Of a DNA stretch of 64,000 nucleotides, positions 1 through 64,000 are shown piece after piece. Every line of letters begins with the position of its first letter. Positions within the stretch are counted from its first letter, which is position 1. Source of the DNA: Nonlabens ulvanivorans (GTDB lineage Bacteria > Bacteroidota > Bacteroidia > Flavobacteriales > Flavobacteriaceae). Both the position numbers and the translations under genes were made by a program. The notes below the pieces were generated by a model, which was not told where the DNA came from, did no database searches, and was given only the letters and a program-made list of their open reading frames with translations. The stretch is taken from NCBI RefSeq assembly GCF_000755285.1, contig NZ_BBMK01000008.1, forward strand, positions 1-64,000, given 5' to 3'.

Positions 1-99
1 GAAGCAGTTAATTACAATAAAAACGCAATAAAAATTATACGTAGTTTTGAGGTTTCAAAAACCAGACCATTTCTATTAACGAATATAGTTTACTGAAGA

Positions 100-2847
100 T
101 TGCATTATTTGAAGAGGTACATTATTTTATCAATAGTTTTTTTAACAGCGAGCCTGATGTGTCATGCTCAAGAGCTGCCTAATAACAGTACCCCCCCAAT
201 ACCTGCGGAAAAAACTACTGAAAAAGAAGCAGAAAAAGAAGCAGAAAAACTACAACAACCGGTAGCAGAATCCATAGAAATAGATACAGACACTTTACAA
301 CTTACTAAACCTAACGACTCTACTAAACGCAAACCTATACTAGAATACAAGCTCATTTCTAGCGCTACAGATTATAAAGAAATTGACCGCATTAATAATA
401 CTATCACACTTTATAACGAGGCAAAAATTATTTATGGTGACATTACTCTTGAAGCTGGTAAAATAGTAATGAATATGAATACTGGTGACGTATTTGCCTA
501 TGGAGTTATTGATACCGCTGGAGTTTATACACAAAAACCTGTGTTTACTCAAGGACAAAGCGTCGTGAAACCAGACTCTATTATATTTAATAAAGACACT
601 CGCAAGGCTCTTACCTATAATTCTGTCACAGCACAAGGTGAATTTAATATCAAGGCCGAAGTAACAAAACGAGTAAACGATTCTGTCTATTTTATGAAGC
701 GAGCGATTTTTACAACCTCTAAGGATCCTAATAATCCAGATTATTATTTTCTAGCTCGTAAGATTAAGTTTGTGCCTGGAAAGAAAATCGTTACAGGATT
801 GGTTAACATGTACATTGCAGATGTTCCTACACCTATAGGTTTACCGTTTGCTTATTTCCCTATGACTACAGACCGTCGTAGTGGTGTGATTATTCCATCA
901 TTCGGTAATAATAATAATCAAGGATACTTTTTACAAAACGGTGGATATTATTTTGCTATCAATGACTATGTAGATCTTACCGTTCTAGGAGATTATTTTA
1001 CAAATGGTAGTTGGGGGCTCTAGAATAGAAAGTAGTTATAGAAAAAGATATGCCTTTAATGGTAGTTTCCGTTTTTTATATGAGAACCAGATACAAAGTG
1101 AGCGCGGTTTTTCTGATTTTCAACAAACTAATAGATATAATATTAACTGGCAGCACAGTCAGGACGCAAAAAGCAACCCTAATAGCCGTTTCAGCGCTAG
1201 TGTAAACCTGGGAAGTAGTCAGTTTTTTAGACAATCATTTAATCAAGTAAATCAAAGTGCCACTCTGGTTAACAACTTAAGCTCTTCTATCTCGTATTCA
1301 AAGACTTTTCCTGGTGAGCCTCAAGTAAACGTTACCACCACGGTTTCTCATAACCAGAACACCAATACAGATGTGGTCAACCTGACCTTACCAACTTTAC
1401 AGGCTAGTGTGTCTAGAGTTTTCCCATTTGCACCTAAGGAAGGTGCAAAAAAGGGTTAATCCATAACATTAACCTACAATACAATTTGAGAGGAGAAAAT
1501 CGTATTGCTACTACTGATGATGATTTTTTAACCAGTAAAATGTTTGACGGTGCTATTAGTGGTTTACGTCATACCATTCCTATTTCTACAAATTTTAAAA
1601 TAGCAAATTACTTCTCTGTAGGTTTAAATGCTAGTTATGATGAGTCATGGGTATTTGAAACCTATAGACAGTTTCTCGAAGACAACGGATCTGGTGGATT
1701 TGATACAGTGCGTGATACGGTAAGCGGTTTTGACGCATATCGCACCTATAATTATGGCGCAAGTATAGGAACTACAGTTTATGGTAACTGGAAATCGACT
1801 AATAAGGAGTCTAAGATACAGGCTATAAGACACGTTATGAGGCCTAGTGTAACCTATAGTGCAAATCCTAGTTTTGAACAGTATTATGATCGATTATTAG
1901 ATGAACAAGGACTAGAAGTATCTGAAGAAGAACGTTTCTATAGTCGTTTTGAAGGTACGCTTTATAATGCACCTGGTAGAGTGTATTCTAGTAGTCTAGG
2001 TATAGGTCTTCAAAATACACTTGAGGCTAAAGTAAGAGACCGAGACTCTACTAAAACAGAGCTTAAAAAGATATCTTTAATTAAATCATTTAACGTTAAC
2101 ACATCCTACAATCTCGCAGGAGATTCTTTAAACTGGAGTCCTTTACAATTGAGAGGTGTTATCCCTATTTATAAAAATATAGATTTAAATCTGGATGCAA
2201 ATTTAGATCCATATGCATTAGATAATACAAATCAACGCATCGATCGATTCAATATCAATAATGGTGGTAGTTTATTCCGGTTAACACGTGCTGGTGCGCG
2301 ATTTAATTTCAGACTAAGCAATACAGATTTTGAAAAACAAGTAAATAAAAAAGACGACAAAACAGACGATCCTTTACAAAATAGAAATTTACAAAATGGT
2401 GGTCGTGAGGATGATCTTTTTGGAGCATCCATAGACTATGCAGATGGCACCACCTATGATCAACAAGAACCAGAAAAAGAGAGCGTTGATATAGACAAGA
2501 CTAGATATCGTTTTAAAATCCCATGGAATTTAAACTTTGCCTATACTATGACTTACAATAATGCGCAAAGACAAAATGAAATCAATAATCAATCCTTAAT
2601 GGTATCAGGTGATGTCGAATTATCTCCACGATGGAGTGTCGGTGGTAATACAGGTTATGATTTTGCAAATAAAGGTGTATCCTTTACCACATTGCGTTTT
2701 AACCGAGACCTAGAAAGCTGGCGATTAAGTTTTAACTGGACTCCTATAGGACCGCAAAACAGCTGGTTCTTCTTTATTGGTATTAAATCTGGTGCATTAA
2801 GTGACATTAAGTGGGATCAACGTAAGCAACCAGATCCGCAGTTCTAG
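100..2847 (+). CDS. lptD: LPS-assembly outer-membrane protein LptD (two frameshifts)
   Basis: Outer-membrane beta-barrel that inserts lipopolysaccharide into the outer leaflet at the end of the Lpt pathway. A TTG start gives a hydrophobic signal peptide ending near CHA-Q (about residue 23). A low-complexity Glu/Lys/Ala stretch follows, then the OstA/LptD N-domain (ITLYNEAKIIYGDITLEAG) and a long barrel rich in alternating aromatic strands, ending in F. The reading frame breaks twice. A G5 run at 1013-1017 must be G4 to join SWG to SRIESS, and one base is missing near 1446-1455 (A6G3) to join EGAKK to the strand NINLQYNL. Corrected length is about 915 aa, normal for Bacteroidota LptD. The C7 run at 191-197 also looks inflated. 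The 99 bases before it hold no gene I can support. Confidence 0.85.
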
Positions 2848-2885
2848 AACTCGCCTCTACTCCTATTTTTAACTATCTTTATCTT

Positions 2886-3281
2886 ATGAAAAAAATCATA
2901 TACACAGACCTTGCTCCTAGCCCTATAGGACCTTATAATCAAGCTGTACTCGTAGACACACCACATCAAAAAACTTTATATACTAGTGGACAGATCGCTA
3001 TCAATCCAGCAACTGGAGAATTGAAAATAGATGACCTTAAAGAAGAAACTCATCTAGTGATGAAACACCTAGAAAGTTTATTGAAACAAGTCGATATGAC
3101 GTTTGAAAATGTGATTAAAACGTCCATTTTCTTAAGTGATATGAGCAATTTTGCAACGGTTAATGAAGTTTATGGTAGTTATTTTAATGAAGCTACTGCA
3201 CCTGCTAGAGAAACCGTAGAAGTGGCCAATTTACCTAAGTACGTAAACGTAGAGATTTCAGTAATCGCAATGACCTTTTAA
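2886..3281 (+). CDS. ridA: Rid family 2-iminobutanoate/2-iminopropanoate deaminase
   Basis: 131 aa, the usual RidA length. RidA proteins are cytosolic trimers that hydrolyse reactive enamine/imine intermediates released by PLP enzymes such as threonine dehydratase. The start region (PSPIGPYNQAV), the middle (YTSGQIAINPATGEL), the substrate-binding Arg in PARETVEVANLPK and the late Glu of NVEISVIAM are all present. It lies 38 bp after lptD and only 2 bp before the next gene, so it probably shares a transcript with that phosphorylase. Confidence 0.93.
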   Translation: MKKIIYTDLAPSPIGPYNQAVLVDTPHQKTLYTSGQIAINPATGELKIDDLKEETHLVMKHLESLLKQVDMTFENVIKTSIFLSDMSNFATVNEVYGSYFNEATAPARETVEVANLPKYVNVEISVIAMTF

Positions 3282-3283
3282 TT

Positions 3284-4153
3284 ATGTCTCTAGAAGCATC
3301 AGAACTTATATTAAACGATGATGGTAGCATCTACCATCTCAACTTACAACCACATCAACTAGCGCACACCATCATTACGGTAGGTGATCCAGATCGCGTA
3401 GGTGAAGTTTCAAAACACTTTGACACGATAGAACATCGTGTGGGCAAGCGTGAATTTCATACACATACGGGTACATTGAAAGGTAAACGCATTAGTGTCG
3501 TATCAACTGGTATAGGTACAGATAATATAGATATCGTTTTTAACGAGTTAGATGCGCTAGTTAATATTGACTTTAAAACGCGAAGTATTAAATCTCAATT
3601 GACTCAATTAGATATTATACGTGTGGGCACATCTGGCGCTGTACAATCTCACATTCCTGTGGATTCTTTTTTATTATCACAACGCGGGATTGGTTTTGAC
3701 TCTTTATTTCACTGGTATGAAAATGATGGTGGTGATTCCGCTTTCGCGAAAGCGGTTGCAGAACAATTGCAATTATCAGAATTAGCAGCGAGACCATACA
3801 CGGTAAAATGTAACTCTCAACTGGCAGACATATTTAAAAGTGATCAAGTCTTTATAGGCAACACGATAACTAACGTAGGATTTTATGGTCCGCAAAGTAG
3901 ACAGTTGCGATTAAAGCCTGCTCATCACCAATTGAATTCAAGTATAGAATCATTTGAATTTAATGGCGAGAAATTAACAAATCTCGAGATGGAAACTGCC
4001 GGAATCTATGCTATGTCTAGCATGTTAGGTCATCGTGCCGTTTCTTTAAATGCCATATTAGCTAATAGAGCGACTGGAGAGTTCTCTAAAAACCCTAAGT
4101 CAATCGTTGAAAAATTAATAACCTTTACCTTACAACAAATCGTTGATAATTAA
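3284..4153 (+). CDS. nucleoside phosphorylase (uridine phosphorylase-like)
   Basis: 289 aa member of the PNP_UDP_1 family, which splits nucleosides with phosphate. The N-terminal VGDPDRV motif (phosphate/nucleoside site) and the late NLEMETAGIYAM motif, with the Glu-Met-Glu that contacts ribose, mark a uridine phosphorylase-like enzyme. Substrate choice cannot be fixed from sequence alone. A full copy of the genome palindrome lies in frame at 3738-3755 and encodes SAFAKA within a variable loop region. The ATG follows the ridA stop by 2 bp. Confidence 0.88.
   Translation: MSLEASELILNDDGSIYHLNLQPHQLAHTIITVGDPDRVGEVSKHFDTIEHRVGKREFHTHTGTLKGKRISVVSTGIGTDNIDIVFNELDALVNIDFKTRSIKSQLTQLDIIRVGTSGAVQSHIPVDSFLLSQRGIGFDSLFHWYENDGGDSAFAKAVAEQLQLSELAARPYTVKCNSQLADIFKSDQVFIGNTITNVGFYGPQSRQLRLKPAHHQLNSSIESFEFNGEKLTNLEMETAGIYAMSSMLGHRAVSLNAILANRATGEFSKNPKSIVEKLITFTLQQIVDN
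3738..3755. repeat. palindrome CCGCTTTCGCGAAAGCGG inside coding sequence
   Basis: Perfect 18 bp inverted repeat within the nucleoside phosphorylase gene, read as SAFAKA. One of at least 14 copies of this palindrome family in the window. Confidence 0.9.
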
Positions 4154-4183
4154 CAAGGCTTTTACGCAAATCCTTTAACAGAG

Positions 4184-6255
4184 TTGTATTTTTCACAAGT
4201 GAAAGAACAGACTAAATATCCCATCAGACATAGAGACCTTAACTGGTTAAGTTTTAATGATCGTGTGCTACAAGAAGCAAAGGATTCTTCAAATCCGTTA
4301 TACGAGCGATTAAAGTTTATAAGTATATTTTCTTCAAATCTTGATGAGTTTTTTAGAGTTCGTGTTTCTCAGTTGCGCCAGATTAAAAAGGTAAAAAAGA
4401 AACTGAGAAAGAAACTTGCCCTAAGACCTAATAAAATTCTCAAAGAGATATTATTAAAAGTAAATGAGCAGCAAGAAGAGTTGGGTTCTATCTTTTATGA
4501 ATCTATCGTGCCTGAATTAAAGGAAAATGGTATTCAATTGCTATCTTATGAAGAGCTTATAGAGAATTATAGTGAAGATGCCCAAAGCTATTTTAATGAT
4601 CATATTAAAGAGTACATAAAGCCTATAACCATAAAAGCGACTACAGATTCAGGCGTGTTTCTTGAAAATAGCGAGCTGTATTTTCTCGTCACTTTTATGT
4701 CTGAACATCACTATGGCATCGTTAATATACCGTCAGATAAGTTAAAAAGATTTATCACATTAAAGGTAAAAGACGGCACGCATGTGATTGCTTTTATAGA
4801 TGATATTGTAAAATCTCAGTTACAAACATTGTTTCAAAAACAAGATGTTTTAAGAGCTTATTCAATCAAATTATCACGCGATGCAGAGTTGTATTTAGAA
4901 CAAGAGGTGGATGTAGATCAAACGCTAGCAGATCAAATTTATGAGTCGTTAAGTCAGCGATTAAATGGTCAACCTACTAGGTTACTATATGACAGTACTC
5001 TTCCTAAAGAAGTTCGTAAAAACTTAAGGAAAAGTCTTGGTTTAGGAAAAATAGACATGGTTGCCGGTGGTAATTATCACAACTTTGATGATTTCATTAA
5101 GTTTCCGGATTTGACAAGTAACAAATCCTTGAAAGCTAAAAAACTGGAACCTATTGAGCATAAGTCTTTACATGGATCTAAGGATTATTTTAAAGTCATT
5201 AAAGAAAAAGATCAACTAGTACATTTTCCATATATGTCCTTTGACTATGTGCAAAATTTAATCAACCAGGCTGCAACAGATCAAGATGTTTTAGAAATTA
5301 AAATATCCTTATATCGAGTAGCAGATCATTCTGCCTTAACAGATTCTTTACTTCTGGCACTAGAAAATGGTAAAAAACTAACCGTTTTTATTGAGGCTAA
5401 AGCTAGATTTGATGAAGAGAATAATATTAAATGGGGGGGACGCATCTTTGAAGAAAAAGGTGCTCACGTTATTTATAGTTATCCCAAAATTAAGGTACAT
5501 AGTAAGGTGTTACTAATCTTGCGAGAAGAGAAAGGTAAAGTACAACGATATGCATATATAGGTACTGGTAATTTTAATGCACAGACTTCAAAGTTTACTG
5601 TGATCATGGACTATTTACAGCTCACAATAAAATTACCAAAGAGTTACATAGAGTTTTTAAAGTACTACAAGGTGATATGATTATTCCTAGAGCAAAAAAT
5701 CTATTGATATCTCCATTTACCACTCGTTCTACTTTTGAAGATCTTATAAGAAATGAAATAGATGCTGCCATTGCTGGAAAACCGTGTGGTATCACTGCAA
5801 AAATGAATCAGCTAGAAGATGAGAAGATGATCAAACTACTCTATAAAGCAAGTCAAGCTGGTGTACCTATAAGATTGATTGTTAGGGGGGGATTTTCCAG
5901 ACTTATCCCAGGTCTAGATAAAATAAGTGAACACATTTACATGACTAGTATTGTAGACCAGTTTTTAGAACATGGTCGTATTTATAAATTTCATAATAAT
6001 GGAGCTCCAGCTATGTATACTGGTAGTGCAGACTGGATGACGCGCAACCTAGATAGAAGAATTGAAGTTCTAACACCTATCTATGATCAGGACATCTTCA
6101 ATGAACTAGACGATATTTTAAACATTCAATTATCAGATAACGTAAAAGCACGTATTCATACCATAAATGAAGATAATTTAATGGTTCGTAATCAAGAAAA
6201 AGAAATTAGATCACAATTTGAAATACACTCTTATCTTTTAAAAAAACACCACTAG
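4184..6255 (+). CDS. ppk1: polyphosphate kinase 1 (one frameshift)
   Basis: Makes and degrades inorganic polyphosphate from ATP. The N-domain motif RHRDLNWLSFNDRVLQEA, the phosphorylated-His motif KVHSKVLLI (His about residue 439) and the C-domain GTGNFN and DHGLFTAHNKITKEL segments are all recognisable. A single base is missing near 5601; restoring it reads SKVYCDHGLF and joins the C-terminal part. Two G7 runs (5433-5439, 5885-5891) each add one glycine where family members have W-x-R and V-R-G with one residue fewer, so both are probably G4. Corrected length is about 688-690 aa, normal. The start is TTG at 4184 or GTG at 4199. No ppx neighbour is present. Confidence 0.92.
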
Positions 6256-6278
6256 ATAAGATTGACAAGCTGATATGG

Positions 6279-6644
6279 TTATCGGATCGTAAAATTATAG
6301 GTGGTCGTTAAAACTCTTCTCACATTGGATGAGTTTTCTGATAATTCCTTTGTTACAATAATCACCGACTGTGATCCTTCATACGACATCGCTGGTTTAA
6401 ACGTATAAAAATATAGGTCTGTTCCTGTACTATTATCTAGTGTTATTTCACTCATATTATAAATATTTGCTTGTTGTGTAATTTCATATGTCTCATGGTA
6501 AGCAGCTCCATTAAGTAAGGTTTTAAACTCCTCATCTATATTTAATGTGACATTAACTTCTCCACTTAAGGTTTCAAAATTATCGTCTGGTGTGCATGAA
6601 ATAGTGATAAAACATATGGTCAGTAGTATAAATATTGATTTCAT
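6279..6644 (-). CDS. small lipoprotein of unknown function
   Basis: 121 aa. The N-terminus MKSIFILLTICFITISC is a lipoprotein signal with the Cys at residue 17, followed by TPDDNFE, typical of flavobacterial surface or periplasmic lipoproteins. The mature part is about 100 residues of predicted beta structure with no motif I recognise. It is convergent with ppk1, whose stop is 23 bp away. No function is assigned. Confidence 0.65.
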   Translation of the reverse strand: MKSIFILLTICFITISCTPDDNFETLSGEVNVTLNIDEEFKTLLNGAAYHETYEITQQANIYNMSEITLDNSTGTDLYFYTFKPAMSYEGSQSVIIVTKELSENSSNVRRVLTTTYNFTIR

Positions 6645-6802
6645 AAGATTAATTTTTCAAAGTATTTATAAGTAATTACCTTCAACAAGCATACCATACT
6701 TACCGAAACACGAACAGAACAAGGAACCTATTTATTCACATTATGTGATTATCTATTACAAGTACCAACAAATTATTAAGTAAACATTAGGATGAAGTAA
6801 TC

Positions 6803-6810
6803 TATCTTTG
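6803..6810 (+). promoter_or_regulatory. TAnnTTTG-type -7 box (TATCTTTG)
   Basis: Exact match to the Bacteroidota sigma-ABfr -7 consensus, 17 bp before the ATG of the substrate-binding-like gene at 6828. Confidence 0.45.
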
Positions 6811-6827
6811 TTAGACTTTTACTCATT

Positions 6828-7701
6828 ATGACTACAATAAAGATAGGCGGCGTACCAGAGCATTTTAATCTACCATGGCATTTTGCTATAGAAGATGGAG
6901 CCTTTGAAAAAGAAGGAATTGATTTACAGTGGCAAGATGTTCCAGAAGGTACTGGACGCATGAGTAAATTACTGCGCACTCAAGAACTGGATGTGGCGTG
7001 TATTCTTACAGACGGAATCGTTAAAGATATTATTGCAGGAAACCCAACTCGTATTCTACAGGTTTATGTGGCATCTCCTCTATTATGGGGGCGTTCATGC
7101 ACCAGGAACTATTGAAGCCGAAAAGACACAACAACTAGAAGACGGGAAGTTTGCAATTAGTAGATATGGCAGTGGCTCTCATTTGATGAGCTATTTATTG
7201 GCCAAAAGACATGGTTGGGATATTGAAGACCTAAGCTTTGAATTAGTAAACACATTAGATGGTGCTGTTGATGCTCTCTCTCAAAACAAAGCACAACTTT
7301 TTCTATGGGAACGTTACATGACACAACCTATAGTCGATCAAGGCATATTTAAAAGGTTAGAGACAATCGCTACACCATGGCCTAGTTTTGTTATTGCTGC
7401 GACACAAGATTGTATTTCAGAAAAAGAAGAAGCTCTAGGCAAAATGCTAGCAATCATAAATCGCTATACAGCAGATTTCAAACAAATACCTTCCATAGAC
7501 CGTACGATAGCATCACATTATGATTTACAAGTTGGTGATGTACAACAATGGCTATTACGCACAGAGTTTAGTGATGACCAATTATGGAATTCTACAGTCG
7601 ATAAAATTAATAAAGAGTTTAGTGCAGTAGGTATTATCGATAGAAAAGTCGCTTTAGATGAATTGATTTATGATATTCCCAAAACAGATGAAGAAGAATA
7701 G
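6828..7701 (+). CDS. NMT1/THI5-like substrate-binding protein without signal peptide (one frameshift)
   Basis: About 290 aa after repair. It begins directly with the fold (TIKIGGVPEHFNLPWHFAIEDGAF), as in periplasmic binding proteins of the NMT1/SsuA class. It shows the usual GTGRMSKLLRTQELDVACI and KFAISRYGSGSHLM segments but has no signal peptide or lipobox, so it should be cytosolic. The frame breaks at a G5 run (7087-7091); with four Gs it reads SPLLWGVHAPGT. No ABC permease or ATPase lies nearby. The ligand is unknown; a cytosolic scavenging or sensing role is possible but unsupported. Confidence 0.75.
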
Positions 7702-7715
7702 TTAAACGACTTCAT

Positions 7716-8382
7716 TTACCATTGGATAGCCTCTTTACCCATCTTTTGGAGTAACTCATTCACCTTAGAAAAATGTTTATTCCCAAACCAGTAACCACGA
7801 TTTGCACTTAATGGTGATGGATGACCGCTAGTAAGGATGTGATGTTTTTTCTTATCGATAAGCTTTGCTTTTCCTTTTGCAAATCCGCCCCAAAGTAGAA
7901 AAATAACATCTTCTCTTTCTTGAGAAATAGTTTTAATAACGGCATCTGTAAAGCGTTCCCAACCTTTTTTTTGCATGAGATCCAGCATCAGATTGTCTTA
8001 CGGTAAGAACTGCGTTTAATAATAGTACACCTTGTTCTGCCCATCGTTCTAGATTTCCACTTTCAGGAATAGGTAAGGAAAGATCAGACTCTATCTCTTT
8101 AAATATATTCTTTAGTGATGGTGGATGTGCGATTCCATCAGCAACAGAAAAACACAAACCATTTGCCTGTCCAGCACCATGGTAAGGATCTTGACCTATA
8201 ATCACTACTTTTACTTGATCTATTGGTGCAGTATCAAAGGCCGCAAAAATTTTACTCGCTGGAGGATAAACGATTTGATTTGAATATTCAGTTTTTACAA
8301 ATTCTGATAATTCTTTAAAGTAATCACTATTAAATTCATCTTGTAGTGCTGTTTTCCAGCTGTTTTCTATTGATACTTCCAT
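7716..8382 (-). CDS. ung: uracil-DNA glycosylase (one frameshift)
   Basis: Family 1 UDG that removes uracil from DNA to start base-excision repair. Active-site motif GQDPYHG, uracil-pocket segment ANGLCFSV and the minor-groove loop HPSPLSANRGYWFGNKHF are all present. The frame breaks in an A8 run (T8 on the plus strand, 7965-7972); with seven it reads GSHAKKGWERFTDAVI and the protein is 221 aa, the standard length. The preceding 168 bp to mutS2 is the divergent promoter region. Confidence 0.93.
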
Positions 8383-8532
8383 GGTTTCAAATTTAAAAAA
8401 ATAGCTGATTCATTAAAGGTTTACTAAACAAAACAATTTATAAATCTCAAATCAAAATAGGCCCTTAAGTTATATTTATAAAACTAACTTATAATTAATT
8501 CTAAATCCTGCGACTACTACACTGTCCTAGTG

Positions 8533-8540
8533 TATTTTTG
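8533..8540 (+). promoter_or_regulatory. -7 box TATTTTTG of mutS2
   Basis: Exact TAnnTTTG match ending 10 bp before ATG 8551. It shows that the upstream in-frame GTG at 8530 cannot be the start, because it precedes the promoter box. Confidence 0.5.
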
Positions 8541-8550
8541 TATAACAATT

Positions 8551-10713
8551 ATGAGTAAAATTTCCAATAAAACCATTCAAGATTTAGAATTCAACGTTGT
8601 GTTGGATCAAGCATCTTCCTTTTGTACCACTACAGATGGTAAGAAAAACATGCTTTTACTTGAGCCACTTACCTATCGCAGTGCGGTTAAAGACTCTTTA
8701 CAACATACTAACGAGTACTTACAATCCTATTCTAGTGAGTACCGCATACCTAATCATGGGTTTGATCCTATAGAGAAGGAATTGCAACTGTTAGGTATAG
8801 AAAATTCGACTTTAGAAAAGGATAGTATCCGTAAACTCGCAATTTTACCACGCACTGTAAATGAACATATTACCTTCTTTAAAAAGCAGCAGCTTTTATT
8901 TCCTAAACTATTTTCTAGACTTGAGAAGATAGAAAAGAATGAATATGTACCACAAGCTGTAGACGCTGTTCTAGATCGTTTTGGTGAAGTTAAAGATGAC
9001 GCGTCACCAGATCTTAAAAACTTAAGAAGAGAAATGAATAGTGTTAAAGGCCAGCTCAATGGTAGCTTTGGCGCAGCACTTAGTCATTACTCTCAAATGG
9101 ATTACCTCGATGAAATCCGTGAAACGGTGATTGAAAACCGCCGTGTACTCGCTGTAAAAGCAATGTACCGTAGAAAGGTAAAAGGAAAGGTAATGGGAAG
9201 TTCTAAAACCGGAAGCATCTCTTATATTGAACCAGAACGTGTACTAACGCTTTCGCGAAAGCTTGCTGAACTAGAAGTTGAAGAGGCAGAAGAAATCCAC
9301 CGTATTCTCAAAACACTTACGGAAACCTTGCGCCCATTTCTTGAAGAATTTAAAATTTATAGAGATTATTTAACGCACACAGATATCATTGCTGCAAAAG
9401 CTCGCTATGCACAATCCATAGAAGCTCTTTTACCTATTATGGTCGAGCATCGAGAACTAGAGCTAGTTGATGCTTATCACCCTTTATTACTAGTTTCTAA
9501 TAGAGCGCGTAATGAAAAAACCTATCCACAAACGATAGGTCTTAAAGCAGACAATCGCATTATAGTAATTTCTGGACCTAACGCTGGTGGAAAATCAATC
9601 ACCTTAAAAACGATAGGTTTACTACAATTAATGATTCAAGCTGGATTTTTAATTCCAGTTCATGAGAAAAGTAGAATGAGCATTTTCAAGCACGTTCTTA
9701 CAGATATAGGTGATAATCAAAGTATTGACAACCATTTGAGCACTTATAGCTATCGATTAAAAAATATGCGAGGTTTTCTTAAAAAAGCCGATGATAAAAC
9801 GCTGTTTCTAATTGACGAATTCGGTACTGGATCAGATCCAGAACTAGGTGGCGCACTGGCAGAAAGTATGCTAGAAGAGCTCTATAGCCGTAAAAGTTTT
9901 GGTATCATCACCACGCATTATACGAACTTAAAGATGCTGGCCAATGAATTGCCTGAAATGACTAATGCAAATATGCTTTTTGATGCGCAATCATTAGAGC
10001 CAATTTATAAATTACAATTAGGTGAAGCTGGTAGTTCCTTTACTTTTGAGGTAGCACAAAAGAATGGTATACCTTACTCGCTGATTAATAAAGCCAAAAA
10101 GAAAGTAGAACGTGGTAAAATTAGGTTTGATAAATCTATTGCTGCGCTGCAAAAAGAGCGATCAAACTTGCGTAAAAACAATGAGTCTTTAAGAGAACGT
10201 GAGATTAAGGCCACTCAAAAGGTTAATAAACTAGACGACACTCAGGACCGTGTGCAGCAAAAGTTACTTGACTTTCAAGAAATGTATGATAGTTATCAAC
10301 GTTATATACAGTTAGGTAAAAAATTTGATGGCCTGGCTACAGACTTTTCAAATAATAAAAAGAAAAAATTACTGGTCGATGAGCTTATGAAAATGGTCAT
10401 CACTGAGAATGTGAAACGCCAGCCGCCACCTAAAAAAGTGGAAGCCAAAAAACACAAGCAAGAACAAGGCAAGAAAAAGCAACTAGAAAATGAAGTCATT
10501 CAGAAGGTTGCTAAAATTAGAGAAGAAAAAAAGAAAAACCCAAAACCAGTTGTTGCTCCTAAACCTAAAGTGACTCTTAAAAAGAATGATCGTGTACGTT
10601 TATTAGATTCAAAATCTATAGGTACAATTGATCAAATTGAAAGAGGTAAGGCGACTGTTAATTATGGTATGTTTACTACTATTGTATCTGTGGAACAGTT
10701 AGAGAAAGTATAA
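8551..10713 (+). CDS. mutS2: MutS2-type ATPase lacking the Smr domain
   Basis: 720 aa from ATG 8551. It has MutS2 core helices, Walker A GPNAGGKS (about residue 342), Walker B FLIDEFGTGSDPELGGALAE (about 420) and TTHYTNLK, then a long Lys/Glu-rich coiled coil and a KOW-like C-terminal segment (KKNDRVRLLDSKSIGTIDQIE). MutS2 acts on branched DNA or stalled ribosomes rather than in mismatch repair. The protein stops right after the KOW-like part, so the Smr endonuclease domain found in most MutS2 is absent. The stop overlaps the next ATG (TAATG), so the end looks genuine. A palindrome copy at 9249-9262 encodes LSRKL. Confidence 0.9.
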   Translation: MSKISNKTIQDLEFNVVLDQASSFCTTTDGKKNMLLLEPLTYRSAVKDSLQHTNEYLQSYSSEYRIPNHGFDPIEKELQLLGIENSTLEKDSIRKLAILPRTVNEHITFFKKQQLLFPKLFSRLEKIEKNEYVPQAVDAVLDRFGEVKDDASPDLKNLRREMNSVKGQLNGSFGAALSHYSQMDYLDEIRETVIENRRVLAVKAMYRRKVKGKVMGSSKTGSISYIEPERVLTLSRKLAELEVEEAEEIHRILKTLTETLRPFLEEFKIYRDYLTHTDIIAAKARYAQSIEALLPIMVEHRELELVDAYHPLLLVSNRARNEKTYPQTIGLKADNRIIVISGPNAGGKSITLKTIGLLQLMIQAGFLIPVHEKSRMSIFKHVLTDIGDNQSIDNHLSTYSYRLKNMRGFLKKADDKTLFLIDEFGTGSDPELGGALAESMLEELYSRKSFGIITTHYTNLKMLANELPEMTNANMLFDAQSLEPIYKLQLGEAGSSFTFEVAQKNGIPYSLINKAKKKVERGKIRFDKSIAALQKERSNLRKNNESLREREIKATQKVNKLDDTQDRVQQKLLDFQEMYDSYQRYIQLGKKFDGLATDFSNNKKKKLLVDELMKMVITENVKRQPPPKKVEAKKHKQEQGKKKQLENEVIQKVAKIREEKKKNPKPVVAPKPKVTLKKNDRVRLLDSKSIGTIDQIERGKATVNYGMFTTIVSVEQLEKV
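9249..9262. repeat. palindrome GCTTTCGCGAAAGC inside mutS2
   Basis: Perfect 14 bp palindrome. It is read in a different frame from most coding copies, giving LSRKL instead of AFAKA. Confidence 0.9.
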
Positions 10714-11123
10714 TGAAGAATAAGCAAAATGAAGTGATTCTCTTTGACGGTGTTTGCAATTTGTGCAATAACGCCGTGACCTTTATAATTAAAAGAGATT
10801 GTAAAAATCATTTTAGATTTGCAGCGTTACAAAGCGATATTGGTGCTTTATATCTTAAGAAACACCGTATTGATCCCACAGAAATTGACAGTATAGTATT
10901 AATTCGTGGTGAACGTGCTTTTACAAAATCAAGTGCCGCATTACGTATTGCTCAAAAAATGAATGGTTTGTGGCCACTACTGTATGTATTTGTAATTGTT
11001 CCAAAGTTTATCTCAAATGCTGTTTACGATTATATAGCCAGTAGTAGGTATAAGTGGTTTGGAAAGCAAGAAAGCTGTATGATCCCAACTGATGAACTGC
11101 GTGATAAATTCCTTCATAAGTAG
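10713..11123 (+). CDS. DCC-family (DUF393) thiol-disulfide oxidoreductase-like protein
   Basis: 136 aa. The N-terminal motif FDGVCNLCNNAV carries the DGxCxxC pattern that names the DCC family, and the rest (FRFAALQSDIG, IVLIRGERAFTKSSAALRIA, SRYKWFG) follows the family closely. Members are predicted thioredoxin-like redox proteins; the substrate is unknown. The ATG overlaps the mutS2 stop, so the two are translationally coupled. Confidence 0.88.
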   Translation: MKNKQNEVILFDGVCNLCNNAVTFIIKRDCKNHFRFAALQSDIGALYLKKHRIDPTEIDSIVLIRGERAFTKSSAALRIAQKMNGLWPLLYVFVIVPKFISNAVYDYIASSRYKWFGKQESCMIPTDELRDKFLHK

Positions 11124-11259
11124 GATGAATCATTTGTTAATCAAAGGCCTAGGTTTCTTATATTTAGCACTAAATTTAATTTAGTGAAAAACTTTTTACA
11201 GGCACATTAGCTTTATAGTCTACGCAGGCTTATGTTTAGCCGCATTTGGCTATTTCTTT

Positions 11260-12315
11260 ATGGGACAGCTATCAGGTACTGATACGAGCTTTGTAGATAA
11301 TGATATTGTACAAGAAGAACCGATTATCGATGAATTGACATCAGATCAAAACGAAACTACTCCTACAATTAACACGACTCTAGATCAACAATTAGATTCA
11401 ATAGCTGCTGCAAAAGCGCTTACCAATATTCTAACTACGAGTGAAGATTCGCTTGACAATACCAATAATGAGATTTTAGATCCTGAAACTACACCGGTAG
11501 ATTCTAGCGATAAAGCAATCATCGCTGCTATAAGTAGTAGTAAAGAAATACCTGTTTATGAAGCTAATACCTTTGTAATAACGGATCAAAATGGGAATCA
11601 AATAACCAGTTGTAGCACCTTTACTACTATTTATAAAAACAACCCTAAAGTTAAAATTCCATATCCATGTAGAGCATATGGTAATGAATTGAAGGAAATA
11701 CTAAGTGCTAACCCTAAAGCCGAAATTATAATAAATGGTTACTCTTCTAATGCTGAAGACGCTGATATGGGTATGAAGAGAGCTCAATATGTTAAAAGGT
11801 TACTGACTAATATAGGAGTAAACGATAATCAAATAGCACTTAAAAGTGATACAAAAGATATTCCGTTTAAATCTGGTATTGCACAAGGTGGCTTAGATAT
11901 TCAAGTATTGAACGTAAATGAGGATTCATCAAACAGTAATTCTAAAAAAGCTAATTCAGTAACAGTGGTTAAACCATCTGTTGCTGCAGGATCAGGACCA
12001 TATGCTTATCAAAGATTTACAAAAGGGTATCAAGGTGATTTCTTTTATGGTAATAGGGCTTTTACAGCTTATGTAAAAGAGGTAAAGAATTACCTTAATG
12101 AAAAACCTAGTAAAAAAGTCTATGTATATGCATATACGGATACTGTAGGTAATGCAACAGACAACTTTAACATAGGGAAAGATAATGTGAATACAGCGAG
12201 ACGCCTTTTGATTCAAAATGGTATTGCGTCTAATCGAATCGTTTCCATTTCAAAAGGAGAAGAATCATCTGGTGCCACTGGCAATAATCGCAGTATAGTA
12301 GTTATCGTAAAATAG
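11260..12315 (+). CDS. OmpA-like domain protein, envelope (N-terminus uncertain)
   Basis: 351 aa from ATG 11260. An acidic Asp/Thr-rich linker is followed by two OmpA-like peptidoglycan-binding modules. The first centres on INGYSSNAEDADMGMKRAQY and the second on VYAYTDTVGNATDNFNIGKD, with NTARRLLIQNGI and a final NRSIVVIVK. Upstream, in the same frame, the DNA encodes a clear hydrophobic helix (FIVYAGLCLAAFGYFF) without a start. A GTG at 11184 would reach it if one base near 11200-11202 is an insertion error. The native protein is therefore probably membrane-anchored and about 25 residues longer. It is followed within 4 bp by a partner membrane gene. Confidence 0.75.
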   Translation: MGQLSGTDTSFVDNDIVQEEPIIDELTSDQNETTPTINTTLDQQLDSIAAAKALTNILTTSEDSLDNTNNEILDPETTPVDSSDKAIIAAISSSKEIPVYEANTFVITDQNGNQITSCSTFTTIYKNNPKVKIPYPCRAYGNELKEILSANPKAEIIINGYSSNAEDADMGMKRAQYVKRLLTNIGVNDNQIALKSDTKDIPFKSGIAQGGLDIQVLNVNEDSSNSNSKKANSVTVVKPSVAAGSGPYAYQRFTKGYQGDFFYGNRAFTAYVKEVKNYLNEKPSKKVYVYAYTDTVGNATDNFNIGKDNVNTARRLLIQNGIASNRIVSISKGEESSGATGNNRSIVVIVK

Positions 12316-12319
12316 AGAT

Positions 12320-12874
12320 ATGGAGTCATTTTTAAATTCCCCCCCAATAGGTATATACTTAGTTCTTTTTTTGATGTTACTAGGTGCTTTTTTAATTGGA
12401 TATCTTTTTGGTAATCAAAAGGATGAGAAACAAGTTGTTAATGATAAAGTTAAACAGGTTGTTGCACAAGTACGAGAAGTAGAGCGCAAGTTAGACCGAG
12501 TAGAAAAACGTGTCGAAATATCAGATTTAAGTGAACCTGGTCAAGTGCGTGCTATGAAGACTAGAGATAGAACAGGTAAACTATCTGACGATGCTAAAAC
12601 GGAGATTGTAGAAAGCATTCTAGATCTAGAATTTATAGGTAAAGGCAACCCGTCAAATCCGGATGATTTCCAAAAAATTGTAGGTATTGGTCCTTTTGTA
12701 GAGGAAAAACTTAAGAGCATAGGGATAAACAGTTATGAACAACTCTCAAAACTACGTGATCAGGATACAGAGGCAATTACAATGCTTATAGAGTTTTTTC
12801 CAGGACGTATACACAGAGATGACTGGAAAGGTCAAGCAACAGCTCTATTGAAATTAAAAAGTAAGAATAAATAA
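12320..12874 (+). CDS. single-pass membrane protein with coiled coil and helix-hairpin-helix
   Basis: 184 aa. One transmembrane helix (YLVLFLMLLGAFLIGYLFG, residues about 13-31) precedes a charged coiled coil (VREVERKLDRVEKRVE) and a C-terminal helix-hairpin-helix-like segment (FQKIVGIGPFVEEKLKSIGINSYEQL). That segment resembles the modules seen in ribosomal-protein-like and NuoE-linked HhH proteins of Bacteroidota. It starts 4 bp after the OmpA-like gene, so the two form one unit; a shared envelope role is an inference. A C7 run at 12339-12345 probably adds an extra proline. Confidence 0.75.
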   Translation: MESFLNSPPIGIYLVLFLMLLGAFLIGYLFGNQKDEKQVVNDKVKQVVAQVREVERKLDRVEKRVEISDLSEPGQVRAMKTRDRTGKLSDDAKTEIVESILDLEFIGKGNPSNPDDFQKIVGIGPFVEEKLKSIGINSYEQLSKLRDQDTEAITMLIEFFPGRIHRDDWKGQATALLKLKSKNK

Positions 12875-12901
12875 ATAATTTATTTCTTTAATAGAAGATA
12901 T

Positions 12902-12935
12902 AAAAAAGCGCAAATCTCACGATTTGCGCTTTTTT
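12902..12935. terminator. bidirectional rho-independent terminator
   Basis: A 15 bp stem (A6 GCGCAAATC / GATTTGCGC T6) with a TCAC loop sits between the convergent HhH and prohibitin-like genes. Confidence 0.9.
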
Positions 12936-12954
12936 ATTTAAATAATACGTGAGG

Positions 12955-13770
12955 TTACTGATTTCCTAGTATAATAGGTAATCCACCGCTTTCGCCGCCA
13001 CCTATTACGATTACTTTAGAATTAGGAGATTGAGACAGCATAAGTGTTGCTTCAATTCCTTTTTCAGTAAGAATTTTATCTGTAAGTGAGGCACTTAAAA
13101 TACGGTTTGCAACCGCTTTACCTTCGGCATCAATTTTTTGACGTTCTGCTTCTTTAGTTGCCTTTGTTAAACGGAATTCATATTCTAATGATTCTTGCTC
13201 TTGCTTTAATTTACGCTCAATAGCTTCTTTAATCTTTGCCGGTAGAGTAACATCTTTTACTAGGACTCTATTTACAATGATGTATTGGGTAGCAAGTTCT
13301 TTTTGCACTTCTTCAAGAATTTCTTGTTGGATGACATCTCTTTTACTAGAATATAATTGCTCAGGAGTATAACGACCTACTACACTACGTGCTGCCGCAC
13401 TTATCGCTGGTGCAAGAATCTGAGATTTATAATCAATACCTTTTTCTTGATGTAAGAAAGGTAACTTGTCATATTCTGGCATATACCATACCGTTGCATC
13501 AACCTTAACTTCTAATCCATTAACTGAAAGCACTTGCATTTGATCCGAAACTGATTGTTGTCTTGTAGGATAAACAATCATATCGTTCCATGGTGCGATG
13601 ATGTGAAAACCTTCTCCATATGTGTTTTCTAGATCTACACCATTTCCTAAAGTTTTAAATAAAACACCAGCTTGTCCTGCACCTATTACTACAGAACTTT
13701 TAAATACTATTATTACTAAAATAACAATCGCAATGATCGCTACTAGTCCTGCTTTGGGTAATTTTTCCAT
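12955..13770 (-). CDS. prohibitin/SPFH-domain membrane protein
   Basis: 271 aa. An N-terminal transmembrane helix (about residues 8-25) is followed by an SPFH/Band 7 domain (AGVLFKTLGNGV, GFHIIAPWND, QVLSVNGLEVKVDATVWY) and a charged helical region (KLKQEQESLEYEFRLTKATK) typical of prohibitins. These proteins form ring-like membrane scaffolds, often linked to protease control. The Gly-rich tail IGGGESGGLPIILGNQ is unremarkable. It reads as a single gene between a terminator and its own upstream region. Confidence 0.88.
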   Translation of the reverse strand: MEKLPKAGLVAIIAIVILVIIVFKSSVVIGAGQAGVLFKTLGNGVDLENTYGEGFHIIAPWNDMIVYPTRQQSVSDQMQVLSVNGLEVKVDATVWYMPEYDKLPFLHQEKGIDYKSQILAPAISAAARSVVGRYTPEQLYSSKRDVIQQEILEEVQKELATQYIIVNRVLVKDVTLPAKIKEAIERKLKQEQESLEYEFRLTKATKEAERQKIDAEGKAVANRILSASLTDKILTEKGIEATLMLSQSPNSKVIVIGGGESGGLPIILGNQ

Positions 13771-13887
13771 TATAATTTAAATTTAGTTTTGAAGTGTTAA
13801 AATACGACACAACAAATGAATCAATCGCAATCTCTAGTTAAAAAGCTGTAGAACTACAATCTAAATTCAAACATGTATAATGCCCTT

Positions 13888-15909
13888 TTATATAAGGCCG
13901 CTATATTTTCTTAAGAACCATTCTAGACCTAATAATAATAAAATTAAGCCCAGTAAATATTGCCAATCTACTAAACTAGCATAACTGGTACTAGATCGTT
14001 CTACAGGTTTTAAGAGTGGATTCTGCATTAGTTGCGAAACGACCTGTTCAATCTGACCTTGATAATATACATCATCAACACCTATCAGTTGTTTCATGCC
14101 TTGATCCTGCGCACTGATAAATTGCTTTTCTACATCAAATTCAAGGATACTTAATGAGCCACTCTGGCTTAATTGATCATTTTCAACCTTAACAGTAAAT
14201 CTGTAATCACCAGCTTCTAAACCACTTAAATCAACCGTATAGCTGTTACCTTCTAAAATAAAAGGTCTTACCGTGCGATTATTAGTTGCCGTATGCACTA
14301 ATGTCATATTGAGAATACCATTATCTTCAAACTCATAATTCTTATCCAGATATTGAGCATTGACAATGATTTTTTGATTCTGATAATAAAAAGTCTTATA
14401 GTCCAGCTCTAATCGATTACGTCTTTTATTTGAAGCAAGATATTGAATCTGACTACCTACTAAATCATCCCAGTTTTTAAAATCTTTTTCGTCTAGATAA
14501 CTTTGTGCTCGCCATCTCCAGAAACCTTCGGCTAGGAACACTGCGTGTCTTGTATCACTCTCTTCATAAGTAAACCACAAAGGCTGTTGAGTTTCTACAT
14601 CACCTATAGATTTATATAATAAAACATCTGGTGCTGTGTTCATTCTTACTGCACCAAATGGAACTTGTACAGGAGGATAATCCTCATAACTAAATCCTTC
14701 TAAGTTAAAAGTGGTGTAAGACGTATTTAAAATAGGTTGTACCTCATCCACTTCTTCATCTACTTCAATACTATAAGCAGACATCTGACCATTTAAAAAA
14801 TCGTAATCGGTACTAGGACCTGTAATAGTCCATGTATTTTTATTAAGTTGTTTAGCTTGGTTATACGCTTTCGCGAAAGCATTATCAGGACTGTAGAAAA
14901 TAACCATGTTATAATCATTGAGGTCTGGATTATCGCCCGTATTTTGAATACTAACATCACGTTGCTGATTAGATGCTATCGCTTTTTTAAGAGCTGCTAG
15001 ATCTGGATGCATGACGTTACTTAAAATCAATATTTTTGTCTGTTGGTCAATAACTTCTACAGCAAAATTGCGGTAATTATTGTTCGTATTCTTTTCTGCA
15101 GTTAATGGTGTAAGAAATGCTCTTAAAGATTGAGTACCTACCTTTTTACTCGTTAAATTGAGGTTGATAATCTTAGAAGAATTTTCTTTAGAGAAACGTA
15201 TTTGTTCTTGATGCAATGTAGTATTACCACTCGTTATTTTGAACTGAGTTGCGATGGCATCTGATCCACTATATGATGTAAATACCTCAACAGGAAATTC
15301 ATTATTCAAATAAGAATACCGATTCACATTGAGCTGGGTTATCTTAAGGTCTGGATAATTTGTAGTATCTCCATAAATAATTGGATAAATAGCAGATTTT
15401 GCATCAATAGAAGCATAGCTATAACTATTACCACTAGTTTGATTACCGTCTGTAAGAATTATGACGGCTTTATTGCGGTCCTTGAATAGTTTTTGTGGCT
15501 GTTGTATAGCATTAAAAATGTTAGTCTCGGCACCTGTAAATTTAATACTATCTAGCGGTTGAATAATATTAGAAAAACCAAAGCTTTGAACCTCAAAATT
15601 TTTCTTTATTGATGGATGATTAACTAGAGAATTGTAATCTGCTTTTAATTCCTCACTAGCATTTAGTTGCGCTATGGAACTAGAATTATCAAGTTCTACT
15701 AACAATAATGGTTTAATCGTTTGATAGGTTGTCTTATCAAACTTAAGGTCTAAGAAAAGAATTAAAATAGCAAAAACCGTGAGAAACCTCAACAAGGCAA
15801 ACCACGGTTTTCTTTTACTATTTTTTTTAGTAGAAAATATATAACCATACTGGAATAAGGCTACAAGGGCTGCAACAATAGCCGCAAGAATAATCCATAA
15901 TATAGTCAT
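13888..15909 (-). CDS. vWA-like membrane protein
   Basis: 673 aa. Two N-terminal transmembrane segments (about residues 3-25 and 38-55) precede a von Willebrand A-type core. It has the metal-site pattern DNSSS (LLLVELDNSSSIAQL) and ILTDGNQTSG, then several beta-rich repeats, and a C-terminal helix (YLLGLILLLLGLEWFL). The same architecture is seen in BatA/aerotolerance-like proteins, but no MoxR-type ATPase is adjacent. It follows fabG by 16 bp and probably belongs to the end of that operon. A palindrome copy (14866-14880) encodes NAFAKAY. Confidence 0.7.
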   Translation of the reverse strand: MTILWIILAAIVAALVALFQYGYIFSTKKNSKRKPWFALLRFLTVFAILILFLDLKFDKTTYQTIKPLLLVELDNSSSIAQLNASEELKADYNSLVNHPSIKKNFEVQSFGFSNIIQPLDSIKFTGAETNIFNAIQQPQKLFKDRNKAVIILTDGNQTSGNSYSYASIDAKSAIYPIIYGDTTNYPDLKITQLNVNRYSYLNNEFPVEVFTSYSGSDAIATQFKITSGNTTLHQEQIRFSKENSSKIINLNLTSKKVGTQSLRAFLTPLTAEKNTNNNYRNFAVEVIDQQTKILILSNVMHPDLAALKKAIASNQQRDVSIQNTGDNPDLNDYNMVIFYSPDNAFAKAYNQAKQLNKNTWTITGPSTDYDFLNGQMSAYSIEVDEEVDEVQPILNTSYTTFNLEGFSYEDYPPVQVPFGAVRMNTAPDVLLYKSIGDVETQQPLWFTYEESDTRHAVFLAEGFWRWRAQSYLDEKDFKNWDDLVGSQIQYLASNKRRNRLELDYKTFYYQNQKIIVNAQYLDKNYEFEDNGILNMTLVHTATNNRTVRPFILEGNSYTVDLSGLEAGDYRFTVKVENDQLSQSGSLSILEFDVEKQFISAQDQGMKQLIGVDDVYYQGQIEQVVSQLMQNPLLKPVERSSTSYASLVDWQYLLGLILLLLGLEWFLRKYSGLI
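14866..14880. repeat. palindrome CGCTTTCGCGAAAGC inside the vWA-like gene
   Basis: Member of the window-wide palindrome family; read as AFAKA on the minus strand. Confidence 0.9.
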
Positions 15910-15925
15910 AAAATCAATCTATTTA

Positions 15926-16672
15926 CTAGGTAAGCATACCGCCATCCACGTTGAGAGTCTGACCAGTTACATAAGTTGAAAGGTCACTACCTAAAAATAC
16001 ACAAGCATTTGCAACATCTACTGGAGAGCCACCACGCTTTAATGGAATTGCATCTCTCCATCCTTGAACAACGTCTTCATTTAATTTACCAGTCATTTCT
16101 GTCTCGATAAAACCAGGAGCAATTGAGTTACATCTTATATTTCTAGATCCTAATTCTAGGGCTACAGATTTTGAAAAACCAATGATTCCTGCTTTACTAG
16201 CTGCATAGTTAGTTTGTCCAGCATTACCTTTAACACCTACTACACTGCTCATATTAATGATACTACCTGAGCGTTGTTTCAACATCGTACGTTGAACAGC
16301 TTTGGTCATATTAAAGACAGATTTCAAGTTCACTTCTATTACTTGATCAAAGTCTTCCTCACTAATACGCATTAAAAGGTTATCCTTTGTGATACCTGCA
16401 TTGTTGATTAATATATCAACCGTACCAAAATCTTCAACAACCTGTACGACTAGGTCTTGAGATTCTTGAAAACTGGCAGCGTTACTTTTATAAGCTTTGG
16501 CTTTAATGCCTAGAGCGGTTAGTTCTTTTTCTAATTCTAAGGCTGGCGCTTCAGAACTGCTGTATGTGAATGCCACATTTGCACCATGTTGTGCATAAAC
16601 TTGCGCAATTCCTTTACCTATACCTCTACTAGCTCCTGTAATCAGAGCTGTTTTACCTTCAAGTAATTTCAT
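15926..16672 (-). CDS. fabG: 3-oxoacyl-ACP reductase FabG
   Basis: 248 aa short-chain dehydrogenase that reduces 3-oxoacyl-ACP in fatty acid synthesis. It has the NADPH motif TGASRGIG (residues 13-20), NNAGITKDN, the Ser of NMSSVVG, YAASK with catalytic Tyr/Lys, and the FabG-type tail GQTLNVDGGM. It lies in the same direction as sucD but behind a terminator hairpin, so it may have its own promoter or depend on read-through. Confidence 0.95.
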   Translation of the reverse strand: MKLLEGKTALITGASRGIGKGIAQVYAQHGANVAFTYSSSEAPALELEKELTALGIKAKAYKSNAASFQESQDLVVQVVEDFGTVDILINNAGITKDNLLMRISEEDFDQVIEVNLKSVFNMTKAVQRTMLKQRSGSIINMSSVVGVKGNAGQTNYAASKAGIIGFSKSVALELGSRNIRCNSIAPGFIETEMTGKLNEDVVQGWRDAIPLKRGGSPVDVANACVFLGSDLSTYVTGQTLNVDGGMLT

Positions 16673-16684
16673 AGTTGGTTCAAT

Positions 16685-16726
16685 TAAAAAAGTCTAGACT
16701 TCTCTTAAATAAAGAAAAGTCTAGAC
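16685..16726 (-). terminator. terminator after sucD
   Basis: Long hairpin (GTCTAGACTTTTCTT paired with AAGAGAAGTCTAGAC) followed on the minus strand by a T run, between the sucD stop and the fabG start. Confidence 0.75.
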
Positions 16727-16741
16727 CATATGATTTAAAAA

Positions 16742-17614
16742 TTAGCCTATTACTTCAGCTACTTTTTTACCTATTTCTGCTGGAGAATCTACAACGTGAA
16801 TTCCACATTCTCTCATGATAGCTTTTTTAGCTTGTGCAGTATCTTCAGATCCACCTACAATGGCACCTGCGTGACCCATAGTACGACCAGCTGGAGCAGT
16901 TTCTCCTGCGATAAAGCCTATAACCGGTTTCTTATTACCAGTTGCTTTAATCCATTGTGCTGCATCAGCTTCTAATTGTCCACCTATCTCTCCTATCATA
17001 ACGATAGCTTCAGTTTCTGGATCATTCATAAATAATTCTACAGCTTCTTTAGTTGTAGTACCTATGATAGGATCACCACCGATACCGATAGCTGTTGAAA
17101 TTCCATAACCTTGTTTTACAACTTGGTCAGATGCTTCATAAGTAAGCGTTCCAGATTTTGAAACGATACCTACCTTTCCTTTTTTGAATACAAAACCTGG
17201 CATAATACCTACTTTTGCTTCTCCTGGTGTGATGACACCTGGACAGTTAGGACCTACTAGACGACAGTTTTTATCTTTAATATAGTCTGCAGCCTTTACC
17301 ATGTCAGCTACTGGAATACCTTCAGTAATCGTAATAATTACTTCGATTCCCGCGTCTGCAGCTTCCATAATTGCATCTGCAGCAAATGCTGGCGGTACAA
17401 AAATGATAGTAACGTTTGCTCCAACTTTCTCAACCGCTTCAGAAACAGTGTTGAAAACAGGCTTATCTAAGTGAGTTTGTCCACCTTTACCTGGTGTTAC
17501 TCCACCTACTACGTTTGTACCATATTCTATCATCTGGCCAGCGTGGAATGTTCCTTCACTACCAGTGAAACCTTGTACTATAATTTTAGAATCTTTGTTT
17601 ACTAAAACGCTCAT
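16742..17614 (-). CDS. sucD: succinate-CoA ligase, alpha subunit
   Basis: 290 aa TCA-cycle enzyme subunit that binds CoA and carries the phosphohistidine. It has the CoA-binding start ([20 protein letters not shown]), [13 protein letters not shown] and the active His (about residue 248) in [10 protein letters not shown]. Its partner sucC is about 15 kb away on the same strand, a split arrangement rather than an operon. Confidence 0.96.
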
Positions 17615-17643
17615 TTATATATATTTAAGTTGAGTTTTATTTT

Positions 17644-18018
17644 TTACTTTTCGCTTGGGTGACTCGTTTGATGAATCTCTATAATCTTATTTTCTGAGAC
17701 TTTAAAGATAGAAATAAAATAACCTATAGGTATTTCTTCTCGAGGATTTTCTACGGTTTTTACAAACACTGTAAAACGCGCTGCTACTTCATCCTTTTCA
17801 CTGATCATGTGCGTTATTTCTGTTCTCATACTTTCATATGACGACGCTGTTGACTCAGTCAGTCTGTAATATTCATTATAATCGTATTCTCTATAACCAG
17901 AACTAGCATGCCAGTGTGTTCTAAAATCTGGGTGTATGAAATCTTTAAATAAATCAGGATTGATAAACATATCTGATTCTAAAAATGATCTTATAATTTT
18001 TTTAGCTGCTGCTGACAT
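17644..18018 (-). CDS. NTF2/SnoaL-like protein
   Basis: 124 aa with a cone-fold pattern: an N-terminal helix (KKIIRSFLESD), the His/Trp-rich segment HPDFRTHWHASSGYREYDY, then strands (RTEITHMISEKDEVAARFTVF) and a short His tail (IEIHQTSHPSE). These fit the NTF2/SnoaL superfamily, which includes small hydrolases and isomerases. The catalytic role is unknown. It starts directly at the end of the lpxD-like gene (no gap), so it is co-translated with the lipid A block. Confidence 0.7.
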   Translation of the reverse strand: MSAAAKKIIRSFLESDMFINPDLFKDFIHPDFRTHWHASSGYREYDYNEYYRLTESTASSYESMRTEITHMISEKDEVAARFTVFVKTVENPREEIPIGYFISIFKVSENKIIEIHQTSHPSEK

Positions 18019-18945
18019 TTATTTATTTTTGATAAAGTTAGGTAACATTCTTATAGCTGCCAGCTCTCTAAACTTTTCTTTAGCATTTGAAGCTGGTGAA
18101 CCGAATAATACATCACCTGGTTTAACATCTTTTGAGACACCACTTTGTGCCATTATTTCACATCCTTTTCCTAATCGTATATCACTGCGTATACCTACTT
18201 GTCCCCAGATTTTAACCTCATCTTCAATTACCACACAACCAGATATACCTGTTTGACTTGCAATAAGGACGTGTCGACCAATTACTGTGTCATGACCTAT
18301 ATGAACCTGATTATCTAGTTTACTACCTCTACCTATCGTTGTATCACCACTGACGCCACGATCGATCGTACATAAACTACCTATTTCTACATCATTATCA
18401 ATGATAACGCGTCCATTACTTAATAATTTATCATAACCTTCTGGTCTACGTTTGTAGTAAAACGCATCTGCTCCTAACACAGTTCCAGAATGAATGGTTA
18501 CATTATCACCTACAACACAACGATCATTGATAGATACATTACTGTGTATGACACAATTTCTTCCAATAACGACATCATTACCTAAAAAGACATTGGGTTG
18601 TATTATGGACCCTTTACCTACTATTGGTGGATTGGTATTCGCTTCCGCGAAAGCGTGAAATGGAGCAAAGTGCTGTGTTAATTTATTGAAATCTCTGAAT
18701 GGATCATCTGATATCAAAAGTGCTTTACCTGAAGGTGCTTCCACCTTTTTATTGATTAAAACAATGGTTGCATCACTTTGCAGTGCCTTATCATAGTATT
18801 TGGGATGATCTACAAACACAATATCTCCAGGCGTAACCACATGAATCTCATTCATACCAGTGACCGGAAATTGATCATCACCAACATACTCACAATCTAT
18901 GAGTGCAGCGATATCCTTAAGACGATGTGTTTGCGAGAACTTCAT
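18019..18945 (-). CDS. second LpxD-like hexapeptide acyltransferase
   Basis: 308 aa. The N-domain (DIAALIDCEYVGDDQFPVTGM) and the left-handed beta-helix with hexapeptide repeats (about residues 100-265), including IDRGVSGDTTIG and NQVHIGHDTVIG with the catalytic-type His, match UDP-3-O-acylglucosamine N-acyltransferase. True lpxD lies four genes upstream in the same block, so this is a paralogue. It could use a different acyl chain or sugar (inference). Its ATG directly follows the repaired efp stop codon. A palindrome variant at 18640-18655 encodes HAFAEAN. Confidence 0.82.
   Translation of the reverse strand: MKFSQTHRLKDIAALIDCEYVGDDQFPVTGMNEIHVVTPGDIVFVDHPKYYDKALQSDATIVLINKKVEAPSGKALLISDDPFRDFNKLTQHFAPFHAFAEANTNPPIVGKGSIIQPNVFLGNDVVIGRNCVIHSNVSINDRCVVGDNVTIHSGTVLGADAFYYKRRPEGYDKLLSNGRVIIDNDVEIGSLCTIDRGVSGDTTIGRGSKLDNQVHIGHDTVIGRHVLIASQTGISGCVVIEDEVKIWGQVGIRSDIRLGKGCEIMAQSGVSKDVKPGDVLFGSPASNAKEKFRELAAIRMLPNFIKNK
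18640..18655. repeat. palindrome variant CGCTTCCGCGAAAGCG
   Basis: One mismatch from the consensus palindrome; read as AFAEA inside the lpxD-like gene. Confidence 0.8.
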
Positions 18946-19511
18946 TTATTCCTTCATTCGTTCTTGATACGAACCTTTCTCAGTATCAATACGTATTTTA
19001 TCTCCTTCATTAATGAAAGTGGTACATTAACTTCAGCACCGGTTTCTACAGTGGCTGGTTTACTAGCGTTTGTGGCTGTATTCCCTTTAAGACCTGGCTC
19101 TGTCGCTGTAACTTCTAGAACCACATATTGTGGCATATCTACAGAAAGTGGAGAGTCATCTTCAGTATTAATTTGAATCTTAACTACTTCACCTTCTTTT
19201 AAAAGACCAGGTGCGTCTAACACTGATTCTTGTAAACGAATTTGCTCATAGTTATCGGTATTCATGAAATGATAACCTTCAGGATCTTGATATAAGAATT
19301 GAAATGATTGAGTTTCTACTCTAATATCTTCAATTTTATGCCCTGCAGAAAAAGTATTATCAATCACTTTTCCATTAGTAACACTTTTTAATTTTGTTCT
19401 TACAAAGGCTGGTCCTTTACCAGGTTTAACATGTAAAAATTCAATAATCTTATAAATATCGTGATTGTATCTTATACACAATCCTTTTCTAATGTCGCTT
19501 GTACTTGCCAT
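18946..19511 (-). CDS. efp: elongation factor P (one frameshift near the C-terminus)
   Basis: EF-P relieves ribosome stalling at polyproline. The KOW domain with the PGKGPAF loop (modifiable Lys region) and the middle domain are intact. As written, the C-terminus departs from the family after VETGAEVNVPL. Restoring one base near 19016 gives FINEGDKIRIDTEKGSYQER, the canonical EF-P ending, and a stop at 18946-18948 directly against the next ATG. The true length is then 188 aa. As written the frame runs on to a stop at 18954. Confidence 0.94.
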
Positions 19512-19517
19512 ATCTTA

Positions 19518-20303
19518 TTAGTTACTAGCTACGTATCCTCTCATGATACCTCGCTTTGAGTTTTTTATAAATTCTATAATTTCATCTCTTTCATTAGTCG
19601 CACTCATTTCTGCTTCTATGATTTGAACTGCTTGAGAAACGTTGTAATTCTTTTGGTAAAGAATTCGGTAAATATCTTGAATTTCTCTGATTTTCTCTAA
19701 TTCAAAACCTCTTCTTCTTAAACCGACAGAATTAATCCCTACATAACTTAACGGTTCACGTCCTGCTTTTACAAACGGTGGAACGTCTTTTCTGACCAAT
19801 GATCCACCTGTAACAAATGCATGACTACCTATTTGACAAAATTGTTGAACAGCCGCCATACCAGCAAGTACAACGTGATCACCTACTGTTATGTGTCCTG
19901 CTAGAGTACTATTGTTTGAAAATATACAATTGTCTCCAACTACACAATCGTGTGCAATATGGCAATATGCCATAATCCAGCAATTTTTACCTATGACCGT
20001 TTTCATGCGGTCTGAAGTACCACGATTAATGGTTACACACTCTCTAATAGTGGTGTTATCTCCTATTACAGTAGTCGTATCTTCATCTTCAAACTTTTTA
20101 TCTTGTGGTATGGCACTTATTACTGCACCTGGAAAAATACTTACGTTTTTACCGATGCGTGCGCCTTCCATGATGGTAACATTTGATCCTATCCATGTTC
20201 CTTCACCTATAATGACATCATTGTGAATAGTTGTAAAAGGTTCAATGACTACATTCTTGGCAATTTTTGCTCCTGGATGTACGTATGCTAATGGTTGATT
20301 CAT
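19518..20303 (-). CDS. lpxA: acyl-ACP--UDP-N-acetylglucosamine O-acyltransferase
   Basis: 261 aa; catalyses the first step of lipid A synthesis. Left-handed beta-helix hexapeptide repeats run from the start (YVHPGAKIAKNVVIEPF), with INRGTSDRMKTVIG and the catalytic His in AHIAHDCVVGDN. The C-terminal helical domain (FELEKIREIQDIYRILY) is complete. It shares its boundary with lpxC/fabZ (20303), which indicates translational coupling. Confidence 0.96.
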   Translation of the reverse strand: MNQPLAYVHPGAKIAKNVVIEPFTTIHNDVIIGEGTWIGSNVTIMEGARIGKNVSIFPGAVISAIPQDKKFEDEDTTTVIGDNTTIRECVTINRGTSDRMKTVIGKNCWIMAYCHIAHDCVVGDNCIFSNNSTLAGHITVGDHVVLAGMAAVQQFCQIGSHAFVTGGSLVRKDVPPFVKAGREPLSYVGINSVGLRRRGFELEKIREIQDIYRILYQKNYNVSQAVQIIEAEMSATNERDEIIEFIKNSKRGIMRGYVASN

Positions 20304-21703
20304 TATTTTACTTTTGAGATTTGTGCCATTAACTCAGCCTCGGCACATAGTACACCGTTTGCATAAGCATAAGCTTGCATGTGACAGATACCTCTTCTAA
20401 TAGGAGTTATTAAATCACATTTAAATATAAGCGTGTCTCCTGGAGAAACCTTGCGCTTGAACTTTACATTATCCATTTTCATGAAGAACGTTAAATAATT
20501 TTCTGGATCTGGAACGGTACTTAATACTAATATACCACCTGTTTGAGCCATTGCTTCTACGATAAGAACACCTGGCATTACAGGAGCTCCTGGAAAGTGA
20601 CCATTGAAAAACTGCTCATTCATTGTCACATTTTTCAATCCTATTACATGACTATCTGATAGTTCAAAAATCTTATCAATTAATAGGAATGGTGGCCTGT
20701 GAGGTAAAACTTCCATGATTTTAACCACGTCCATTAATGGCTCTTTACTCAAGTCTACCTTAGGAACATTATTTCGAGCTTCTAGCTTAATAAGTTTGGA
20801 AAGCTTTTTTGCAAATTGAGTATTCACATAGTGACCAGGCTTATTTGCGATAACCTTACCTCTAATTCTGGTACCAACTAAAGCTAGATCTCCAATCACA
20901 TCTAGTAATTTGTGACGTGCAGCTTCATTAGGATAATGCAATGTTAGATTGTCTAGAATCCCATTAGGCTTTACAGATACGTTATCCTTATTAAAAGCCT
21001 TTTTAAGGTTTTCCATAGTTTTAGTAGATAGCTCTTTATCTACATAGACTATCGCGTTATTTAAATCTCCACCTTTAATCAAGCCGTGCTCTAATAACAT
21101 TTCAATCTCATGTAAGAAACTAAATGTTCTTGAATCTGATATTTCAGCTTTAAAGTCAGATATTTTTTCTAAAGTAGCATTTTGAGTACCTAAAACTTTT
21201 GTGCCAAAATCTACCATAGTTGTTACCTGATAGGAGTCTGAAGGCATAAGAATGATCTCACTACCGGTCTCTTCATCACGATAAGATATGACATCTTTAA
21301 CAACATATTCTTTACGATTTACCTCTAAAGTATCGATACCAGCTTTTTCTAATGCTTCGATAAAGAATTTTGATGATCCATCCATAATAGGTGGTTCACT
21401 ATTATCTATCTCAATTAGGCAATTATCTATTTCTAAACCTACTAAGGCAGCTAGAACATGCTCACAGGTATTAATATGAACGCCGTTTTTATCTAAAGTG
21501 GTACCACGTTTTGTGTCTGTAACATAGTTTGCATCTGCTTCAATTACTGGCTGACCTTCTAAATCTACACGTTGAAATTTATAGCCGTGATTTGCTGGTG
21601 CTGCTTTAAAGACTAATGTAACATTGTTTCCTGTGTGCAATCCTACACCTGTTAAGGAAATATCTTTAGATATAGTCGTCTGTTTAAAATCTGTAGTTGT
21701 CAT
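20303..21703 (-). CDS. lpxC/fabZ: bifunctional LpxC deacetylase / FabZ dehydratase
   Basis: 466 aa fusion typical of Bacteroidota. Residues about 1-305 are LpxC, the committed zinc deacetylase of lipid A synthesis: SLTGVGLHTG, zinc ligands in NTCEHVLAAL and HKLLDVIGD, and GHY. Residues about 320-466 are FabZ, the 3-hydroxyacyl-ACP dehydratase: LPHRPPFLLIDKI, GHFPGAPVMPGVLIVEAMAQ. It sits between lpxD and lpxA with no spacing, so the products should be made in step. Confidence 0.97.
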   Translation of the reverse strand: MTTTDFKQTTISKDISLTGVGLHTGNNVTLVFKAAPANHGYKFQRVDLEGQPVIEADANYVTDTKRGTTLDKNGVHINTCEHVLAALVGLEIDNCLIEIDNSEPPIMDGSSKFFIEALEKAGIDTLEVNRKEYVVKDVISYRDEETGSEIILMPSDSYQVTTMVDFGTKVLGTQNATLEKISDFKAEISDSRTFSFLHEIEMLLEHGLIKGGDLNNAIVYVDKELSTKTMENLKKAFNKDNVSVKPNGILDNLTLHYPNEAARHKLLDVIGDLALVGTRIRGKVIANKPGHYVNTQFAKKLSKLIKLEARNNVPKVDLSKEPLMDVVKIMEVLPHRPPFLLIDKIFELSDSHVIGLKNVTMNEQFFNGHFPGAPVMPGVLIVEAMAQTGGILVLSTVPDPENYLTFFMKMDNVKFKRKVSPGDTLIFKCDLITPIRRGICHMQAYAYANGVLCAEAELMAQISKVK

Positions 21704-22723
21704 CTATGAATTTTTTTTTTCAAGATCAGCAATCCTGCTGTCTAGCTTTTTTAAATTTTTGAAATATACATAAGAGCGGCTCCAGTCTCCATAGTCAAAT
21801 GCTGGAGAACCTTGTATCACCATATCATTTTTAATGTTTTTACCTACACCACTTTGAGCTTGTATACCTACATTATCACCTATAGTTATATGTCCCGCAA
21901 TTCCTACTTGACCACCTATACGGCAGTTACTTCCTACTTTTGATGATCCAGCGACACCTGTTTGAGCAGCAATAACAGTGTTCTCGCCTATCTCTACATT
22001 ATGTCCTATTTGTATCTGATTATCTAGTTTAGCTCCTTTTTTAATAATAGTAGCGCCCAAAGTTGCTCTATCTATAGTTGTTAAAGCACCTATATCAACA
22101 TTATCTTCAATAATAACAATTCCGGTTTGAGGAATTTTATTATAAGTCCCATCTGGATTAAGTGAAAAACCAAACCCATCTGCTCCTACAACAGCACCTG
22201 CATGAATGGTTACATTATTACCTATTATGGTGTCCGACATAATTTTTGCGCCGGCATGTATGACACAGTTATCTCCTATAGTAACATTATCTGAAATATG
22301 AACTTGTGAAAATATTTTTACGTTATCACCTAGTTTGACATTTTGAGAAATATAAGCAAATGCAGCTAGGTAAAGACCATCGCCTTTAACCACTGATTCA
22401 TGCATATAACTAGGCTGTTCTATACCACTTTTATTGAGCTTGATCATTTGATAATACTCAAGCAGTTTAGTAAAAGCACTATAGGAATCCTTTACTTGGA
22501 TTAAAGTTGTGGATACATTTTGATCTGGGACAAAATCAGCATTTACGATGACTGCGCTTGCCTTGGTGGTATATATAAATGGAGTATACTTAGTATTGGA
22601 TAAAAAGCTGATACTACCAGCCTCACCTTCTTCTATTTTAGAAAGCTTTGAAACTTGTGTTTCAGAGTCACCTACAATAGTTCCTTCTAGTATATCTGCA
22701 ATTTGTTGTACGGTAAATTTCAT
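21704..22723 (-). CDS. lpxD: UDP-3-O-acylglucosamine N-acyltransferase
   Basis: 339 aa from ATG 22723 (MKFTVQQIADILEGTIVGD). It has the LpxD uridine-binding N-domain, hexapeptide beta-helix and IDRATLGATIIKKG, NQIQIGHNVEIGEN with the catalytic His. It heads the lipid A block. The in-frame codons upstream of 22723 overlap the promoter box at 22729-22736, which decides the start. Confidence 0.95.
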   Translation of the reverse strand: MKFTVQQIADILEGTIVGDSETQVSKLSKIEEGEAGSISFLSNTKYTPFIYTTKASAVIVNADFVPDQNVSTTLIQVKDSYSAFTKLLEYYQMIKLNKSGIEQPSYMHESVVKGDGLYLAAFAYISQNVKLGDNVKIFSQVHISDNVTIGDNCVIHAGAKIMSDTIIGNNVTIHAGAVVGADGFGFSLNPDGTYNKIPQTGIVIIEDNVDIGALTTIDRATLGATIIKKGAKLDNQIQIGHNVEIGENTVIAAQTGVAGSSKVGSNCRIGGQVGIAGHITIGDNVGIQAQSGVGKNIKNDMVIQGSPAFDYGDWSRSYVYFKNLKKLDSRIADLEKKNS

Positions 22724-22728
22724 TATCG

Positions 22729-22736
22729 CAAAAATA
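22729..22736 (-). promoter_or_regulatory. -7 box TATTTTTG of the lpx operon
   Basis: Exact TAnnTTTG match only 5 bp before the lpxD ATG, which implies a leaderless or nearly leaderless transcript. Confidence 0.5.
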
Positions 22737-22746
22737 GTAATTTTAG

Positions 22747-23973
22747 TTAATCCTGAATCTTTGGATAGCAATAGTAATATTTAGTCACTTGTTTTGTGAG
22801 TGCTTTAAAGCTCGCTTCCTCGCCAGCCTTTATGAGCTCTACTAATTTTCCGTTTTTGAAAAGGATTTTTATGGGTTTTGCTTTCGCGTAAGCGAGATTA
22901 TGAACAGCACCTGAGAAAACAAAATATCTTGCCTCATGGTCAGAAAGGTCATAAACGGTCTTTAAAGTTTTGATTTTTTTATCAAGCTTTGAAGCGGTAA
23001 CTGGTTGTTTTGTAAACTTGATTTTGAGCAACTGTCGATTAAGAATCATCTGACATAATTCTTTAAGCACAAAATCTTTATGTTGTGAACCAAATTTTAA
23101 TGTGGTAATCAAATCGGTATCATCTAATCTTGAGAATCTCTTTAAAGTATCTAAATCAAAATCGCCCAAGAAAACCTCATTTTGTAAAAAGAAAAATAAA
23201 TCTGCTGGAATCTCCATGGTCTCACCCAATTTAATCAACTCTTTAATCCGAACAAAAACGGACTGTAATAAATGCTCTGCCCCTATTCCTGTTTTATGAA
23301 GGTAAACCTGCCAGTACATTAATCTACGACTGCTTAAAAAATGCTCGACAGAGTATATTCCTTTTTGCTCAACAACTAATTCATCTTCTTTTACATTAAG
23401 CATGGCGATTAACCGCTGACTATTGATATTACCTTCAGCAACACCTGTATAGAAACTATCTCTCTTTAAATAGTCTAGTCTGTCCATATCAAGCTGGCTA
23501 GAAATGAGCTGCATCATAAATGGACGGTGATATTCTCCCTTAAATATTTTAATGGCTAGCGTTAAACTACCGTTAAACTCCTTATTAAGAGCTTCCATAA
23601 AAAGGATAGAAATATCTTCGTGACTAACATTATTTACAAAGCTATGTTCCATAGCATGTGAGAATGGACCATGTCCAATATCATGCAATAATATCGCCTT
23701 ATAAAGAGCATCTTCTTCTTCAATAGAAATTTCAACATCTTTAGAACGAAGTACTTGGACTGCTTTTTGCATTAAGTGTAAACAACCTAACGCATGGTGG
23801 AATCGAGTGTGATGTGCACCTGGATAAACCAGATAGCTCAATCCCATTTGAGTGATGCGACGCAACCTTTGAAAAAAAGGATGTTCTATTATTGTAAATA
23901 AGTCCTCATTAGGAATGGTAATAAAACCATAAATGGGATCGTTTAATATTTTAAGTTTGTTCTGTTGATTCAA
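22747..23973 (-). CDS. HD-domain phosphohydrolase (dNTPase-like)
   Basis: 408 aa. N-terminal DPIYGFITIPNEDLF, then the metal-binding HD signature RFHHALG ... LLHDIGHGPFSHAMEH and LDMDRLDYLKRDSFYTG, as in the YdhJ/SAMHD1-like HD proteins often annotated as dNTP triphosphohydrolases. All metal ligands appear present. It is divergent from porX, with overlapping promoter space. A palindrome variant at 22880-22894 encodes LAYAKAK. Confidence 0.88.
   Translation of the reverse strand: MNQQNKLKILNDPIYGFITIPNEDLFTIIEHPFFQRLRRITQMGLSYLVYPGAHHTRFHHALGCLHLMQKAVQVLRSKDVEISIEEEDALYKAILLHDIGHGPFSHAMEHSFVNNVSHEDISILFMEALNKEFNGSLTLAIKIFKGEYHRPFMMQLISSQLDMDRLDYLKRDSFYTGVAEGNINSQRLIAMLNVKEDELVVEQKGIYSVEHFLSSRRLMYWQVYLHKTGIGAEHLLQSVFVRIKELIKLGETMEIPADLFFFLQNEVFLGDFDLDTLKRFSRLDDTDLITTLKFGSQHKDFVLKELCQMILNRQLLKIKFTKQPVTASKLDKKIKTLKTVYDLSDHEARYFVFSGAVHNLAYAKAKPIKILFKNGKLVELIKAGEEASFKALTKQVTKYYYCYPKIQD
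22880..22894. repeat. palindrome variant GCTTTCGCGTAAGCG
   Basis: One mismatch from the consensus; read on the minus strand as AYAKA in the HD-domain gene. Confidence 0.8.
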
Positions 23974-23993
23974 AAGGAACAGCGATTTAATTA

Positions 23994-24001
23994 CAAAGAT
24001 A
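23994..24001 (-). promoter_or_regulatory. -7 box TATCTTTG of the HD-domain gene
   Basis: Exact TAnnTTTG match on the minus strand, 20 bp before ATG 23973. A plus-strand TAAGTTTG at 23952-23959 could serve porX, so divergent promoters may overlap here. Confidence 0.4.
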
Positions 24002-24006
24002 CTGAT

Positions 24007-25557
24007 ATGACAGACATAAAAATCCTTTGGGTAGATGATGAAGTGGATTTATTAAAGCCACACATTATATTTTTAGAAAATAAAGGGTACAGTATCGATA
24101 CTCGAGTAAGTGGTACAGAAGCGCTAGAAGCCATTGAAGAGGTGAACTATGATATTGTGCTACTAGACGAAAATATGCCTGGACTTACTGGTCTAGAAAC
24201 ACTACATGAAATCAAAGAAAAACAGGCTCAGCTACCTGTAATCATGATTACTAAGAGTGAAGAAGAGTATATTATGGAAGAAGCGATAGGTTCCAAAATC
24301 GCTGATTACTTGATTAAACCTGTGAACCCTAACCAAATATTGCTTTCATTAAAAAAGAATCTAGATCATTCTAGATTAGTATCTAACAAAACGACTTCTG
24401 ACTATCAAAGAGAGTTTAGAAAAATCTCTATGGACCTTTCTATGATCAATTCTTATGAGGAATGGGTACAATTATATCAAAAGTTGATTTATTGGGAATT
24501 AGAATTGGAAGACATCGATGATAGCGGAATGCTTGAAATTCTGACTACTCAAAAAAATGAAGCCAATAATCAGTTTTGTAAATTTATAGATCGCAATTAT
24601 CCAGAGTGGTTTGAAGATGAAGATGAGGCTCCGGTAATGTCACACAGTTTATTCAAGAAAAGAATTGCTCCACATCTAAAGAAAGATAAACCAGTACTTT
24701 TAGTTGTCGTAGATAACCTGCGTTATGATCAATTTAAAGTTTTTGAGAACATTATAAATAGTCATTATAAAAAAGAAACTGAAGAAACTTACTGCTCCAT
24801 CCTTCCCACAGCAACACAGTATGCTAGAAACGCCTTGTTTTCAGGACTGATGCCCGAAGATATGGCAAAAAGGCATCCTGACTTATGGTTAAATGACACA
24901 GATGAAGGAGGAAAAAACATGCATGAAGATGCATTTCTAACTGCACAGCTTAAAAGATTGGGCTTAGGATTAACTCATCAATATCATAAAATAACGAGTG
25001 AACAACAAGGAAGAAAACTCGCAGAAAATTTTAAATCTCAAAAGGATAATGATTTAACGGTGGTCGTTTACAACTTTGTGGATATGCTTTCTCATTCCAA
25101 AACTGAAATGAAGGTCATAAAAGATCTCGCGAGTAATGATAAATCTTATCGTTCACTAACGTTGAGTTGGTTTAAAAACTCTCCTTTATTAGAGATCATT
25201 CAAAGAGCACAAGATTTAGGATTTAAATTAATATTAACGACAGATCACGGAACTATTAATGTAACTAATCCTAGTAAAGTTATAGGTGATAGAGATACCA
25301 GCCTTAATTTAAGGTATAAAACAGGTCGTAGTTTAAGTTATGAGGATAAAGATGTCCTAGCGGCAAAAGATCCTAGTACTATAAAGCTGCCTAAAATAAA
25401 TATGAGCAGTAGTTTCATTTTTGCAAAAGGTGATTTGTTTTTTGCTTATCCTAACAACTACAATCATTATGTAAGCTATTATAGAAACACCTATCAACAT
25501 GGTGGTGTTTCCCTAGAAGAGATGTTAATACCATTTGCTGTTTTTAATCCTAGATAG
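24007..25557 (+). CDS. porX: PorX: response regulator with PglZ phosphatase-like domain (T9SS control)
   Basis: 516 aa from ATG 24007. The receiver domain (residues about 4-120) has the acidic pair WVDDE, phospho-acceptor Asp54 in LLDENMPG and the Lys of YLIKP. A helical linker leads to a PglZ/alkaline-phosphatase-superfamily domain with metal-site segments VVVDNLRYDQF, TATQYARNALFSGL and LTTDHGTI. This domain pair is PorX, the orphan regulator of the type 9 secretion system. Its sensor PorY is not in the window. It is followed with no gap by tsaE. Confidence 0.93.
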   Translation: MTDIKILWVDDEVDLLKPHIIFLENKGYSIDTRVSGTEALEAIEEVNYDIVLLDENMPGLTGLETLHEIKEKQAQLPVIMITKSEEEYIMEEAIGSKIADYLIKPVNPNQILLSLKKNLDHSRLVSNKTTSDYQREFRKISMDLSMINSYEEWVQLYQKLIYWELELEDIDDSGMLEILTTQKNEANNQFCKFIDRNYPEWFEDEDEAPVMSHSLFKKRIAPHLKKDKPVLLVVVDNLRYDQFKVFENIINSHYKKETEETYCSILPTATQYARNALFSGLMPEDMAKRHPDLWLNDTDEGGKNMHEDAFLTAQLKRLGLGLTHQYHKITSEQQGRKLAENFKSQKDNDLTVVVYNFVDMLSHSKTEMKVIKDLASNDKSYRSLTLSWFKNSPLLEIIQRAQDLGFKLILTTDHGTINVTNPSKVIGDRDTSLNLRYKTGRSLSYEDKDVLAAKDPSTIKLPKINMSSSFIFAKGDLFFAYPNNYNHYVSYYRNTYQHGGVSLEEMLIPFAVFNPR

Positions 25558-25959
25558 ATGAACATCACATATCATATAGACGATATTGAACAAGTAGCGC
25601 GTCAAATATTAGCACATACTACAGAAAAGGTGATTTTACTCAATGCACCTATGGGTGCTGGTAAAACAACGCTTATAAATGCCATGTGTAAACAATTGGG
25701 AATAAATGAAGTAACCTCTTCTCCTACTTTTTCTATAGTTAACGAGTATAAAACCGATAAAGTAACCGTTTATCACTTTGATCTTTATAGATTACAAGAT
25801 AAAGAAGAGCTTTTAAACATCGGAATAGAAGAATATCTTGATTCTGAAGCTTATTTATTTGTAGAATGGCCAGAACTCTTAATTCCTTATTTAGAGAGCT
25901 TTACAACAATAACTATCGAAAATTTAAGTGTCAATCAAAGAAAAGTAGTCCTTACATAA
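25558..25959 (+). CDS. tsaE: tRNA threonylcarbamoyladenosine biosynthesis ATPase TsaE
   Basis: 133 aa P-loop ATPase of the t6A37 tRNA-modification complex. P-loop NAPMGAGKTTLINAM (from about residue 29), SSPTFSIVNEYKTD, FDLYRLQDKEEL and the Walker B-like FVEWPELL are present. The ATG directly follows the porX stop, so the two are co-transcribed. Confidence 0.95.
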   Translation: MNITYHIDDIEQVARQILAHTTEKVILLNAPMGAGKTTLINAMCKQLGINEVTSSPTFSIVNEYKTDKVTVYHFDLYRLQDKEELLNIGIEEYLDSEAYLFVEWPELLIPYLESFTTITIENLSVNQRKVVLT

Positions 25960-26130
25960 TTACTAAATAAGTTTAATTTTAACAGTTGTTAAAAACATTG
26001 TTAATCATTTTAACATAACTGACGTTTTGCCCGATTATCGAATTCCTTAATCTTTTTCTTTATTTTTTTATTGGTTTACAGGAATAAACACTATACATTA
26101 GTATCACTTATTTACTTAAACCAAATTATT

Positions 26131-26297
26131 ATGAACAACAAGTCCCTCAAAGCAATGGCTTTGTTAGCGATATTCAGTGTATCGATAGCAGGAGCTGCAG
26201 TACAATTTGCGCCACAAGCGCCAACATCGAAGAAAATTGAGAAAAAACACTAGCTAAGAAATTAGCAGTTGCAAAAGCAAACGGACTATTAGGTTAA
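26131..26297 (+). CDS. very small exported peptide (one frameshift)
   Basis: 55 aa after repair. MNNKSLKAMALLAIFSVSIAGAAVQ is a signal-peptide-like N-terminus; the remainder is short and Lys/Ala rich. As written the frame stops at KIEKKH. Adding one base near 26247 gives KKALAKKLAVAKANGLLG and a stop just before a terminator, which argues for a real gene. Function unknown. It lies after a 170 bp AT-rich upstream region. Confidence 0.5.
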
Positions 26298-26318
26298 TCC
26301 ATTGTTTTTATTATCTTT

Positions 26319-26349
26319 AAAAATCTTCGTGAAAACGAAGATTTTTTTT
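26319..26349 (+). terminator. rho-independent terminator
   Basis: Stem AAAATCTTCG / CGAAGATTTT with a short A-rich loop and a T8 tail, 22 bp after the small exported gene. Confidence 0.85.
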
Positions 26350-26374
26350 GTTACATAATAGATTAAATAAATAA

Positions 26375-26851
26375 ATGCCAAATAATAGTTCAAGTTCACT
26401 GATATACGGTACCATAGTTGCTGTCATCCTAGCTGTTATACCTTATTTATTTTATAGTTACGAGGCTGTTCCCGAAAGCTTATGGGAACTAGAAGCTTTG
26501 AAATCTGTTAATGAAAGTTTTGGTGGAGATCCTTATGTAACTACTTGGTTAATAATGATAAAACTACTTCCAGCTCTTCTATTCTTTTTATGGTTTTTAA
26601 CCTGCAAACATTGGTGGTATCATGTTATCATTATACCTTTTTCTATGTATTTTTTCCAATTAATATCGGTGTTCTTACCAAACTTAGAATATATAGATCA
26701 TCATGAAATCTATTTTATTATTCCGGTAGTTATCGGGTCGCTTTCTGCTAGTTATCTAGCTCGTATTAAAGTATTTGATAAAATTCACGGAATAGACATC
26801 TCTGAAATTGAAGAAGGGATTAAAAAACCTAGTGATCGATTCTTCAGTTAA
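26375..26851 (+). CDS. multi-pass membrane protein of unknown function
   Basis: 158 aa with four likely transmembrane helices (around residues 8-27, 58-80, 85-102 and 114-130) and a charged cytosolic tail (HGIDISEIEEGIKKPSDRF). No family motif is visible to me. It lies between a terminator and alanine dehydrogenase, same strand, 32 bp before the latter. A link to that enzyme is not shown. Confidence 0.6.
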   Translation: MPNNSSSSLIYGTIVAVILAVIPYLFYSYEAVPESLWELEALKSVNESFGGDPYVTTWLIMIKLLPALLFFLWFLTCKHWWYHVIIIPFSMYFFQLISVFLPNLEYIDHHEIYFIIPVVIGSLSASYLARIKVFDKIHGIDISEIEEGIKKPSDRFFS

Positions 26852-26883
26852 ATTGACTAATTTTAGGGATTATATAAGTTCTT

Positions 26884-28083
26884 ATGAGTCAACAACTATC
26901 TCCATTTACTAAAGATCAACTCTTACCACAAGAGGAACGCCTAGAGATACAACGCTCTAAGCAAGAATTACTTATAGGGATTCCTAAAGAAACTCAACAT
27001 CAAGAAAAACGTATTGTTTTAACTCCAGATGCCGTGGCTGCACTTACAGCACATGGTCATCGTATTTTAATGGAGAAAGGAGCTGGAAACGGTTCTAACT
27101 TTACAGACTCTCAATATAATGAGGCTGGAGCAGAACTTACTTCCGACCGCAGTAAAGTATTCTCCTGTCCTACTATATTAAAAGTTGCTCCACCATCCTT
27201 AGAAGAGATAGAGCTTATCAAACCGCAAAGTGTTTTAATATCTGCATTACAGATAAAAACAAGAAACAAAACCTACTTTGAAAAATTAGCTGCAAAAAAA
27301 GTAACCGCACTCGCTTTTGAGTTCATTCAAGATGACAGTGGTAATTATCCTGCAGTCAGCGCATTGAGCGAAATATCGGGAATTGCTTCCATACTTATCG
27401 CTAGTGAATTATTAAGTAGTGGTGCAAACCGTACTGGTCAGCTTTTTGGTAATATTACTGGAGTTCCACCTGTAGACGTGGTTATAATGGGTGCTGGCGT
27501 TGTGGGAGAATTTGCAGCGCGTACTGCTTTGGGATTAGGTGCAAACGTCAAGGTATTTGATAATTCGATTACAAAACTGCGCAATCTACAAGATAAAGTA
27601 AGTCAGCAGTTATATACCTCTACCTTACAACCCAAATATTTACTCAAGGCTTTGAGAAGATGTGATGTCGTGGTAGGCGCGTTATCGGGTAGCAATAGAG
27701 CTCCTGTAGTCGTGACTAAGACGATGGTAGAAAACATGAAGCAAGGATCTGTGATCATGGATATAAGTATAGACATGGGTGGATGTTTTGAAACAAGTGA
27801 GGTAACCACACACGATAAACCTACTTTTGAAAAGTACGGCGTTACTCACTATTGTGTCCCTAACATACCATCGCGTTACTCAAAAACGGCGTCTATTTCT
27901 TTAAGCAATATTTTCACACCTTACTTGCTTAATATCGCTGAAGATGGCGGAATTGAACACGCCATAAGAATGGATAAAGGCCTTAAATGTGGTATCTATA
28001 TGTATCATGGTATCATCACAAACAAATCTGTAGGTTCATGGTATAACTTACCTTATAGCGACGTAAATTTGCTCATCTTTTAA
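26884..28083 (+). CDS. alanine dehydrogenase, long Bacteroidota-type paralogue
   Basis: 399 aa. After a 25-residue N-terminal extension comes the AlaDH/PNT N-domain (IGIPKETQHQEKRIVLTPDAV) and the NAD-binding domain (VVIMGAGVVGEFAARTALGLGANV, DISIDMGGCFETSE). The catalytic NAD-dependent deamination of alanine is a family inference. A second, canonical alanine dehydrogenase lies at 46728. The next gene follows by 9 bp. Confidence 0.85.
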   Translation: MSQQLSPFTKDQLLPQEERLEIQRSKQELLIGIPKETQHQEKRIVLTPDAVAALTAHGHRILMEKGAGNGSNFTDSQYNEAGAELTSDRSKVFSCPTILKVAPPSLEEIELIKPQSVLISALQIKTRNKTYFEKLAAKKVTALAFEFIQDDSGNYPAVSALSEISGIASILIASELLSSGANRTGQLFGNITGVPPVDVVIMGAGVVGEFAARTALGLGANVKVFDNSITKLRNLQDKVSQQLYTSTLQPKYLLKALRRCDVVVGALSGSNRAPVVVTKTMVENMKQGSVIMDISIDMGGCFETSEVTTHDKPTFEKYGVTHYCVPNIPSRYSKTASISLSNIFTPYLLNIAEDGGIEHAIRMDKGLKCGIYMYHGIITNKSVGSWYNLPYSDVNLLIF

Positions 28084-28092
28084 AGAGCAGCA

Positions 28093-28473
28093 ATGAAATT
28101 TATCCAACGATTGAGTTTTTACCTAGGTGGTGTTTCCATAGGTTTAATATTTTTAGTTTTCTTTCTAACTGGAAAAAGAACACAGTGCACTTGGTTTCCA
28201 GAATCTAGAGTACTTGCAGACATCGGTAAGAAATCCATTAGACTATCTCCAGAATTAAGAGAAAATCTTGCGCAAAAAGACATCGACACCTTAAGCTTAC
28301 AACTTATCTTAAAATATGGAGATGTTGATTTTTCAAAATCAGATAGAGACGCAACACCTTGCAAGTTTTATTACATTTCTGGTCGTGAAGAATTATCCAA
28401 CACTACCCTATGGGTAAGAAATTGCGAACGTTATGCTATGGTTGAAAAAATTATCTATACCGATAATGATTAA
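28093..28473 (+). CDS. DUF4258-type membrane-anchored protein
   Basis: 126 aa. An N-terminal transmembrane helix (about residues 11-27) is followed by CTWFPESRVL and a compact domain with SLQLILKYGDVDFSKSD and CKFYYISG, the pattern I associate with DUF4258. The function is unknown. It starts 9 bp after alanine dehydrogenase and overlaps the convergent proline dehydrogenase end by 4 bp. Confidence 0.65.
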   Translation: MKFIQRLSFYLGGVSIGLIFLVFFLTGKRTQCTWFPESRVLADIGKKSIRLSPELRENLAQKDIDTLSLQLILKYGDVDFSKSDRDATPCKFYYISGREELSNTTLWVRNCERYAMVEKIIYTDND

Positions 28474-29642
28474 AGGCCGCGCCTTTTCATTTCTTGCCTG
28501 ATCAATATCAATTCACGTCCTGTTTGTCCAGCGACTGATGTATTTTCTTGAGCTCTACGTATTAAATAAGGCATCACATCTTTTATAGGTCCAAAGGGCA
28601 AAATTTTAAACGTATTGTAGTTCATCTGCGCTAGGTTAAAAGTAAGATTATCACTCATACCATATAGCTGCCCAAACCACACATCCTTATTATTTGCTTC
28701 AATTCCTTTCTTAGAAAGAATTTCCATGGCTTGCATGGTACTCGACTCGTTATGCGTTCCTATACATAGCTTAATGATGTCTAGATGGTCCAGAATAAAA
28801 AACATGGCGCTGTTAAACATCTCATCTGTGGCCATTTTATTGGCACAGATTGGTGAATCATATCCCATTTCTTCAGCGCGTGCACGCTCTTTCTCCATAT
28901 AAGCACCACGTACGATCTTTACTCCTACTATAAAGTTATTTTCTACAGCGTCTTTATATAGCTCTTTAATGTAATCTAATCGGTCATGTCTATAACATTG
29001 TAACGTATTATAGATGATCGCCTTTTCCTTATTGAATTGAAACATCATGTCACGTATCAACTCATCTGCTGCGTCCTGCATCCAGCTTTCTTCACCATCA
29101 AATAGTAAAGCGATATCATTATCATATGCTGTTTGCGATAGTAGTAATACTCTATCTTTAATACGCTGCCATTCCGCTTGCTCTGCTGTGGTGAGTTCTT
29201 TTTTCTCAGTAACTTTTTGCCAGATATAAAATCTACCAATACCAGTCGGTTTCACTACTTCAAATGGTAACGCATCAGAGTGTGCAGCATGTTTAATAAG
29301 CTTCAGTTTCTTATCGACAACAGCATTAAAATCTGCCTCGTCTTCTTTTCCTTCTACAGAGTAGTCTAGGATACTACTCACGCCTTTTAAATACATACTA
29401 TCCACTACAGACTCACATTCCTCTTCTGTAGTACCACCGCAAAAGTGTTCAAAAACGGTGTGTTTAATCAATCCTTTTACAGGCAATTTCCACTGCAGTG
29501 ATTTCATCATCACCACAGACCCAAAATTAATCAATGACGGGTAACCCATCATCTTAAATAGAAAATGAGCTTTGCGCAGCTCGCGATTACTCTTTAATGA
29601 AAAAGCAATCTCTGTATTGTTAAAAGGATTTTCCATATTCAT
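28470..29642 (-). CDS. proline dehydrogenase
   Basis: 390 aa FAD enzyme that oxidises proline to pyrroline-5-carboxylate, a TIM-barrel monofunctional PRODH. Motifs: KPTGIGRFYIWQKV, LLFDGEESWMQDAAD, the substrate segment VGVKIVRGAYMEKER, GTHNESS and FGQLYGMSDNLTF. The start is ATG 29642 or 29636; a -7 box lies at 29647-29654. It is divergent from aroB with a palindrome between them. Confidence 0.93.
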   Translation of the reverse strand: MNMENPFNNTEIAFSLKSNRELRKAHFLFKMMGYPSLINFGSVVMMKSLQWKLPVKGLIKHTVFEHFCGGTTEEECESVVDSMYLKGVSSILDYSVEGKEDEADFNAVVDKKLKLIKHAAHSDALPFEVVKPTGIGRFYIWQKVTEKKELTTAEQAEWQRIKDRVLLLSQTAYDNDIALLFDGEESWMQDAADELIRDMMFQFNKEKAIIYNTLQCYRHDRLDYIKELYKDAVENNFIVGVKIVRGAYMEKERARAEEMGYDSPICANKMATDEMFNSAMFFILDHLDIIKLCIGTHNESSTMQAMEILSKKGIEANNKDVWFGQLYGMSDNLTFNLAQMNYNTFKILPFGPIKDVMPYLIRRAQENTSVAGQTGRELILIRQEMKRRGL

Positions 29643-29646
29643 GTGG

Positions 29647-29654
29647 CAAATATA
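29647..29654 (-). promoter_or_regulatory. -7 box TATATTTG of the proline dehydrogenase gene
   Basis: Exact TAnnTTTG match, 4 bp before ATG 29642 or 10 bp before ATG 29636. Confidence 0.45.
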
Positions 29655-29698
29655 GTAGCAAAGGAGTTAAATAATAGCTACATAGATTGTACTTTTAA

Positions 29699-29713
29699 CG
29701 CTTCCGCGAAAGC
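29699..29713. repeat. intergenic palindrome CGCTTCCGCGAAAGC
   Basis: Family member located between the divergent proline dehydrogenase and aroB genes, 9 bp before the aroB ATG. Confidence 0.8.
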
Positions 29714-29722
29714 ATACAAAAC

Positions 29723-30789
29723 ATGAACCCTATTACTATTAAAGACTTCACCATATACTTTGAAAACCAAGGCTTTGAGGCAATCAACCAATGGATCAGA
29801 GAAAAACAACCATCTACTATTTTTATTCTTGTAGACGATAAGACGATGGAAAACTGCTATCCTTACTTAATGCCAATGATTGAAACAACGGCAATTATTG
29901 AGGTGATAGAAATCGATCATGGCGAGGAATTCAAAAATATCGATACCTGTGCTGGTGTATGGAGTGCGCTAGTTGAACTGGGATGTGACCGCAATAGCTT
30001 AATGATTAATCTAGGTGGTGGCGTGATTACTGATTTAGGAGGCTTTATAGCCTCGACAATTAAAAGAGGTATTCCATTTATACACATACCTACCAGTTAC
30101 TAGGTATGGTTGATGCTGCTATAGGCGGTAAAAACGGTGTAGACTTGGGCCATCTTAAAAATCAAATAGGTGTGATCAATCCACCTATTATGACTATTAT
30201 AGATCCTGCTTTTTTAAAAACATTACCACAGCAACATTTAGTTAATGGTAGTATTGAGATGTTTAAACACGGTTTAATTAGTGATCGCGTGTATTGGAAA
30301 GACATGCTTAACGTTACAGACTATCTGACAGACACCTTTAACTCGCTTATTTATCAAAGTGCGATTATTAAAAGTGACATCGTTACCATGGACCCTTTTG
30401 AAAAAGGACCACGCAAGGCTCTTAATTATGGTCATACTGCAGGTCACGCGATAGAATCTTTTTTAATGGAGCATGAGGAACGAGAAGCTGTTCTACATGG
30501 TGAGGCTATCGCAGCAGGTATTGTTGTTGAATCTTTTTTAAGTGTTCAATATGCTAGTTTATCGATGGATGCTTATCAAGAGATCAAAGACTGGTACACT
30601 TCTTTAAATTTCACATTTTCATTTACTGATGATGAAGTGATGGAGATGATTGACCTTATGAAATACGATAAAAAGAACACCAATGGTGAGATCAAATTTG
30701 TTTTACTAGAAACCATCGGTTCTTTTGTGACCAATCAAGTCGTTGCTAATGAAGATATTCTAGCGGCTTTTAAAGAGCTAAAAAAATAA
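29723..30789 (+). CDS. aroB: 3-dehydroquinate synthase (one frameshift)
   Basis: Second step of the shikimate pathway. NAD-binding motif GGGVITDLGGFIASTIKRG, HIPTSLLGMVDAAIGGKNGV and zinc-ligand motif NYGHTAGHAIES are present. The frame breaks near 30097 where one T is missing: as written it stops in PTSY, and repaired it reads PTSLLGMVD. Corrected length is 355 aa, normal. The N-terminal region is somewhat divergent. Confidence 0.93.
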
Positions 30790-30810
30790 TCAATAGTTTA
30801 TTTAAAGAGA

Positions 30811-30841
30811 TTGGGTTATTTAAGTTTTTTATATACTTTAG
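30811..30841 (+). promoter_or_regulatory. candidate promoter (TTG, then TACTTTAG)
   Basis: TTG at 30811 and a near-consensus -7 box TACTTTAG at 30834-30841 with 20 bp spacing, 19 bp before the next ATG. Confidence 0.3.
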
Positions 30842-30860
30842 TTTATCTCTAAATGTTATT

Positions 30861-31178
30861 ATGAAAAATGTAATTGTAGATTATAAGAAACTTACACCAG
30901 ATGTGTTGTCTCTTCTAGTAGAAAGATATCCAGATGGTTATGGTGACGATGATATCATATCATTTAAAAACCATAAGAATGAATTGATTGAAGCTGTAGA
31001 GGTAAAAACAGAAGATACTAAGTACCTGGTTAAAATATCTAAACGCCTGTCGATGCAAATGGAAGCCTTTGATGAAGACGACTATGATGAGAAGGAAATG
31101 AATGATCCAGATGCTTTACCAGACATGGATCTAGAACAACCTAAAGATGAAGAGTCTGAAGAAGCTACTGAAGATTAA
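30861..31178 (+). CDS. acidic conserved-type hypothetical protein
   Basis: 105 aa. The N-terminal half (IVDYKKLTPDVLSLLVERYP) looks folded. The C-terminal 40 residues are almost wholly acidic (EEDDYDE-like, ending EESEEATED) and probably disordered. The protein resembles small flavobacterial hypotheticals in this aroB context. No function is assigned. The gene stands alone with its own candidate promoter. Confidence 0.7.
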   Translation: MKNVIVDYKKLTPDVLSLLVERYPDGYGDDDIISFKNHKNELIEAVEVKTEDTKYLVKISKRLSMQMEAFDEDDYDEKEMNDPDALPDMDLEQPKDEESEEATED

Positions 31179-31243
31179 CGATGATATCATAAATAAAAAA
31201 ATGTCCATCTTTTTAAAGAGCTTTTATATGTGATGTTTGATTA

Positions 31244-32020
31244 TTATTTTACAAACTTAATCGTTTCTACTTGATTACCTAAGATAACTCGTGCGACATA
31301 CAATCCACTCGATAAGTTGGTCACATCAACTTCATAATCTATCGCATCTGCCGTTGAACTGGTTAATAGCTGTCCGTTAAGATTCATGATTTCTATCGTT
31401 GCTCCTTCTAACTCGCGATGTGATAAGACTAAGTTTTGGTTACTATTTTGAAAGTACTGTACACTTTCTAGTGTTTCATCTTCATTAGATAATAAAGAAA
31501 CCGGTCTGATACGTAAATTATCAAAATAAGTATCTGTTGTTGCAAAAAACGTCAAACCAAATATCAAACATGATGGTAAGTTGGTTGCATTTGCTGGTGT
31601 GGCTACTAGTATTGTCCCGGCATCGCTAGGCGGTATGTTAGTCTGTGCAGATATGGCATTATTATTACTATCACCTACGATAAAAGTATGTGTTGAACCG
31701 CTATTATTAAAATAGTCGACACTTACAAAATCAAAATTCTCTGCAGATCCTGCTTTAATTAACGATATCGTCCAATTTTGTTCTGGTCTAGAGCCACCGG
31801 TACCTCTTAAAGACAGGTCACCTGTTCCATCATCAAATAACGCTGCCGTACTATTAGAACCATGTACCGCTGTTAAACGATAACCTATACCATTAACGGT
31901 AACGTCTTGTGTCACCGTATTCCCATTAATGGTCGCGTTATCAAAATCAAACTCGATATATTGAGCTTGGGCTGTTACAGTAAAAATGGCAAAAATTAAA
32001 AAAGAGTATAAGTGTTTCAT
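31244..32020 (-). CDS. secreted T9SS cargo protein with type A C-terminal sorting domain
   Basis: 258 aa from ATG 32020 (MKHLYSFLIFAIFTVTAQA, signal peptide ending AQA). The body (residues about 20-170) is a beta-rich jelly-roll-like domain with DNLRIRPVS near its end. The last 75 residues are the T9SS type A sorting domain: IEIMNLNGQLL, LSSGLYVARVILG and the terminal KFVK. It should be secreted and cleaved through the T9SS, which PorX controls. The cargo function is unknown. Confidence 0.82.
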   Translation of the reverse strand: MKHLYSFLIFAIFTVTAQAQYIEFDFDNATINGNTVTQDVTVNGIGYRLTAVHGSNSTAALFDDGTGDLSLRGTGGSRPEQNWTISLIKAGSAENFDFVSVDYFNNSGSTHTFIVGDSNNNAISAQTNIPPSDAGTILVATPANATNLPSCLIFGLTFFATTDTYFDNLRIRPVSLLSNEDETLESVQYFQNSNQNLVLSHRELEGATIEIMNLNGQLLTSSTADAIDYEVDVTNLSSGLYVARVILGNQVETIKFVK

Positions 32021-32080
32021 AATGTGTTGGTTTATACTCAAATTTAATGAACTGATTTGATATAGAAACTTTCAACACAT

Positions 32081-32114
32081 AAAAAACCACGCTGATAAAC
32101 TTCAACGTGGTTTT
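32081..32114 (-). terminator. rho-independent terminator of sucC
   Basis: Stem AAAACCACG / CGTGGTTTT (32083-32091 with 32106-32114) followed on the minus strand by a T run, 37 bp after the sucC stop. Confidence 0.85.
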
Positions 32115-32150
32115 ATATATTTAATCGAGAATTTATTCTCTAGATCAGTA

Positions 32151-33343
32151 TTAAGCGATTACCGCTTGTACTTTATCTGCAGCTTCTTGAAATTCTGTAG
32201 CACTTTGAACATCCATTCCAGAGTTGTCGATAAGATCCTTTGCAATCTCTGCATTAGTTCCTTGTAATCTTACGATCAATGGTACATTCATCGCATCACC
32301 CATACTTTTCTTAGCATCTATAATACCTTGTGCTACACGATCACAACGTACGATACCACCAAAGATATTTACAAGAATTGCTTTCACGCCTTTATCTTTA
32401 AGGATAATTTTAAAAGCTTCTTCAACACGCTTCGCATCGGCAGTACCACCTACATCTAGGAAGTTAGCAGGTTCTCCACCAGCTTGCTTGATAAGATCCA
32501 TTGTTGCCATAGCAAGTCCTGCACCGTTTACCATACAACCTACATTACCATCTAGATCTACATAGTTTAATCCTACCGCTTTTGCTTCTACCTCAGTAGC
32601 GTTTTCCTCACGTGTATCTCTCATTGCTTCAAGATCTTTGTGACGGAATAATGCGTTTTCATCTAGTGTGATTTTACAATCTACTGCGATGATACGGTTA
32701 TCACTCGCTTTTAATACTGGATTGATTTCAAATAAAGCAGAATCAGATCCTACATATGCATTGTATAAAGCAGCAACAAACTTTGTCATTTCTTTAAATG
32801 CCTTACCGCTTAAACCTAAGTTAAACGCGATACGTCTTGCTTGAAAGCCTTGTAAACCATGTGCTGCGTCTATCGTCTCTGTAAAGATTAAATGTGGCGT
32901 CTCTTCTGCAACAGTTTCGATATCCATTCCACCTTCTGTAGAATACATGATCATGTTTTTCCTTGAGCACGGTCTAGAAGTACAGACATGTAGAATTCTT
33001 CTACTTCTACTTCACCTGGCTCATATACATCCTCGGCCACTAGAACTTGGTGAACACGTTTTCCCTCAGCACTAGTCTGTGGTGTTACTAAGTCCATACC
33101 TATGATCTGTCCAGCTATTTCTTCAACTTGTTCAAGATTTTTGGCAAGTTTTACTCCACCACCTTTACCACGTCCACCGGCGTGTACTTGGGCTTTTATA
33201 ACGTGCCATCCAGTACCAGTTTCTTCAGTTAATTCTTTTGCAGCCGCTACAGCTTCTGCAGCAGTAGTTGCTACTTTACCTCGCTGTATGGTAACACCAT
33301 AACTAGCTAATATTTCTTTTCCTTGATATTCGTGAAGATTCAT
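32151..33343 (-). CDS. sucC: succinate-CoA ligase, beta subunit (one frameshift)
   Basis: ATP-grasp subunit of the TCA-cycle enzyme, partner of sucD at 16742. [74 protein letters not shown] and [13 protein letters not shown] are all present. The frame breaks in a run of five A (T5 at 32956-32960 on the plus strand); with six it reads [12 protein letters not shown]. Corrected length is 397 aa, normal. Confidence 0.96.
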
Positions 33344-33375
33344 AAATGTTCTTTAAGGTTCAATTTTAAGTACAG

Positions 33376-33383
33376 CAAAAATA
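33376..33383 (-). promoter_or_regulatory. -7 box TATTTTTG of sucC
   Basis: Exact TAnnTTTG match 32 bp before the sucC ATG. Confidence 0.45.
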
Positions 33384-33720
33384 AGAAAGTGAACCTTGAA
33401 TTTGAAATAAAAATATATTTTTTAAGAACAGGTTATGAGTAAGCCAAAAATTTAGACTTGAAGTGATGAATTTATAGTTCCCACTTCCATAGAATCAGAA
33501 CTGAACTTATGAACATCATTCTATAACAACCGTTGTGTTTAAAAGCCATAGCCAGATAACTAACGCTTTACCACAGGCACGCCTTTTCTATTATATAGAA
33601 AGGTTATTTGTATCACAATTTCTATAAATGGATGCTACCCATAAACCGATGGTGCCATCATTATATAAACCGCATGAAAAAGATTTATCATTTATTTAAT
33701 AATTATTAGTCCTAACCTAG
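33384..33720. other. gene-free spacer between sucC and lysA
   Basis: About 340 bp with no ORF I can support. It contains a 7 bp inverted repeat TTTCTAT / ATAGAAA at 33585-33601. I looked for a lysine riboswitch ahead of lysA and saw no convincing one. Confidence 0.5.
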
Positions 33721-33728
33721 TAATTTTG
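33721..33728 (+). promoter_or_regulatory. -7 box TAATTTTG of lysA
   Basis: Exact TAnnTTTG match, 19 bp before the lysA ATG. Confidence 0.45.
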
Positions 33729-33747
33729 TAGGCTTAATTTTTTAAGC

Positions 33748-34971
33748 ATGCAATCACAAGATTTATTGAACATTGCACAGGAACACGGTAGTCCTGTCTA
33801 TGTGTACGACGCGCATCGTATCGTGTCGCAGTATGAACGTTTGACCTCGGCTTTCGCGCAAGCGAAATCACTGAGAATACATTATGCCGTTAAAGCATTA
33901 TCAAACTTATCCATCTTGAAGCTGTTTAAACAGTTAGGCGCTGGACTCGATACCGTGAGTCTACAAGAAGTACAGTTGGGTCTTGCTGCTGGTGTAGAGC
34001 CGCACAAGATCATTTACACGCCTAATGGTGTGTCGCTAGAAGAAATTGAACAAGTCGCTGCCATGGGCGTGCAAATCAATATTGATAATTTATCGATCCT
34101 TGAACAATTTGGCTCTAAGCATCCTACTATTCCTGTATGTGTGCGTATTAATCCACACGTTATGGCTGGTGGTAATGCAAACATATCTGTAGGACACATC
34201 GATTCAAAATTTGGGATCTCTATCCACCAGATACCGCATTTACTGCGCATTGTAGAAAATACTAAAATGAACGTTAACGGTGTGCACATGCATACGGGTA
34301 GTGACATTCTAGACATAGGCGTGTTTTTATATGCGACAGAAATTCTTTTTGAGACCGCAGCAAAATTTAAGGACCTGGAGTTTATCGATTTTGGTAGTGG
34401 ATTTAAAGTACCATATAAAGAAGGTGACGTTTCTACAGACATCGAGGATCTAGGTGAGCAATTAAGCGAGCGTTTCAATAAATTTTGTAAAGATTATGGA
34501 CGTGATATCACACTAGCCTTTGAACCTGGAAAGTTTCTAGTAAGTGAGGCTGGATATTTTCTTGCCCAAGTGAATGTTGTAAAACAAACCACGTCTACCG
34601 TTTTTGCAGGTATCGATAGTGGATTTAATCACCTGATACGTCCTATGTTATATGGATCGTACCACGGCATTAAAAATATATCTAACGAGACTGGCCGCAA
34701 TCGTTTTTACAGTGTGGTAGGTTATATCTGTGAGACCGACACCTTTGCACAAAACCGCCAGATCAGCGAGATTACAGAAGGCGACATACTCGCATTTGCA
34801 AACGCTGGTGCCTACTGCTACTCTATGACTAGTAACTATAACTCTAGATACCGTCCGGCAGAGGTGCTGTGGTACAATGGCGAGGCGTATTTAATAAGAG
34901 AACGCGAGACCATGGAGGATATTTTAAAACATCAGGTACCTGTAGAACTAGCACTAGAAGAACTGGTTTAA
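33748..34971 (+). CDS. lysA: diaminopimelate decarboxylase
   Basis: 407 aa PLP enzyme making lysine from meso-diaminopimelate. It has the PLP Lys in HYAVKALSN (about residue 48), HMHTGSDI, FGSGFKVPY, EPGKFLVSEAG and the C-terminal substrate residues in CETDTFAQ and GAYCYSMTSNYNSR. A palindrome variant at 33850-33864 is read as SAFAQAK near the N-terminus. It is the left core neighbour of the accessory region. Confidence 0.95.
   Translation: MQSQDLLNIAQEHGSPVYVYDAHRIVSQYERLTSAFAQAKSLRIHYAVKALSNLSILKLFKQLGAGLDTVSLQEVQLGLAAGVEPHKIIYTPNGVSLEEIEQVAAMGVQINIDNLSILEQFGSKHPTIPVCVRINPHVMAGGNANISVGHIDSKFGISIHQIPHLLRIVENTKMNVNGVHMHTGSDILDIGVFLYATEILFETAAKFKDLEFIDFGSGFKVPYKEGDVSTDIEDLGEQLSERFNKFCKDYGRDITLAFEPGKFLVSEAGYFLAQVNVVKQTTSTVFAGIDSGFNHLIRPMLYGSYHGIKNISNETGRNRFYSVVGYICETDTFAQNRQISEITEGDILAFANAGAYCYSMTSNYNSRYRPAEVLWYNGEAYLIRERETMEDILKHQVPVELALEELV
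33850..33864. repeat. palindrome variant GCTTTCGCGCAAGCG inside lysA
   Basis: One mismatch from consensus; read as AFAQA. Confidence 0.8.
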
Positions 34972-35007
34972 AATCGGGAATACTGCCATTGCAGTTATAT
35001 CATAGAG

Positions 35008-35035
35008 AAGTCCAACCGCAAGGTTGGGCTTTTTT
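35008..35035 (+). terminator. terminator of lysA
   Basis: Stem AGTCCAACC / GGTTGGGCT with loop GCAA and a T run, 37 bp after the lysA stop. Confidence 0.88.
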
Positions 35036-35112
35036 ATGCGATAAAAATGAGCTATAGAAAATTAATCTATGCACACACTGCAGTTTCTTACCTCACTATC
35101 TTTTTTATATAC

Positions 35113-35127
35113 CGCTTGCGCGAAAGT
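35113..35127. repeat. palindrome variant CGCTTGCGCGAAAGT
   Basis: Degenerate intergenic member of the palindrome family between lysA and the accessory region. Confidence 0.6.
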
Positions 35128-35181
35128 GTAACAAGCATCATTCTATTGCACTAATAAACTTATGACTTTATACCAAAACGA

Positions 35182-35280
35182 ATGGTCGAACTTAAAGATG
35201 CTGATAAAGCCGACATGAAACGTTTAAAACAAAAAGTTGTGCATTTACTACCTTTTTTGAGTTATGATCGATACTGCTAA
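35182..35280 (+). pseudogene. short open fragment, possible gene remnant
   Basis: A 32-codon open stretch (MVELKDADKADMKRL, then KQKVVHLLPFLSYDRYC) that looks protein-like in composition but is too short to place. It has no start region or partner domain. It may be the tail of a gene lost when the accessory region was inserted. Low confidence. Confidence 0.2.
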
Positions 35281-35349
35281 AAGGTTTGCTTTAAGTCACA
35301 TACAGTAACGTAATGTTGTAAGATTTTGCTTAGGTTTGTATTTACTAAC

Positions 35350-35359
35350 GTTGGCAGTA
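35350..35359 (+). repeat. left inverted repeat of the HNH cassette (GTTGGCAGTA)
   Basis: Exact reverse complement of TACTGCCAAC at 36407-36416. The pair encloses the HNH gene. The preceding bases read ACTAAC, giving an ACGTT-type end. Confidence 0.7.
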
Positions 35360-35382
35360 ATGTAAAAAATCTCGAATAATTA

Positions 35383-36400
35383 ATGGGAATTGGACTAAAA
35401 ACAAGAAAAATGTTATGGGGGCAGGTCAGGAAATAGATGTGCTCTACCTACTTGTCGCAGAGAACTTGTTGAAGATGAAAGCGAGACCGATGATGCTTCA
35501 ATAGTTGGAGACGAAGCACATATAGTAGCTCGTGAAGAAGAAGGTCCGAGAGGAAAGTCTGAATTAACACCTGAACAAAGAGATAAATACCAAAATCTAA
35601 TTTTAATGTGTAAGGTTCATCACAAATTAATTGATGACCAACCACTTAAATATACAGTAAGTAATCTTCAAGAAATTAAGCAAGACCATATAGATTGGGT
35701 AAATAAAAATTTAAGTCCTGATGCAGATAAACAAAAGGACGAAGAAAAATATGCTTTATATGTCGACAAATGGATTGAGTTAGCTGATATTAATAACTGG
35801 AAAGCTTGGACTTCTGGAGTTTTTGCTGGAGGACAACCTTCTATTTCAAAAAACAAACTTGACAAATTGAAAGAATTAAATGTTTATCTATTATCAAGAG
35901 TTTGGCCTAAACGTTATGAAAATTTAGAATTTGCTTTTATCAATTTACGAATTGTACTTACTGACTTTATCAATGTTTTTGAGAAATATAAGGCAAAAAC
36001 TGGCTCTGACGACGATATAACTTACTACACAGAAAAAATTTATAAAACAAACGGATATCTTGAGCAAAAACAATATCAAGAAGCTTTAGATAGATTTAAT
36101 TTTCAAGTGGATTTAGTTCAGGATTTAGGACTTGAATTGACTCGTTCAGCAAATTACTTGTGCGACCAAATAAGGAAATATTTAATGTATTCTTTTAGAA
36201 CAGAAGAAGGTGTTTTATTGATTGAGTATGGACCAAATATGAATTTTCAATGGACAACTGTACGTGCCGAATTTCATAAAACTGACAGAGATTTTGTAAA
36301 CTATCCAGGCTTGAGGAAGTTTATGGAGACTAGAAGACATCGTGGAGCTGGATTTGGTAATGGAGTTAGAGAGGAATATTTTCCGATTAGATTTGAATAA
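35383..36400 (+). CDS. HNH endonuclease with uncharacterised C-terminal domain (one frameshift)
   Basis: 338 aa after repair of a G5 run at 35417-35421 (true G4: KMLWGRSGNRC). Residues about 18-95 form an HNH nuclease: zinc Cys pair C-x4-C (CALPTC), GDEAHIVAREEEGPRG, and NLILMCKVHHKLIDDQP with the final His residues. The same HNH module is widespread in defence effectors. Residues about 100-338 (WIELADINNWKAWTSG and onward, helical, many aromatic residues) match nothing I recognise. Without the repair only a start at 35606 is seen, which would cut off half of the HNH. It is enclosed by its own 10 bp inverted repeat. Confidence 0.8.
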
Positions 36401-36406
36401 AAACAC

Positions 36407-36416
36407 TACTGCCAAC
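36407..36416 (-). repeat. right inverted repeat of the HNH cassette (TACTGCCAAC)
   Basis: Perfect partner of 35350-35359, lying 6 bp after the HNH stop and running into AACAAGG-TATAA, the start of the next boundary element. Confidence 0.7.
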
Positions 36417-36598
36417 AAGGTATAAAAAACATAGGGCGTTTGTGCTAAATTCAAAGGTCTGTGCATTTTAATAAAGTCCGCTAAATATAAAATTTGGCGT
36501 TTATAGTAGAAAAGATAAAAGCAAAATATTTATATTTAGCTAAGTAATAAACCGAAACGAAAGTGCTTATCACCTGCCCTACGTTTCTTATACTGAAC
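36417..36598. repeat. boundary element B: imperfect palindrome between the HNH and OLD/UvrD units
   Basis: Outer arms GTATAAAAAACATAGGGC (36420-36437) and GCCCTACGTTTCTTATAC (36576-36593) pair at 16 of 18 positions. The roughly 140 bp between them has no ORF. It starts with AACAAGG and ends with GAACGTT. Confidence 0.7.
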
Positions 36599-36607
36599 GT
36601 TACCTGC
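36599..36607 (+). repeat. left inverted repeat of the OLD/UvrD cassette (GTTACCTGC)
   Basis: Exact reverse complement of GCAGGTAAC at 40424-40432, which follows the helicase gene. The sequence differs from the HNH cassette repeat, so each cassette has its own pair. Confidence 0.65.
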
Positions 36608-36631
36608 AAGCTGAAAAAACCTAATCGATAA

Positions 36632-38384
36632 ATGTATATAAACAACTTAAAACTATGGAATTTCAGAAAATTTGGTAGCTCTGATAATTTTGATATAAAT
36701 AAACCTAATTTAAATCTCGATTTTTCGAAAGGGTTAAATGTTCTTATAGGTCAAAATGATTCTGGTAAAACAGCGATAATAGATTCTATAAAACTTGTTC
36801 TTAAAACTCATAGCTATGATTGGATAAAAGTAAAACACGAAGATTTTCATTTGGCATCCAACAGATTTAGAATTGAAATAAGAATTGAAGATTTAACTAA
36901 TCAAGAAGCAAAAAACTTTACTGAGTGGATTGGATGGACAGGTGAAGGAGAAAATGCCAAACCTTATTTGCGCTTGATTTATGACGTGAATAGGAATTTA
37001 GAAGATAATTATATTATTCCGTCAGATATACGAGCTGGAGTTGATGAAACTGGTTATCAATTAACAGCTGAAGCAAGAGAATATTTAAAAGCTACTTATT
37101 TAAAACCTTTAAGAGATGCAAAGTCAGAACTGATACCGAGAAAAAACTCAAGATTAGCTCAAATTTTGCAAGGTCACGAAGCATTCAAAGGTCAAGAAAA
37201 CACGCATCTTTTAGTTAATCTTTTTAAAGAGTTTAATATCTCGATAGAAAATTATTTTGAAGGAAAAGATAATAATGACCAAGATTTAACAGGAACTAAT
37301 TTAAAAGGAAAGGAATTAAAAGATGAAATTGACAAATACATAAAGTCATTTTACTCTGATTCAAAAGAGTCGAATTTCAGTGTTAATAATGGCTCATTGA
37401 AAAGTATTCTTGAAAAATTAGAACTCACAATAAAAGACGAGATAAATTTAGGGTTAGGAATCTTAACCGATTGTCAATGGCATCAGAGTTATTACACTTG
37501 CATAAGAAAAATTGGAATGGTATTAGACTTGGTTTAATTGAAGAATTAGAAGCACACTTGCATCCACAAGCACAAATGCAAGTCATTGAATCATTGCAAA
37601 AACAAGATAAAATTCAATTAATTTTAACTACTCATAGCCCAAATTTAGCATCAAAACTTAAACTTGAAAGTTTAATAATTTGTAATGAAAAGAATGCTTT
37701 TCCAATGGGAAGTAAATACACTAAGTTTAATCCAAGTCATTATGTTTTTCTTGAAAATTTTTAGACACTACAAAATCAAATCTATTTTTTGCAAAAGGGT
37801 TAATTTTAGTTGAAGGTTGGGCTGAAGAAATATTGGTTCCAAGTTTAGCAAAAAGAATTGGAATAAATTTAACTGAAAAAGGCGTTTCAGTTATAAATAT
37901 TGGGAATGTAGGATTTGATAATTATTCTAAAATCTTTTTAAGAAAAGAACAACCTAAAATGAAAATTCCTGTTTCAGTAGTAACAGACAATGATGTAAGA
38001 GAATATGAAAAGGATGGTACAAAAAAAAATGAATTCTTTTATATATTACAATCTAATATTAAAACCAAAGCATTAGAAGCTAAAACAGAAGAAAATGTTA
38101 AATACTTTGTTGCACCAAAATGGACATTAGAATATTCTCTTTTCCAATCATCAAGTATGTCTTCAGAATTTCAAGAAGTTGTTAAACAAATTCACACAAG
38201 AACAAATTGGGTTGATAATTTCGAATTAGAGTTAGCTAAAAAATTAATTAAAAAAGGGCTAAATAAAACTCAAATAGCATATTTACTAGCGCAAAAGCTT
38301 GAAGGTGAATATGAAGATGCGTTTATAGTAGATGATAATATTAAATATTTGGTTGATGCAATAAAATATGCTTGCAATGATTAA
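36632..38384 (+). CDS. OLD-family ATP-dependent nuclease, GajA-like (two frameshifts)
   Basis: 584 aa after repair. N-terminal ABC-type ATPase with Walker A IGQNDSGKTAIID (from about residue 37), signature region LNRLSMASELLHLHK, and Walker B-like LIEELEAHLHPQAQ. The C-terminal Toprim nuclease has LILVEGWAEEILVPSLAK and the acidic VVTDNDVREYE. One A is missing near 37460 and one T near 37758-37762; both repairs restore family sequence. Class 2 OLD nucleases pair with a UvrD helicase, as here, and such pairs are the Gabija anti-phage system. Its stop overlaps the helicase start. Confidence 0.85.
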
Positions 38385-40414
38385 TATAACCAATAGCGAC
38401 ATAGAATATGCTGAAAAGATATTATTACCTGAAAACCATCACTTTGATGATGAAAGGCTAGAATTTATTAGAGATTTCACTTCATTAGATTTACAGGCAG
38501 TTCCTGGCAGTGGAAAAACAACTGCTTTACTTGCCAAACTTATTATTTTAGAAAAGTATTTACCTCTAAAAGATAATCGAGGTATTCTCGTAATTTCCCA
38601 TACCAACACAGCTGTTGATGAAATTAAAGAACGTATTGGAAATTATTGCCCTAAACTATTTTCTTACCCTAATTTTATAGGTACAATTCAAAGTTTTGTA
38701 GATATTCATCTAGCTATTCCGTGTTTTACAAACTTATATAAGTCAAAACCTTATAGAATTGATAATGAAATTTACAATGAAAGAATTAAAAAAAAATTAT
38801 CAACTATCTGGCACTTTAGATATGGTTTAACAGCACAAGATGCAAGAAAAATTAGTTACCTATCAAACTTGAATGAAGGATTATTTTATAATTTTAGGAG
38901 TGGCTTTGATAATGATGGAAATATTATTTTATTAAATAAAATAAACGGAGAAAAATTAGAAATTAAAAAACCTAGAGGAAGAACTAGAATAGAAAATTAT
39001 ACAGATTACACTCAAGTCGAAAAAACATTAATATATAATTGGTTACTTGAATTAAAAAAAGACCTATTACAAAATGATGGTGTACTTCATTTCGATGATG
39101 CATACTTTTTAGGCAACTTATATTTAAAACAATTTAGTCTTTCAAAAAAATTATTACAATTTAGATTTGAATACATTTTTGTTGATGAAATGCAGGATAT
39201 GGATATTCATCAATACAATCTTCTAGAATTACTATTTTATAATAATAACGTTTCACATTCTATTATTCAAAGGATTGGAGATATTAATCAAGCTATTTTT
39301 AATGGCTTTTCTGATTCTGAAAACGTATGGGAGTTTAGAGAGAACCTTAAATATTTACAGGGAAGTCATAGGTTAAATCCAAAAATTGCAAGTATTGTAG
39401 AAAAATTAGCTCTAACCCCCAAACTTAATTGAAGGTAGACAAATCAATCCAGATAATACTGAAATTGAAATTAATCCATTATTGATAATTTATAATAATG
39501 ATAGTAAGGAAAATGTACTAAACACTTTTGCCTCAAAAATTGAAGATTTAATAAACAATAATTTAATTCCATCATCGGAACTTAACAAGTATAAAGCTCT
39601 TGCTTGGCGAAAAGAACATCAAGATGCCAACAAAATTGGATTAAAAGACTATTGGGTACAATACAATGAAAAATCTTTTAAAACAAAAATAGATTATCAG
39701 TGTTTAGAGGATTATTTAATTCATTTCGATAAGGAAAAACGAACTTTTGAAGCTATCAGAAAAAATATTTTAAATTCATTTTTAAGAATTTTTAGACTTG
39801 AAAATATTATTGATGAAAACAATAAGCCATATACAAAACGAAAGTTAATAAACTATTTAAAGAATTTAAACAACAATGAGTATGAAGACTTTAAATTAAA
39901 TATTTATACTTGGTCATTCAATATTATTAAAAACGATTTAACAGTTTGTAATAATATCCGTGAATACATACCAATTTTACTTGGTTACTTTCAAAAAGTA
40001 ATTAATTTGTCTAACGACTTCATTAATTCAGTCGGAAATAATGCTATTGAACAAGATGAAATCGAAAATAATTCTAACAAGTTTATACACAACGATGTTG
40101 AAATAGAAGTTGGAACAGTACATTCAGCAAAAGGTCAAACACATACTGCAACATTATATTTAGAAACATTTTTTCAAAGAGGATATGGAAATTATGAATC
40201 TGAAAGATTAAGAAATCAGTTTCTAGGTGTTAATGTAAGTACAACATTAAATACTAATATAACCAGTAAAGAAAAAATAAAAAAATCAGCGAAAATGACA
40301 TATGTCGGATTTTCAAGACCAACACATTTACTATCTGTGGCAATACATAAAGATAGATTTGACTCTTGTTTAGCTGATATTGATAGGGACATTTGGGATA
40401 TAATTGAAATCTAA
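38368..40414 (+). CDS. UvrD-like superfamily 1 helicase, GajB-like (one frameshift)
   Basis: 681 aa after repair of a C5 run at 39416-39420 (true C4: LALTPNLIEG). SF1A motifs in order: Q-region/Walker A VPGSGKTTALLAKL (about residue 47), Ia SHTNTAVDEI, II FVDEMQDM, III RIGDINQAIFNG, V VGTVHSAKGQTHTATL, VI YVGFSRPTHLL. The start overlaps the nuclease stop by 17 bp, so the two are coupled. It is longer than the roughly 500 aa GajB proteins I recall; the region between motifs III and V (about 340-560) holds the extra helical sequence. Both genes are visibly AT-rich compared with lysA and ald. Confidence 0.82.
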
Positions 40415-40423
40415 ATAAAGCCA

Positions 40424-40432
40424 GCAGGTAAC
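40424..40432 (-). repeat. right inverted repeat of the OLD/UvrD cassette (GCAGGTAAC)
   Basis: Perfect partner of 36599-36607, nearly 3.8 kb apart, 10 bp after the helicase stop and followed by AACG-TATATAA. Confidence 0.65.
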
Positions 40433-40610
40433 AACGTATATAACTCACAGCTAGTTAGTTGCTTAATTCAAATTTAAGGTATATTTGGAAGTCCGCCAAA
40501 TTTTCAATTTGGCTTATTGAAAAGAAAAGGTAATAAGAAAATTAAAAAATTCGGCTCGTGCTTAACTGAATAGTTAATGCTAGTTTGCACGCTACGAGCC
40601 ATATACAAAA
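40433..40610. repeat. boundary element C: imperfect palindrome after the helicase gene
   Basis: Arms CGTATATAACTCACAGC (40435-40451) and GCTACGAGCCATATACA (40591-40607) pair at about 12 of 17 positions with the rest transitions. It is followed by AAAAACGTT, the same ACGTT end as element B. Confidence 0.55.
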
Positions 40611-40881
40611 ACGTTCTAGTCCATTGCCTGCGGCCGTAGGTTTTCGCTTTTGTAATTTATAATTACTCACTTGGGATTAGAAACTATAGCACTACAATAA
40701 CGCTGCGAAAGATCAACCAGCTTTAGTAATTATAAATCACAAGTCTCCCAACCTACTCAACTGTCTTCCTCTCGCTGTGCTCGTCGGAGACAATAATGGC
40801 AAAGCTGTAAAACCTCTTGAGCAATAGTCAGCTTGTACTTACCCAATTACCGCCAGCCGCTAGGAAACAAACAAGAACGTT
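40611..40881. other. ORF-less unit between two boundary elements
   Basis: 270 bp with no supported ORF. It carries a long inverted repeat: 40649-40667 and 40725-40743 pair at 17 of 19 positions around ATTTATAATTACT. It may be a cassette that encodes RNA or has decayed. Its GC-richer patches (CTGCGGCCGTAGG) set it apart from the genes to its left. Confidence 0.4.
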
Positions 40882-41028
40882 GTATAATGGCGATTGAGAC
40901 GTTTTAAAGGCTTATAGCGAGGCTGTGATTATTCATAAAATCAGTAACTTCACATCCATTAAACAACAACCAAAAGGTCTACGCGTACCGGCTAAAACGC
41001 CTCACTCGCCTTATACCTTTGCCATTAG
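40882..41028. repeat. boundary element D: imperfect palindrome before the LytTR gene
   Basis: Left arm 40882-40911 (GTATAATGGCGATTGAGACG...) pairs with right arm 40990-41016 (...CGCCTCACTCGCCTTATAC) over nearly 27 bp with small gaps. Its right arm is homologous to 45084-45126 (34 of 43 identical by eye). Confidence 0.65.
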
Positions 41029-41095
41029 CAAAAAGCGAAAAAACAATCTCAAGTAAAAAATAAAATTAAATCAAACTAAAATATAGTAGTTCCTT

Positions 41096-41935
41096 ATGAA
41101 GTGGCTCAACGCACCATATCCATTATTACAAAAAGCTAAATACAAGTGGTTATTTGCCTTATTATCGGGTCTTTTTGTTTTTTTGTTTTTGATTTTTTTT
41201 CAACCTTTTGGCGCGGGACAGTCAATAGCTTATAAATATATTTTCTTAGCGGGTTTTGGGGTTGCAGTTTTTCTGGGCGTGGCTACCACCTATTTTATTC
41301 TTCCTATACTATTTCGGGAGTTTTTTCGCCCAGAAAAATGGACCATAGCAAAGGAAATTATATTACAATCTTGTTGCATCTTGATCATAAGTACTTTTAA
41401 TTCACTGCACAATTACAATTGGTGGCGCGATATTGATTTATATCAAACCTTTTTAAATTTTCTTATAATCACTATTTCGATAGGGATTTTTCCTATCATA
41501 GGTTTAATCTTTTTTAAAGAGCGCACACTTTCAAAACGCAATATCGAGAGAGCACATTTACTTTCTAATCAGTTACCCACCGAAGCAGTAGTAGATACTA
41601 GTTCTATTAAAATACAAGAAGAAAGTGTCAAAGAATTACCTATTGTAATGCCATTATCAGAGTTTGTCTACGCACAATCAGAAGGAAATTATATAACGAT
41701 ATATTATTTGGACGATAATACGCTTATGCATAAACTAATAAGGCTTTCTTTAAAACAGCTTGAAATACAATTAGAAAATCTTTCTCAAATAAAACGTTGT
41801 CATCGCTCTTACCTTATTAATACGCAACATATTACATCTATTGATGGTAATGCTAGATCACTTACTATACAGTTAGATAAGATTACTACTAGTATTCCTG
41901 TTTCTAGATCATTCTCAAAAGCTGACTTTTACTAG
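41096..41935 (+). CDS. LytTR-domain transcription regulator with four transmembrane helices
   Basis: 279 aa. Residues about 15-145 hold four hydrophobic helices. Residues about 180-279 are a LytTR DNA-binding domain (FVYAQSEGNYITIYY, RCHRSYLINTQHITSIDGNARSL, IPVSRSF). Membrane-bound LytTR proteins of this type in Bacteroidota usually control nearby genes without a separate kinase. The DinB-like and serine hydrolase genes downstream are natural targets (inference). A cassette-type arm lies just upstream. Confidence 0.85.
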   Translation: MKWLNAPYPLLQKAKYKWLFALLSGLFVFLFLIFFQPFGAGQSIAYKYIFLAGFGVAVFLGVATTYFILPILFREFFRPEKWTIAKEIILQSCCILIISTFNSLHNYNWWRDIDLYQTFLNFLIITISIGIFPIIGLIFFKERTLSKRNIERAHLLSNQLPTEAVVDTSSIKIQEESVKELPIVMPLSEFVYAQSEGNYITIYYLDDNTLMHKLIRLSLKQLEIQLENLSQIKRCHRSYLINTQHITSIDGNARSLTIQLDKITTSIPVSRSFSKADFY

Positions 41936-42036
41936 CGTTCCCATTCGTCACAAAAGTGGCACATCCATCCCGTTTTTTCATAACGTACTGATTTCAAGAC
42001 TATTTTTGGACTCAACAATTTTTAAAATATAGACTT

Positions 42037-42585
42037 ATGAAAAATCGTATTCAAATCATCTTAATCTTACTGACTGGAATCTTATTACTAAGCAGCGCTG
42101 CAAGTATGGGATCAGACAAAAGAAATTCTGAACTCAAAGTAAAACTTAATGAAGTAGCATCCTATATTCCTGTAAGGGATACCATAAACCTTGAGGTGTC
42201 AGAAGCTTCTGTTGCGTGGCATATGGATCACATTTATTTAATGGTAAATCAGTTACATAAAGCACTCGAGTATTCTGATGAAAGTATTTATAAAGCAGAT
42301 TCCAATCAGACACGCGACTATGTGTTTAATTCTAATACGCTGCCTAGAGGAAAAGTTACTGCGCCAGAGTCCGTAAGACCAGCAGAAAATGTAACTATCA
42401 ATACGTTACAAATGCATTATGAAGAAGCGCTTGCTACGGTAGAAAAGTTTCCTACGCTTGCAGAAAAGAAACACTTTAATCATCCTATACTTGGGACTAT
42501 GAATAGAGACGAGACCATTAAATTTCTTACTATTCATACGGAACATCACCTTAAGATTATACGCGATATATTGAAGGACAAGTAG
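42037..42585 (+). CDS. DinB/DUF1569-like protein with N-terminal membrane anchor
   Basis: 182 aa. Residues about 5-24 form a hydrophobic signal-anchor. The rest is a four-helix DinB-like domain with the metal-ligand His residues in VAWHMDHIYLMVNQ, KHFNHPILGTMNRDETI and THTEHHLKIIRDIL-like helices. The domain binds a metal ion; the substrate is unknown, and an exported DinB domain is unusual. It lies between the LytTR regulator and the serine hydrolase, same strand. Confidence 0.75.
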   Translation: MKNRIQIILILLTGILLLSSAASMGSDKRNSELKVKLNEVASYIPVRDTINLEVSEASVAWHMDHIYLMVNQLHKALEYSDESIYKADSNQTRDYVFNSNTLPRGKVTAPESVRPAENVTINTLQMHYEEALATVEKFPTLAEKKHFNHPILGTMNRDETIKFLTIHTEHHLKIIRDILKDK

Positions 42586-42646
42586 TTTTCTAAACAACTT
42601 CTCTTTTAACTAGCCAATAAACCAAAAACAATAAAACCATCTAAAA

Positions 42647-44073
42647 ATGAAAAAAATAATTATTCTCTTAACGGCACTATTTCTCATAGTAGCCTGTAAT
42701 AATAAAGAAAAAACAAATACAACTATAGCTAAGTATGAAGTTGTAGAAAATGATAAAACGCAGCGGTTAGATTCCGTTTACGCAGCGCATTTTGAAAGAA
42801 ATGAATTTAATGGAAATGTACTCGTGGCCGAAGGCGGCAAAATCATATTTCAAAAAAGCTATGGAATTGCAAATGAAGAGACTAATGAGAAATTAAATAT
42901 TCAGACTTCCTTTGAATTAGCATCTGTCTCAAAACAATTTACGGCAATGGGAATTGTACAACTTCAAAAAGAAGGAAAACTTTCCTATGATGACTTAGTT
43001 AGTAAATATGTTCCAGAGCTTAAGGATTACGAAGGAATTACCATAAAGAACTTACTGATACATACTGGTGGTTTACCTGATTATATGAGTATTATGGATG
43101 ATAACTGGGACAAATCTAAAATAGCCACAAATGAAGATGTGATTAACGCTTTCGCGAAAGCGTCTCCAGAAAAGGAATTTGAGCCAAATCAAAAATATAG
43201 TTACAGTAATACTGGATATCTACTACTAGGTACTATCATAGAAAGAGTCAGCGGAAAATCATTTGAAGAATATTTGAATGAAAAGATTTTTACACCGCTT
43301 AAAATGGAAAACACCTTTGTTTATCAGAGACGGTTTAATCCAAAGAACATCGATAATTATGCACAAGGATACATTTATTCAGATAGCTTAAAGCGAAATA
43401 TAGTACCAGATGATGCTCCTGAAGAAGAGTATGTCATTTATTTAGACGGTATTGTAGGTGATGGATGGTAAATTCAAACCTAATTGACTTGTTTAAGTGG
43501 GATAGAGCACTCTACGATACGACTCTTGTTAATAAGCAAGATAAAAAATTGATTTTCGCATCGTATCCTACAGATAGTGGTGTAGAAACTGGTTATGGAT
43601 TTGGTTGGTTCATTAGAAACGATAGTCTATATGGTAAACGAGTTATTCATACAGGTCGTTGGGCTGGTTACTTGACAATTCTTGAAAGACATATTGATAA
43701 TGACAAAACAATCATTCAACTTATAAACGTCGAAAATAAAATCACAACAAGTCCGGCTACATTCGCTCGTAAGATTTTGTATGATCAACCTATAGAGAAA
43801 CCTTTTGCACTGACAGAAGAAGTACTTAAGAAGAACGTAGGCATATACGTTAGAGACAAAGAGGAAAAAGAGATTATTTTTGAATTTGGACGACTTTGGG
43901 CTAATAACGGTCAAAATGAATTAAAACCAATTTCAGAGACTAAATTTGTCGTTATCGGTTATAGACCACAAGTAACCTTTGAATTTGCTACAAATGACGA
44001 AGGCCTAGCGAAAAGTTATAGAGTACAACAAAAAGAAAACGATTTAGATAAAACTTATTTGCGGAAAAAATAA
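42647..44073 (+). CDS. serine hydrolase, beta-lactamase class C fold, lipoprotein (one frameshift)
   Basis: 475 aa after repair. The lipoprotein signal ends LFLIVAC (Cys about residue 17). Catalytic S-x-x-K is in ASVSKQFT and Y-x-N in YSYSNTGYLLLG; HTG-type segment VIHTGRWAG follows. One G is missing near 43463: repaired VGDGMVNSNLIDLFKW. It is probably a penicillin-binding-like peptidase or esterase rather than a resistance enzyme. A palindrome copy (43147-43162) encodes NAFAKAS. Confidence 0.87.
43147..43162. repeat. palindrome CGCTTTCGCGAAAGCG in the serine hydrolase gene
   Basis: Perfect 16 bp copy, read as AFAKA. Confidence 0.9.
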
Positions 44074-44099
44074 CAGTGCTAAACATAGTTTAATAGTAA

Positions 44100-44280
44100 T
44101 AGCGGTTTAGATATTAATCTATTAATAAAGTATCTTATGCATTTAAAGTAAGTAGCTTTAACCGCTAACTAACTTAATACTAAACGTATGTAACAATAAC
44201 AGAACAGAGCGCAATAAAGGAATTTACATCTAACAAATATGATGAACTAATTTACGTGACGACAAAAATGCCGCCTGAAT
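44100..44280. other. gene-free stretch with inverted repeat and C-terminal gene fragment
   Basis: TAGCGGTT (44100-44107) pairs with AACCGCTA (44160-44167). A short open stretch ending at 44280 (KEFTSNKYDELIYVTTKMPPE split by no stop) looks like the tail of a lost gene. No complete gene is supported. Confidence 0.35.
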
Positions 44281-44288
44281 AATTAAAA

Positions 44289-44425
44289 GCCAGTTGTCAA
44301 CAACGGATATAAAAATAGCAGTTAAGAGCAAAATTTAAAGTTTAGTTCTTAACTGCTATTTTTGTTTTAAACTGAAAATTAGTACATATAAATCTGCTAC
44401 TTTTCATATACAAACACATTGTTCG
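44289..44425. repeat. boundary element F with internal terminator-like hairpin
   Basis: It begins GCCAGTTGTCAACAACGG. Arms GGATATAAAAATAGCAG (44305-44321) and CTGCTACTTTTCATATAC (44394-44411) pair well. The inner part contains a perfect 17 bp hairpin, 44311-44327 with 44347-44363, ending in a T run. Confidence 0.6.
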
Positions 44426-44435
44426 TAATTAGTCT

Positions 44436-44927
44436 ATGAATCCAAATCAGTACCTATTTGAAAAATTCAGCAATCTATTGAATGAAGAATTCTCTCAAAC
44501 CATAAATGAATACGATGAAGGACGTCATCTCACTATTGGAGACACAGGATTCTGGATTTCTTTAGACGATAAGGAACTAATTATTGGTTTTGGATTGAAT
44601 CACACACATTATAATTTTGACTATGATTCAATGGAAGATGCTATTGATACATTCTTTTTACTTTTAACCAAAAGAAAGAAAATTACTGATTACTCAAAAG
44701 GATTAAAAATTTTTAAAACCAAAGTAGAAATTGAAGTAGACAACGAGGAATTAATAAACCTTGGAACAACAGCTACATTTCCATTGCAGTTTTGGAAAAG
44801 ATCAGAATCTAAGATATCCTACGTTAATGAATTCTTGAAGACTGAAAAAATTACAGAACAATGGAAAGAGTTAATTAACTATGCACAACAAAGAACTGAG
44901 GTAAAAAACAACACTCTTCTTCGTTAA
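44436..44927 (+). CDS. uncharacterised cytosolic protein
   Basis: 163 aa, no signal peptide. The sequence (RHLTIGDTGFWISLDDKELI, GFGLNHTHYNFDYDSMEDAI, a basic KRKKITDYSKG turn, then two helices) suggests a small alpha/beta domain of the kind seen in immunity proteins. I have no motif to support that. It lies in a cassette-like position after element F, and its 3' end is shared with the sequence after the gene at 45153. Confidence 0.6.
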   Translation: MNPNQYLFEKFSNLLNEEFSQTINEYDEGRHLTIGDTGFWISLDDKELIIGFGLNHTHYNFDYDSMEDAIDTFFLLLTKRKKITDYSKGLKIFKTKVEIEVDNEELINLGTTATFPLQFWKRSESKISYVNEFLKTEKITEQWKELINYAQQRTEVKNNTLLR

Positions 44928-44990
44928 TTTGAGACATTATTATTCTGGGCTCTTAGAATCGATCAGTTGATTCTGGAGCCTTTTATATTT
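44888..44990 (+). repeat. duplicated 3' end, copy 1, with terminator
   Basis: ACAAAGAACTGAGGTAA, CTTCGTTAATTTGAGACATTATT and a terminator hairpin (44948-44980, then T4) recur as copy 2 at 46252-46350. Confidence 0.65.
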
Positions 44991-45057
44991 TCACTTTTCA
45001 CTAGTCTTAGATTAAAAACTACCTCTATTTACTTAATAAACTGTAACTTAACAACCA

Positions 45058-45126
45058 TTAACCAACATTAAATGGTACAGGCATACCGGCTAAAACGCTT
45101 TACTCACCTAATATTATTGCCATTGT
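45058..45126 (+). repeat. element E: copy of the element D right arm
   Basis: Matches 40986-41028 over 43 bp (TACCGGCTAAAACGC conserved exactly, 34 of 43 overall). Like that copy it lies just upstream of an accessory gene, here by 27 bp. Confidence 0.55.
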
Positions 45127-45152
45127 GCTTCTTTAACAGAAACCGCTAACCA

Positions 45153-46228
45153 ATGATAAAATTCTTTAGAAAAATTCGCGAAAACCTTCTCTCAGAAAAT
45201 AAATTTAGCAAATACATTCTGTACGCTATAGGCGAAATTGTACTTGTCATTATTGGTATTCTTATCGCGCTTCAAATAAATAATAAAAACGAACAGCGTA
45301 AAACCGAAAATAAGATTGTTTCAATTTTAAAAGAAGTACAACATGATTTAGGACTAGATATTCAAAAATCGGATGAGCTAATTGCCTATTATAAAACAAA
45401 AGATTCAATCATCAACTTAATACAAACCGATAAACTAACCTATGATGATTATAAAAATGAAAATCGAAATGCTTTAAGATATGCTATTATGAACGCTTTT
45501 CATATGAAAATTCATAAAAATGGATATACTAACCTCACAGAAAATGTTGATAATGTTCCAGAAAAGCTAAAAGCGGTTATTGAGCCATTAAACGAGATCT
45601 ATATTTATAACAAATACGAAATAGACAAGTTCGATACTCGCGTGGACTTGATAACTGATAGAGTCATGGACGGGTTGGCTAAAAGTAAAGAATGGTATTA
45701 CAGATTAGATCAGCCTCAACTAGAAGATGAGATGATAGATTTTTTTCTAAATGATCCTTACTATAAAAATGATGTAGATCTATACCAAAATGCTGGCTGG
45801 ACTAACTTGACAAATCATGTTACTGTATTCAGAGAAAATGCAATTAATGCATACAAACAAATTAACTTACTTATTGAAAGTAATGAACCGCTTCCGGATT
45901 TTATACCACATAATTTAGTTCATCTAACAAAGGCACAACTAAATGAATATGTAGGCACTTATAAGGTTGTAAAGTTTGAAGCTATGATGGTCCATTGCCA
46001 GAATTAAACTATAAAATTCAGATACAAGACAATAACCTAGTAGGCGTTATGAATGGAGATCTTAGAGATATTGATTATTTCTATTTTGAAACAAAAGATA
46101 AGATATTTGGTCAGACTGATATTTATCTTAAAGGAGAGTTTGTAAGAGATAGTTTGAATGAAATTACATCTTTATTTGTTATGAAAAATGGAATGGGAGC
46201 TCACTTAAGTAAACTTGAAACTAATTAG
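45153..46228 (+). CDS. DUF6090-like single-pass membrane protein (one frameshift)
   Basis: 358 aa after repair. The N-terminus (MIKFFRKIRENLLSENKFSKY followed by AIGEIVLVIIGILIALQIN) is the hallmark of this flavobacterial family: amphipathic start, then one transmembrane helix, then NNKNEQRK. The remainder is helical, with a C-terminal beta domain (LNEYVGTYKVVKFEGYDGPLPE). One G is missing near 45980. Function unknown. Confidence 0.78.
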
Positions 46229-46251
46229 AAGAAATTAATAACGAAAGGCTA

Positions 46252-46350
46252 ACAAAGAACTGAGGTAACAAACACCTCTTTTCTTCGTTAATTTAAGACA
46301 TTATTGTTCAAGGCTAATAAAATCAATCAATTGATTTTTATTAGCCTTTT
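46252..46350 (+). repeat. duplicated 3' end, copy 2, with terminator
   Basis: Partner of 44888-44990. The hairpin has a long stem (AGGCTAATAAAATCAA with TTGATTTTTATTAGCCT) and a T6 tail, so the terminator function is kept although the stem sequence differs. Confidence 0.65.
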
Positions 46351-46727
46351 TTAAGTTCTTTTTCTTGATTTATCGAGGCCAGATGAAAATCTGTGTTTCA
46401 TCATATCGCCTGCCCGATTTAGCTATAGCAATACATGATTTCAGAAACTGACCAATTCTATCAAAATATACTTGAATTTTTGATTTCATATAATTAGGAT
46501 AAACTTCACTCAATGAATTGTCTAATTCGTTTAGAAAAACGAACTGAAAACGAATAATTCACTATAGACTTAATTTTTATTAAAATCAACATACCCCATA
46601 AAAAATAGGGTTCAAATATTTAAAAACATCTTTTTAAATCAGCATACCCTATATAAATTAATGATTTATACTTTTATAAGTCAATAAAAAGTCACAACTT
46701 CGGTTTTTTAATATAAATGGCTTAAAA
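46351..46727. other. gene-free region with paired direct repeats before ald
   Basis: No ORF supported. Two 18 bp near-identical direct repeats, AAATCAACATACCCCATA (46583-46600) and AAATCAGCATACCCTATA (46636-46653), are 53 bp apart, about five helical turns, and lie 75-145 bp before the alanine dehydrogenase ATG. They look like operator sites. A GATGAAA / TTTCATC inverted repeat lies at 46382-46402. Confidence 0.45.
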
Positions 46728-47822
46728 ATGATTGTAGGGATTCCAAAAGAGATTAAGAATAACGAAAGTAGAGTAAGTATGACACCTGCCGGAGTTTATG
46801 AAATGGTAAAAAACAACCACACCGTTTATGTGCAATCCACCGCTGGTGAAGGAAGCGGCTTTTTTGACAACGACTATAAAAAAGCCGGTGCCATCATAGT
46901 CAACACCATTGAAGAAGTATATACCATTGCAGAATTAATCGTAAAAGTAAAAGAACCTATCGAGCTAGAATATGATCTAGTGAGAGAAGGACAAGTGCTG
47001 TTTACCTATTTTCACTTTGCTTCTAGCGAGCCTCTTACTACCGCTATGATAAAAGCCAAAGCCATTTGCATTGCTTATGAAACCGTAGAAGATCAAGAAA
47101 GCACCTTACCATTACTAACACCTATGTCTGAGGTTGCTGGTAGACTCGCCATACAGCAAGGTGCAAAATATTTAGAAAAACCCGTAAAAGGTAGAGGCGT
47201 TCTATTAGGTGGTGTTCCTGGTGTTGCTCCTGGTAAGGTTTTAGTTTTAGGAGCTGGCGTTGTAGGAATTCAGGCCGCAAAAATGGCCGCAGGTCTTGGT
47301 GCACACGTCACCATTATGGATATTAATATGAAACGACTGCGCTATGTAAATGATGTGATGCCACCGCACGTCGTGACAGAATTCTCTAACGAATTCAACA
47401 TTAGGAAACACATCAAGACGCACGACCTAATTATAGGTGGTGTCTTATTAAAAGGTGCCAAAGCTCCTAACCTAATCACACGTGACATGCTTAAAGAAAT
47501 GCGTCCAGGTACCGTGATTGTAGATGTCGCTGTTGATCAAGGTGGTTGTGTAGAAACTACTAGACCTACCACGCATGAAGATCCTATTTACATCATCGAT
47601 GACGTCGTGCATTATACCGTTGCAAATATGCCTGGAGCAGTACCCTATACTTCTACCGTGGCACTTACTAATGTGACCTTACCTTATGCACTTCAATTAG
47701 CTCGTCATGGTTGGGAAAAAGCTTGCAGCCAGAATCCAAGCCTAGAAAAAGGACTTAATATCATATCTGGTAAAGTGGTCTACAACGAGATAAATGAGGC
47801 CTTTGGATGGTCTTCAAAATAG
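46728..47822 (+). CDS. ald: alanine dehydrogenase (canonical)
   Basis: 364 aa, the standard length for NAD-dependent AlaDH, which interconverts alanine and pyruvate. VGIPKEIKNNESRVSMTPAGV, MSEVAGRLAIQQGA, the Rossmann motif VLVLGAGVVGIQAAKMAAGLGA, DQGGCVETTRPTTHEDP and NMPGAVPYTSTVALTN are all present. Upstream direct repeats suggest specific regulation, as AlaDH genes are often controlled by Lrp-type regulators (inference). It is the right core neighbour of the accessory region. Confidence 0.95.
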   Translation: MIVGIPKEIKNNESRVSMTPAGVYEMVKNNHTVYVQSTAGEGSGFFDNDYKKAGAIIVNTIEEVYTIAELIVKVKEPIELEYDLVREGQVLFTYFHFASSEPLTTAMIKAKAICIAYETVEDQESTLPLLTPMSEVAGRLAIQQGAKYLEKPVKGRGVLLGGVPGVAPGKVLVLGAGVVGIQAAKMAAGLGAHVTIMDINMKRLRYVNDVMPPHVVTEFSNEFNIRKHIKTHDLIIGGVLLKGAKAPNLITRDMLKEMRPGTVIVDVAVDQGGCVETTRPTTHEDPIYIIDDVVHYTVANMPGAVPYTSTVALTNVTLPYALQLARHGWEKACSQNPSLEKGLNIISGKVVYNEINEAFGWSSK

Positions 47823-47852
47823 TGTTTTGCGTTCTATAAGATAATTAATATC

Positions 47853-47870
47853 ACGCTTTCGCGAAAGCGT
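47853..47870. repeat. intergenic palindrome ACGCTTTCGCGAAAGCGT
   Basis: Perfect 18 bp copy between the convergent ald and methyltransferase genes. Confidence 0.9.
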
Positions 47871-47956
47871 CATCAAAAAGCCCACGACTAACACTTCATA
47901 ACTTAGAGTACAAAAACATAAATATAATTACACAAGATATGAGTCATGAAAGACGA

Positions 47957-49034
47957 TTAATCAATGTTTTTATGAACCAAAACCCATAACTCGACTTCCT
48001 CACTACCACGCCAATTTTGATCTCTAGTGGTTTTATCTGAAGCAGATTTAACCCTTTTTTATAACAACGTTCTAATTGAAATCTATCGTGGTGAGCAATC
48101 TCATTTTCAATAGGATGTTCATTAGTGACATCAGTTATTTTTGCCAGGTTAGAAAACAGAATTGCAAGTTTTCCATCTACAGCCAGTCGTTCTTTTGCAG
48201 CAGCAAAAAATCAGGGAATAATTCTTCTGGGTAATAGATCGCTGCATCTGTACGATCATTATCAGAGGAAATAGGCAACCATGGTGGATTAAACACGATT
48301 AATTCTGTCTCTTTATCCCATTTACCAAACAATGAAGCATGATCCAACTCTATCTTTCTTGAAAGCTTTGTATCGCCCATAAATTCAGTAAGCCCTATGA
48401 TAGCATTAGGATTTATATCTGTCCCAAATACTTTCTGAAAACCATGACCTACTAATTGAAAAGAAAGCGCACCACTACCTACACCTACCTCAATAGCTGA
48501 TTTCTTAGGACCTTCATATCGCTTTAACCAGTTATCAAAAACGGTTAAATGGTCAAATCTAGTTGGAAAATAAACACCATAATAAGGATGTATCTTATTT
48601 CTCAATGTCGGTACAGAGATTCCATTTTGATACCACTGCCAGGAACTATTTAATCCTTGAACTTGCGGAAAAGTGAGTAAAAAATTAGTGTTACCTGTAT
48701 ATAATTTTTCAAGCCAGCCTATACCAGGTGCTTTTTTTACATCGATTTTATAATTGATGATTTCTAGAAGTATGAGATTAGACAGCTTGTGATAAGCAGC
48801 ACGATACTCGCGTTGTTCTTGAAATGTTTTATGTGGCATCTTACTTTTAAGATACTGATGTAGTTCTTTAAGTAGTAGAACTCCATTGCTATAAAAATCT
48901 GCAATAAGAACAGGTTTACCAGCTTCTAACGCTTGAATGGTTTTCTTAATTTCTGTAGAAAGATTAAAAATCTCTAATCGTTTACCTGTTACAAATGGTG
49001 CAGGCTTATTGACGTTAATATCTGTATTCATCAA
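47957..49034 (-). CDS. class I methyltransferase, PrmC/RlmG-like (two frameshifts)
   Basis: 359 aa after repair. The Rossmann SAM site AIEVGVGSGALSFQLVGHG, acidic DINPNAI and the target-loop motif FNPPWLP (NPPW type, N-methyltransferases acting on Asn/Gln or bases) identify the class. An N-terminal 150-residue domain carries no motif I know. One base is missing in an A6 run (48205-48210) and one in a short C run (48052-48054). With both restored the protein continues FFAAAKERLAVDGKLAILFSN and ends ELWVLVHKNID, instead of stopping at 48177. The substrate is not evident. Confidence 0.75.
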
Positions 49035-49244
49035 TTTATATTATGTAGAAACGAATTGCAAATAATGAGAAGAGCAAAGCGAGTGATTAATCTATTCTGT
49101 GAGTATAATTACTTACCAGCAATCAGGCATTAAGTTGCTTGCTAGAGTTCATTTTCATCATTTAAACCATATAAACTCTATTAAAACTGAGCATACTGGC
49201 ATAAAAAGGAGAAATAATTAAAAGTAAAGGTACTTTTTAAAAAA

Positions 49245-49277
49245 CAAAAAAAGCCTCGCATAATGCGAAGCTTTTTA
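49245..49277 (-). terminator. terminator of rpmE2
   Basis: Stem around CCTCGCAT / TGCGAAGC flanked by A and T runs, 24 bp after the rpmE2 stop. Confidence 0.8.
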
Positions 49278-49300
49278 ATATCGTTAAAATTCTAAGAAAA

Positions 49301-49552
49301 TTACTTCTTGAATTTTGCATATTTAGTTTTGAACTTGTCAATACGACCAGCTGTATCTAAAAGTTTAGTCTCTCCAGTATAGAATGGATGAGAAGTACGA
49401 GAGATTTCCAATTTAATAAGTGGATACTCGTTACCTTCAAACTCAATCGTTTCCTTAGTAGGAGCTGTCGATTTAGTTAAAAATATTTGTTCGTTAGACA
49501 TGTCTTTAAAAGCTACTAGTCTATAATCTTCTGGGTGAATTCCTTTTTGCAT
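49301..49552 (-). CDS. rpmE2: 50S ribosomal protein L31 type B
   Basis: 83 aa from ATG 49552 ([20 protein letters not shown]), which removes a 10-residue extension that would overlap the promoter box. [25 protein letters not shown] and the basic tail [15 protein letters not shown] are L31B. It lacks the zinc-binding Cys set, as type B (zinc-independent) forms do. It is monocistronic with its own promoter and terminator. Confidence 0.96.
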
Positions 49553-49579
49553 GATCTTAATCTTATTCTTTTGCGGCTG

Positions 49580-49587
49580 CAAATTTA
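49580..49587 (-). promoter_or_regulatory. -7 box TAAATTTG of rpmE2
   Basis: Exact TAnnTTTG match 27 bp before ATG 49552; supports that start. Confidence 0.45.
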
Positions 49588-49666
49588 ATCATTATAATTA
49601 AATCTACAAATAGATTGCTTAAATATATCTGTGCAATTTATAGCTTTCGGGCGTAATGCAAACCAT

Positions 49667-49674
49667 TATATTTG
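49667..49674 (+). promoter_or_regulatory. -7 box TATATTTG of the DUF4199-like gene
   Basis: Exact TAnnTTTG match 23 bp before the TTG start at 49698. Confidence 0.4.
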
Positions 49675-49697
49675 TATTTCTTAAAAAAAAGAACATT

Positions 49698-50194
49698 TTG
49701 GATCAAATAGTAAAGAAAAACTCCTTCATCATAGGTGTTATAGGTGCCATCGCAAATCTTGCTCTGGTTGTTTATATATGGCAAAATCAGGCTTTTAGCA
49801 GTGTAGGCTAGGTATTATTATGATGATATTGCCCATACCCTTTGGAATTGCTGCACAATGGTGGAGCAAGTCTAGTCTCAACAGTTACTTATCCTTAAAG
49901 CAAGGTGTGCTCGCTTTTTTCTTGTGTATGCTTGTCATTTTTCTAGTAGATTTTATCGCAAACTACCTTATCTATGTACAAATTGATCCAGGCGCACAAG
50001 CCATTGCAGAAAAGGCAACTGAAGAATTTGCTCAAAAAAATGAAAATGCTCTTGCAAATCAAGATGTTTTTAAAAAACCCGTTTATAGTCTAGGCAGCTA
50101 CTTCACTGGCTTTATTTCTAAACTATTGTTTTACACCATTTTTGGAATCTTATCAGCTTTGATTTTCAGAAAAGAAGCTCCACAGCAAGCTTAA
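49698..50194 (+). CDS. DUF4199-like membrane protein (one frameshift)
   Basis: 165 aa after repair. One C is missing near 49808 (repaired SSVGLGIIMMILPIPFG), joining a TTG-start N-terminal helix (SFIIGVIGAIANLALVVYIW) to three further transmembrane segments. The order TM - TM - soluble Ala/Glu linker (QAIAEKATEEFAQKNENA) - TM and its position directly before a dolichol-phosphate-type glycosyltransferase are typical of DUF4199 proteins. Function unknown, probably linked to the glycosyltransferase. Confidence 0.75.
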
Positions 50195-50222
50195 TTTTCA
50201 TATTTATAATAGAACTCGTTGC

Positions 50223-51173
50223 ATGAATTTATCCATTGTCATACCGTTGTTAAATGAGGAAGAATCTCTTCCAGAATTACACGCTTGGATCCTACGCGTT
50301 ATGGAGACCATGGACATCAGCTATGAGATTATTTTTATAGATGATGGTAGTACAGATGGCAGTTGGAATGTTTTGGATACGCTTTCGCATAAGCATGCCA
50401 CCACACATACCATAAAATTTCTAAGTAATTATGGGAAATCACAAGCCTTACATGCCGGTTTTCATAAAGCCCAAGGTGAGGTCGTGATTACTATGGATGC
50501 AGACTTGCAAGACAGTCCAGATGAGATTCCTGAGTTATACCACATGATCGCCGACCAAAATCATGATCTGGTAAGCGGCTGGAAGAAAAAAAGGTATGAT
50601 AGCGTTATTGCAAAAAATTTACCTAGTAAACTATTCAATTGGGCAGCGCGTAAAACTAGCGGCGTACAATTAAATGATTTTAACTGTGGTTTAAAAGCAT
50701 ATAAAGCAACGGTTATTAAAAATATAGATGTTCACGGCGAGATGCATCGCTATATACCTGTGCTGGCCAAAAATGCTGGTTTTAGCGACATCGCTCAAAA
50801 AGAAGTGATCCATCAAGCTAGAAAATATGGAACGACTAAATTTGGTTATGAACGTTTCATTAATGGTTTTTTAGATTTGATTACCATTGCTTTTATATCA
50901 AAATACGGTAAACGACCTATGCACCTTTTCGGCGCACTAGGTGTTATTATGTTTATGCTAGGTTTTCTAACCGCTGGTTATGTAGGGTTTTCAAAACTTT
51001 ATAAAATGGCCAATGATATTCCTTATGGATTAGTCACCGATAATCCGTGGTTCTTTATTGCACTAACCACCATGCTACTAGGCGTTTTATTCTTTATCGC
51101 TGGTTTTCTAGGAGAATTAATTCTTAGAAACGGAAATCAAGTGAACCGTTACCGCATTGAAAAGGAAGTTTAA
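50223..51173 (+). CDS. family 2 glycosyltransferase, polyprenyl-phosphate type
   Basis: 316 aa. A GT-A domain (residues about 1-215) has VIPLLNEEESLPEL, FIDDGSTDGSW, the metal-binding MDADLQDSPDEIP and NDFNCGLKAYK. Two C-terminal transmembrane helices (about 232-255 and 272-297) anchor it. This is the DPM1/GtrB layout, which loads a sugar on undecaprenyl phosphate for envelope glycans. A degenerate palindrome at 50381-50394 encodes TLSHKH. Confidence 0.9.
   Translation: MNLSIVIPLLNEEESLPELHAWILRVMETMDISYEIIFIDDGSTDGSWNVLDTLSHKHATTHTIKFLSNYGKSQALHAGFHKAQGEVVITMDADLQDSPDEIPELYHMIADQNHDLVSGWKKKRYDSVIAKNLPSKLFNWAARKTSGVQLNDFNCGLKAYKATVIKNIDVHGEMHRYIPVLAKNAGFSDIAQKEVIHQARKYGTTKFGYERFINGFLDLITIAFISKYGKRPMHLFGALGVIMFMLGFLTAGYVGFSKLYKMANDIPYGLVTDNPWFFIALTTMLLGVLFFIAGFLGELILRNGNQVNRYRIEKEV
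50381..50394. repeat. palindrome variant GCTTTCGCATAAGC
   Basis: Two mismatches from consensus inside the glycosyltransferase gene. Confidence 0.6.
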
Positions 51174-51287
51174 AATTTAGGCGGCAACATCATTAAGTCA
51201 TCAACACTTTAAACTACCTATTAAATAGGAATGTCCTGTATTGCTGGACACACAAATCAAACCTGCCTACGACCTACTATTTTCTGT

Positions 51288-51295
51288 TATCTTTG
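51288..51295 (+). promoter_or_regulatory. -7 box TATCTTTG of the phosphosugar mutase
   Basis: Exact TAnnTTTG match 23 bp before ATG 51319, which rules out the upstream TTG at 51241 as the start. Confidence 0.5.
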
Positions 51296-51318
51296 TAATT
51301 CATTCATACGTTATAAAA

Positions 51319-53031
51319 ATGGATAAAGAAGCTATTCTTAAAAATGCTCAATCATGGACACAAGCGCCATTTGATACCGATACAATTACAAAAACCCTTG
51401 CTTTAATAAGCGCAAATAACGCCGATTTTCAAGAATCTTTCTATAAAGATTTAGAATTTGGAACTGGTGGTATGCGTGGTATTATGGGTGTTGGGACTAA
51501 TCGTATCAATAAATATACTTTAGGTAAAAACACACAAGGACTTTCTCAATATTTAAAAGAGACCTTTAAAGATGAACAAATTAAAGTAGCTATCGCCTTT
51601 GATTGTCGTCATAATTCTAAAGAACTAGCACAAGTAGTGGCAGACGTTTTTAGTGCAAATGGTATACATGTTTACCTCTTTGAAGACCTGCGCCCTACTC
51701 CATTACTATCCTATACCGTAAAAGCCAAAGATTGCCATGCTGGTATTGTGCTTACTGCCAGTCATAATCCGCCAGAGTATAATGGTTATAAAGTATACTG
51801 GCAAGATGGCGGACAGTTAGTACCACCACAAGATAAAGCTATACTAGACCTTATCGCTTCTCTCCATTTTGAAGATATTAATTTTAATGGTAATCCAGAT
51901 CTAATTGAATTATTAACGCCTGAGGATGATAACGCATTCATCGTGGACAGTATCAAAGCTGGTAAAATTGCTGGTGATGTAGATCGCTCTCGATTAAAAA
52001 TAGTTTTTACGAGTTTACATGGTACGAGTATCACATTGATTCCAGAGACTTTAAAAAGAGCTGGTTATACAGATTTGCACGTCGTTAAAGAACAAGCGAT
52101 TCCTGATGGTAATTTCCCAACGGTAGCATCTCCTAATCCAGAAGAACCAGAAGCTCTTAAAATGGCTGTAGAACTGGCAGATAAAATTCATGCAGACATT
52201 GTTATAGGTACAGATCCAGACAGTGATCGTCTAGGTGTTGCTGTACGAGATAATGATGGTAAAATGGTATTGCTTAATGGTAATCAAACCATGATTGCCA
52301 TGACAGACTTTCTTTTACAACAATCAGATTTAAAAAACGCAACGCAACCATTCATAGGCTCTACCATTGTATCAACACCTATGATGCATGATCTAGCGAT
52401 GGCTTATCAGGTGGAATGCAAAGAAGGATTGACCGGATTTAAGTGGATCGCAAAGATGATTAAAGACCATCCTCAACAAGACTTTATTGGTGGTGGCGAG
52501 GAAAGCTTTGGCTACATGGTTGGTGACTTTGTACGTGATAAAGATGCGGTTACTGCAGCTTTGTTAGCTTGTGAGATGTACGCTTACGCGAAAGCGAACT
52601 CATCCACAACCTATCAAGAACTATTAAAACTTTACGTAAAACACGGCTGTTATCAAGAAAGACTCGTGTCTCTAGTCAAAAAAGGAATCTCGGGAGCTCA
52701 AGAAATCAAACAAATGATGATTGACCTGCGAGAAAACACACCAAAACAAATTGCAGGACAAGATGTCATTATTGTAGAAGACTATGCTGCGAGTACTAGA
52801 ATTAACAAGGATTTGAATAAAACAGAAGCACTAGAAGTTCCTAAATCTAACGTTCTCATCTTTTATCTAGCAGATGGCTCAAAGATTGCAGCGAGACCTA
52901 GTGGAACTGAACCTAAAATTAAGTTCTACATCAGCGTTAAAGCACCACTAGATGATGTTGCTAATTATCCTGCAGTGCAAGAACGACTTAACGAAAAAAT
53001 TAACGGCATTCTAGCCGATTTTGATATTTAA
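51319..53031 (+). CDS. phosphoglucomutase/phosphomannomutase family enzyme
   Basis: 570 aa from ATG 51319. Phosphoserine loop TASHNPPEYNGYKVYW, metal loop GTDPDSDRLGVAV, sugar loop GGEESFGYMVGD and phosphate-binding RPSGTEPKIKFY are all present. The length matches the PGM2-like subgroup that also takes ribose phosphates. A palindrome variant (52581-52596) encodes YAYAKAN. The ABC exporter starts 3 bp after its stop. Confidence 0.94.
   Translation: MDKEAILKNAQSWTQAPFDTDTITKTLALISANNADFQESFYKDLEFGTGGMRGIMGVGTNRINKYTLGKNTQGLSQYLKETFKDEQIKVAIAFDCRHNSKELAQVVADVFSANGIHVYLFEDLRPTPLLSYTVKAKDCHAGIVLTASHNPPEYNGYKVYWQDGGQLVPPQDKAILDLIASLHFEDINFNGNPDLIELLTPEDDNAFIVDSIKAGKIAGDVDRSRLKIVFTSLHGTSITLIPETLKRAGYTDLHVVKEQAIPDGNFPTVASPNPEEPEALKMAVELADKIHADIVIGTDPDSDRLGVAVRDNDGKMVLLNGNQTMIAMTDFLLQQSDLKNATQPFIGSTIVSTPMMHDLAMAYQVECKEGLTGFKWIAKMIKDHPQQDFIGGGEESFGYMVGDFVRDKDAVTAALLACEMYAYAKANSSTTYQELLKLYVKHGCYQERLVSLVKKGISGAQEIKQMMIDLRENTPKQIAGQDVIIVEDYAASTRINKDLNKTEALEVPKSNVLIFYLADGSKIAARPSGTEPKIKFYISVKAPLDDVANYPAVQERLNEKINGILADFDI
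52581..52596. repeat. palindrome variant CGCTTACGCGAAAGCG
   Basis: One mismatch from consensus in the phosphosugar mutase gene; read as AYAKA. Confidence 0.8.
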
Positions 53032-53034
53032 TTA

Positions 53035-54855
53035 ATGAATTATTTCAAAGAGATTCTTGGGTATGCAAAGCCTTATAAAAAATGGGCGGTACTCAATATC
53101 ATAAGTAATGTACTCTTTGCATTTTTTAGTACGTTATCATTTGTTTCCCTAATGCCTGTTTTGCAGGTATTATTTCAAGAAACTGAAGAAGTTTATAACA
53201 AACCTGTCTGGACTGATTTTACAAAAACAAAAGAGTTTGTAGAAGGCTATGTCAATTACTACGTATCTGAAGTTGCAAAAAACGATCAAGAACAAGCGTT
53301 AATTTTAATGATTGCATTGGTTGTGAGTTTATTCTTTTTAAAGAATGTTTTTGGTTATCTAGGAATGTATTTCCTAACCTTTTTCAGAACCGGAATCATG
53401 AAGGACTTACGTGATGATTTGTACAAGAAAATAGTGAATCTTCCCGTTTCTTATTTCTCTGAAAAACGTAAAGGTGATGTGATTTCTCGCGCCACGACAG
53501 ATGTGATTGAGATTCAAAGTAGTTTTCTGTCGATACTAGAGTTAATCGTTAAAGAACCGCTCAATATCATTTTTGCACTTGCCGCAATGTTGATGTTTAG
53601 CCCTAAACTGACCTTATTTGTATTAGTGTTTATTCCAATTAGTGGTTATATCATATCGCTCATAGGTAAACGATTAAAAAGTAAATCAGAACGTGTACAA
53701 AAGGAACAAGGTGCTGTTCTTTCTCAACTAGAAGAAACACTTGGTGGACTTAAAGTCATTAAAGGTTTCAATGCCGAAGAACGCATGCAGGATAGCTTTG
53801 AGAAAACCACAAGCAGATTCCGTAGGTTTACCAACAGCCTTGATAAACGTAAAAGTTTTGCCAGCCCAGTAAGTGAAGTTTTAGGTATTGCGGTCATAGG
53901 TGTTTTATTATGGTTTGGTGGACGTATGGTTTTAGTAGATGGTACCATCGCTGGATCTACCTTTATTACTTTTATGGGATTAGCTTATGCCATTCTTACA
54001 CCAGCAAAAGCACTTTCTAAAGCTAGTTATGGTGTCAAAAAAGGGAATGCCGCAGCAGAACGTGTTCTTCAAATTTTACATACTGAAAACACCATCGTTG
54101 ATCCTTCTAACCCTATAAATATTGATAGCTTTAAGCAAGGCATTGATATCAACAATGTCACATTTGCTTATGAAGATGAAAACGTTTTAAAGAACTTTTC
54201 TCTTCATATACCTAAAGGAAAAAGTGTGGCTCTAGTAGGACAAAGTGGTTCGGGTAAGAGTACAATTGCAAATCTACTCACTCGATTCTACGACGTGCAA
54301 GAAGGTACTATCTCCATGGATGGGCACGATATAAAAGATTTAAGTCTTAAAAGCTTACGCAATCAAATGGCATTGGTAACACAAGATTCTATCTTATTCA
54401 ATGATACGATTGCTATTAACGTGGCTTTAGCCAATAAAAACGCGAGTGATGAAGAAGTCATTAACGCTCTTAAAATTGCTAATGCCTGGGAATTTGTAAA
54501 AGATCTTCCTGATGGGATCCATACGAACATAGGTGATAGTGGTGGAAAACTAAGTGGTGGACAGAAACAAAGACTTTCCATAGCTCGAGCGGTGCTTAAA
54601 AACGCTCCTATCCTAGTACTTGATGAAGCGACAAGCGCACTAGATACAGAAAGTGAACGACTGGTGCAAGATGCTCTAGAAAAAGTGATGAAAAACAGAA
54701 CTTCTATAGTGATTGCACACAGACTGTCTACCATTCAAAATGCGGACAACATTGTAGTCATGAATAAAGGTGAAATTGCCGAGCAAGGCACACATGCCGA
54801 ATTGATTGAAATGAAAGGTTTGTATAACGGTCTGGTTGGCATGCAGAGTTTGTAG
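53035..54855 (+). CDS. MsbA-like ABC exporter (fused permease and ATPase)
   Basis: 606 aa. Six transmembrane helices (residues about 15-320) precede an ATPase with Walker A LVGQSGSGKSTI, Q-loop LVTQDSILFND, signature KLSGGQKQRLSIARAVL, Walker B ILVLDEATSALD and switch AHRLST. It resembles lipid flippases and multidrug exporters; with lpx genes elsewhere it could be MsbA, but this is not proven. A terminator follows at 54889. Confidence 0.9.
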   Translation: MNYFKEILGYAKPYKKWAVLNIISNVLFAFFSTLSFVSLMPVLQVLFQETEEVYNKPVWTDFTKTKEFVEGYVNYYVSEVAKNDQEQALILMIALVVSLFFLKNVFGYLGMYFLTFFRTGIMKDLRDDLYKKIVNLPVSYFSEKRKGDVISRATTDVIEIQSSFLSILELIVKEPLNIIFALAAMLMFSPKLTLFVLVFIPISGYIISLIGKRLKSKSERVQKEQGAVLSQLEETLGGLKVIKGFNAEERMQDSFEKTTSRFRRFTNSLDKRKSFASPVSEVLGIAVIGVLLWFGGRMVLVDGTIAGSTFITFMGLAYAILTPAKALSKASYGVKKGNAAAERVLQILHTENTIVDPSNPINIDSFKQGIDINNVTFAYEDENVLKNFSLHIPKGKSVALVGQSGSGKSTIANLLTRFYDVQEGTISMDGHDIKDLSLKSLRNQMALVTQDSILFNDTIAINVALANKNASDEEVINALKIANAWEFVKDLPDGIHTNIGDSGGKLSGGQKQRLSIARAVLKNAPILVLDEATSALDTESERLVQDALEKVMKNRTSIVIAHRLSTIQNADNIVVMNKGEIAEQGTHAELIEMKGLYNGLVGMQSL

Positions 54856-54888
54856 ATTCTAAAAACTACGGACATCTTAACAAGATAT

Positions 54889-54922
54889 AACCTCACTGGT
54901 ATTGAAAACCTGTGAGGTTTTT
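54889..54922 (+). terminator. terminator after the ABC exporter
   Basis: Stem AACCTCAC / GTGAGGTT followed by T5, 34 bp after the stop. Confidence 0.8.
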
Positions 54923-54940
54923 AAATAATAAATAGCTTTA

Positions 54941-56628
54941 ATGCCTTCATTAGAAAATTACTTTATTCCTTTTAAAACAGACGTTTCTGGAATTTCTATT
55001 CCGGAGAAGTTTACGTTTCCTATTTTCTATGAGCCACATGAGTTGTCCTTAATAGCAACTCGTGAATTGCAAGAATATTTAGAACAACCACAAGACTGGC
55101 GACACAACTTCTGGAATGAAAAAACAGGTGCTGGAGAAGCAGCAGGAAAAATGTTTGGTGTGCTCGTTGTTCAAAATGAAAAAGGAGAATTAGGTTATCT
55201 ATCTGCTTTTAGCGGTCAGATAGATGGAACTATGGATATAGATCCTTTTGTCCCAGCTGCTTATGTTGAGAACTTTGACAAAAGTTATTGTGATGGACAG
55301 TTTAAAGAATTTACAAAACTGAGCCATCAAGTTACCACTCTAGAGCAAACTCCAGAATACATTACCGCCTTAAATCATCTTCAAAAACTCAAAGATGAGG
55401 CATCAACTTTACTTGAAACACAACGCAAAAAACATAAGCTTCAGTCTCGAGAACTTAAGGCGCAACTTAGACTAAGCTCTAAAACGCTGAATGAACAAGA
55501 ATTAAAAAACCTTAAAGCTCTACAACACCAGCAGCATCTTAATCAAAAGTTTCTCTATCGCGAATACGAGATCTATTTACTAGAAAAACAGCAACCGTTT
55601 CAAGTTATCGTTGGTCAATATCAATCGCAAATGGAAGCGCTTACCCAACAACGCAGGCAACAATCCCTAGATTTACAAGATTGGATTTTTAAACAGTATG
55701 ATCTTCTAAATGCAAACGGCGAGCGCAAAAATGTCTTGGAGATTTTCAATGAGCTGAATTTAGGAGCGCCACCAGCATCTACTGGTGATTGTGCGGCACC
55801 TAAGCTATTGCAATACGCTTTTGCAAAGCGTTACAACCCATCGCTCTTGCAGAATTCTGGTGGGGGGGAAAATCATCTAAATCGCAAATCAGAAAGCACA
55901 AACAATTTTATCCTGCTTGCCGTAGTAAATGTGAACCCATATTAGGACACATGTTGCAAGGACTAGATGTAGAGGACAATCCACTACTAATCAATCCAGG
56001 ATTAAATAAAACGATGGAAGTGATCTATGAAGATGAGGCCATCATCATTGTGAATAAGCCAGAAGAGTTTTTATCTGTTCCCGGTAAAACCATAAAAGAC
56101 AGTGTTTATAGTAGACTTAAGGAGTTATATCCAGATGCGACTGGACCTATACTGGTTCATAGATTAGATATGTCTACATCTGGAATTTTAGTAGCTACTA
56201 AGAATCTAGAATACTATCATTTTATTCAAGAGCAGTTTATCAATCGTACGATTTCAAAAAGATATGTTGCATTACTCAGTGGAGTTTTAGAGAATAACGA
56301 AGGAATGATTGAATTACCATTGCGCGTAGATCTAGACAACAGACCTACTCAACTGGTGTGTTATGAATACGGTAAATCTGCTCGTACTAAATACCAAGTA
56401 CTAGAACGTAGAGAAAAAGAAACACTGGTTTACTTCTATCCGATTACCGGTCGCACACACCAATTGAGAGTTCACGCGGCACATGCTAGTGGATTAAATG
56501 CACCTATTGTGGGCGATGATCTTTATGGAACGGCGACGAATCGATTACATTTACATGCCGAGTTTATAAAATTTATTCATCCCATAACTCATAAAGCGGT
56601 TTCTTTTAAAGCACCAGCACCTTTCTAA
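54941..56628 (+). CDS. RluA-family pseudouridine synthase with long N-terminal region (one frameshift)
   Basis: About 562 aa after repair. Residues 1-320 are an N-terminal region with a Gln-rich coiled coil (EYEIYLLEKQQPFQVIVG) ending in the conserved AEFWWGK...RKHKQFYPACRSKC cluster. The RluA catalytic domain follows, with the Asp in VHRLDMSTSG and PITGRTHQLRVHAAH. One C is missing near 55844 (repaired NPSPLAEFWW). A G7 run at 55862-55868 adds one glycine relative to WWGK and is probably G4. RNA target unknown. Confidence 0.87.
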
Positions 56629-56630
56629 AT

Positions 56631-57580
56631 ATGTCTTTCACCTTACTCTCATCACCACTACAAGGCTTTACAGAATTCCGTTTTAGGAATGCGGTTCACA
56701 AATATTTTGGCGGTATCGACACTTTTTATGCGCCATACATCCGATTCAATAACAAGCCCGAAATAAGTAGTAAATACCAACGTGATTTACAATTAGAAAA
56801 CAATATTGTTCCAGAATTGATACCGCAAGTCATGACTAATAGTGCCGACGAGTTTATCATAGCTGTTAAATATATTAGGTCATTGGGTTATAAGGAATTG
56901 AATTGGAACCTAGGCTGTCCTTATCCTATGGTAACTAAAAAAGGTATGGGAAGTGGTTTGATTTGTGAACCATCTAAAATTGATGAAATACTAGATCGAG
57001 TGCATACCGAGACTGATGTGATTGTTTCTATGAAAATGAGAATGGGCTATCTAGAACCTACTGAAATACTGGACACCTTTCCTATTCTAGAAAAATATCC
57101 TATTAAAAGTATTGCGATTCACGCACGTATAGGTAAGCAACTATATAAAGGTGGCGTGGATTTAGAATCGTTCCAGCGTTGTCTGGACACTTCTAAACAC
57201 AAGTTGTATTACAATGGTGACATTACCACAGTTGCTGGTTTTAGAAAAATGCAAGAACAATTCCCTACCATAGACACTGGATGCTAGGTCGTGGTCTCAT
57301 AGCAGATCCTTTTTTACCGAGTATGATTAAGGCTGATACGGAAATCTATCCTGAGAACCGTTGGGAAATCTTCCGTGAATTTCACGACACCATTTATCAA
57401 GAATATGATGCTTTCCTGCAAGGACCAACGCCCATCAAGATGAAAATGCAAGGTTTCTGGGAATACTGGTCACAAACCTTTCCTAATCCGCAAAAGGCTT
57501 TCAAGGCCATTAAAAAAGCAAATAATCCACGAGCTTATAATCAAGCGGTGAATGATAATTTGAAGACGGTAAATAAATAG
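56631..57580 (+). CDS. tRNA-dihydrouridine synthase (one frameshift)
   Basis: 316 aa FMN enzyme. SPLQGFTEFRFRN, QVMTNSADEF, NWNLGCPYPMVTKKGMGSGL with the catalytic Cys, IHARIGKQLYKG and YYNGDITT are present. One T is missing near 57277; repaired, the FMN-phosphate segment reads TWMLGRGLIADPF. DusC-like by overall pattern; the tRNA position modified is not certain. It starts 2 bp after the pseudouridine synthase, so two RNA-modifying enzymes are co-transcribed. Confidence 0.92.
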
Positions 57581-57589
57581 TTTGTATCA

Positions 57590-57605
57590 CGCTTCCGCGA
57601 AAGCG
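57590..57605. repeat. intergenic palindrome variant CGCTTCCGCGAAAGCG
   Basis: One mismatch; lies 14 bp before the promoter box of the radical SAM gene, 9 bp after the dus stop. Confidence 0.8.
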
Positions 57606-57619
57606 AAATCATAAAAACC

Positions 57620-57627
57620 TACCTTTG
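57620..57627 (+). promoter_or_regulatory. -7 box TACCTTTG of the radical SAM gene
   Basis: Exact TAnnTTTG match ending 11 bp before ATG 57639. Confidence 0.5.
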
Positions 57628-57638
57628 TAATCTACTAT

Positions 57639-59836
57639 ATGGAACAAAGAGATTTACTACTGATAACGCCGCCATTTACGCAACTGAATACACCGTATCC
57701 AGCGACGGCTTATATTAAAGGTTTCTTAAATACCAAAGATGTGAGTGCATTCCAGATGGATTTAGGTATAGAAGTAATTCTAGGGTTATTTTCTAAAAAT
57801 GGTATGCAATCCATGTTTGAAAAAGCATTTGATAATGGACGTATTACATCTCAAAATAGCCAACGTATTTATGCCTTGCAAGAACCCTATTTACAGGTAC
57901 TGGAGCCTGTAATTTCCTTTTTACAAGGTCATAATGAAACACTTGCAAGACAAATTTGCACCCATAACTACTTACCTAGAGCATCTCGATTTGAGCAACT
58001 AGATGATATGGAATGGGCTTTTGGGAATATGGGAATGCAGGATAAAGCCAAGCATCTCGCTACTTTATATTTAGAAGACCTATCAGATTTCATAAAGGAA
58101 TGTGTGGATGAAAATTTTGGATTCAGCCGTTATGCAGAACGTTTAGGAATGAGTGCCAATAGCTTTGATGAGATCTATGAGCATCTCGAGAGTGACCTTA
58201 CTCCTATTGATATAATCACACTAAATATTCTCGAAAAACGAATTAAAGAAGTACAACCAAAACTGGTTTGTTTATCTGTTCCATTTCCTGGAAATTTATA
58301 CAGTTCATTGAGATGTGGTCAGTATATCAAGAAGCATTATCCATATATTAAAATCGCCTTTGGTGGTGGATTTGCAAATACAGAACTGCGCTCTGTAACT
58401 GATGTGCGCGTGTTTGAATTCATAGACTACATCGCGCTAGATGATGGAGAATTACCGCTAGAATTAATTGTAAAAGATGTACTGGATCCAGATGAAGAAC
58501 GTGTTTTTAAACGCACCTTTATTTTAGAAAATGAGCAAGTCGTTTACAAAAATAACAGCACTACCAGCGATTATAAACAAAGTCAGGTAGGCACACCAGA
58601 TTATAGTGATTTACTACTGGATGAGTATATATCTGTCATAGAAATTGCAAACCCTATGCACAGTTTATGGAGCGATGGACGCTGGAATAAATTAACTATG
58701 GCGCACGGTTGTTACTGGGGGGAAAATGTACTTTTTGTGATGTTTCCTTAGATTATATCAAGCTCTATGAACCAGTTGCTGCCGGTATTTTAGTAGACCG
58801 TATGCAAGAGCTTATTGCTCAAACTGGAGAAAGCGGTTTTCATTTTGTAGATGAGGCGGCGCCACCAGCATTAATGCGCGCTGTAGCACTAGAGATTTTA
58901 AAAAGAAAACTATCCGTCACTTGGTGGACAAATATCAGGTTTGAGAAGAACTTCACACAAGATTTGTGTCATTTATTAAAAGCCAGTGGTTGTATAGCCG
59001 TTTCTGGTGGACTAGAAGTAGCGTCAGATCGTTTATTGAAATTGATTGATAAAGGAGTTACCGTTTCTCAAGTAGCTCAAGTCACCAGAAACTTAACCGA
59101 ATCTGGTATCATGGTACACGCTTACTTAATGTACGGTTATCCTACCCAAACGGTTCAAGAAACCGTGGACAGTCTGGAAATGGTGCGACAGCTGTTTGAA
59201 TTAGGAATTATTCAAAGTGGATACTGGCATCAATTTGCGCTTACAGCGCATAGTCCTGTAGGTCTGAATCCTGAGGAATTTGGTATTACACCGAAGTTGA
59301 ATCCTATATCATTTGCAAATAATGATGTGCAGTTTGATGATCCTACTGGAGTAAATCATGAGCAGTTTAGTTATGGATTGAAGAAATCTTTATTCAATTA
59401 TATGCACGGAATAGGTTTTGAGCTTGATTTACAAGACTGGTTTGACTTTAGAATTCCTCAAAGTCAAATTGATTCTCATTATATAGAAGACTGTCTAAAT
59501 CAAGATTCTTATCGTGTACCCAAGTCAAATCATAAGCTCGTATGGATAGGGAACTCTCCATTAGTAGGTTCTTCTAGGATTTTTAAAAAAGGTTTAGAAA
59601 TCAGTGCTTTAAAGCTTCAATTTCACCAAGCAATTGATTGGTTTGAGATTGAGCTTGAAGAATCAAGAGCAGACTGGTTAATGGACCAATTAGAAAAATC
59701 TACACCAGCAGCCAGCACAATGATGACTTATGGTGCCATGAAGAACAGCTATGAATCTCAATGGGAACAGTTTGATACCTTCTGGTTTTCAGAACCTATG
59801 GAAGAACTTAAGGCTAACGGGTTTTTAATCTTATAA
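57639..59836 (+). CDS. B12-binding radical SAM protein (one frameshift)
   Basis: 731 aa after repair. The N-terminal part has TPPFTQLNTPYPATAY and a cobalamin-binding-like domain (VCLSVPFPGNLYSSLR, IAFGGGFANTELR). The radical SAM core carries the cluster Cys set in HGCYWGKCTFCD, visible only after a G6 run (58717-58722) is reduced to G4. Then follow FVDEAAPPALMR, SGGLEVASDRLLKLIDKG and MYGYPTQT. The whole resembles B12-dependent radical SAM methylases or oxidoreductases. Substrate unknown; it has no RiPP precursor or partner nearby. Confidence 0.85.
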
Positions 59837-59870
59837 ATCACTCACTTAAAAGTTTTGACCCTATAAAACA

Positions 59871-59899
59871 TTGACATCAAAGTAGTTTTATGCTTACTT
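59871..59899 (+). promoter_or_regulatory. promoter with TTGACA and TTACTTTG
   Basis: TTGACA at 59871-59876, about 16 bp spacer, then TTACTTTG, one change from the -7 consensus, just before ATG 59907. Confidence 0.45.
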
Positions 59900-59906
59900 T
59901 GTGGCT

Positions 59907-61340
59907 ATGAAGAGAGCATTTAATTTTAAGTACATCGTACTTATGCTATTGTTGTTAGGGACATCAATAGCTACCGCACAAGACGGACTCAATAGCATAC
60001 CAGTATCTGAGACCTTTTCTGAAAACGGTTCTTATAAAATAAAATCTATTGCATTTAATAACACACCAGGCAATATCGATGGTATATCATATGTCTACAA
60101 TGGTGATCAATTGATGTATCAAATACCTCGATCTTTTGACATGCTATTGGACAACAGCACTCGCACTGTAATGTCTAATGATGGAAAAATAGTCGTGTAT
60201 TATCATAATAAAAAATACAGACCCGAGAAAGAATTTGATAATGTGGTTGTCTATAAAGAAGGTGTACTATTCGGAAGTTTTACCACAGATCAATATGCAG
60301 CCTGTAGTAGCAAAGAAAATGACTGTACGGTATTATATAATAACTATGATGCTGTTATAGACTACAAGAGAAGCGATTATGGTAAAGCAGACTATAAAAA
60401 AGTCTTGCGCAGTATGGATGAAGATGAAGAATGGCTTCACAACAAAATGCTTGTTATCAAAGACAACATCATTTATACCGTTAGTGGTCAGAAAAAGATA
60501 AGTGTATTCCATACAGATGATTTAGTATTAGAAAAGAATGTAGATTTTGAGAAACTCTTTCCCTTTATTAAAGACTTCCCTAGTCCTAAGACAACCATTC
60601 TTAACGTTCCTAAAACCAGAATGACTCTTGATCAATTCATTGAAAAAAAATCAGGTGAGACCTTGAATAGACTATTAGAAAAGCGATTTAATTTAAAATC
60701 TGTTTCTAAAAATGATAAAAATGCTGCAAAAGAGTTTCTGTTATATAACATTTCCATGTCTGGATACATGACTCGATTTGGCTTTTTAGAACTTACCTCA
60801 TTAAATGTAGATTCAAAATTCGATAAAGAAGACCTTATCAGATACATAGATGATATCAGGTTTGATCCAGCCACAATTGATAATGCCTTGCCTAAACAAT
60901 ACTTCAGTTATTATGCAATGACGTATCGCAATCCTAACGATAATGTCGCACGAGATGAGAAGATAGCTTATGATAAAGCTGTACAACAAGAAAGAATAAG
61001 AAGAGAACGATTAGATACCATCAACGGCTTTTTTATTCCTCGATCTTTAGAAGAATCTTTTATTCAATTAGATAAGATTATGCCTGAAAAAGAACGTCAA
61101 ATTTTAGTGTCGTTAGAAAATCAACCCGACAAATACAATTCTGACGCAGGTGGATTGGGTATATGGATCAGAACTAATTGGGGAATAATTGAAGGGTCTC
61201 GTTTTCAAACTTATTTTAACGAGCGTAATTTATACGACCCTAAAAAGATTTCAAATATCATCATCTCTCAATATATTAAATACTTAAAAAAGGAATCTCA
61301 GGTCGCAAGAAACTGGGAAAGAACCCATCCTAGAATTTAG
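59907..61340 (+). CDS. exported protein with DUF6794-like C-terminal domain
   Basis: 477 aa from ATG 59907; signal peptide ends near SIATAQ (about residue 25). A beta-rich region (KIVVYYHNKKYRPEKEFDNV and similar repeats) is followed by helical sequence and a C-terminal module (FIPRSLEESFIQLDKIMP ... GLGIWIRTNWGIIEGS ... YIKYLKKES) that matches the DUF6794 pattern as I recall it. No sorting tail is present. Function unknown. Confidence 0.72.
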   Translation: MKRAFNFKYIVLMLLLLGTSIATAQDGLNSIPVSETFSENGSYKIKSIAFNNTPGNIDGISYVYNGDQLMYQIPRSFDMLLDNSTRTVMSNDGKIVVYYHNKKYRPEKEFDNVVVYKEGVLFGSFTTDQYAACSSKENDCTVLYNNYDAVIDYKRSDYGKADYKKVLRSMDEDEEWLHNKMLVIKDNIIYTVSGQKKISVFHTDDLVLEKNVDFEKLFPFIKDFPSPKTTILNVPKTRMTLDQFIEKKSGETLNRLLEKRFNLKSVSKNDKNAAKEFLLYNISMSGYMTRFGFLELTSLNVDSKFDKEDLIRYIDDIRFDPATIDNALPKQYFSYYAMTYRNPNDNVARDEKIAYDKAVQQERIRRERLDTINGFFIPRSLEESFIQLDKIMPEKERQILVSLENQPDKYNSDAGGLGIWIRTNWGIIEGSRFQTYFNERNLYDPKKISNIIISQYIKYLKKESQVARNWERTHPRI

Positions 61341-61346
61341 AGCAAA

Positions 61347-61373
61347 AAAAAGAGAGGACTTCTCCTCTCTTTC
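61347..61373. terminator. terminator after the DUF6794-like gene
   Basis: Stem AGAGAGGA / TCCTCTCT with loop CTTC, flanked by A and T runs. The remaining 240 bp before the next convergent gene is AT-rich and holds nothing I can support. Confidence 0.85.
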
Positions 61374-61610
61374 TAAGCGATCTCCACCGCTTTATTTTAA
61401 TAAACAACGTTTGTATTTCAAAGACTTTGCTTATTTACTTAAACCGTGTCAAATATACAGTAGTGTTTAAGTATTCTGTATTTAAACAGTGTTTTTTAAC
61501 GAATTAAATATCGATAAAGAGCTAATTAATTGATTTACATGATTTTATTCAAATAATAAAAATGCATTTCGTCGATTAAGCTTTTACACTTTAACACGGA
61601 TTAATGACTT

Positions 61611-62693
61611 TTATCCTTGCTTTCTATCGATTTTAAAGCTTGAGATGCGATTATTGCCCGCTAGATAGCCGTTAGTCGAATCTATCATTTTCACCGTGTA
61701 AAATCCTTTATCAGATAGTTGTTTCCAGTCCTGACCTTGATTACCACTCCACCATATTCCAGGTGTTCCTACTGCAAGTAATTCCTGTCCATTGGTATCT
61801 GGGATAAAAATAATATCGCTACAGTAACCAGGTCCCGCGTCATTAGCAAGTAGATTCCATGATTTACCACCATTGCGAGTTATCGCTTTGTTATACTTAT
61901 TATCTTCTTTCTTATTCCAGTCTCCACCTATGATAACACCTAGATCTTTATCATAAAAATCTACAGCATAAATTCCAGTCATTTCTCCGCCAGCAATAAT
62001 AGGAGTATTAAAAATTTGCCAGTTAGAACCTCTATTATCGCTATAAATAACACGAGCCATCGCACCACCGGTCACTAACCACACTTGATCGCCTAAGATT
62101 TTAATATTTGAATTACTCGCAGCAAATGCTGCCTCACCTGGTACAAAGTCAGGTAATTCTGTACATTGAAGTTTTCCCCCATGTTTTACCACCATCATAG
62201 GTCTTAATAATAGAGAAACAACCGCCCATAGGATCTCCCATTGCAATTCCTTCATCATCGTTCCAGAATTTCATAGAATCATAAAAGACACGTTCTTCCA
62301 CCTCTGTATAAACATGCTCTACAGCACCATCTTGTGTGCTATTTTATAAATAAGCGCAGGATTACCTGCCGTTAAGATATATGTGTAGTTAGAGGTAGTC
62401 GCAATAGATCTAAACTCAACATCTTCATCTTCATTAAGTTTAATTAGGCCACGCGTAGGCGATCCAGTAGTAACATCAATATTACCATAACTACCTTTAC
62501 TACCAGCATACCAGTAGTTTCCATTTCCATAATCTAGTGCTCTAACGCTTATAGAATCCGTTAATACTGGTGTGATCTCAATAGTAGCATCTTTAGCTAT
62601 AACTTGAACAACCTCTTTTTCAAGAGCCTTGTTTTCAGACTCTTTACACGACAATACCGCTATAGCAGCAAGGATATAAATTATTTTTTTCAT
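61611..62693 (-). CDS. BNR/YCF48-like beta-propeller lipoprotein (two frameshifts)
   Basis: 360 aa after repair. Lipoprotein signal MKKIIYILAAIAVLSC. Repeated propeller strands such as MKFWNDDEGIAMGDPMGG, KTYDGGKTWGKL, SDNRGSNWQIF and NQGQDWKQL are BNR/sialidase-type or Ycf48/HCF136-type repeats; flavobacterial copies are often named oxidoreductase without evidence. One A (T on the plus strand, near 62340) is missing, and a C5 run at 62176-62180 should be C4. Confidence 0.8.
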
Positions 62694-62697
62694 GGTA

Positions 62698-62705
62698 CAA
62701 AAATA
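62698..62705 (-). promoter_or_regulatory. -7 box TATTTTTG of the BNR-like gene
   Basis: Exact TAnnTTTG match, 4 bp before ATG 62693; near-leaderless arrangement. Confidence 0.5.
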
Positions 62706-62738
62706 ATGACCTTTTTACTGTTTTGGCTATTTAATTCC

Positions 62739-62756
62739 ACGCTTTCGCGAAAGCGT
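62739..62756. repeat. intergenic palindrome ACGCTTTCGCGAAAGCGT
   Basis: Perfect 18 bp copy between divergent genes. Confidence 0.9.
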
Positions 62757-62822
62757 AACCCAAAACAGATCTATCAACTAAAAAAGGAGCTCTCATTTTT
62801 TACAGATGAGCTGCAATAAACG

Positions 62823-62830
62823 TATTTTTG
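62823..62830 (+). promoter_or_regulatory. -7 box TATTTTTG of the rRNA methyltransferase gene
   Basis: Exact TAnnTTTG match, 4 bp before ATG 62835; near-leaderless arrangement. Confidence 0.5.
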
Positions 62831-62834
62831 CAAA

Positions 62835-64000
62835 ATGAGATTTCATCATAATTTAGTTCAGGCTACCGTAGACGCATTGCATAACATTTTTAACGATGGT
62901 AAATATGCAGATCAAGCGATTCAAAAAATATTAAAACGTGATACCCGTTGGGGGGGTTCTCGTGATAGAGGCTTTATTGCAGAAACCACTTATGATATCG
63001 TAAGATATAAAAGGTTGTATGCAGAGATTGCCAATGTACATGAACCTTTTAAACCTGTCGACCTATGGCGCATGACTGCGGTATGGATTGTGCTTAAAGG
63101 ACATGCTGTACCTGCATGGGAAGAATATTACAATACTCCAGAACGTCGTATTAAAGGTCGTTTTGATGAGTTAAGTAAAAACCGTGTTTATAGAGAGTCC
63201 TTACCAGACTGGATGGATGAGCTAGCCTTAAAGAATTGGGTGGTATCTGGGAAAAAGAAGCTAGTGCATTAAATAAACAAGCAGATGTTGTCTTAAGAGC
63301 AAATAGTTTAAAGACAACGCCAGCAGAGCTTAAAGAAAAACTTCAGTCAGAAGAAATTGCTGTAAGTCAGCAAGAGCGCTTTCCAGACGCGTTAATCCTT
63401 AAAGAAAGAGCAAACGTTTTTTATGACGCAAGCATTCAAAGATGGACTTTTTGAAGTGCAGGATGCTGGATCACAAACTATCGCCCCCATTTTTACAGGT
63501 AGAACCTGGAATGCGTATAATGGATGCCTGCGCTGGTGCTGGTGGTAAAACATTGCAACTAGCTGCATTAATGGAAAATAAAGGTCAGATTATTGCGACC
63601 GATATTTACCAAAGTAAATTAAACGAATTAAAGCGTCGCGCTCGTCGTGCAGGTGCTCATAATATCGAAACTCGTTTGATAGACTCTACTAAAGTTATTA
63701 AGAAACTAGCTGGTAAAATGGATCGTCTTCTTATAGATGCGCCATGTAGTGGTCTAGGTGTTTTACGTCGTAATCCTGATGCAAAATGGAAATTACAACC
63801 AGAATTCATAGACGAGATAAGAGCAACACAACAAGATATCTTACAACGATACAGTACAGTGGTTAAGCCAGATGGAATGATGGTATATGCCACGTGCTCT
63901 ATTCTTGCGTCAGAAAATGAAAATCAAGTTCAAGAATTTTTAAAATCTGAAGCTGGTGCAACGTTTGAACTGGTAGAAGAGCAATCATTACTAGCTCATA
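62835..64000 (+). CDS. RsmB/RsmF-type rRNA cytosine-C5 methyltransferase, cut by window end (three frameshifts)
   Basis: At least 388 aa; it runs past the window. N-terminal NusB-like helical part (DALHNIFNDGKYADQAI), then the Fmu/Sun catalytic domain: SAM site MDACAGAGGKTLQLA, DRLLIDAPCSGLGVLRRNPDA with one active Cys, and the second Cys in VYATCSIL. Frame breaks: one G missing near 63233, one extra T in T6 at 63417-63422, and a C5 run at 63484-63488 (true C4). A G7 run at 62950-62956 adds one glycine (TRWGGSRDR). Confidence 0.9.

What the first reader, a model, noticed from the sequence alone, without database searches (positions are those of the whole stretch)
35350..40432. Two defence-gene units, each enclosed by its own perfect inverted repeat
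GTTGGCAGTA at 35350 pairs with TACTGCCAAC at 36407 around the HNH gene. GTTACCTGC at 36599 pairs with GCAGGTAAC at 40424 around the OLD/UvrD pair. The repeat sequence differs between units, but the edges share a pattern: ACGTT then the repeat on the left, and the repeat then AACAACG or AACAAGG then TATAA on the right. If a unit were cut out and circularised, its two ends would meet and form one hairpin, as in a single-strand recombination site. This suggests a mobile cassette system carrying anti-phage genes. The repeats are seen; the mobility is inferred.
Basis: partly seen in the sequence, partly recalled or inferred. Interest (0 to 1): 0.85.

Follow-up and report, generated by a model that had tools for sequence, protein, structure and literature searches.

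The report
Integron-type gene-cassette array in flavobacteria
The two defence-gene blocks are gene cassettes in an integron-like array of a kind common in this family of bacteria, where each cassette ends in a foldable recombination site and arrays often lie beside an integrase that lacks the hallmark domain of known integron integrases.

Summary
The repeats are at the stated places; in the window alone they are no more than chance gives. Comparison shows they are cassette ends. After each unit lies a ~187-bp site with integron attC topology. In same-family genomes such sites form long arrays, nearly all on one strand: 80 of 122 units have fully complementary ends, against 1.1% of shuffled pairs. 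Identical cassettes at different places mostly share identity from GTT to the site's GTT. Four Nonlabens genomes share the left flank up to the GTT, then carry different cassettes. Arrays lie beside a tyrosine recombinase in a fixed arrangement (102 of 106 sites). It lacks the ~43-residue IntI additional domain. The sites lack conserved extrahelical bases; top-strand A.C mismatches become bottom-strand G.T pairs, and the bottom strand folds more stably in 163 of 182 sites. In the window the integrase is not found, an attI-like sequence remains, and Gabija is broken into several frames. Best reading: an integron-type system with a non-IntI integrase. Ten literature searches found no description. 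Movement is shown by comparison, not experiment.

The parts
35224..35349 (+). attI-like sequence at the head of the array, with the start of a lost divergent integrase (reverse strand reads MHNFLF-stop)
   Evidence: 83% identical to the sequence upstream of the 276-aa integrase of G016, the last 24 nt up to CGTT exact (also L057 and L069); near-identical sequence in three close relatives at this locus. The start-codon remnant was read by eye.
35350..36413 (+). Cassette 1: HNH-type gene (ORF 35606-36400)
   Evidence: Left end GTTGGCAGT, right end ACTGCCAAC; PADLOC weak HNH effector hits, no Pfam hit
36414..36601 (+). attC-like site 1 (AAC...GTT), 188 nt
   Evidence: Homologous to site 2; motif searches; not found by model R1
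36599..40429 (+). Cassette 2: Gabija, gajA in at least three frames (36632-37537, 37471-37764, 37833-38384) and gajB in two (38368-39432, 39482-40414)
   Evidence: PADLOC GajA/GajB, pieces searched apart (the piece 37471-37764 was not searched); ORF list; ends pair 6/6
40430..40615 (+). attC-like site 2, 186 nt
   Evidence: Found by model R1, which was not trained on it, E 5e-8
40616..41028 (+). Non-coding repeat cassette (~413-417 bp) ending TTATACCTTTGCC^ATT
   Evidence: 10 copies at 88-96% in L066 (G002), 2 in L001 (own genome), 3 in L057; 9 of the 10 in L066 match the CGTT-start pattern used
41029..44298 (+). Further strain-variable segment inside the array: LytTR (41096-41935), DinB_2 (42037-42585), ORFs 42647-43471 (serine-hydrolase-like, judged by eye) and 43465-44073
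   Evidence: Lies between left and right homology limits against G016; 42806-43715 is 69.6% identical to DNA between sites in the G025 array; Pfam for LytTR and DinB_2; left cassette ends not recognised
44299..44420 (+). Degenerate attC-like site 3 (CATTG in place of CGTTG)
   Evidence: Model R1 E 1e-4; 89% identical to a site of the same genome on C14
44885..52000 (.). Right chromosomal flank, where homology to G016 resumes (52000 is the end of the query)
   Evidence: 86.6% over 44885-46353 and 88.8% over 46537-52000 (L190)

Best explanation
The two units are the first cassettes of an integron-type array in a Nonlabens genome. A cassette is one or a few genes followed by an attC-like site; its left end begins TT-N6 and its right end is N6'-AAC, the complement. 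When the cassette is cut out as a circle the ends meet and the site becomes complete (R''-L''...L'-R'). The bottom strand then folds into a hairpin and is recombined at G/TT with attI or another site by a dedicated tyrosine recombinase encoded at the head of arrays (inferred). That recombinase is a sister of IntI without the IntI additional domain, and the sites mark the strand by G.T pairs instead of extrahelical bases; the two absences fit each other, since a stem without extrahelical bases resembles duplex DNA. In this genome the array has lost its integrase, keeps attI, and its Gabija cargo is broken: a decaying array like a CALIN. Shown: site structure and covariation, cassette ends, arrays, position rule of the integrase, breakpoints, exact cassette copies. 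Inferred: single-strand chemistry, which enzyme acts, that movement still happens.
For: Own-end complementarity 80 of 122 vs 1.1% shuffled. Stem finder 148 sites vs 39 in reversed controls over 20 loci and the window, nearly all on one strand per array (summed by hand). 16-bp bottom-strand helix in 24 sites, 8 of 16 pairs with compensatory changes, two G.U columns in 24 of 24. Bottom strand more stable in 163 of 182; nonredundant 96 of 112 vs 338 of 560 shuffles. A.C at fixed places: L7 77%, L12 74%, R8 74 of 80. Integrase position: short ones 46 of 48 sites upstream and opposite, long ones 56 of 58 downstream and same strand; named loci 32 of 32 in one of these two layouts. First recognised cassette begins 34, 56 and 70 nt past the integrase stop in G009, G004 and G025. 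Same left flank to GTT, different cassettes, in G002, G016, G011 and the window. 14 groups of identical cassettes at different places; of 18 pairs identity begins 0-3 nt before GTT in 16 and ends 0-3 nt past the site's GTT in 12. Longest ORF sense in 178 of 202 cassettes. Absences fit: the CTXphi stem has no extrahelical bases and XerCD lack the domain (PMC4792948 passages).
Against: No excision, circle or activity was observed. In the window alone the repeats are at chance level. 42 of 122 units lack perfect own ends. 11 of 29 recombinase loci show no site in the expected arrangement, 8 of them none at all; in five of those 8 (L069, L070, L080, L085, L087) the contig ends within 1 kb on the expected side. 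In 65 of 80 named loci the model found no site, and the stem finder on 41 of the 80 gave 33 sites against 75 in reversed controls, so only the placing (21 of 33 in the divergent position) stands out there. In G035, G016 and G017 the first recognised cassette begins 0.6-1.9 kb from the recombinase. Large arrays exist without a strong integrase match (G002 27 sites, G015 32, G040 25). Sharing between genomes is scant. The own assembly is 87% complete, so loss of the integrase is not certain.
Confidence: 0.85

Rival explanations
1. The ~187/125-bp sequences are themselves the mobile part: a MITE or short repeat that inserts behind genes, and the genes do not move.
For: The sites are repeated, have inverted terminal parts and belong to sequence families; the 417-bp element is clearly a multiplied repeat.
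Against: It does not explain why the left end of a unit pairs with the right end of the same unit and not across the repeat (own 80 of 122 at 6/6; across the site 4 of 122), nor identical whole cassettes at other places with different neighbours, nor first cassettes differing at a fixed attI.
Confidence: 0.04
2. The arrays are cassette arrays, but the acting enzyme is the host XerC/D pair (as in Xer-hijacking elements), and the neighbouring recombinase is incidental.
For: The own genome and others with large arrays show only a Xer-like match. XerCD act in CTXphi integration, whose stem lacks extrahelical bases like these sites (PMC4792948 passages).
Against: The second recombinase sits by the arrays in a fixed arrangement (102 of 106 sites), with the first cassette end 34-70 nt away in three of six arrays examined. 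In 60 family genomes none of 48 with a strong integrase lacks sites, 3 of 12 without it do (counted). A dif-like sequence at the crossover was not searched for.
Confidence: 0.06
3. These are ordinary integrons and the flavobacterial proteins are just divergent IntI.
For: IntI is the nearest branch in the Xer-rooted tree; the proteins end in SPLD like IntI4; NCBIfam calls NF040815 tyrosine recombinase/integron integrase (below its cut-off too). Reviews list Bacteroidota among phyla with integrons (passages).
Against: TIGR02249 at most 197 bits for the six proteins scanned, cut-off 265; 0 of 99 relatives pass it while 105 of 395 genomes of the phylum do; additional domain absent, ~43 residues; classical R boxes met by 9 and 5 of 112 sites; no conserved extrahelical base in L.
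Confidence: 0.05

Closest known systems
Sedentary chromosomal integrons / CALIN (IntI + attI + attC arrays, e.g. the Vibrio superintegron)
   Same: One-way arrays of cassettes (median 0.76 kb), first cassette at attI, R''-L''...L'-R' site topology, R' shared with the next cassette, bottom strand the more stable fold, arrays without integrase, some defence cargo
   Different: Integrase lacks the IntI additional domain; R boxes rarely follow RYYYAAC/GTTRRRY; cassette-end stem is GTT+6 bp, then A.C, then one pair; no conserved extrahelical bases, fixed G.T pairs instead; two integrase types with opposite layout
XerA / XerC-D tyrosine recombinases
   Same: Catalytic residues and absence of the additional domain; best PDB profile hits XerA-like 161.6 bits and IntI4 161.2
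   Different: Separate branch in the tree; lies beside arrays; a separate Xer-like match is listed in most of the genomes
Gabija (GajA-GajB)
   Same: PADLOC GajA up to 345 bits and GajB up to 479 bits on fragments
   Different: Broken into several frames here and carried as one cassette

Membership tests
Integron | IntI integrase with IntI-specific additional domain | tested here: not met
   below cut-off, ~43 residues absent; no strong integrase match in the own assembly
Integron | attI next to the integrase, where the first cassette begins | tested here: met
   In relatives G009, G004, G025, G016, G011; in the window only the attI remnant
Integron | Cassettes in one orientation, mostly one gene, bounded by attC | tested here: met
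Integron | attC with R''-L''...L'-R' and an unpaired central spacer | tested here: met
   AAC/GTT, spacer mostly 3 x 4-6 nt, 16-bp L helix with covariation
Integron | Consensus R boxes RYYYAAC / GTTRRRY (recalled) | tested here: not met
   9 of 112 and 5 of 112
Integron | Extrahelical bases on the L'' arm | tested here: not met
   No unpaired L'' column in 24 of the 50 nonredundant short sites; definition from PMC2727003 passages; long sites not tested this way
Integron | Recombination of attC by the integrase at G/TT | not testable with these tools
   Only comparative: identity breaks at GTT
Integron | Promoter Pc driving the cassettes | not tested
   -
Gabija | Adjacent GajA (OLD ATPase-TOPRIM) and GajB (UvrD helicase) | tested here: met
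   reading frames broken

The most novel reading that the evidence does not exclude
Bacteroidia carry a second branch of integrons: a tyrosine recombinase sister to IntI that never had the additional domain, working on folded bottom-strand sites whose strand choice is written as G.T pairs rather than extrahelical bases. It would be a living intermediate between Xer recombinases and IntI integrons, and a large unseen cassette pool, defence genes included.
Probability: 0.5. Interest if true: 0.93.

Novelty: new variant of a known kind. Interest (0 to 1): 0.86.

Why it matters
The additional domain is described as specific to integron integrases and their single-strand pathway (PMC4792948 abstract and passages). 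A widespread array system without it makes the origin of integrons testable and would show a different solution to strand choice. It also points to a cassette pool that current tools may not see: the IntegronFinder 2.0 paper reports one complete integron in Bacteroidetes proper, Salinibacter ruber M1, and a Tenacibaculum paper that used the tool reports no integrons (passages), whereas 57 of the 60 family genomes searched carry at least one site here. Whether that tool misses these very arrays was not tested.

Tried and rejected
Rfam: no attC-like family near the sites (one weak Thr_leader match elsewhere). Blast of the two units against the loci then held: no relatives. HNH unit: no homolog at E 1e-10 in 249 genomes besides the own; GajA in 2 others. 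L010 has the same cassette ends as unit 1 but other contents. Left end for site 3 in the window: not found. Sorting integrases by length mislabels L076 (a fragment) and L081. Stem finder on 41 of 80 named loci: fewer sites (33) than reversed controls (75). Generic chain search on 84 loci over 5 kb: chains of 4 or more in six loci (Flavobacterium enshiense 8, G089 6, NBU2973 5; L103, L108, L233 4), but 14 of 168 reversed controls reach 3 or more and 4 of these reach 5; the test cannot tell strands apart. PDB comparison by VIA was not available. Literature: (search listings) gave no paper on such arrays; the library lacks bioRxiv and most subscription journals. PMC8352920 has no mention of Bacteroidota in its main text.
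Full report
WHAT IS IN THE WINDOW. Unit 1 holds an HNH-type ORF (35606-36400; weak PADLOC HNH effector hits). Unit 2 is Gabija: GajA in at least three frames and GajB in two, recognised piece by piece, so the genes are broken or the assembly has errors. In the window alone the repeats mean little: 221 perfect 9-nt inverted pairs in the region, 3 GTTn6...n6AAC pairs against 2.1 expected. The stronger signal is the sequence behind each unit: the two spacers (36414-36601, 40430-40615) align over their length.

THE SITES. A 23-mer pattern drawn from both spacers occurs in 32 of 99 relatives, the reversed pattern in 10. Around such places a motif search shows many sites AAC-N3-GTATA...TATAC-N4-6-GTT of two main sizes, ~125 and ~187 nt. 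A stem-based finder gives 148 sites in 20 loci and the window against 39 in reversed controls (summed), with only a few on the minority strand of an array; in the window it is 5 against 5. For 122 units between neighbouring sites in these sources, the six bases after GTT and before AAC of the same unit are fully complementary in 80 and 5/6 in 3; shuffled partners reach 6/6 in 1.1%; the R boxes flanking one site in the linear array do so in 4 of 122. That is the integron cassette rule: the partner of a right end is the left end of its own cassette. In a census of 40 loci and the window, 202 nonredundant cassettes (defined by their ends, so matching ends are by construction; 124 begin exactly at the preceding site's GTT) have a median of 762 bp; the longest ORF is sense in 178, antisense in 8, and under 60 aa in 16.

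FOLD. I picked 24 of 50 nonredundant short sites, of one sequence family, for an alignment. On the bottom strand they share a 16-bp helix found by RNAalifold without guidance; 8 of 16 pairs have compensatory changes and two G.U columns are invariant. With the AAC/GTT pairs added, 99.8% of cells pair against 91.6% in shuffles, and slid versions fall to 30-51%. Caveat: the outer seven L columns were used in selecting sites; columns 17-26 were not, and five of those pairs change on both sides. On the top strand those G.U positions are A.C mismatches (L7 77%, L12 74% of the sites; R8 in 74 of 80). The bottom strand is the more stable in 163 of 182, nonredundant 96 of 112 against 338 of 560 shuffles. 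No extrahelical base is conserved on the L'' arm, unlike classical attC (definition from passages of PMC2727003).

THE INTEGRASE. TIGR02249 rings below its cut-off in relatives: 0 of 99 pass. A profile of eight recombinases from such loci (A2) separates one strong match (322 bits or more) in 48 of 60 family genomes from Xer-like matches at about 155-205 bits (one partial match of 218 bits in G039 not counted; counted by hand). Model R1, built from the 24 short sites, finds sites in 57 of 60 family genomes (at most 35 candidates scored per genome) and in 5 of 39 of other families; the 3 family genomes without sites also lack the integrase. In 29 recombinase loci, 108 hits, less 2 self-complementary duplicates, fall as follows: short integrases (up to 310 aa) 46 of 48 sites upstream on the opposite strand; long ones (355 aa or more) 56 of 58 downstream on the same strand. 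Eight loci have no hit and three only hits outside the rule. Seven of the 29 loci (L052, L053, L057, L058, L060, L061, L064) had been picked partly because of sites; among the 20 picked by recombinase alone, 11 have sites in the expected arrangement. In 80 named loci 33 hits in 15 loci, less 1 duplicate, give 26 divergent, 6 co-directional and none in the other two arrangements (counted by hand); they include Nonlabens tegetincola, Flagellimonas pacifica, Kriegella and Maribacter halichondriae. The stem finder on 41 of the 80 gave 33 sites, 21 in the divergent place, but 75 in reversed controls. L091 has the contig length of G017 C16, so the window's genus is Nonlabens (inferred). The first recognised cassette begins 34, 56 and 70 nt past the recombinase stop in G009, G004 and G025, and 0.6-1.9 kb from the gene in G016, G035 and G017. 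Against IntI4, 15 residues of the short integrases (182 to 198) stand opposite 58 (184-241). In a 55-row tree IntI, Xer and the short integrases are each one side of a branch (100); these and the long and related proteins together have 82, next to IntI when rooted on Xer; the long ones are not one group (5 changes); 39 columns are held by IntI alone, including the stretch after the KDR motif (the program warns of long branches). The AlphaFold model of a short integrase (pLDDT 84.4) has no helix between 183 and 200.

PRECISE MOVEMENT. The decarboxylase gene left of the array is in 22 of 23 genus genomes. In the three closest relatives (99% in that protein) DNA homology of 94-96% runs through the left flank and ends at 35356-35368, within 18 nt past the GTT at 35350; G016 homology resumes at 44885. 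In 11 more distant members (L192-L202) homology ends at the decarboxylase gene, so the array position is not shared there. Aligned, the four share ...TACTAAC|GTT and then four different left ends; the complementary right end of the first cassette was found in the window, G002 and G016 and not looked for in G011. The same attI-like sequence stands upstream of the divergent integrase of G016 and G011 elsewhere in their genomes. In the window only MHNFLF-stop of the integrase remains (read by eye). Within five genomes, 178 cassette places include 14 groups of identical cassettes at different places; of 18 pairs, identity begins 0-3 nt before GTT in 16 and ends 0-3 nt past the site's GTT in 12; in G004 and G009 the first cassette is a copy of an interior one. 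Between genomes only 4 similar pairs (75% identity or more) were listed, which are two distinct cassettes, so exchange between species is little supported by this sample.

BREADTH AND CARGO. A Persicobacter psychrovividus plasmid carries 10 sites on one strand. Chains of self-complementary units also appear beside recombinases in Flavobacterium enshiense and in other families (controls reach 3 or more in 14 of 168). Among 145 of 169 cassette proteins scanned, PADLOC shows Hachiman HamB, HerA, LmuB and restriction enzymes, in the 25 shown of 114 families each in one protein save one candidate in two; Pfam shows TPR, NADAR, WapI-like immunity proteins and others in the 25 shown of 101 families. 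The share of defence genes was not counted.

VERDICT. It works like an integron, with comparative evidence at base resolution. It does not meet the IntI criterion, the R-box consensus or, in the short sites tested, the extrahelical-base feature, so I file it as a new variant of a known kind and not as a member of the classical integrons. Reviews do list Bacteroidota among phyla with integrons (passages), and true IntI exists elsewhere in the phylum. Activity and the single-strand route are inferred. Novelty rests on ten searches of an incomplete library.

Noticed in passing
window 40616-41028; L066, L001, L057, L184, L203: A ~417-bp non-coding repeat follows many sites in some Nonlabens genomes, starting at GTT and ending TTATACCTTTGCC^ATT just before the next cassette's left end, so coding and non-coding cassettes alternate. 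It may carry a promoter or a second kind of site.
   Followed up: partly
window 44299-44420: A third, degenerate site, similar to one on contig C14 of the same genome.
   Followed up: partly
L181 (G000 C14), L182 (G000 C21): Further sites elsewhere in the window's genome, at least one with a complete cassette.
   Followed up: partly
L066/L188/L203 (G002), L185/L186 (G015): Large arrays in genomes without a strong integrase match (27 and 32 sites).
   Followed up: no
window 44885-44998 and 46251-46444: Short repeated sequence in the right flank, also matched twice in L190 and by L187 of G010.
   Followed up: no
L204-L215: True IntI above the NCBIfam cut-off in 105 of 395 genomes of the phylum, almost all outside the window's class.
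   Followed up: partly
L237 (Flagellimonas marinaquae plasmid): A related recombinase in a plasmid whose annotation shows no cassette array nearby; sites were not searched for there.
   Followed up: no
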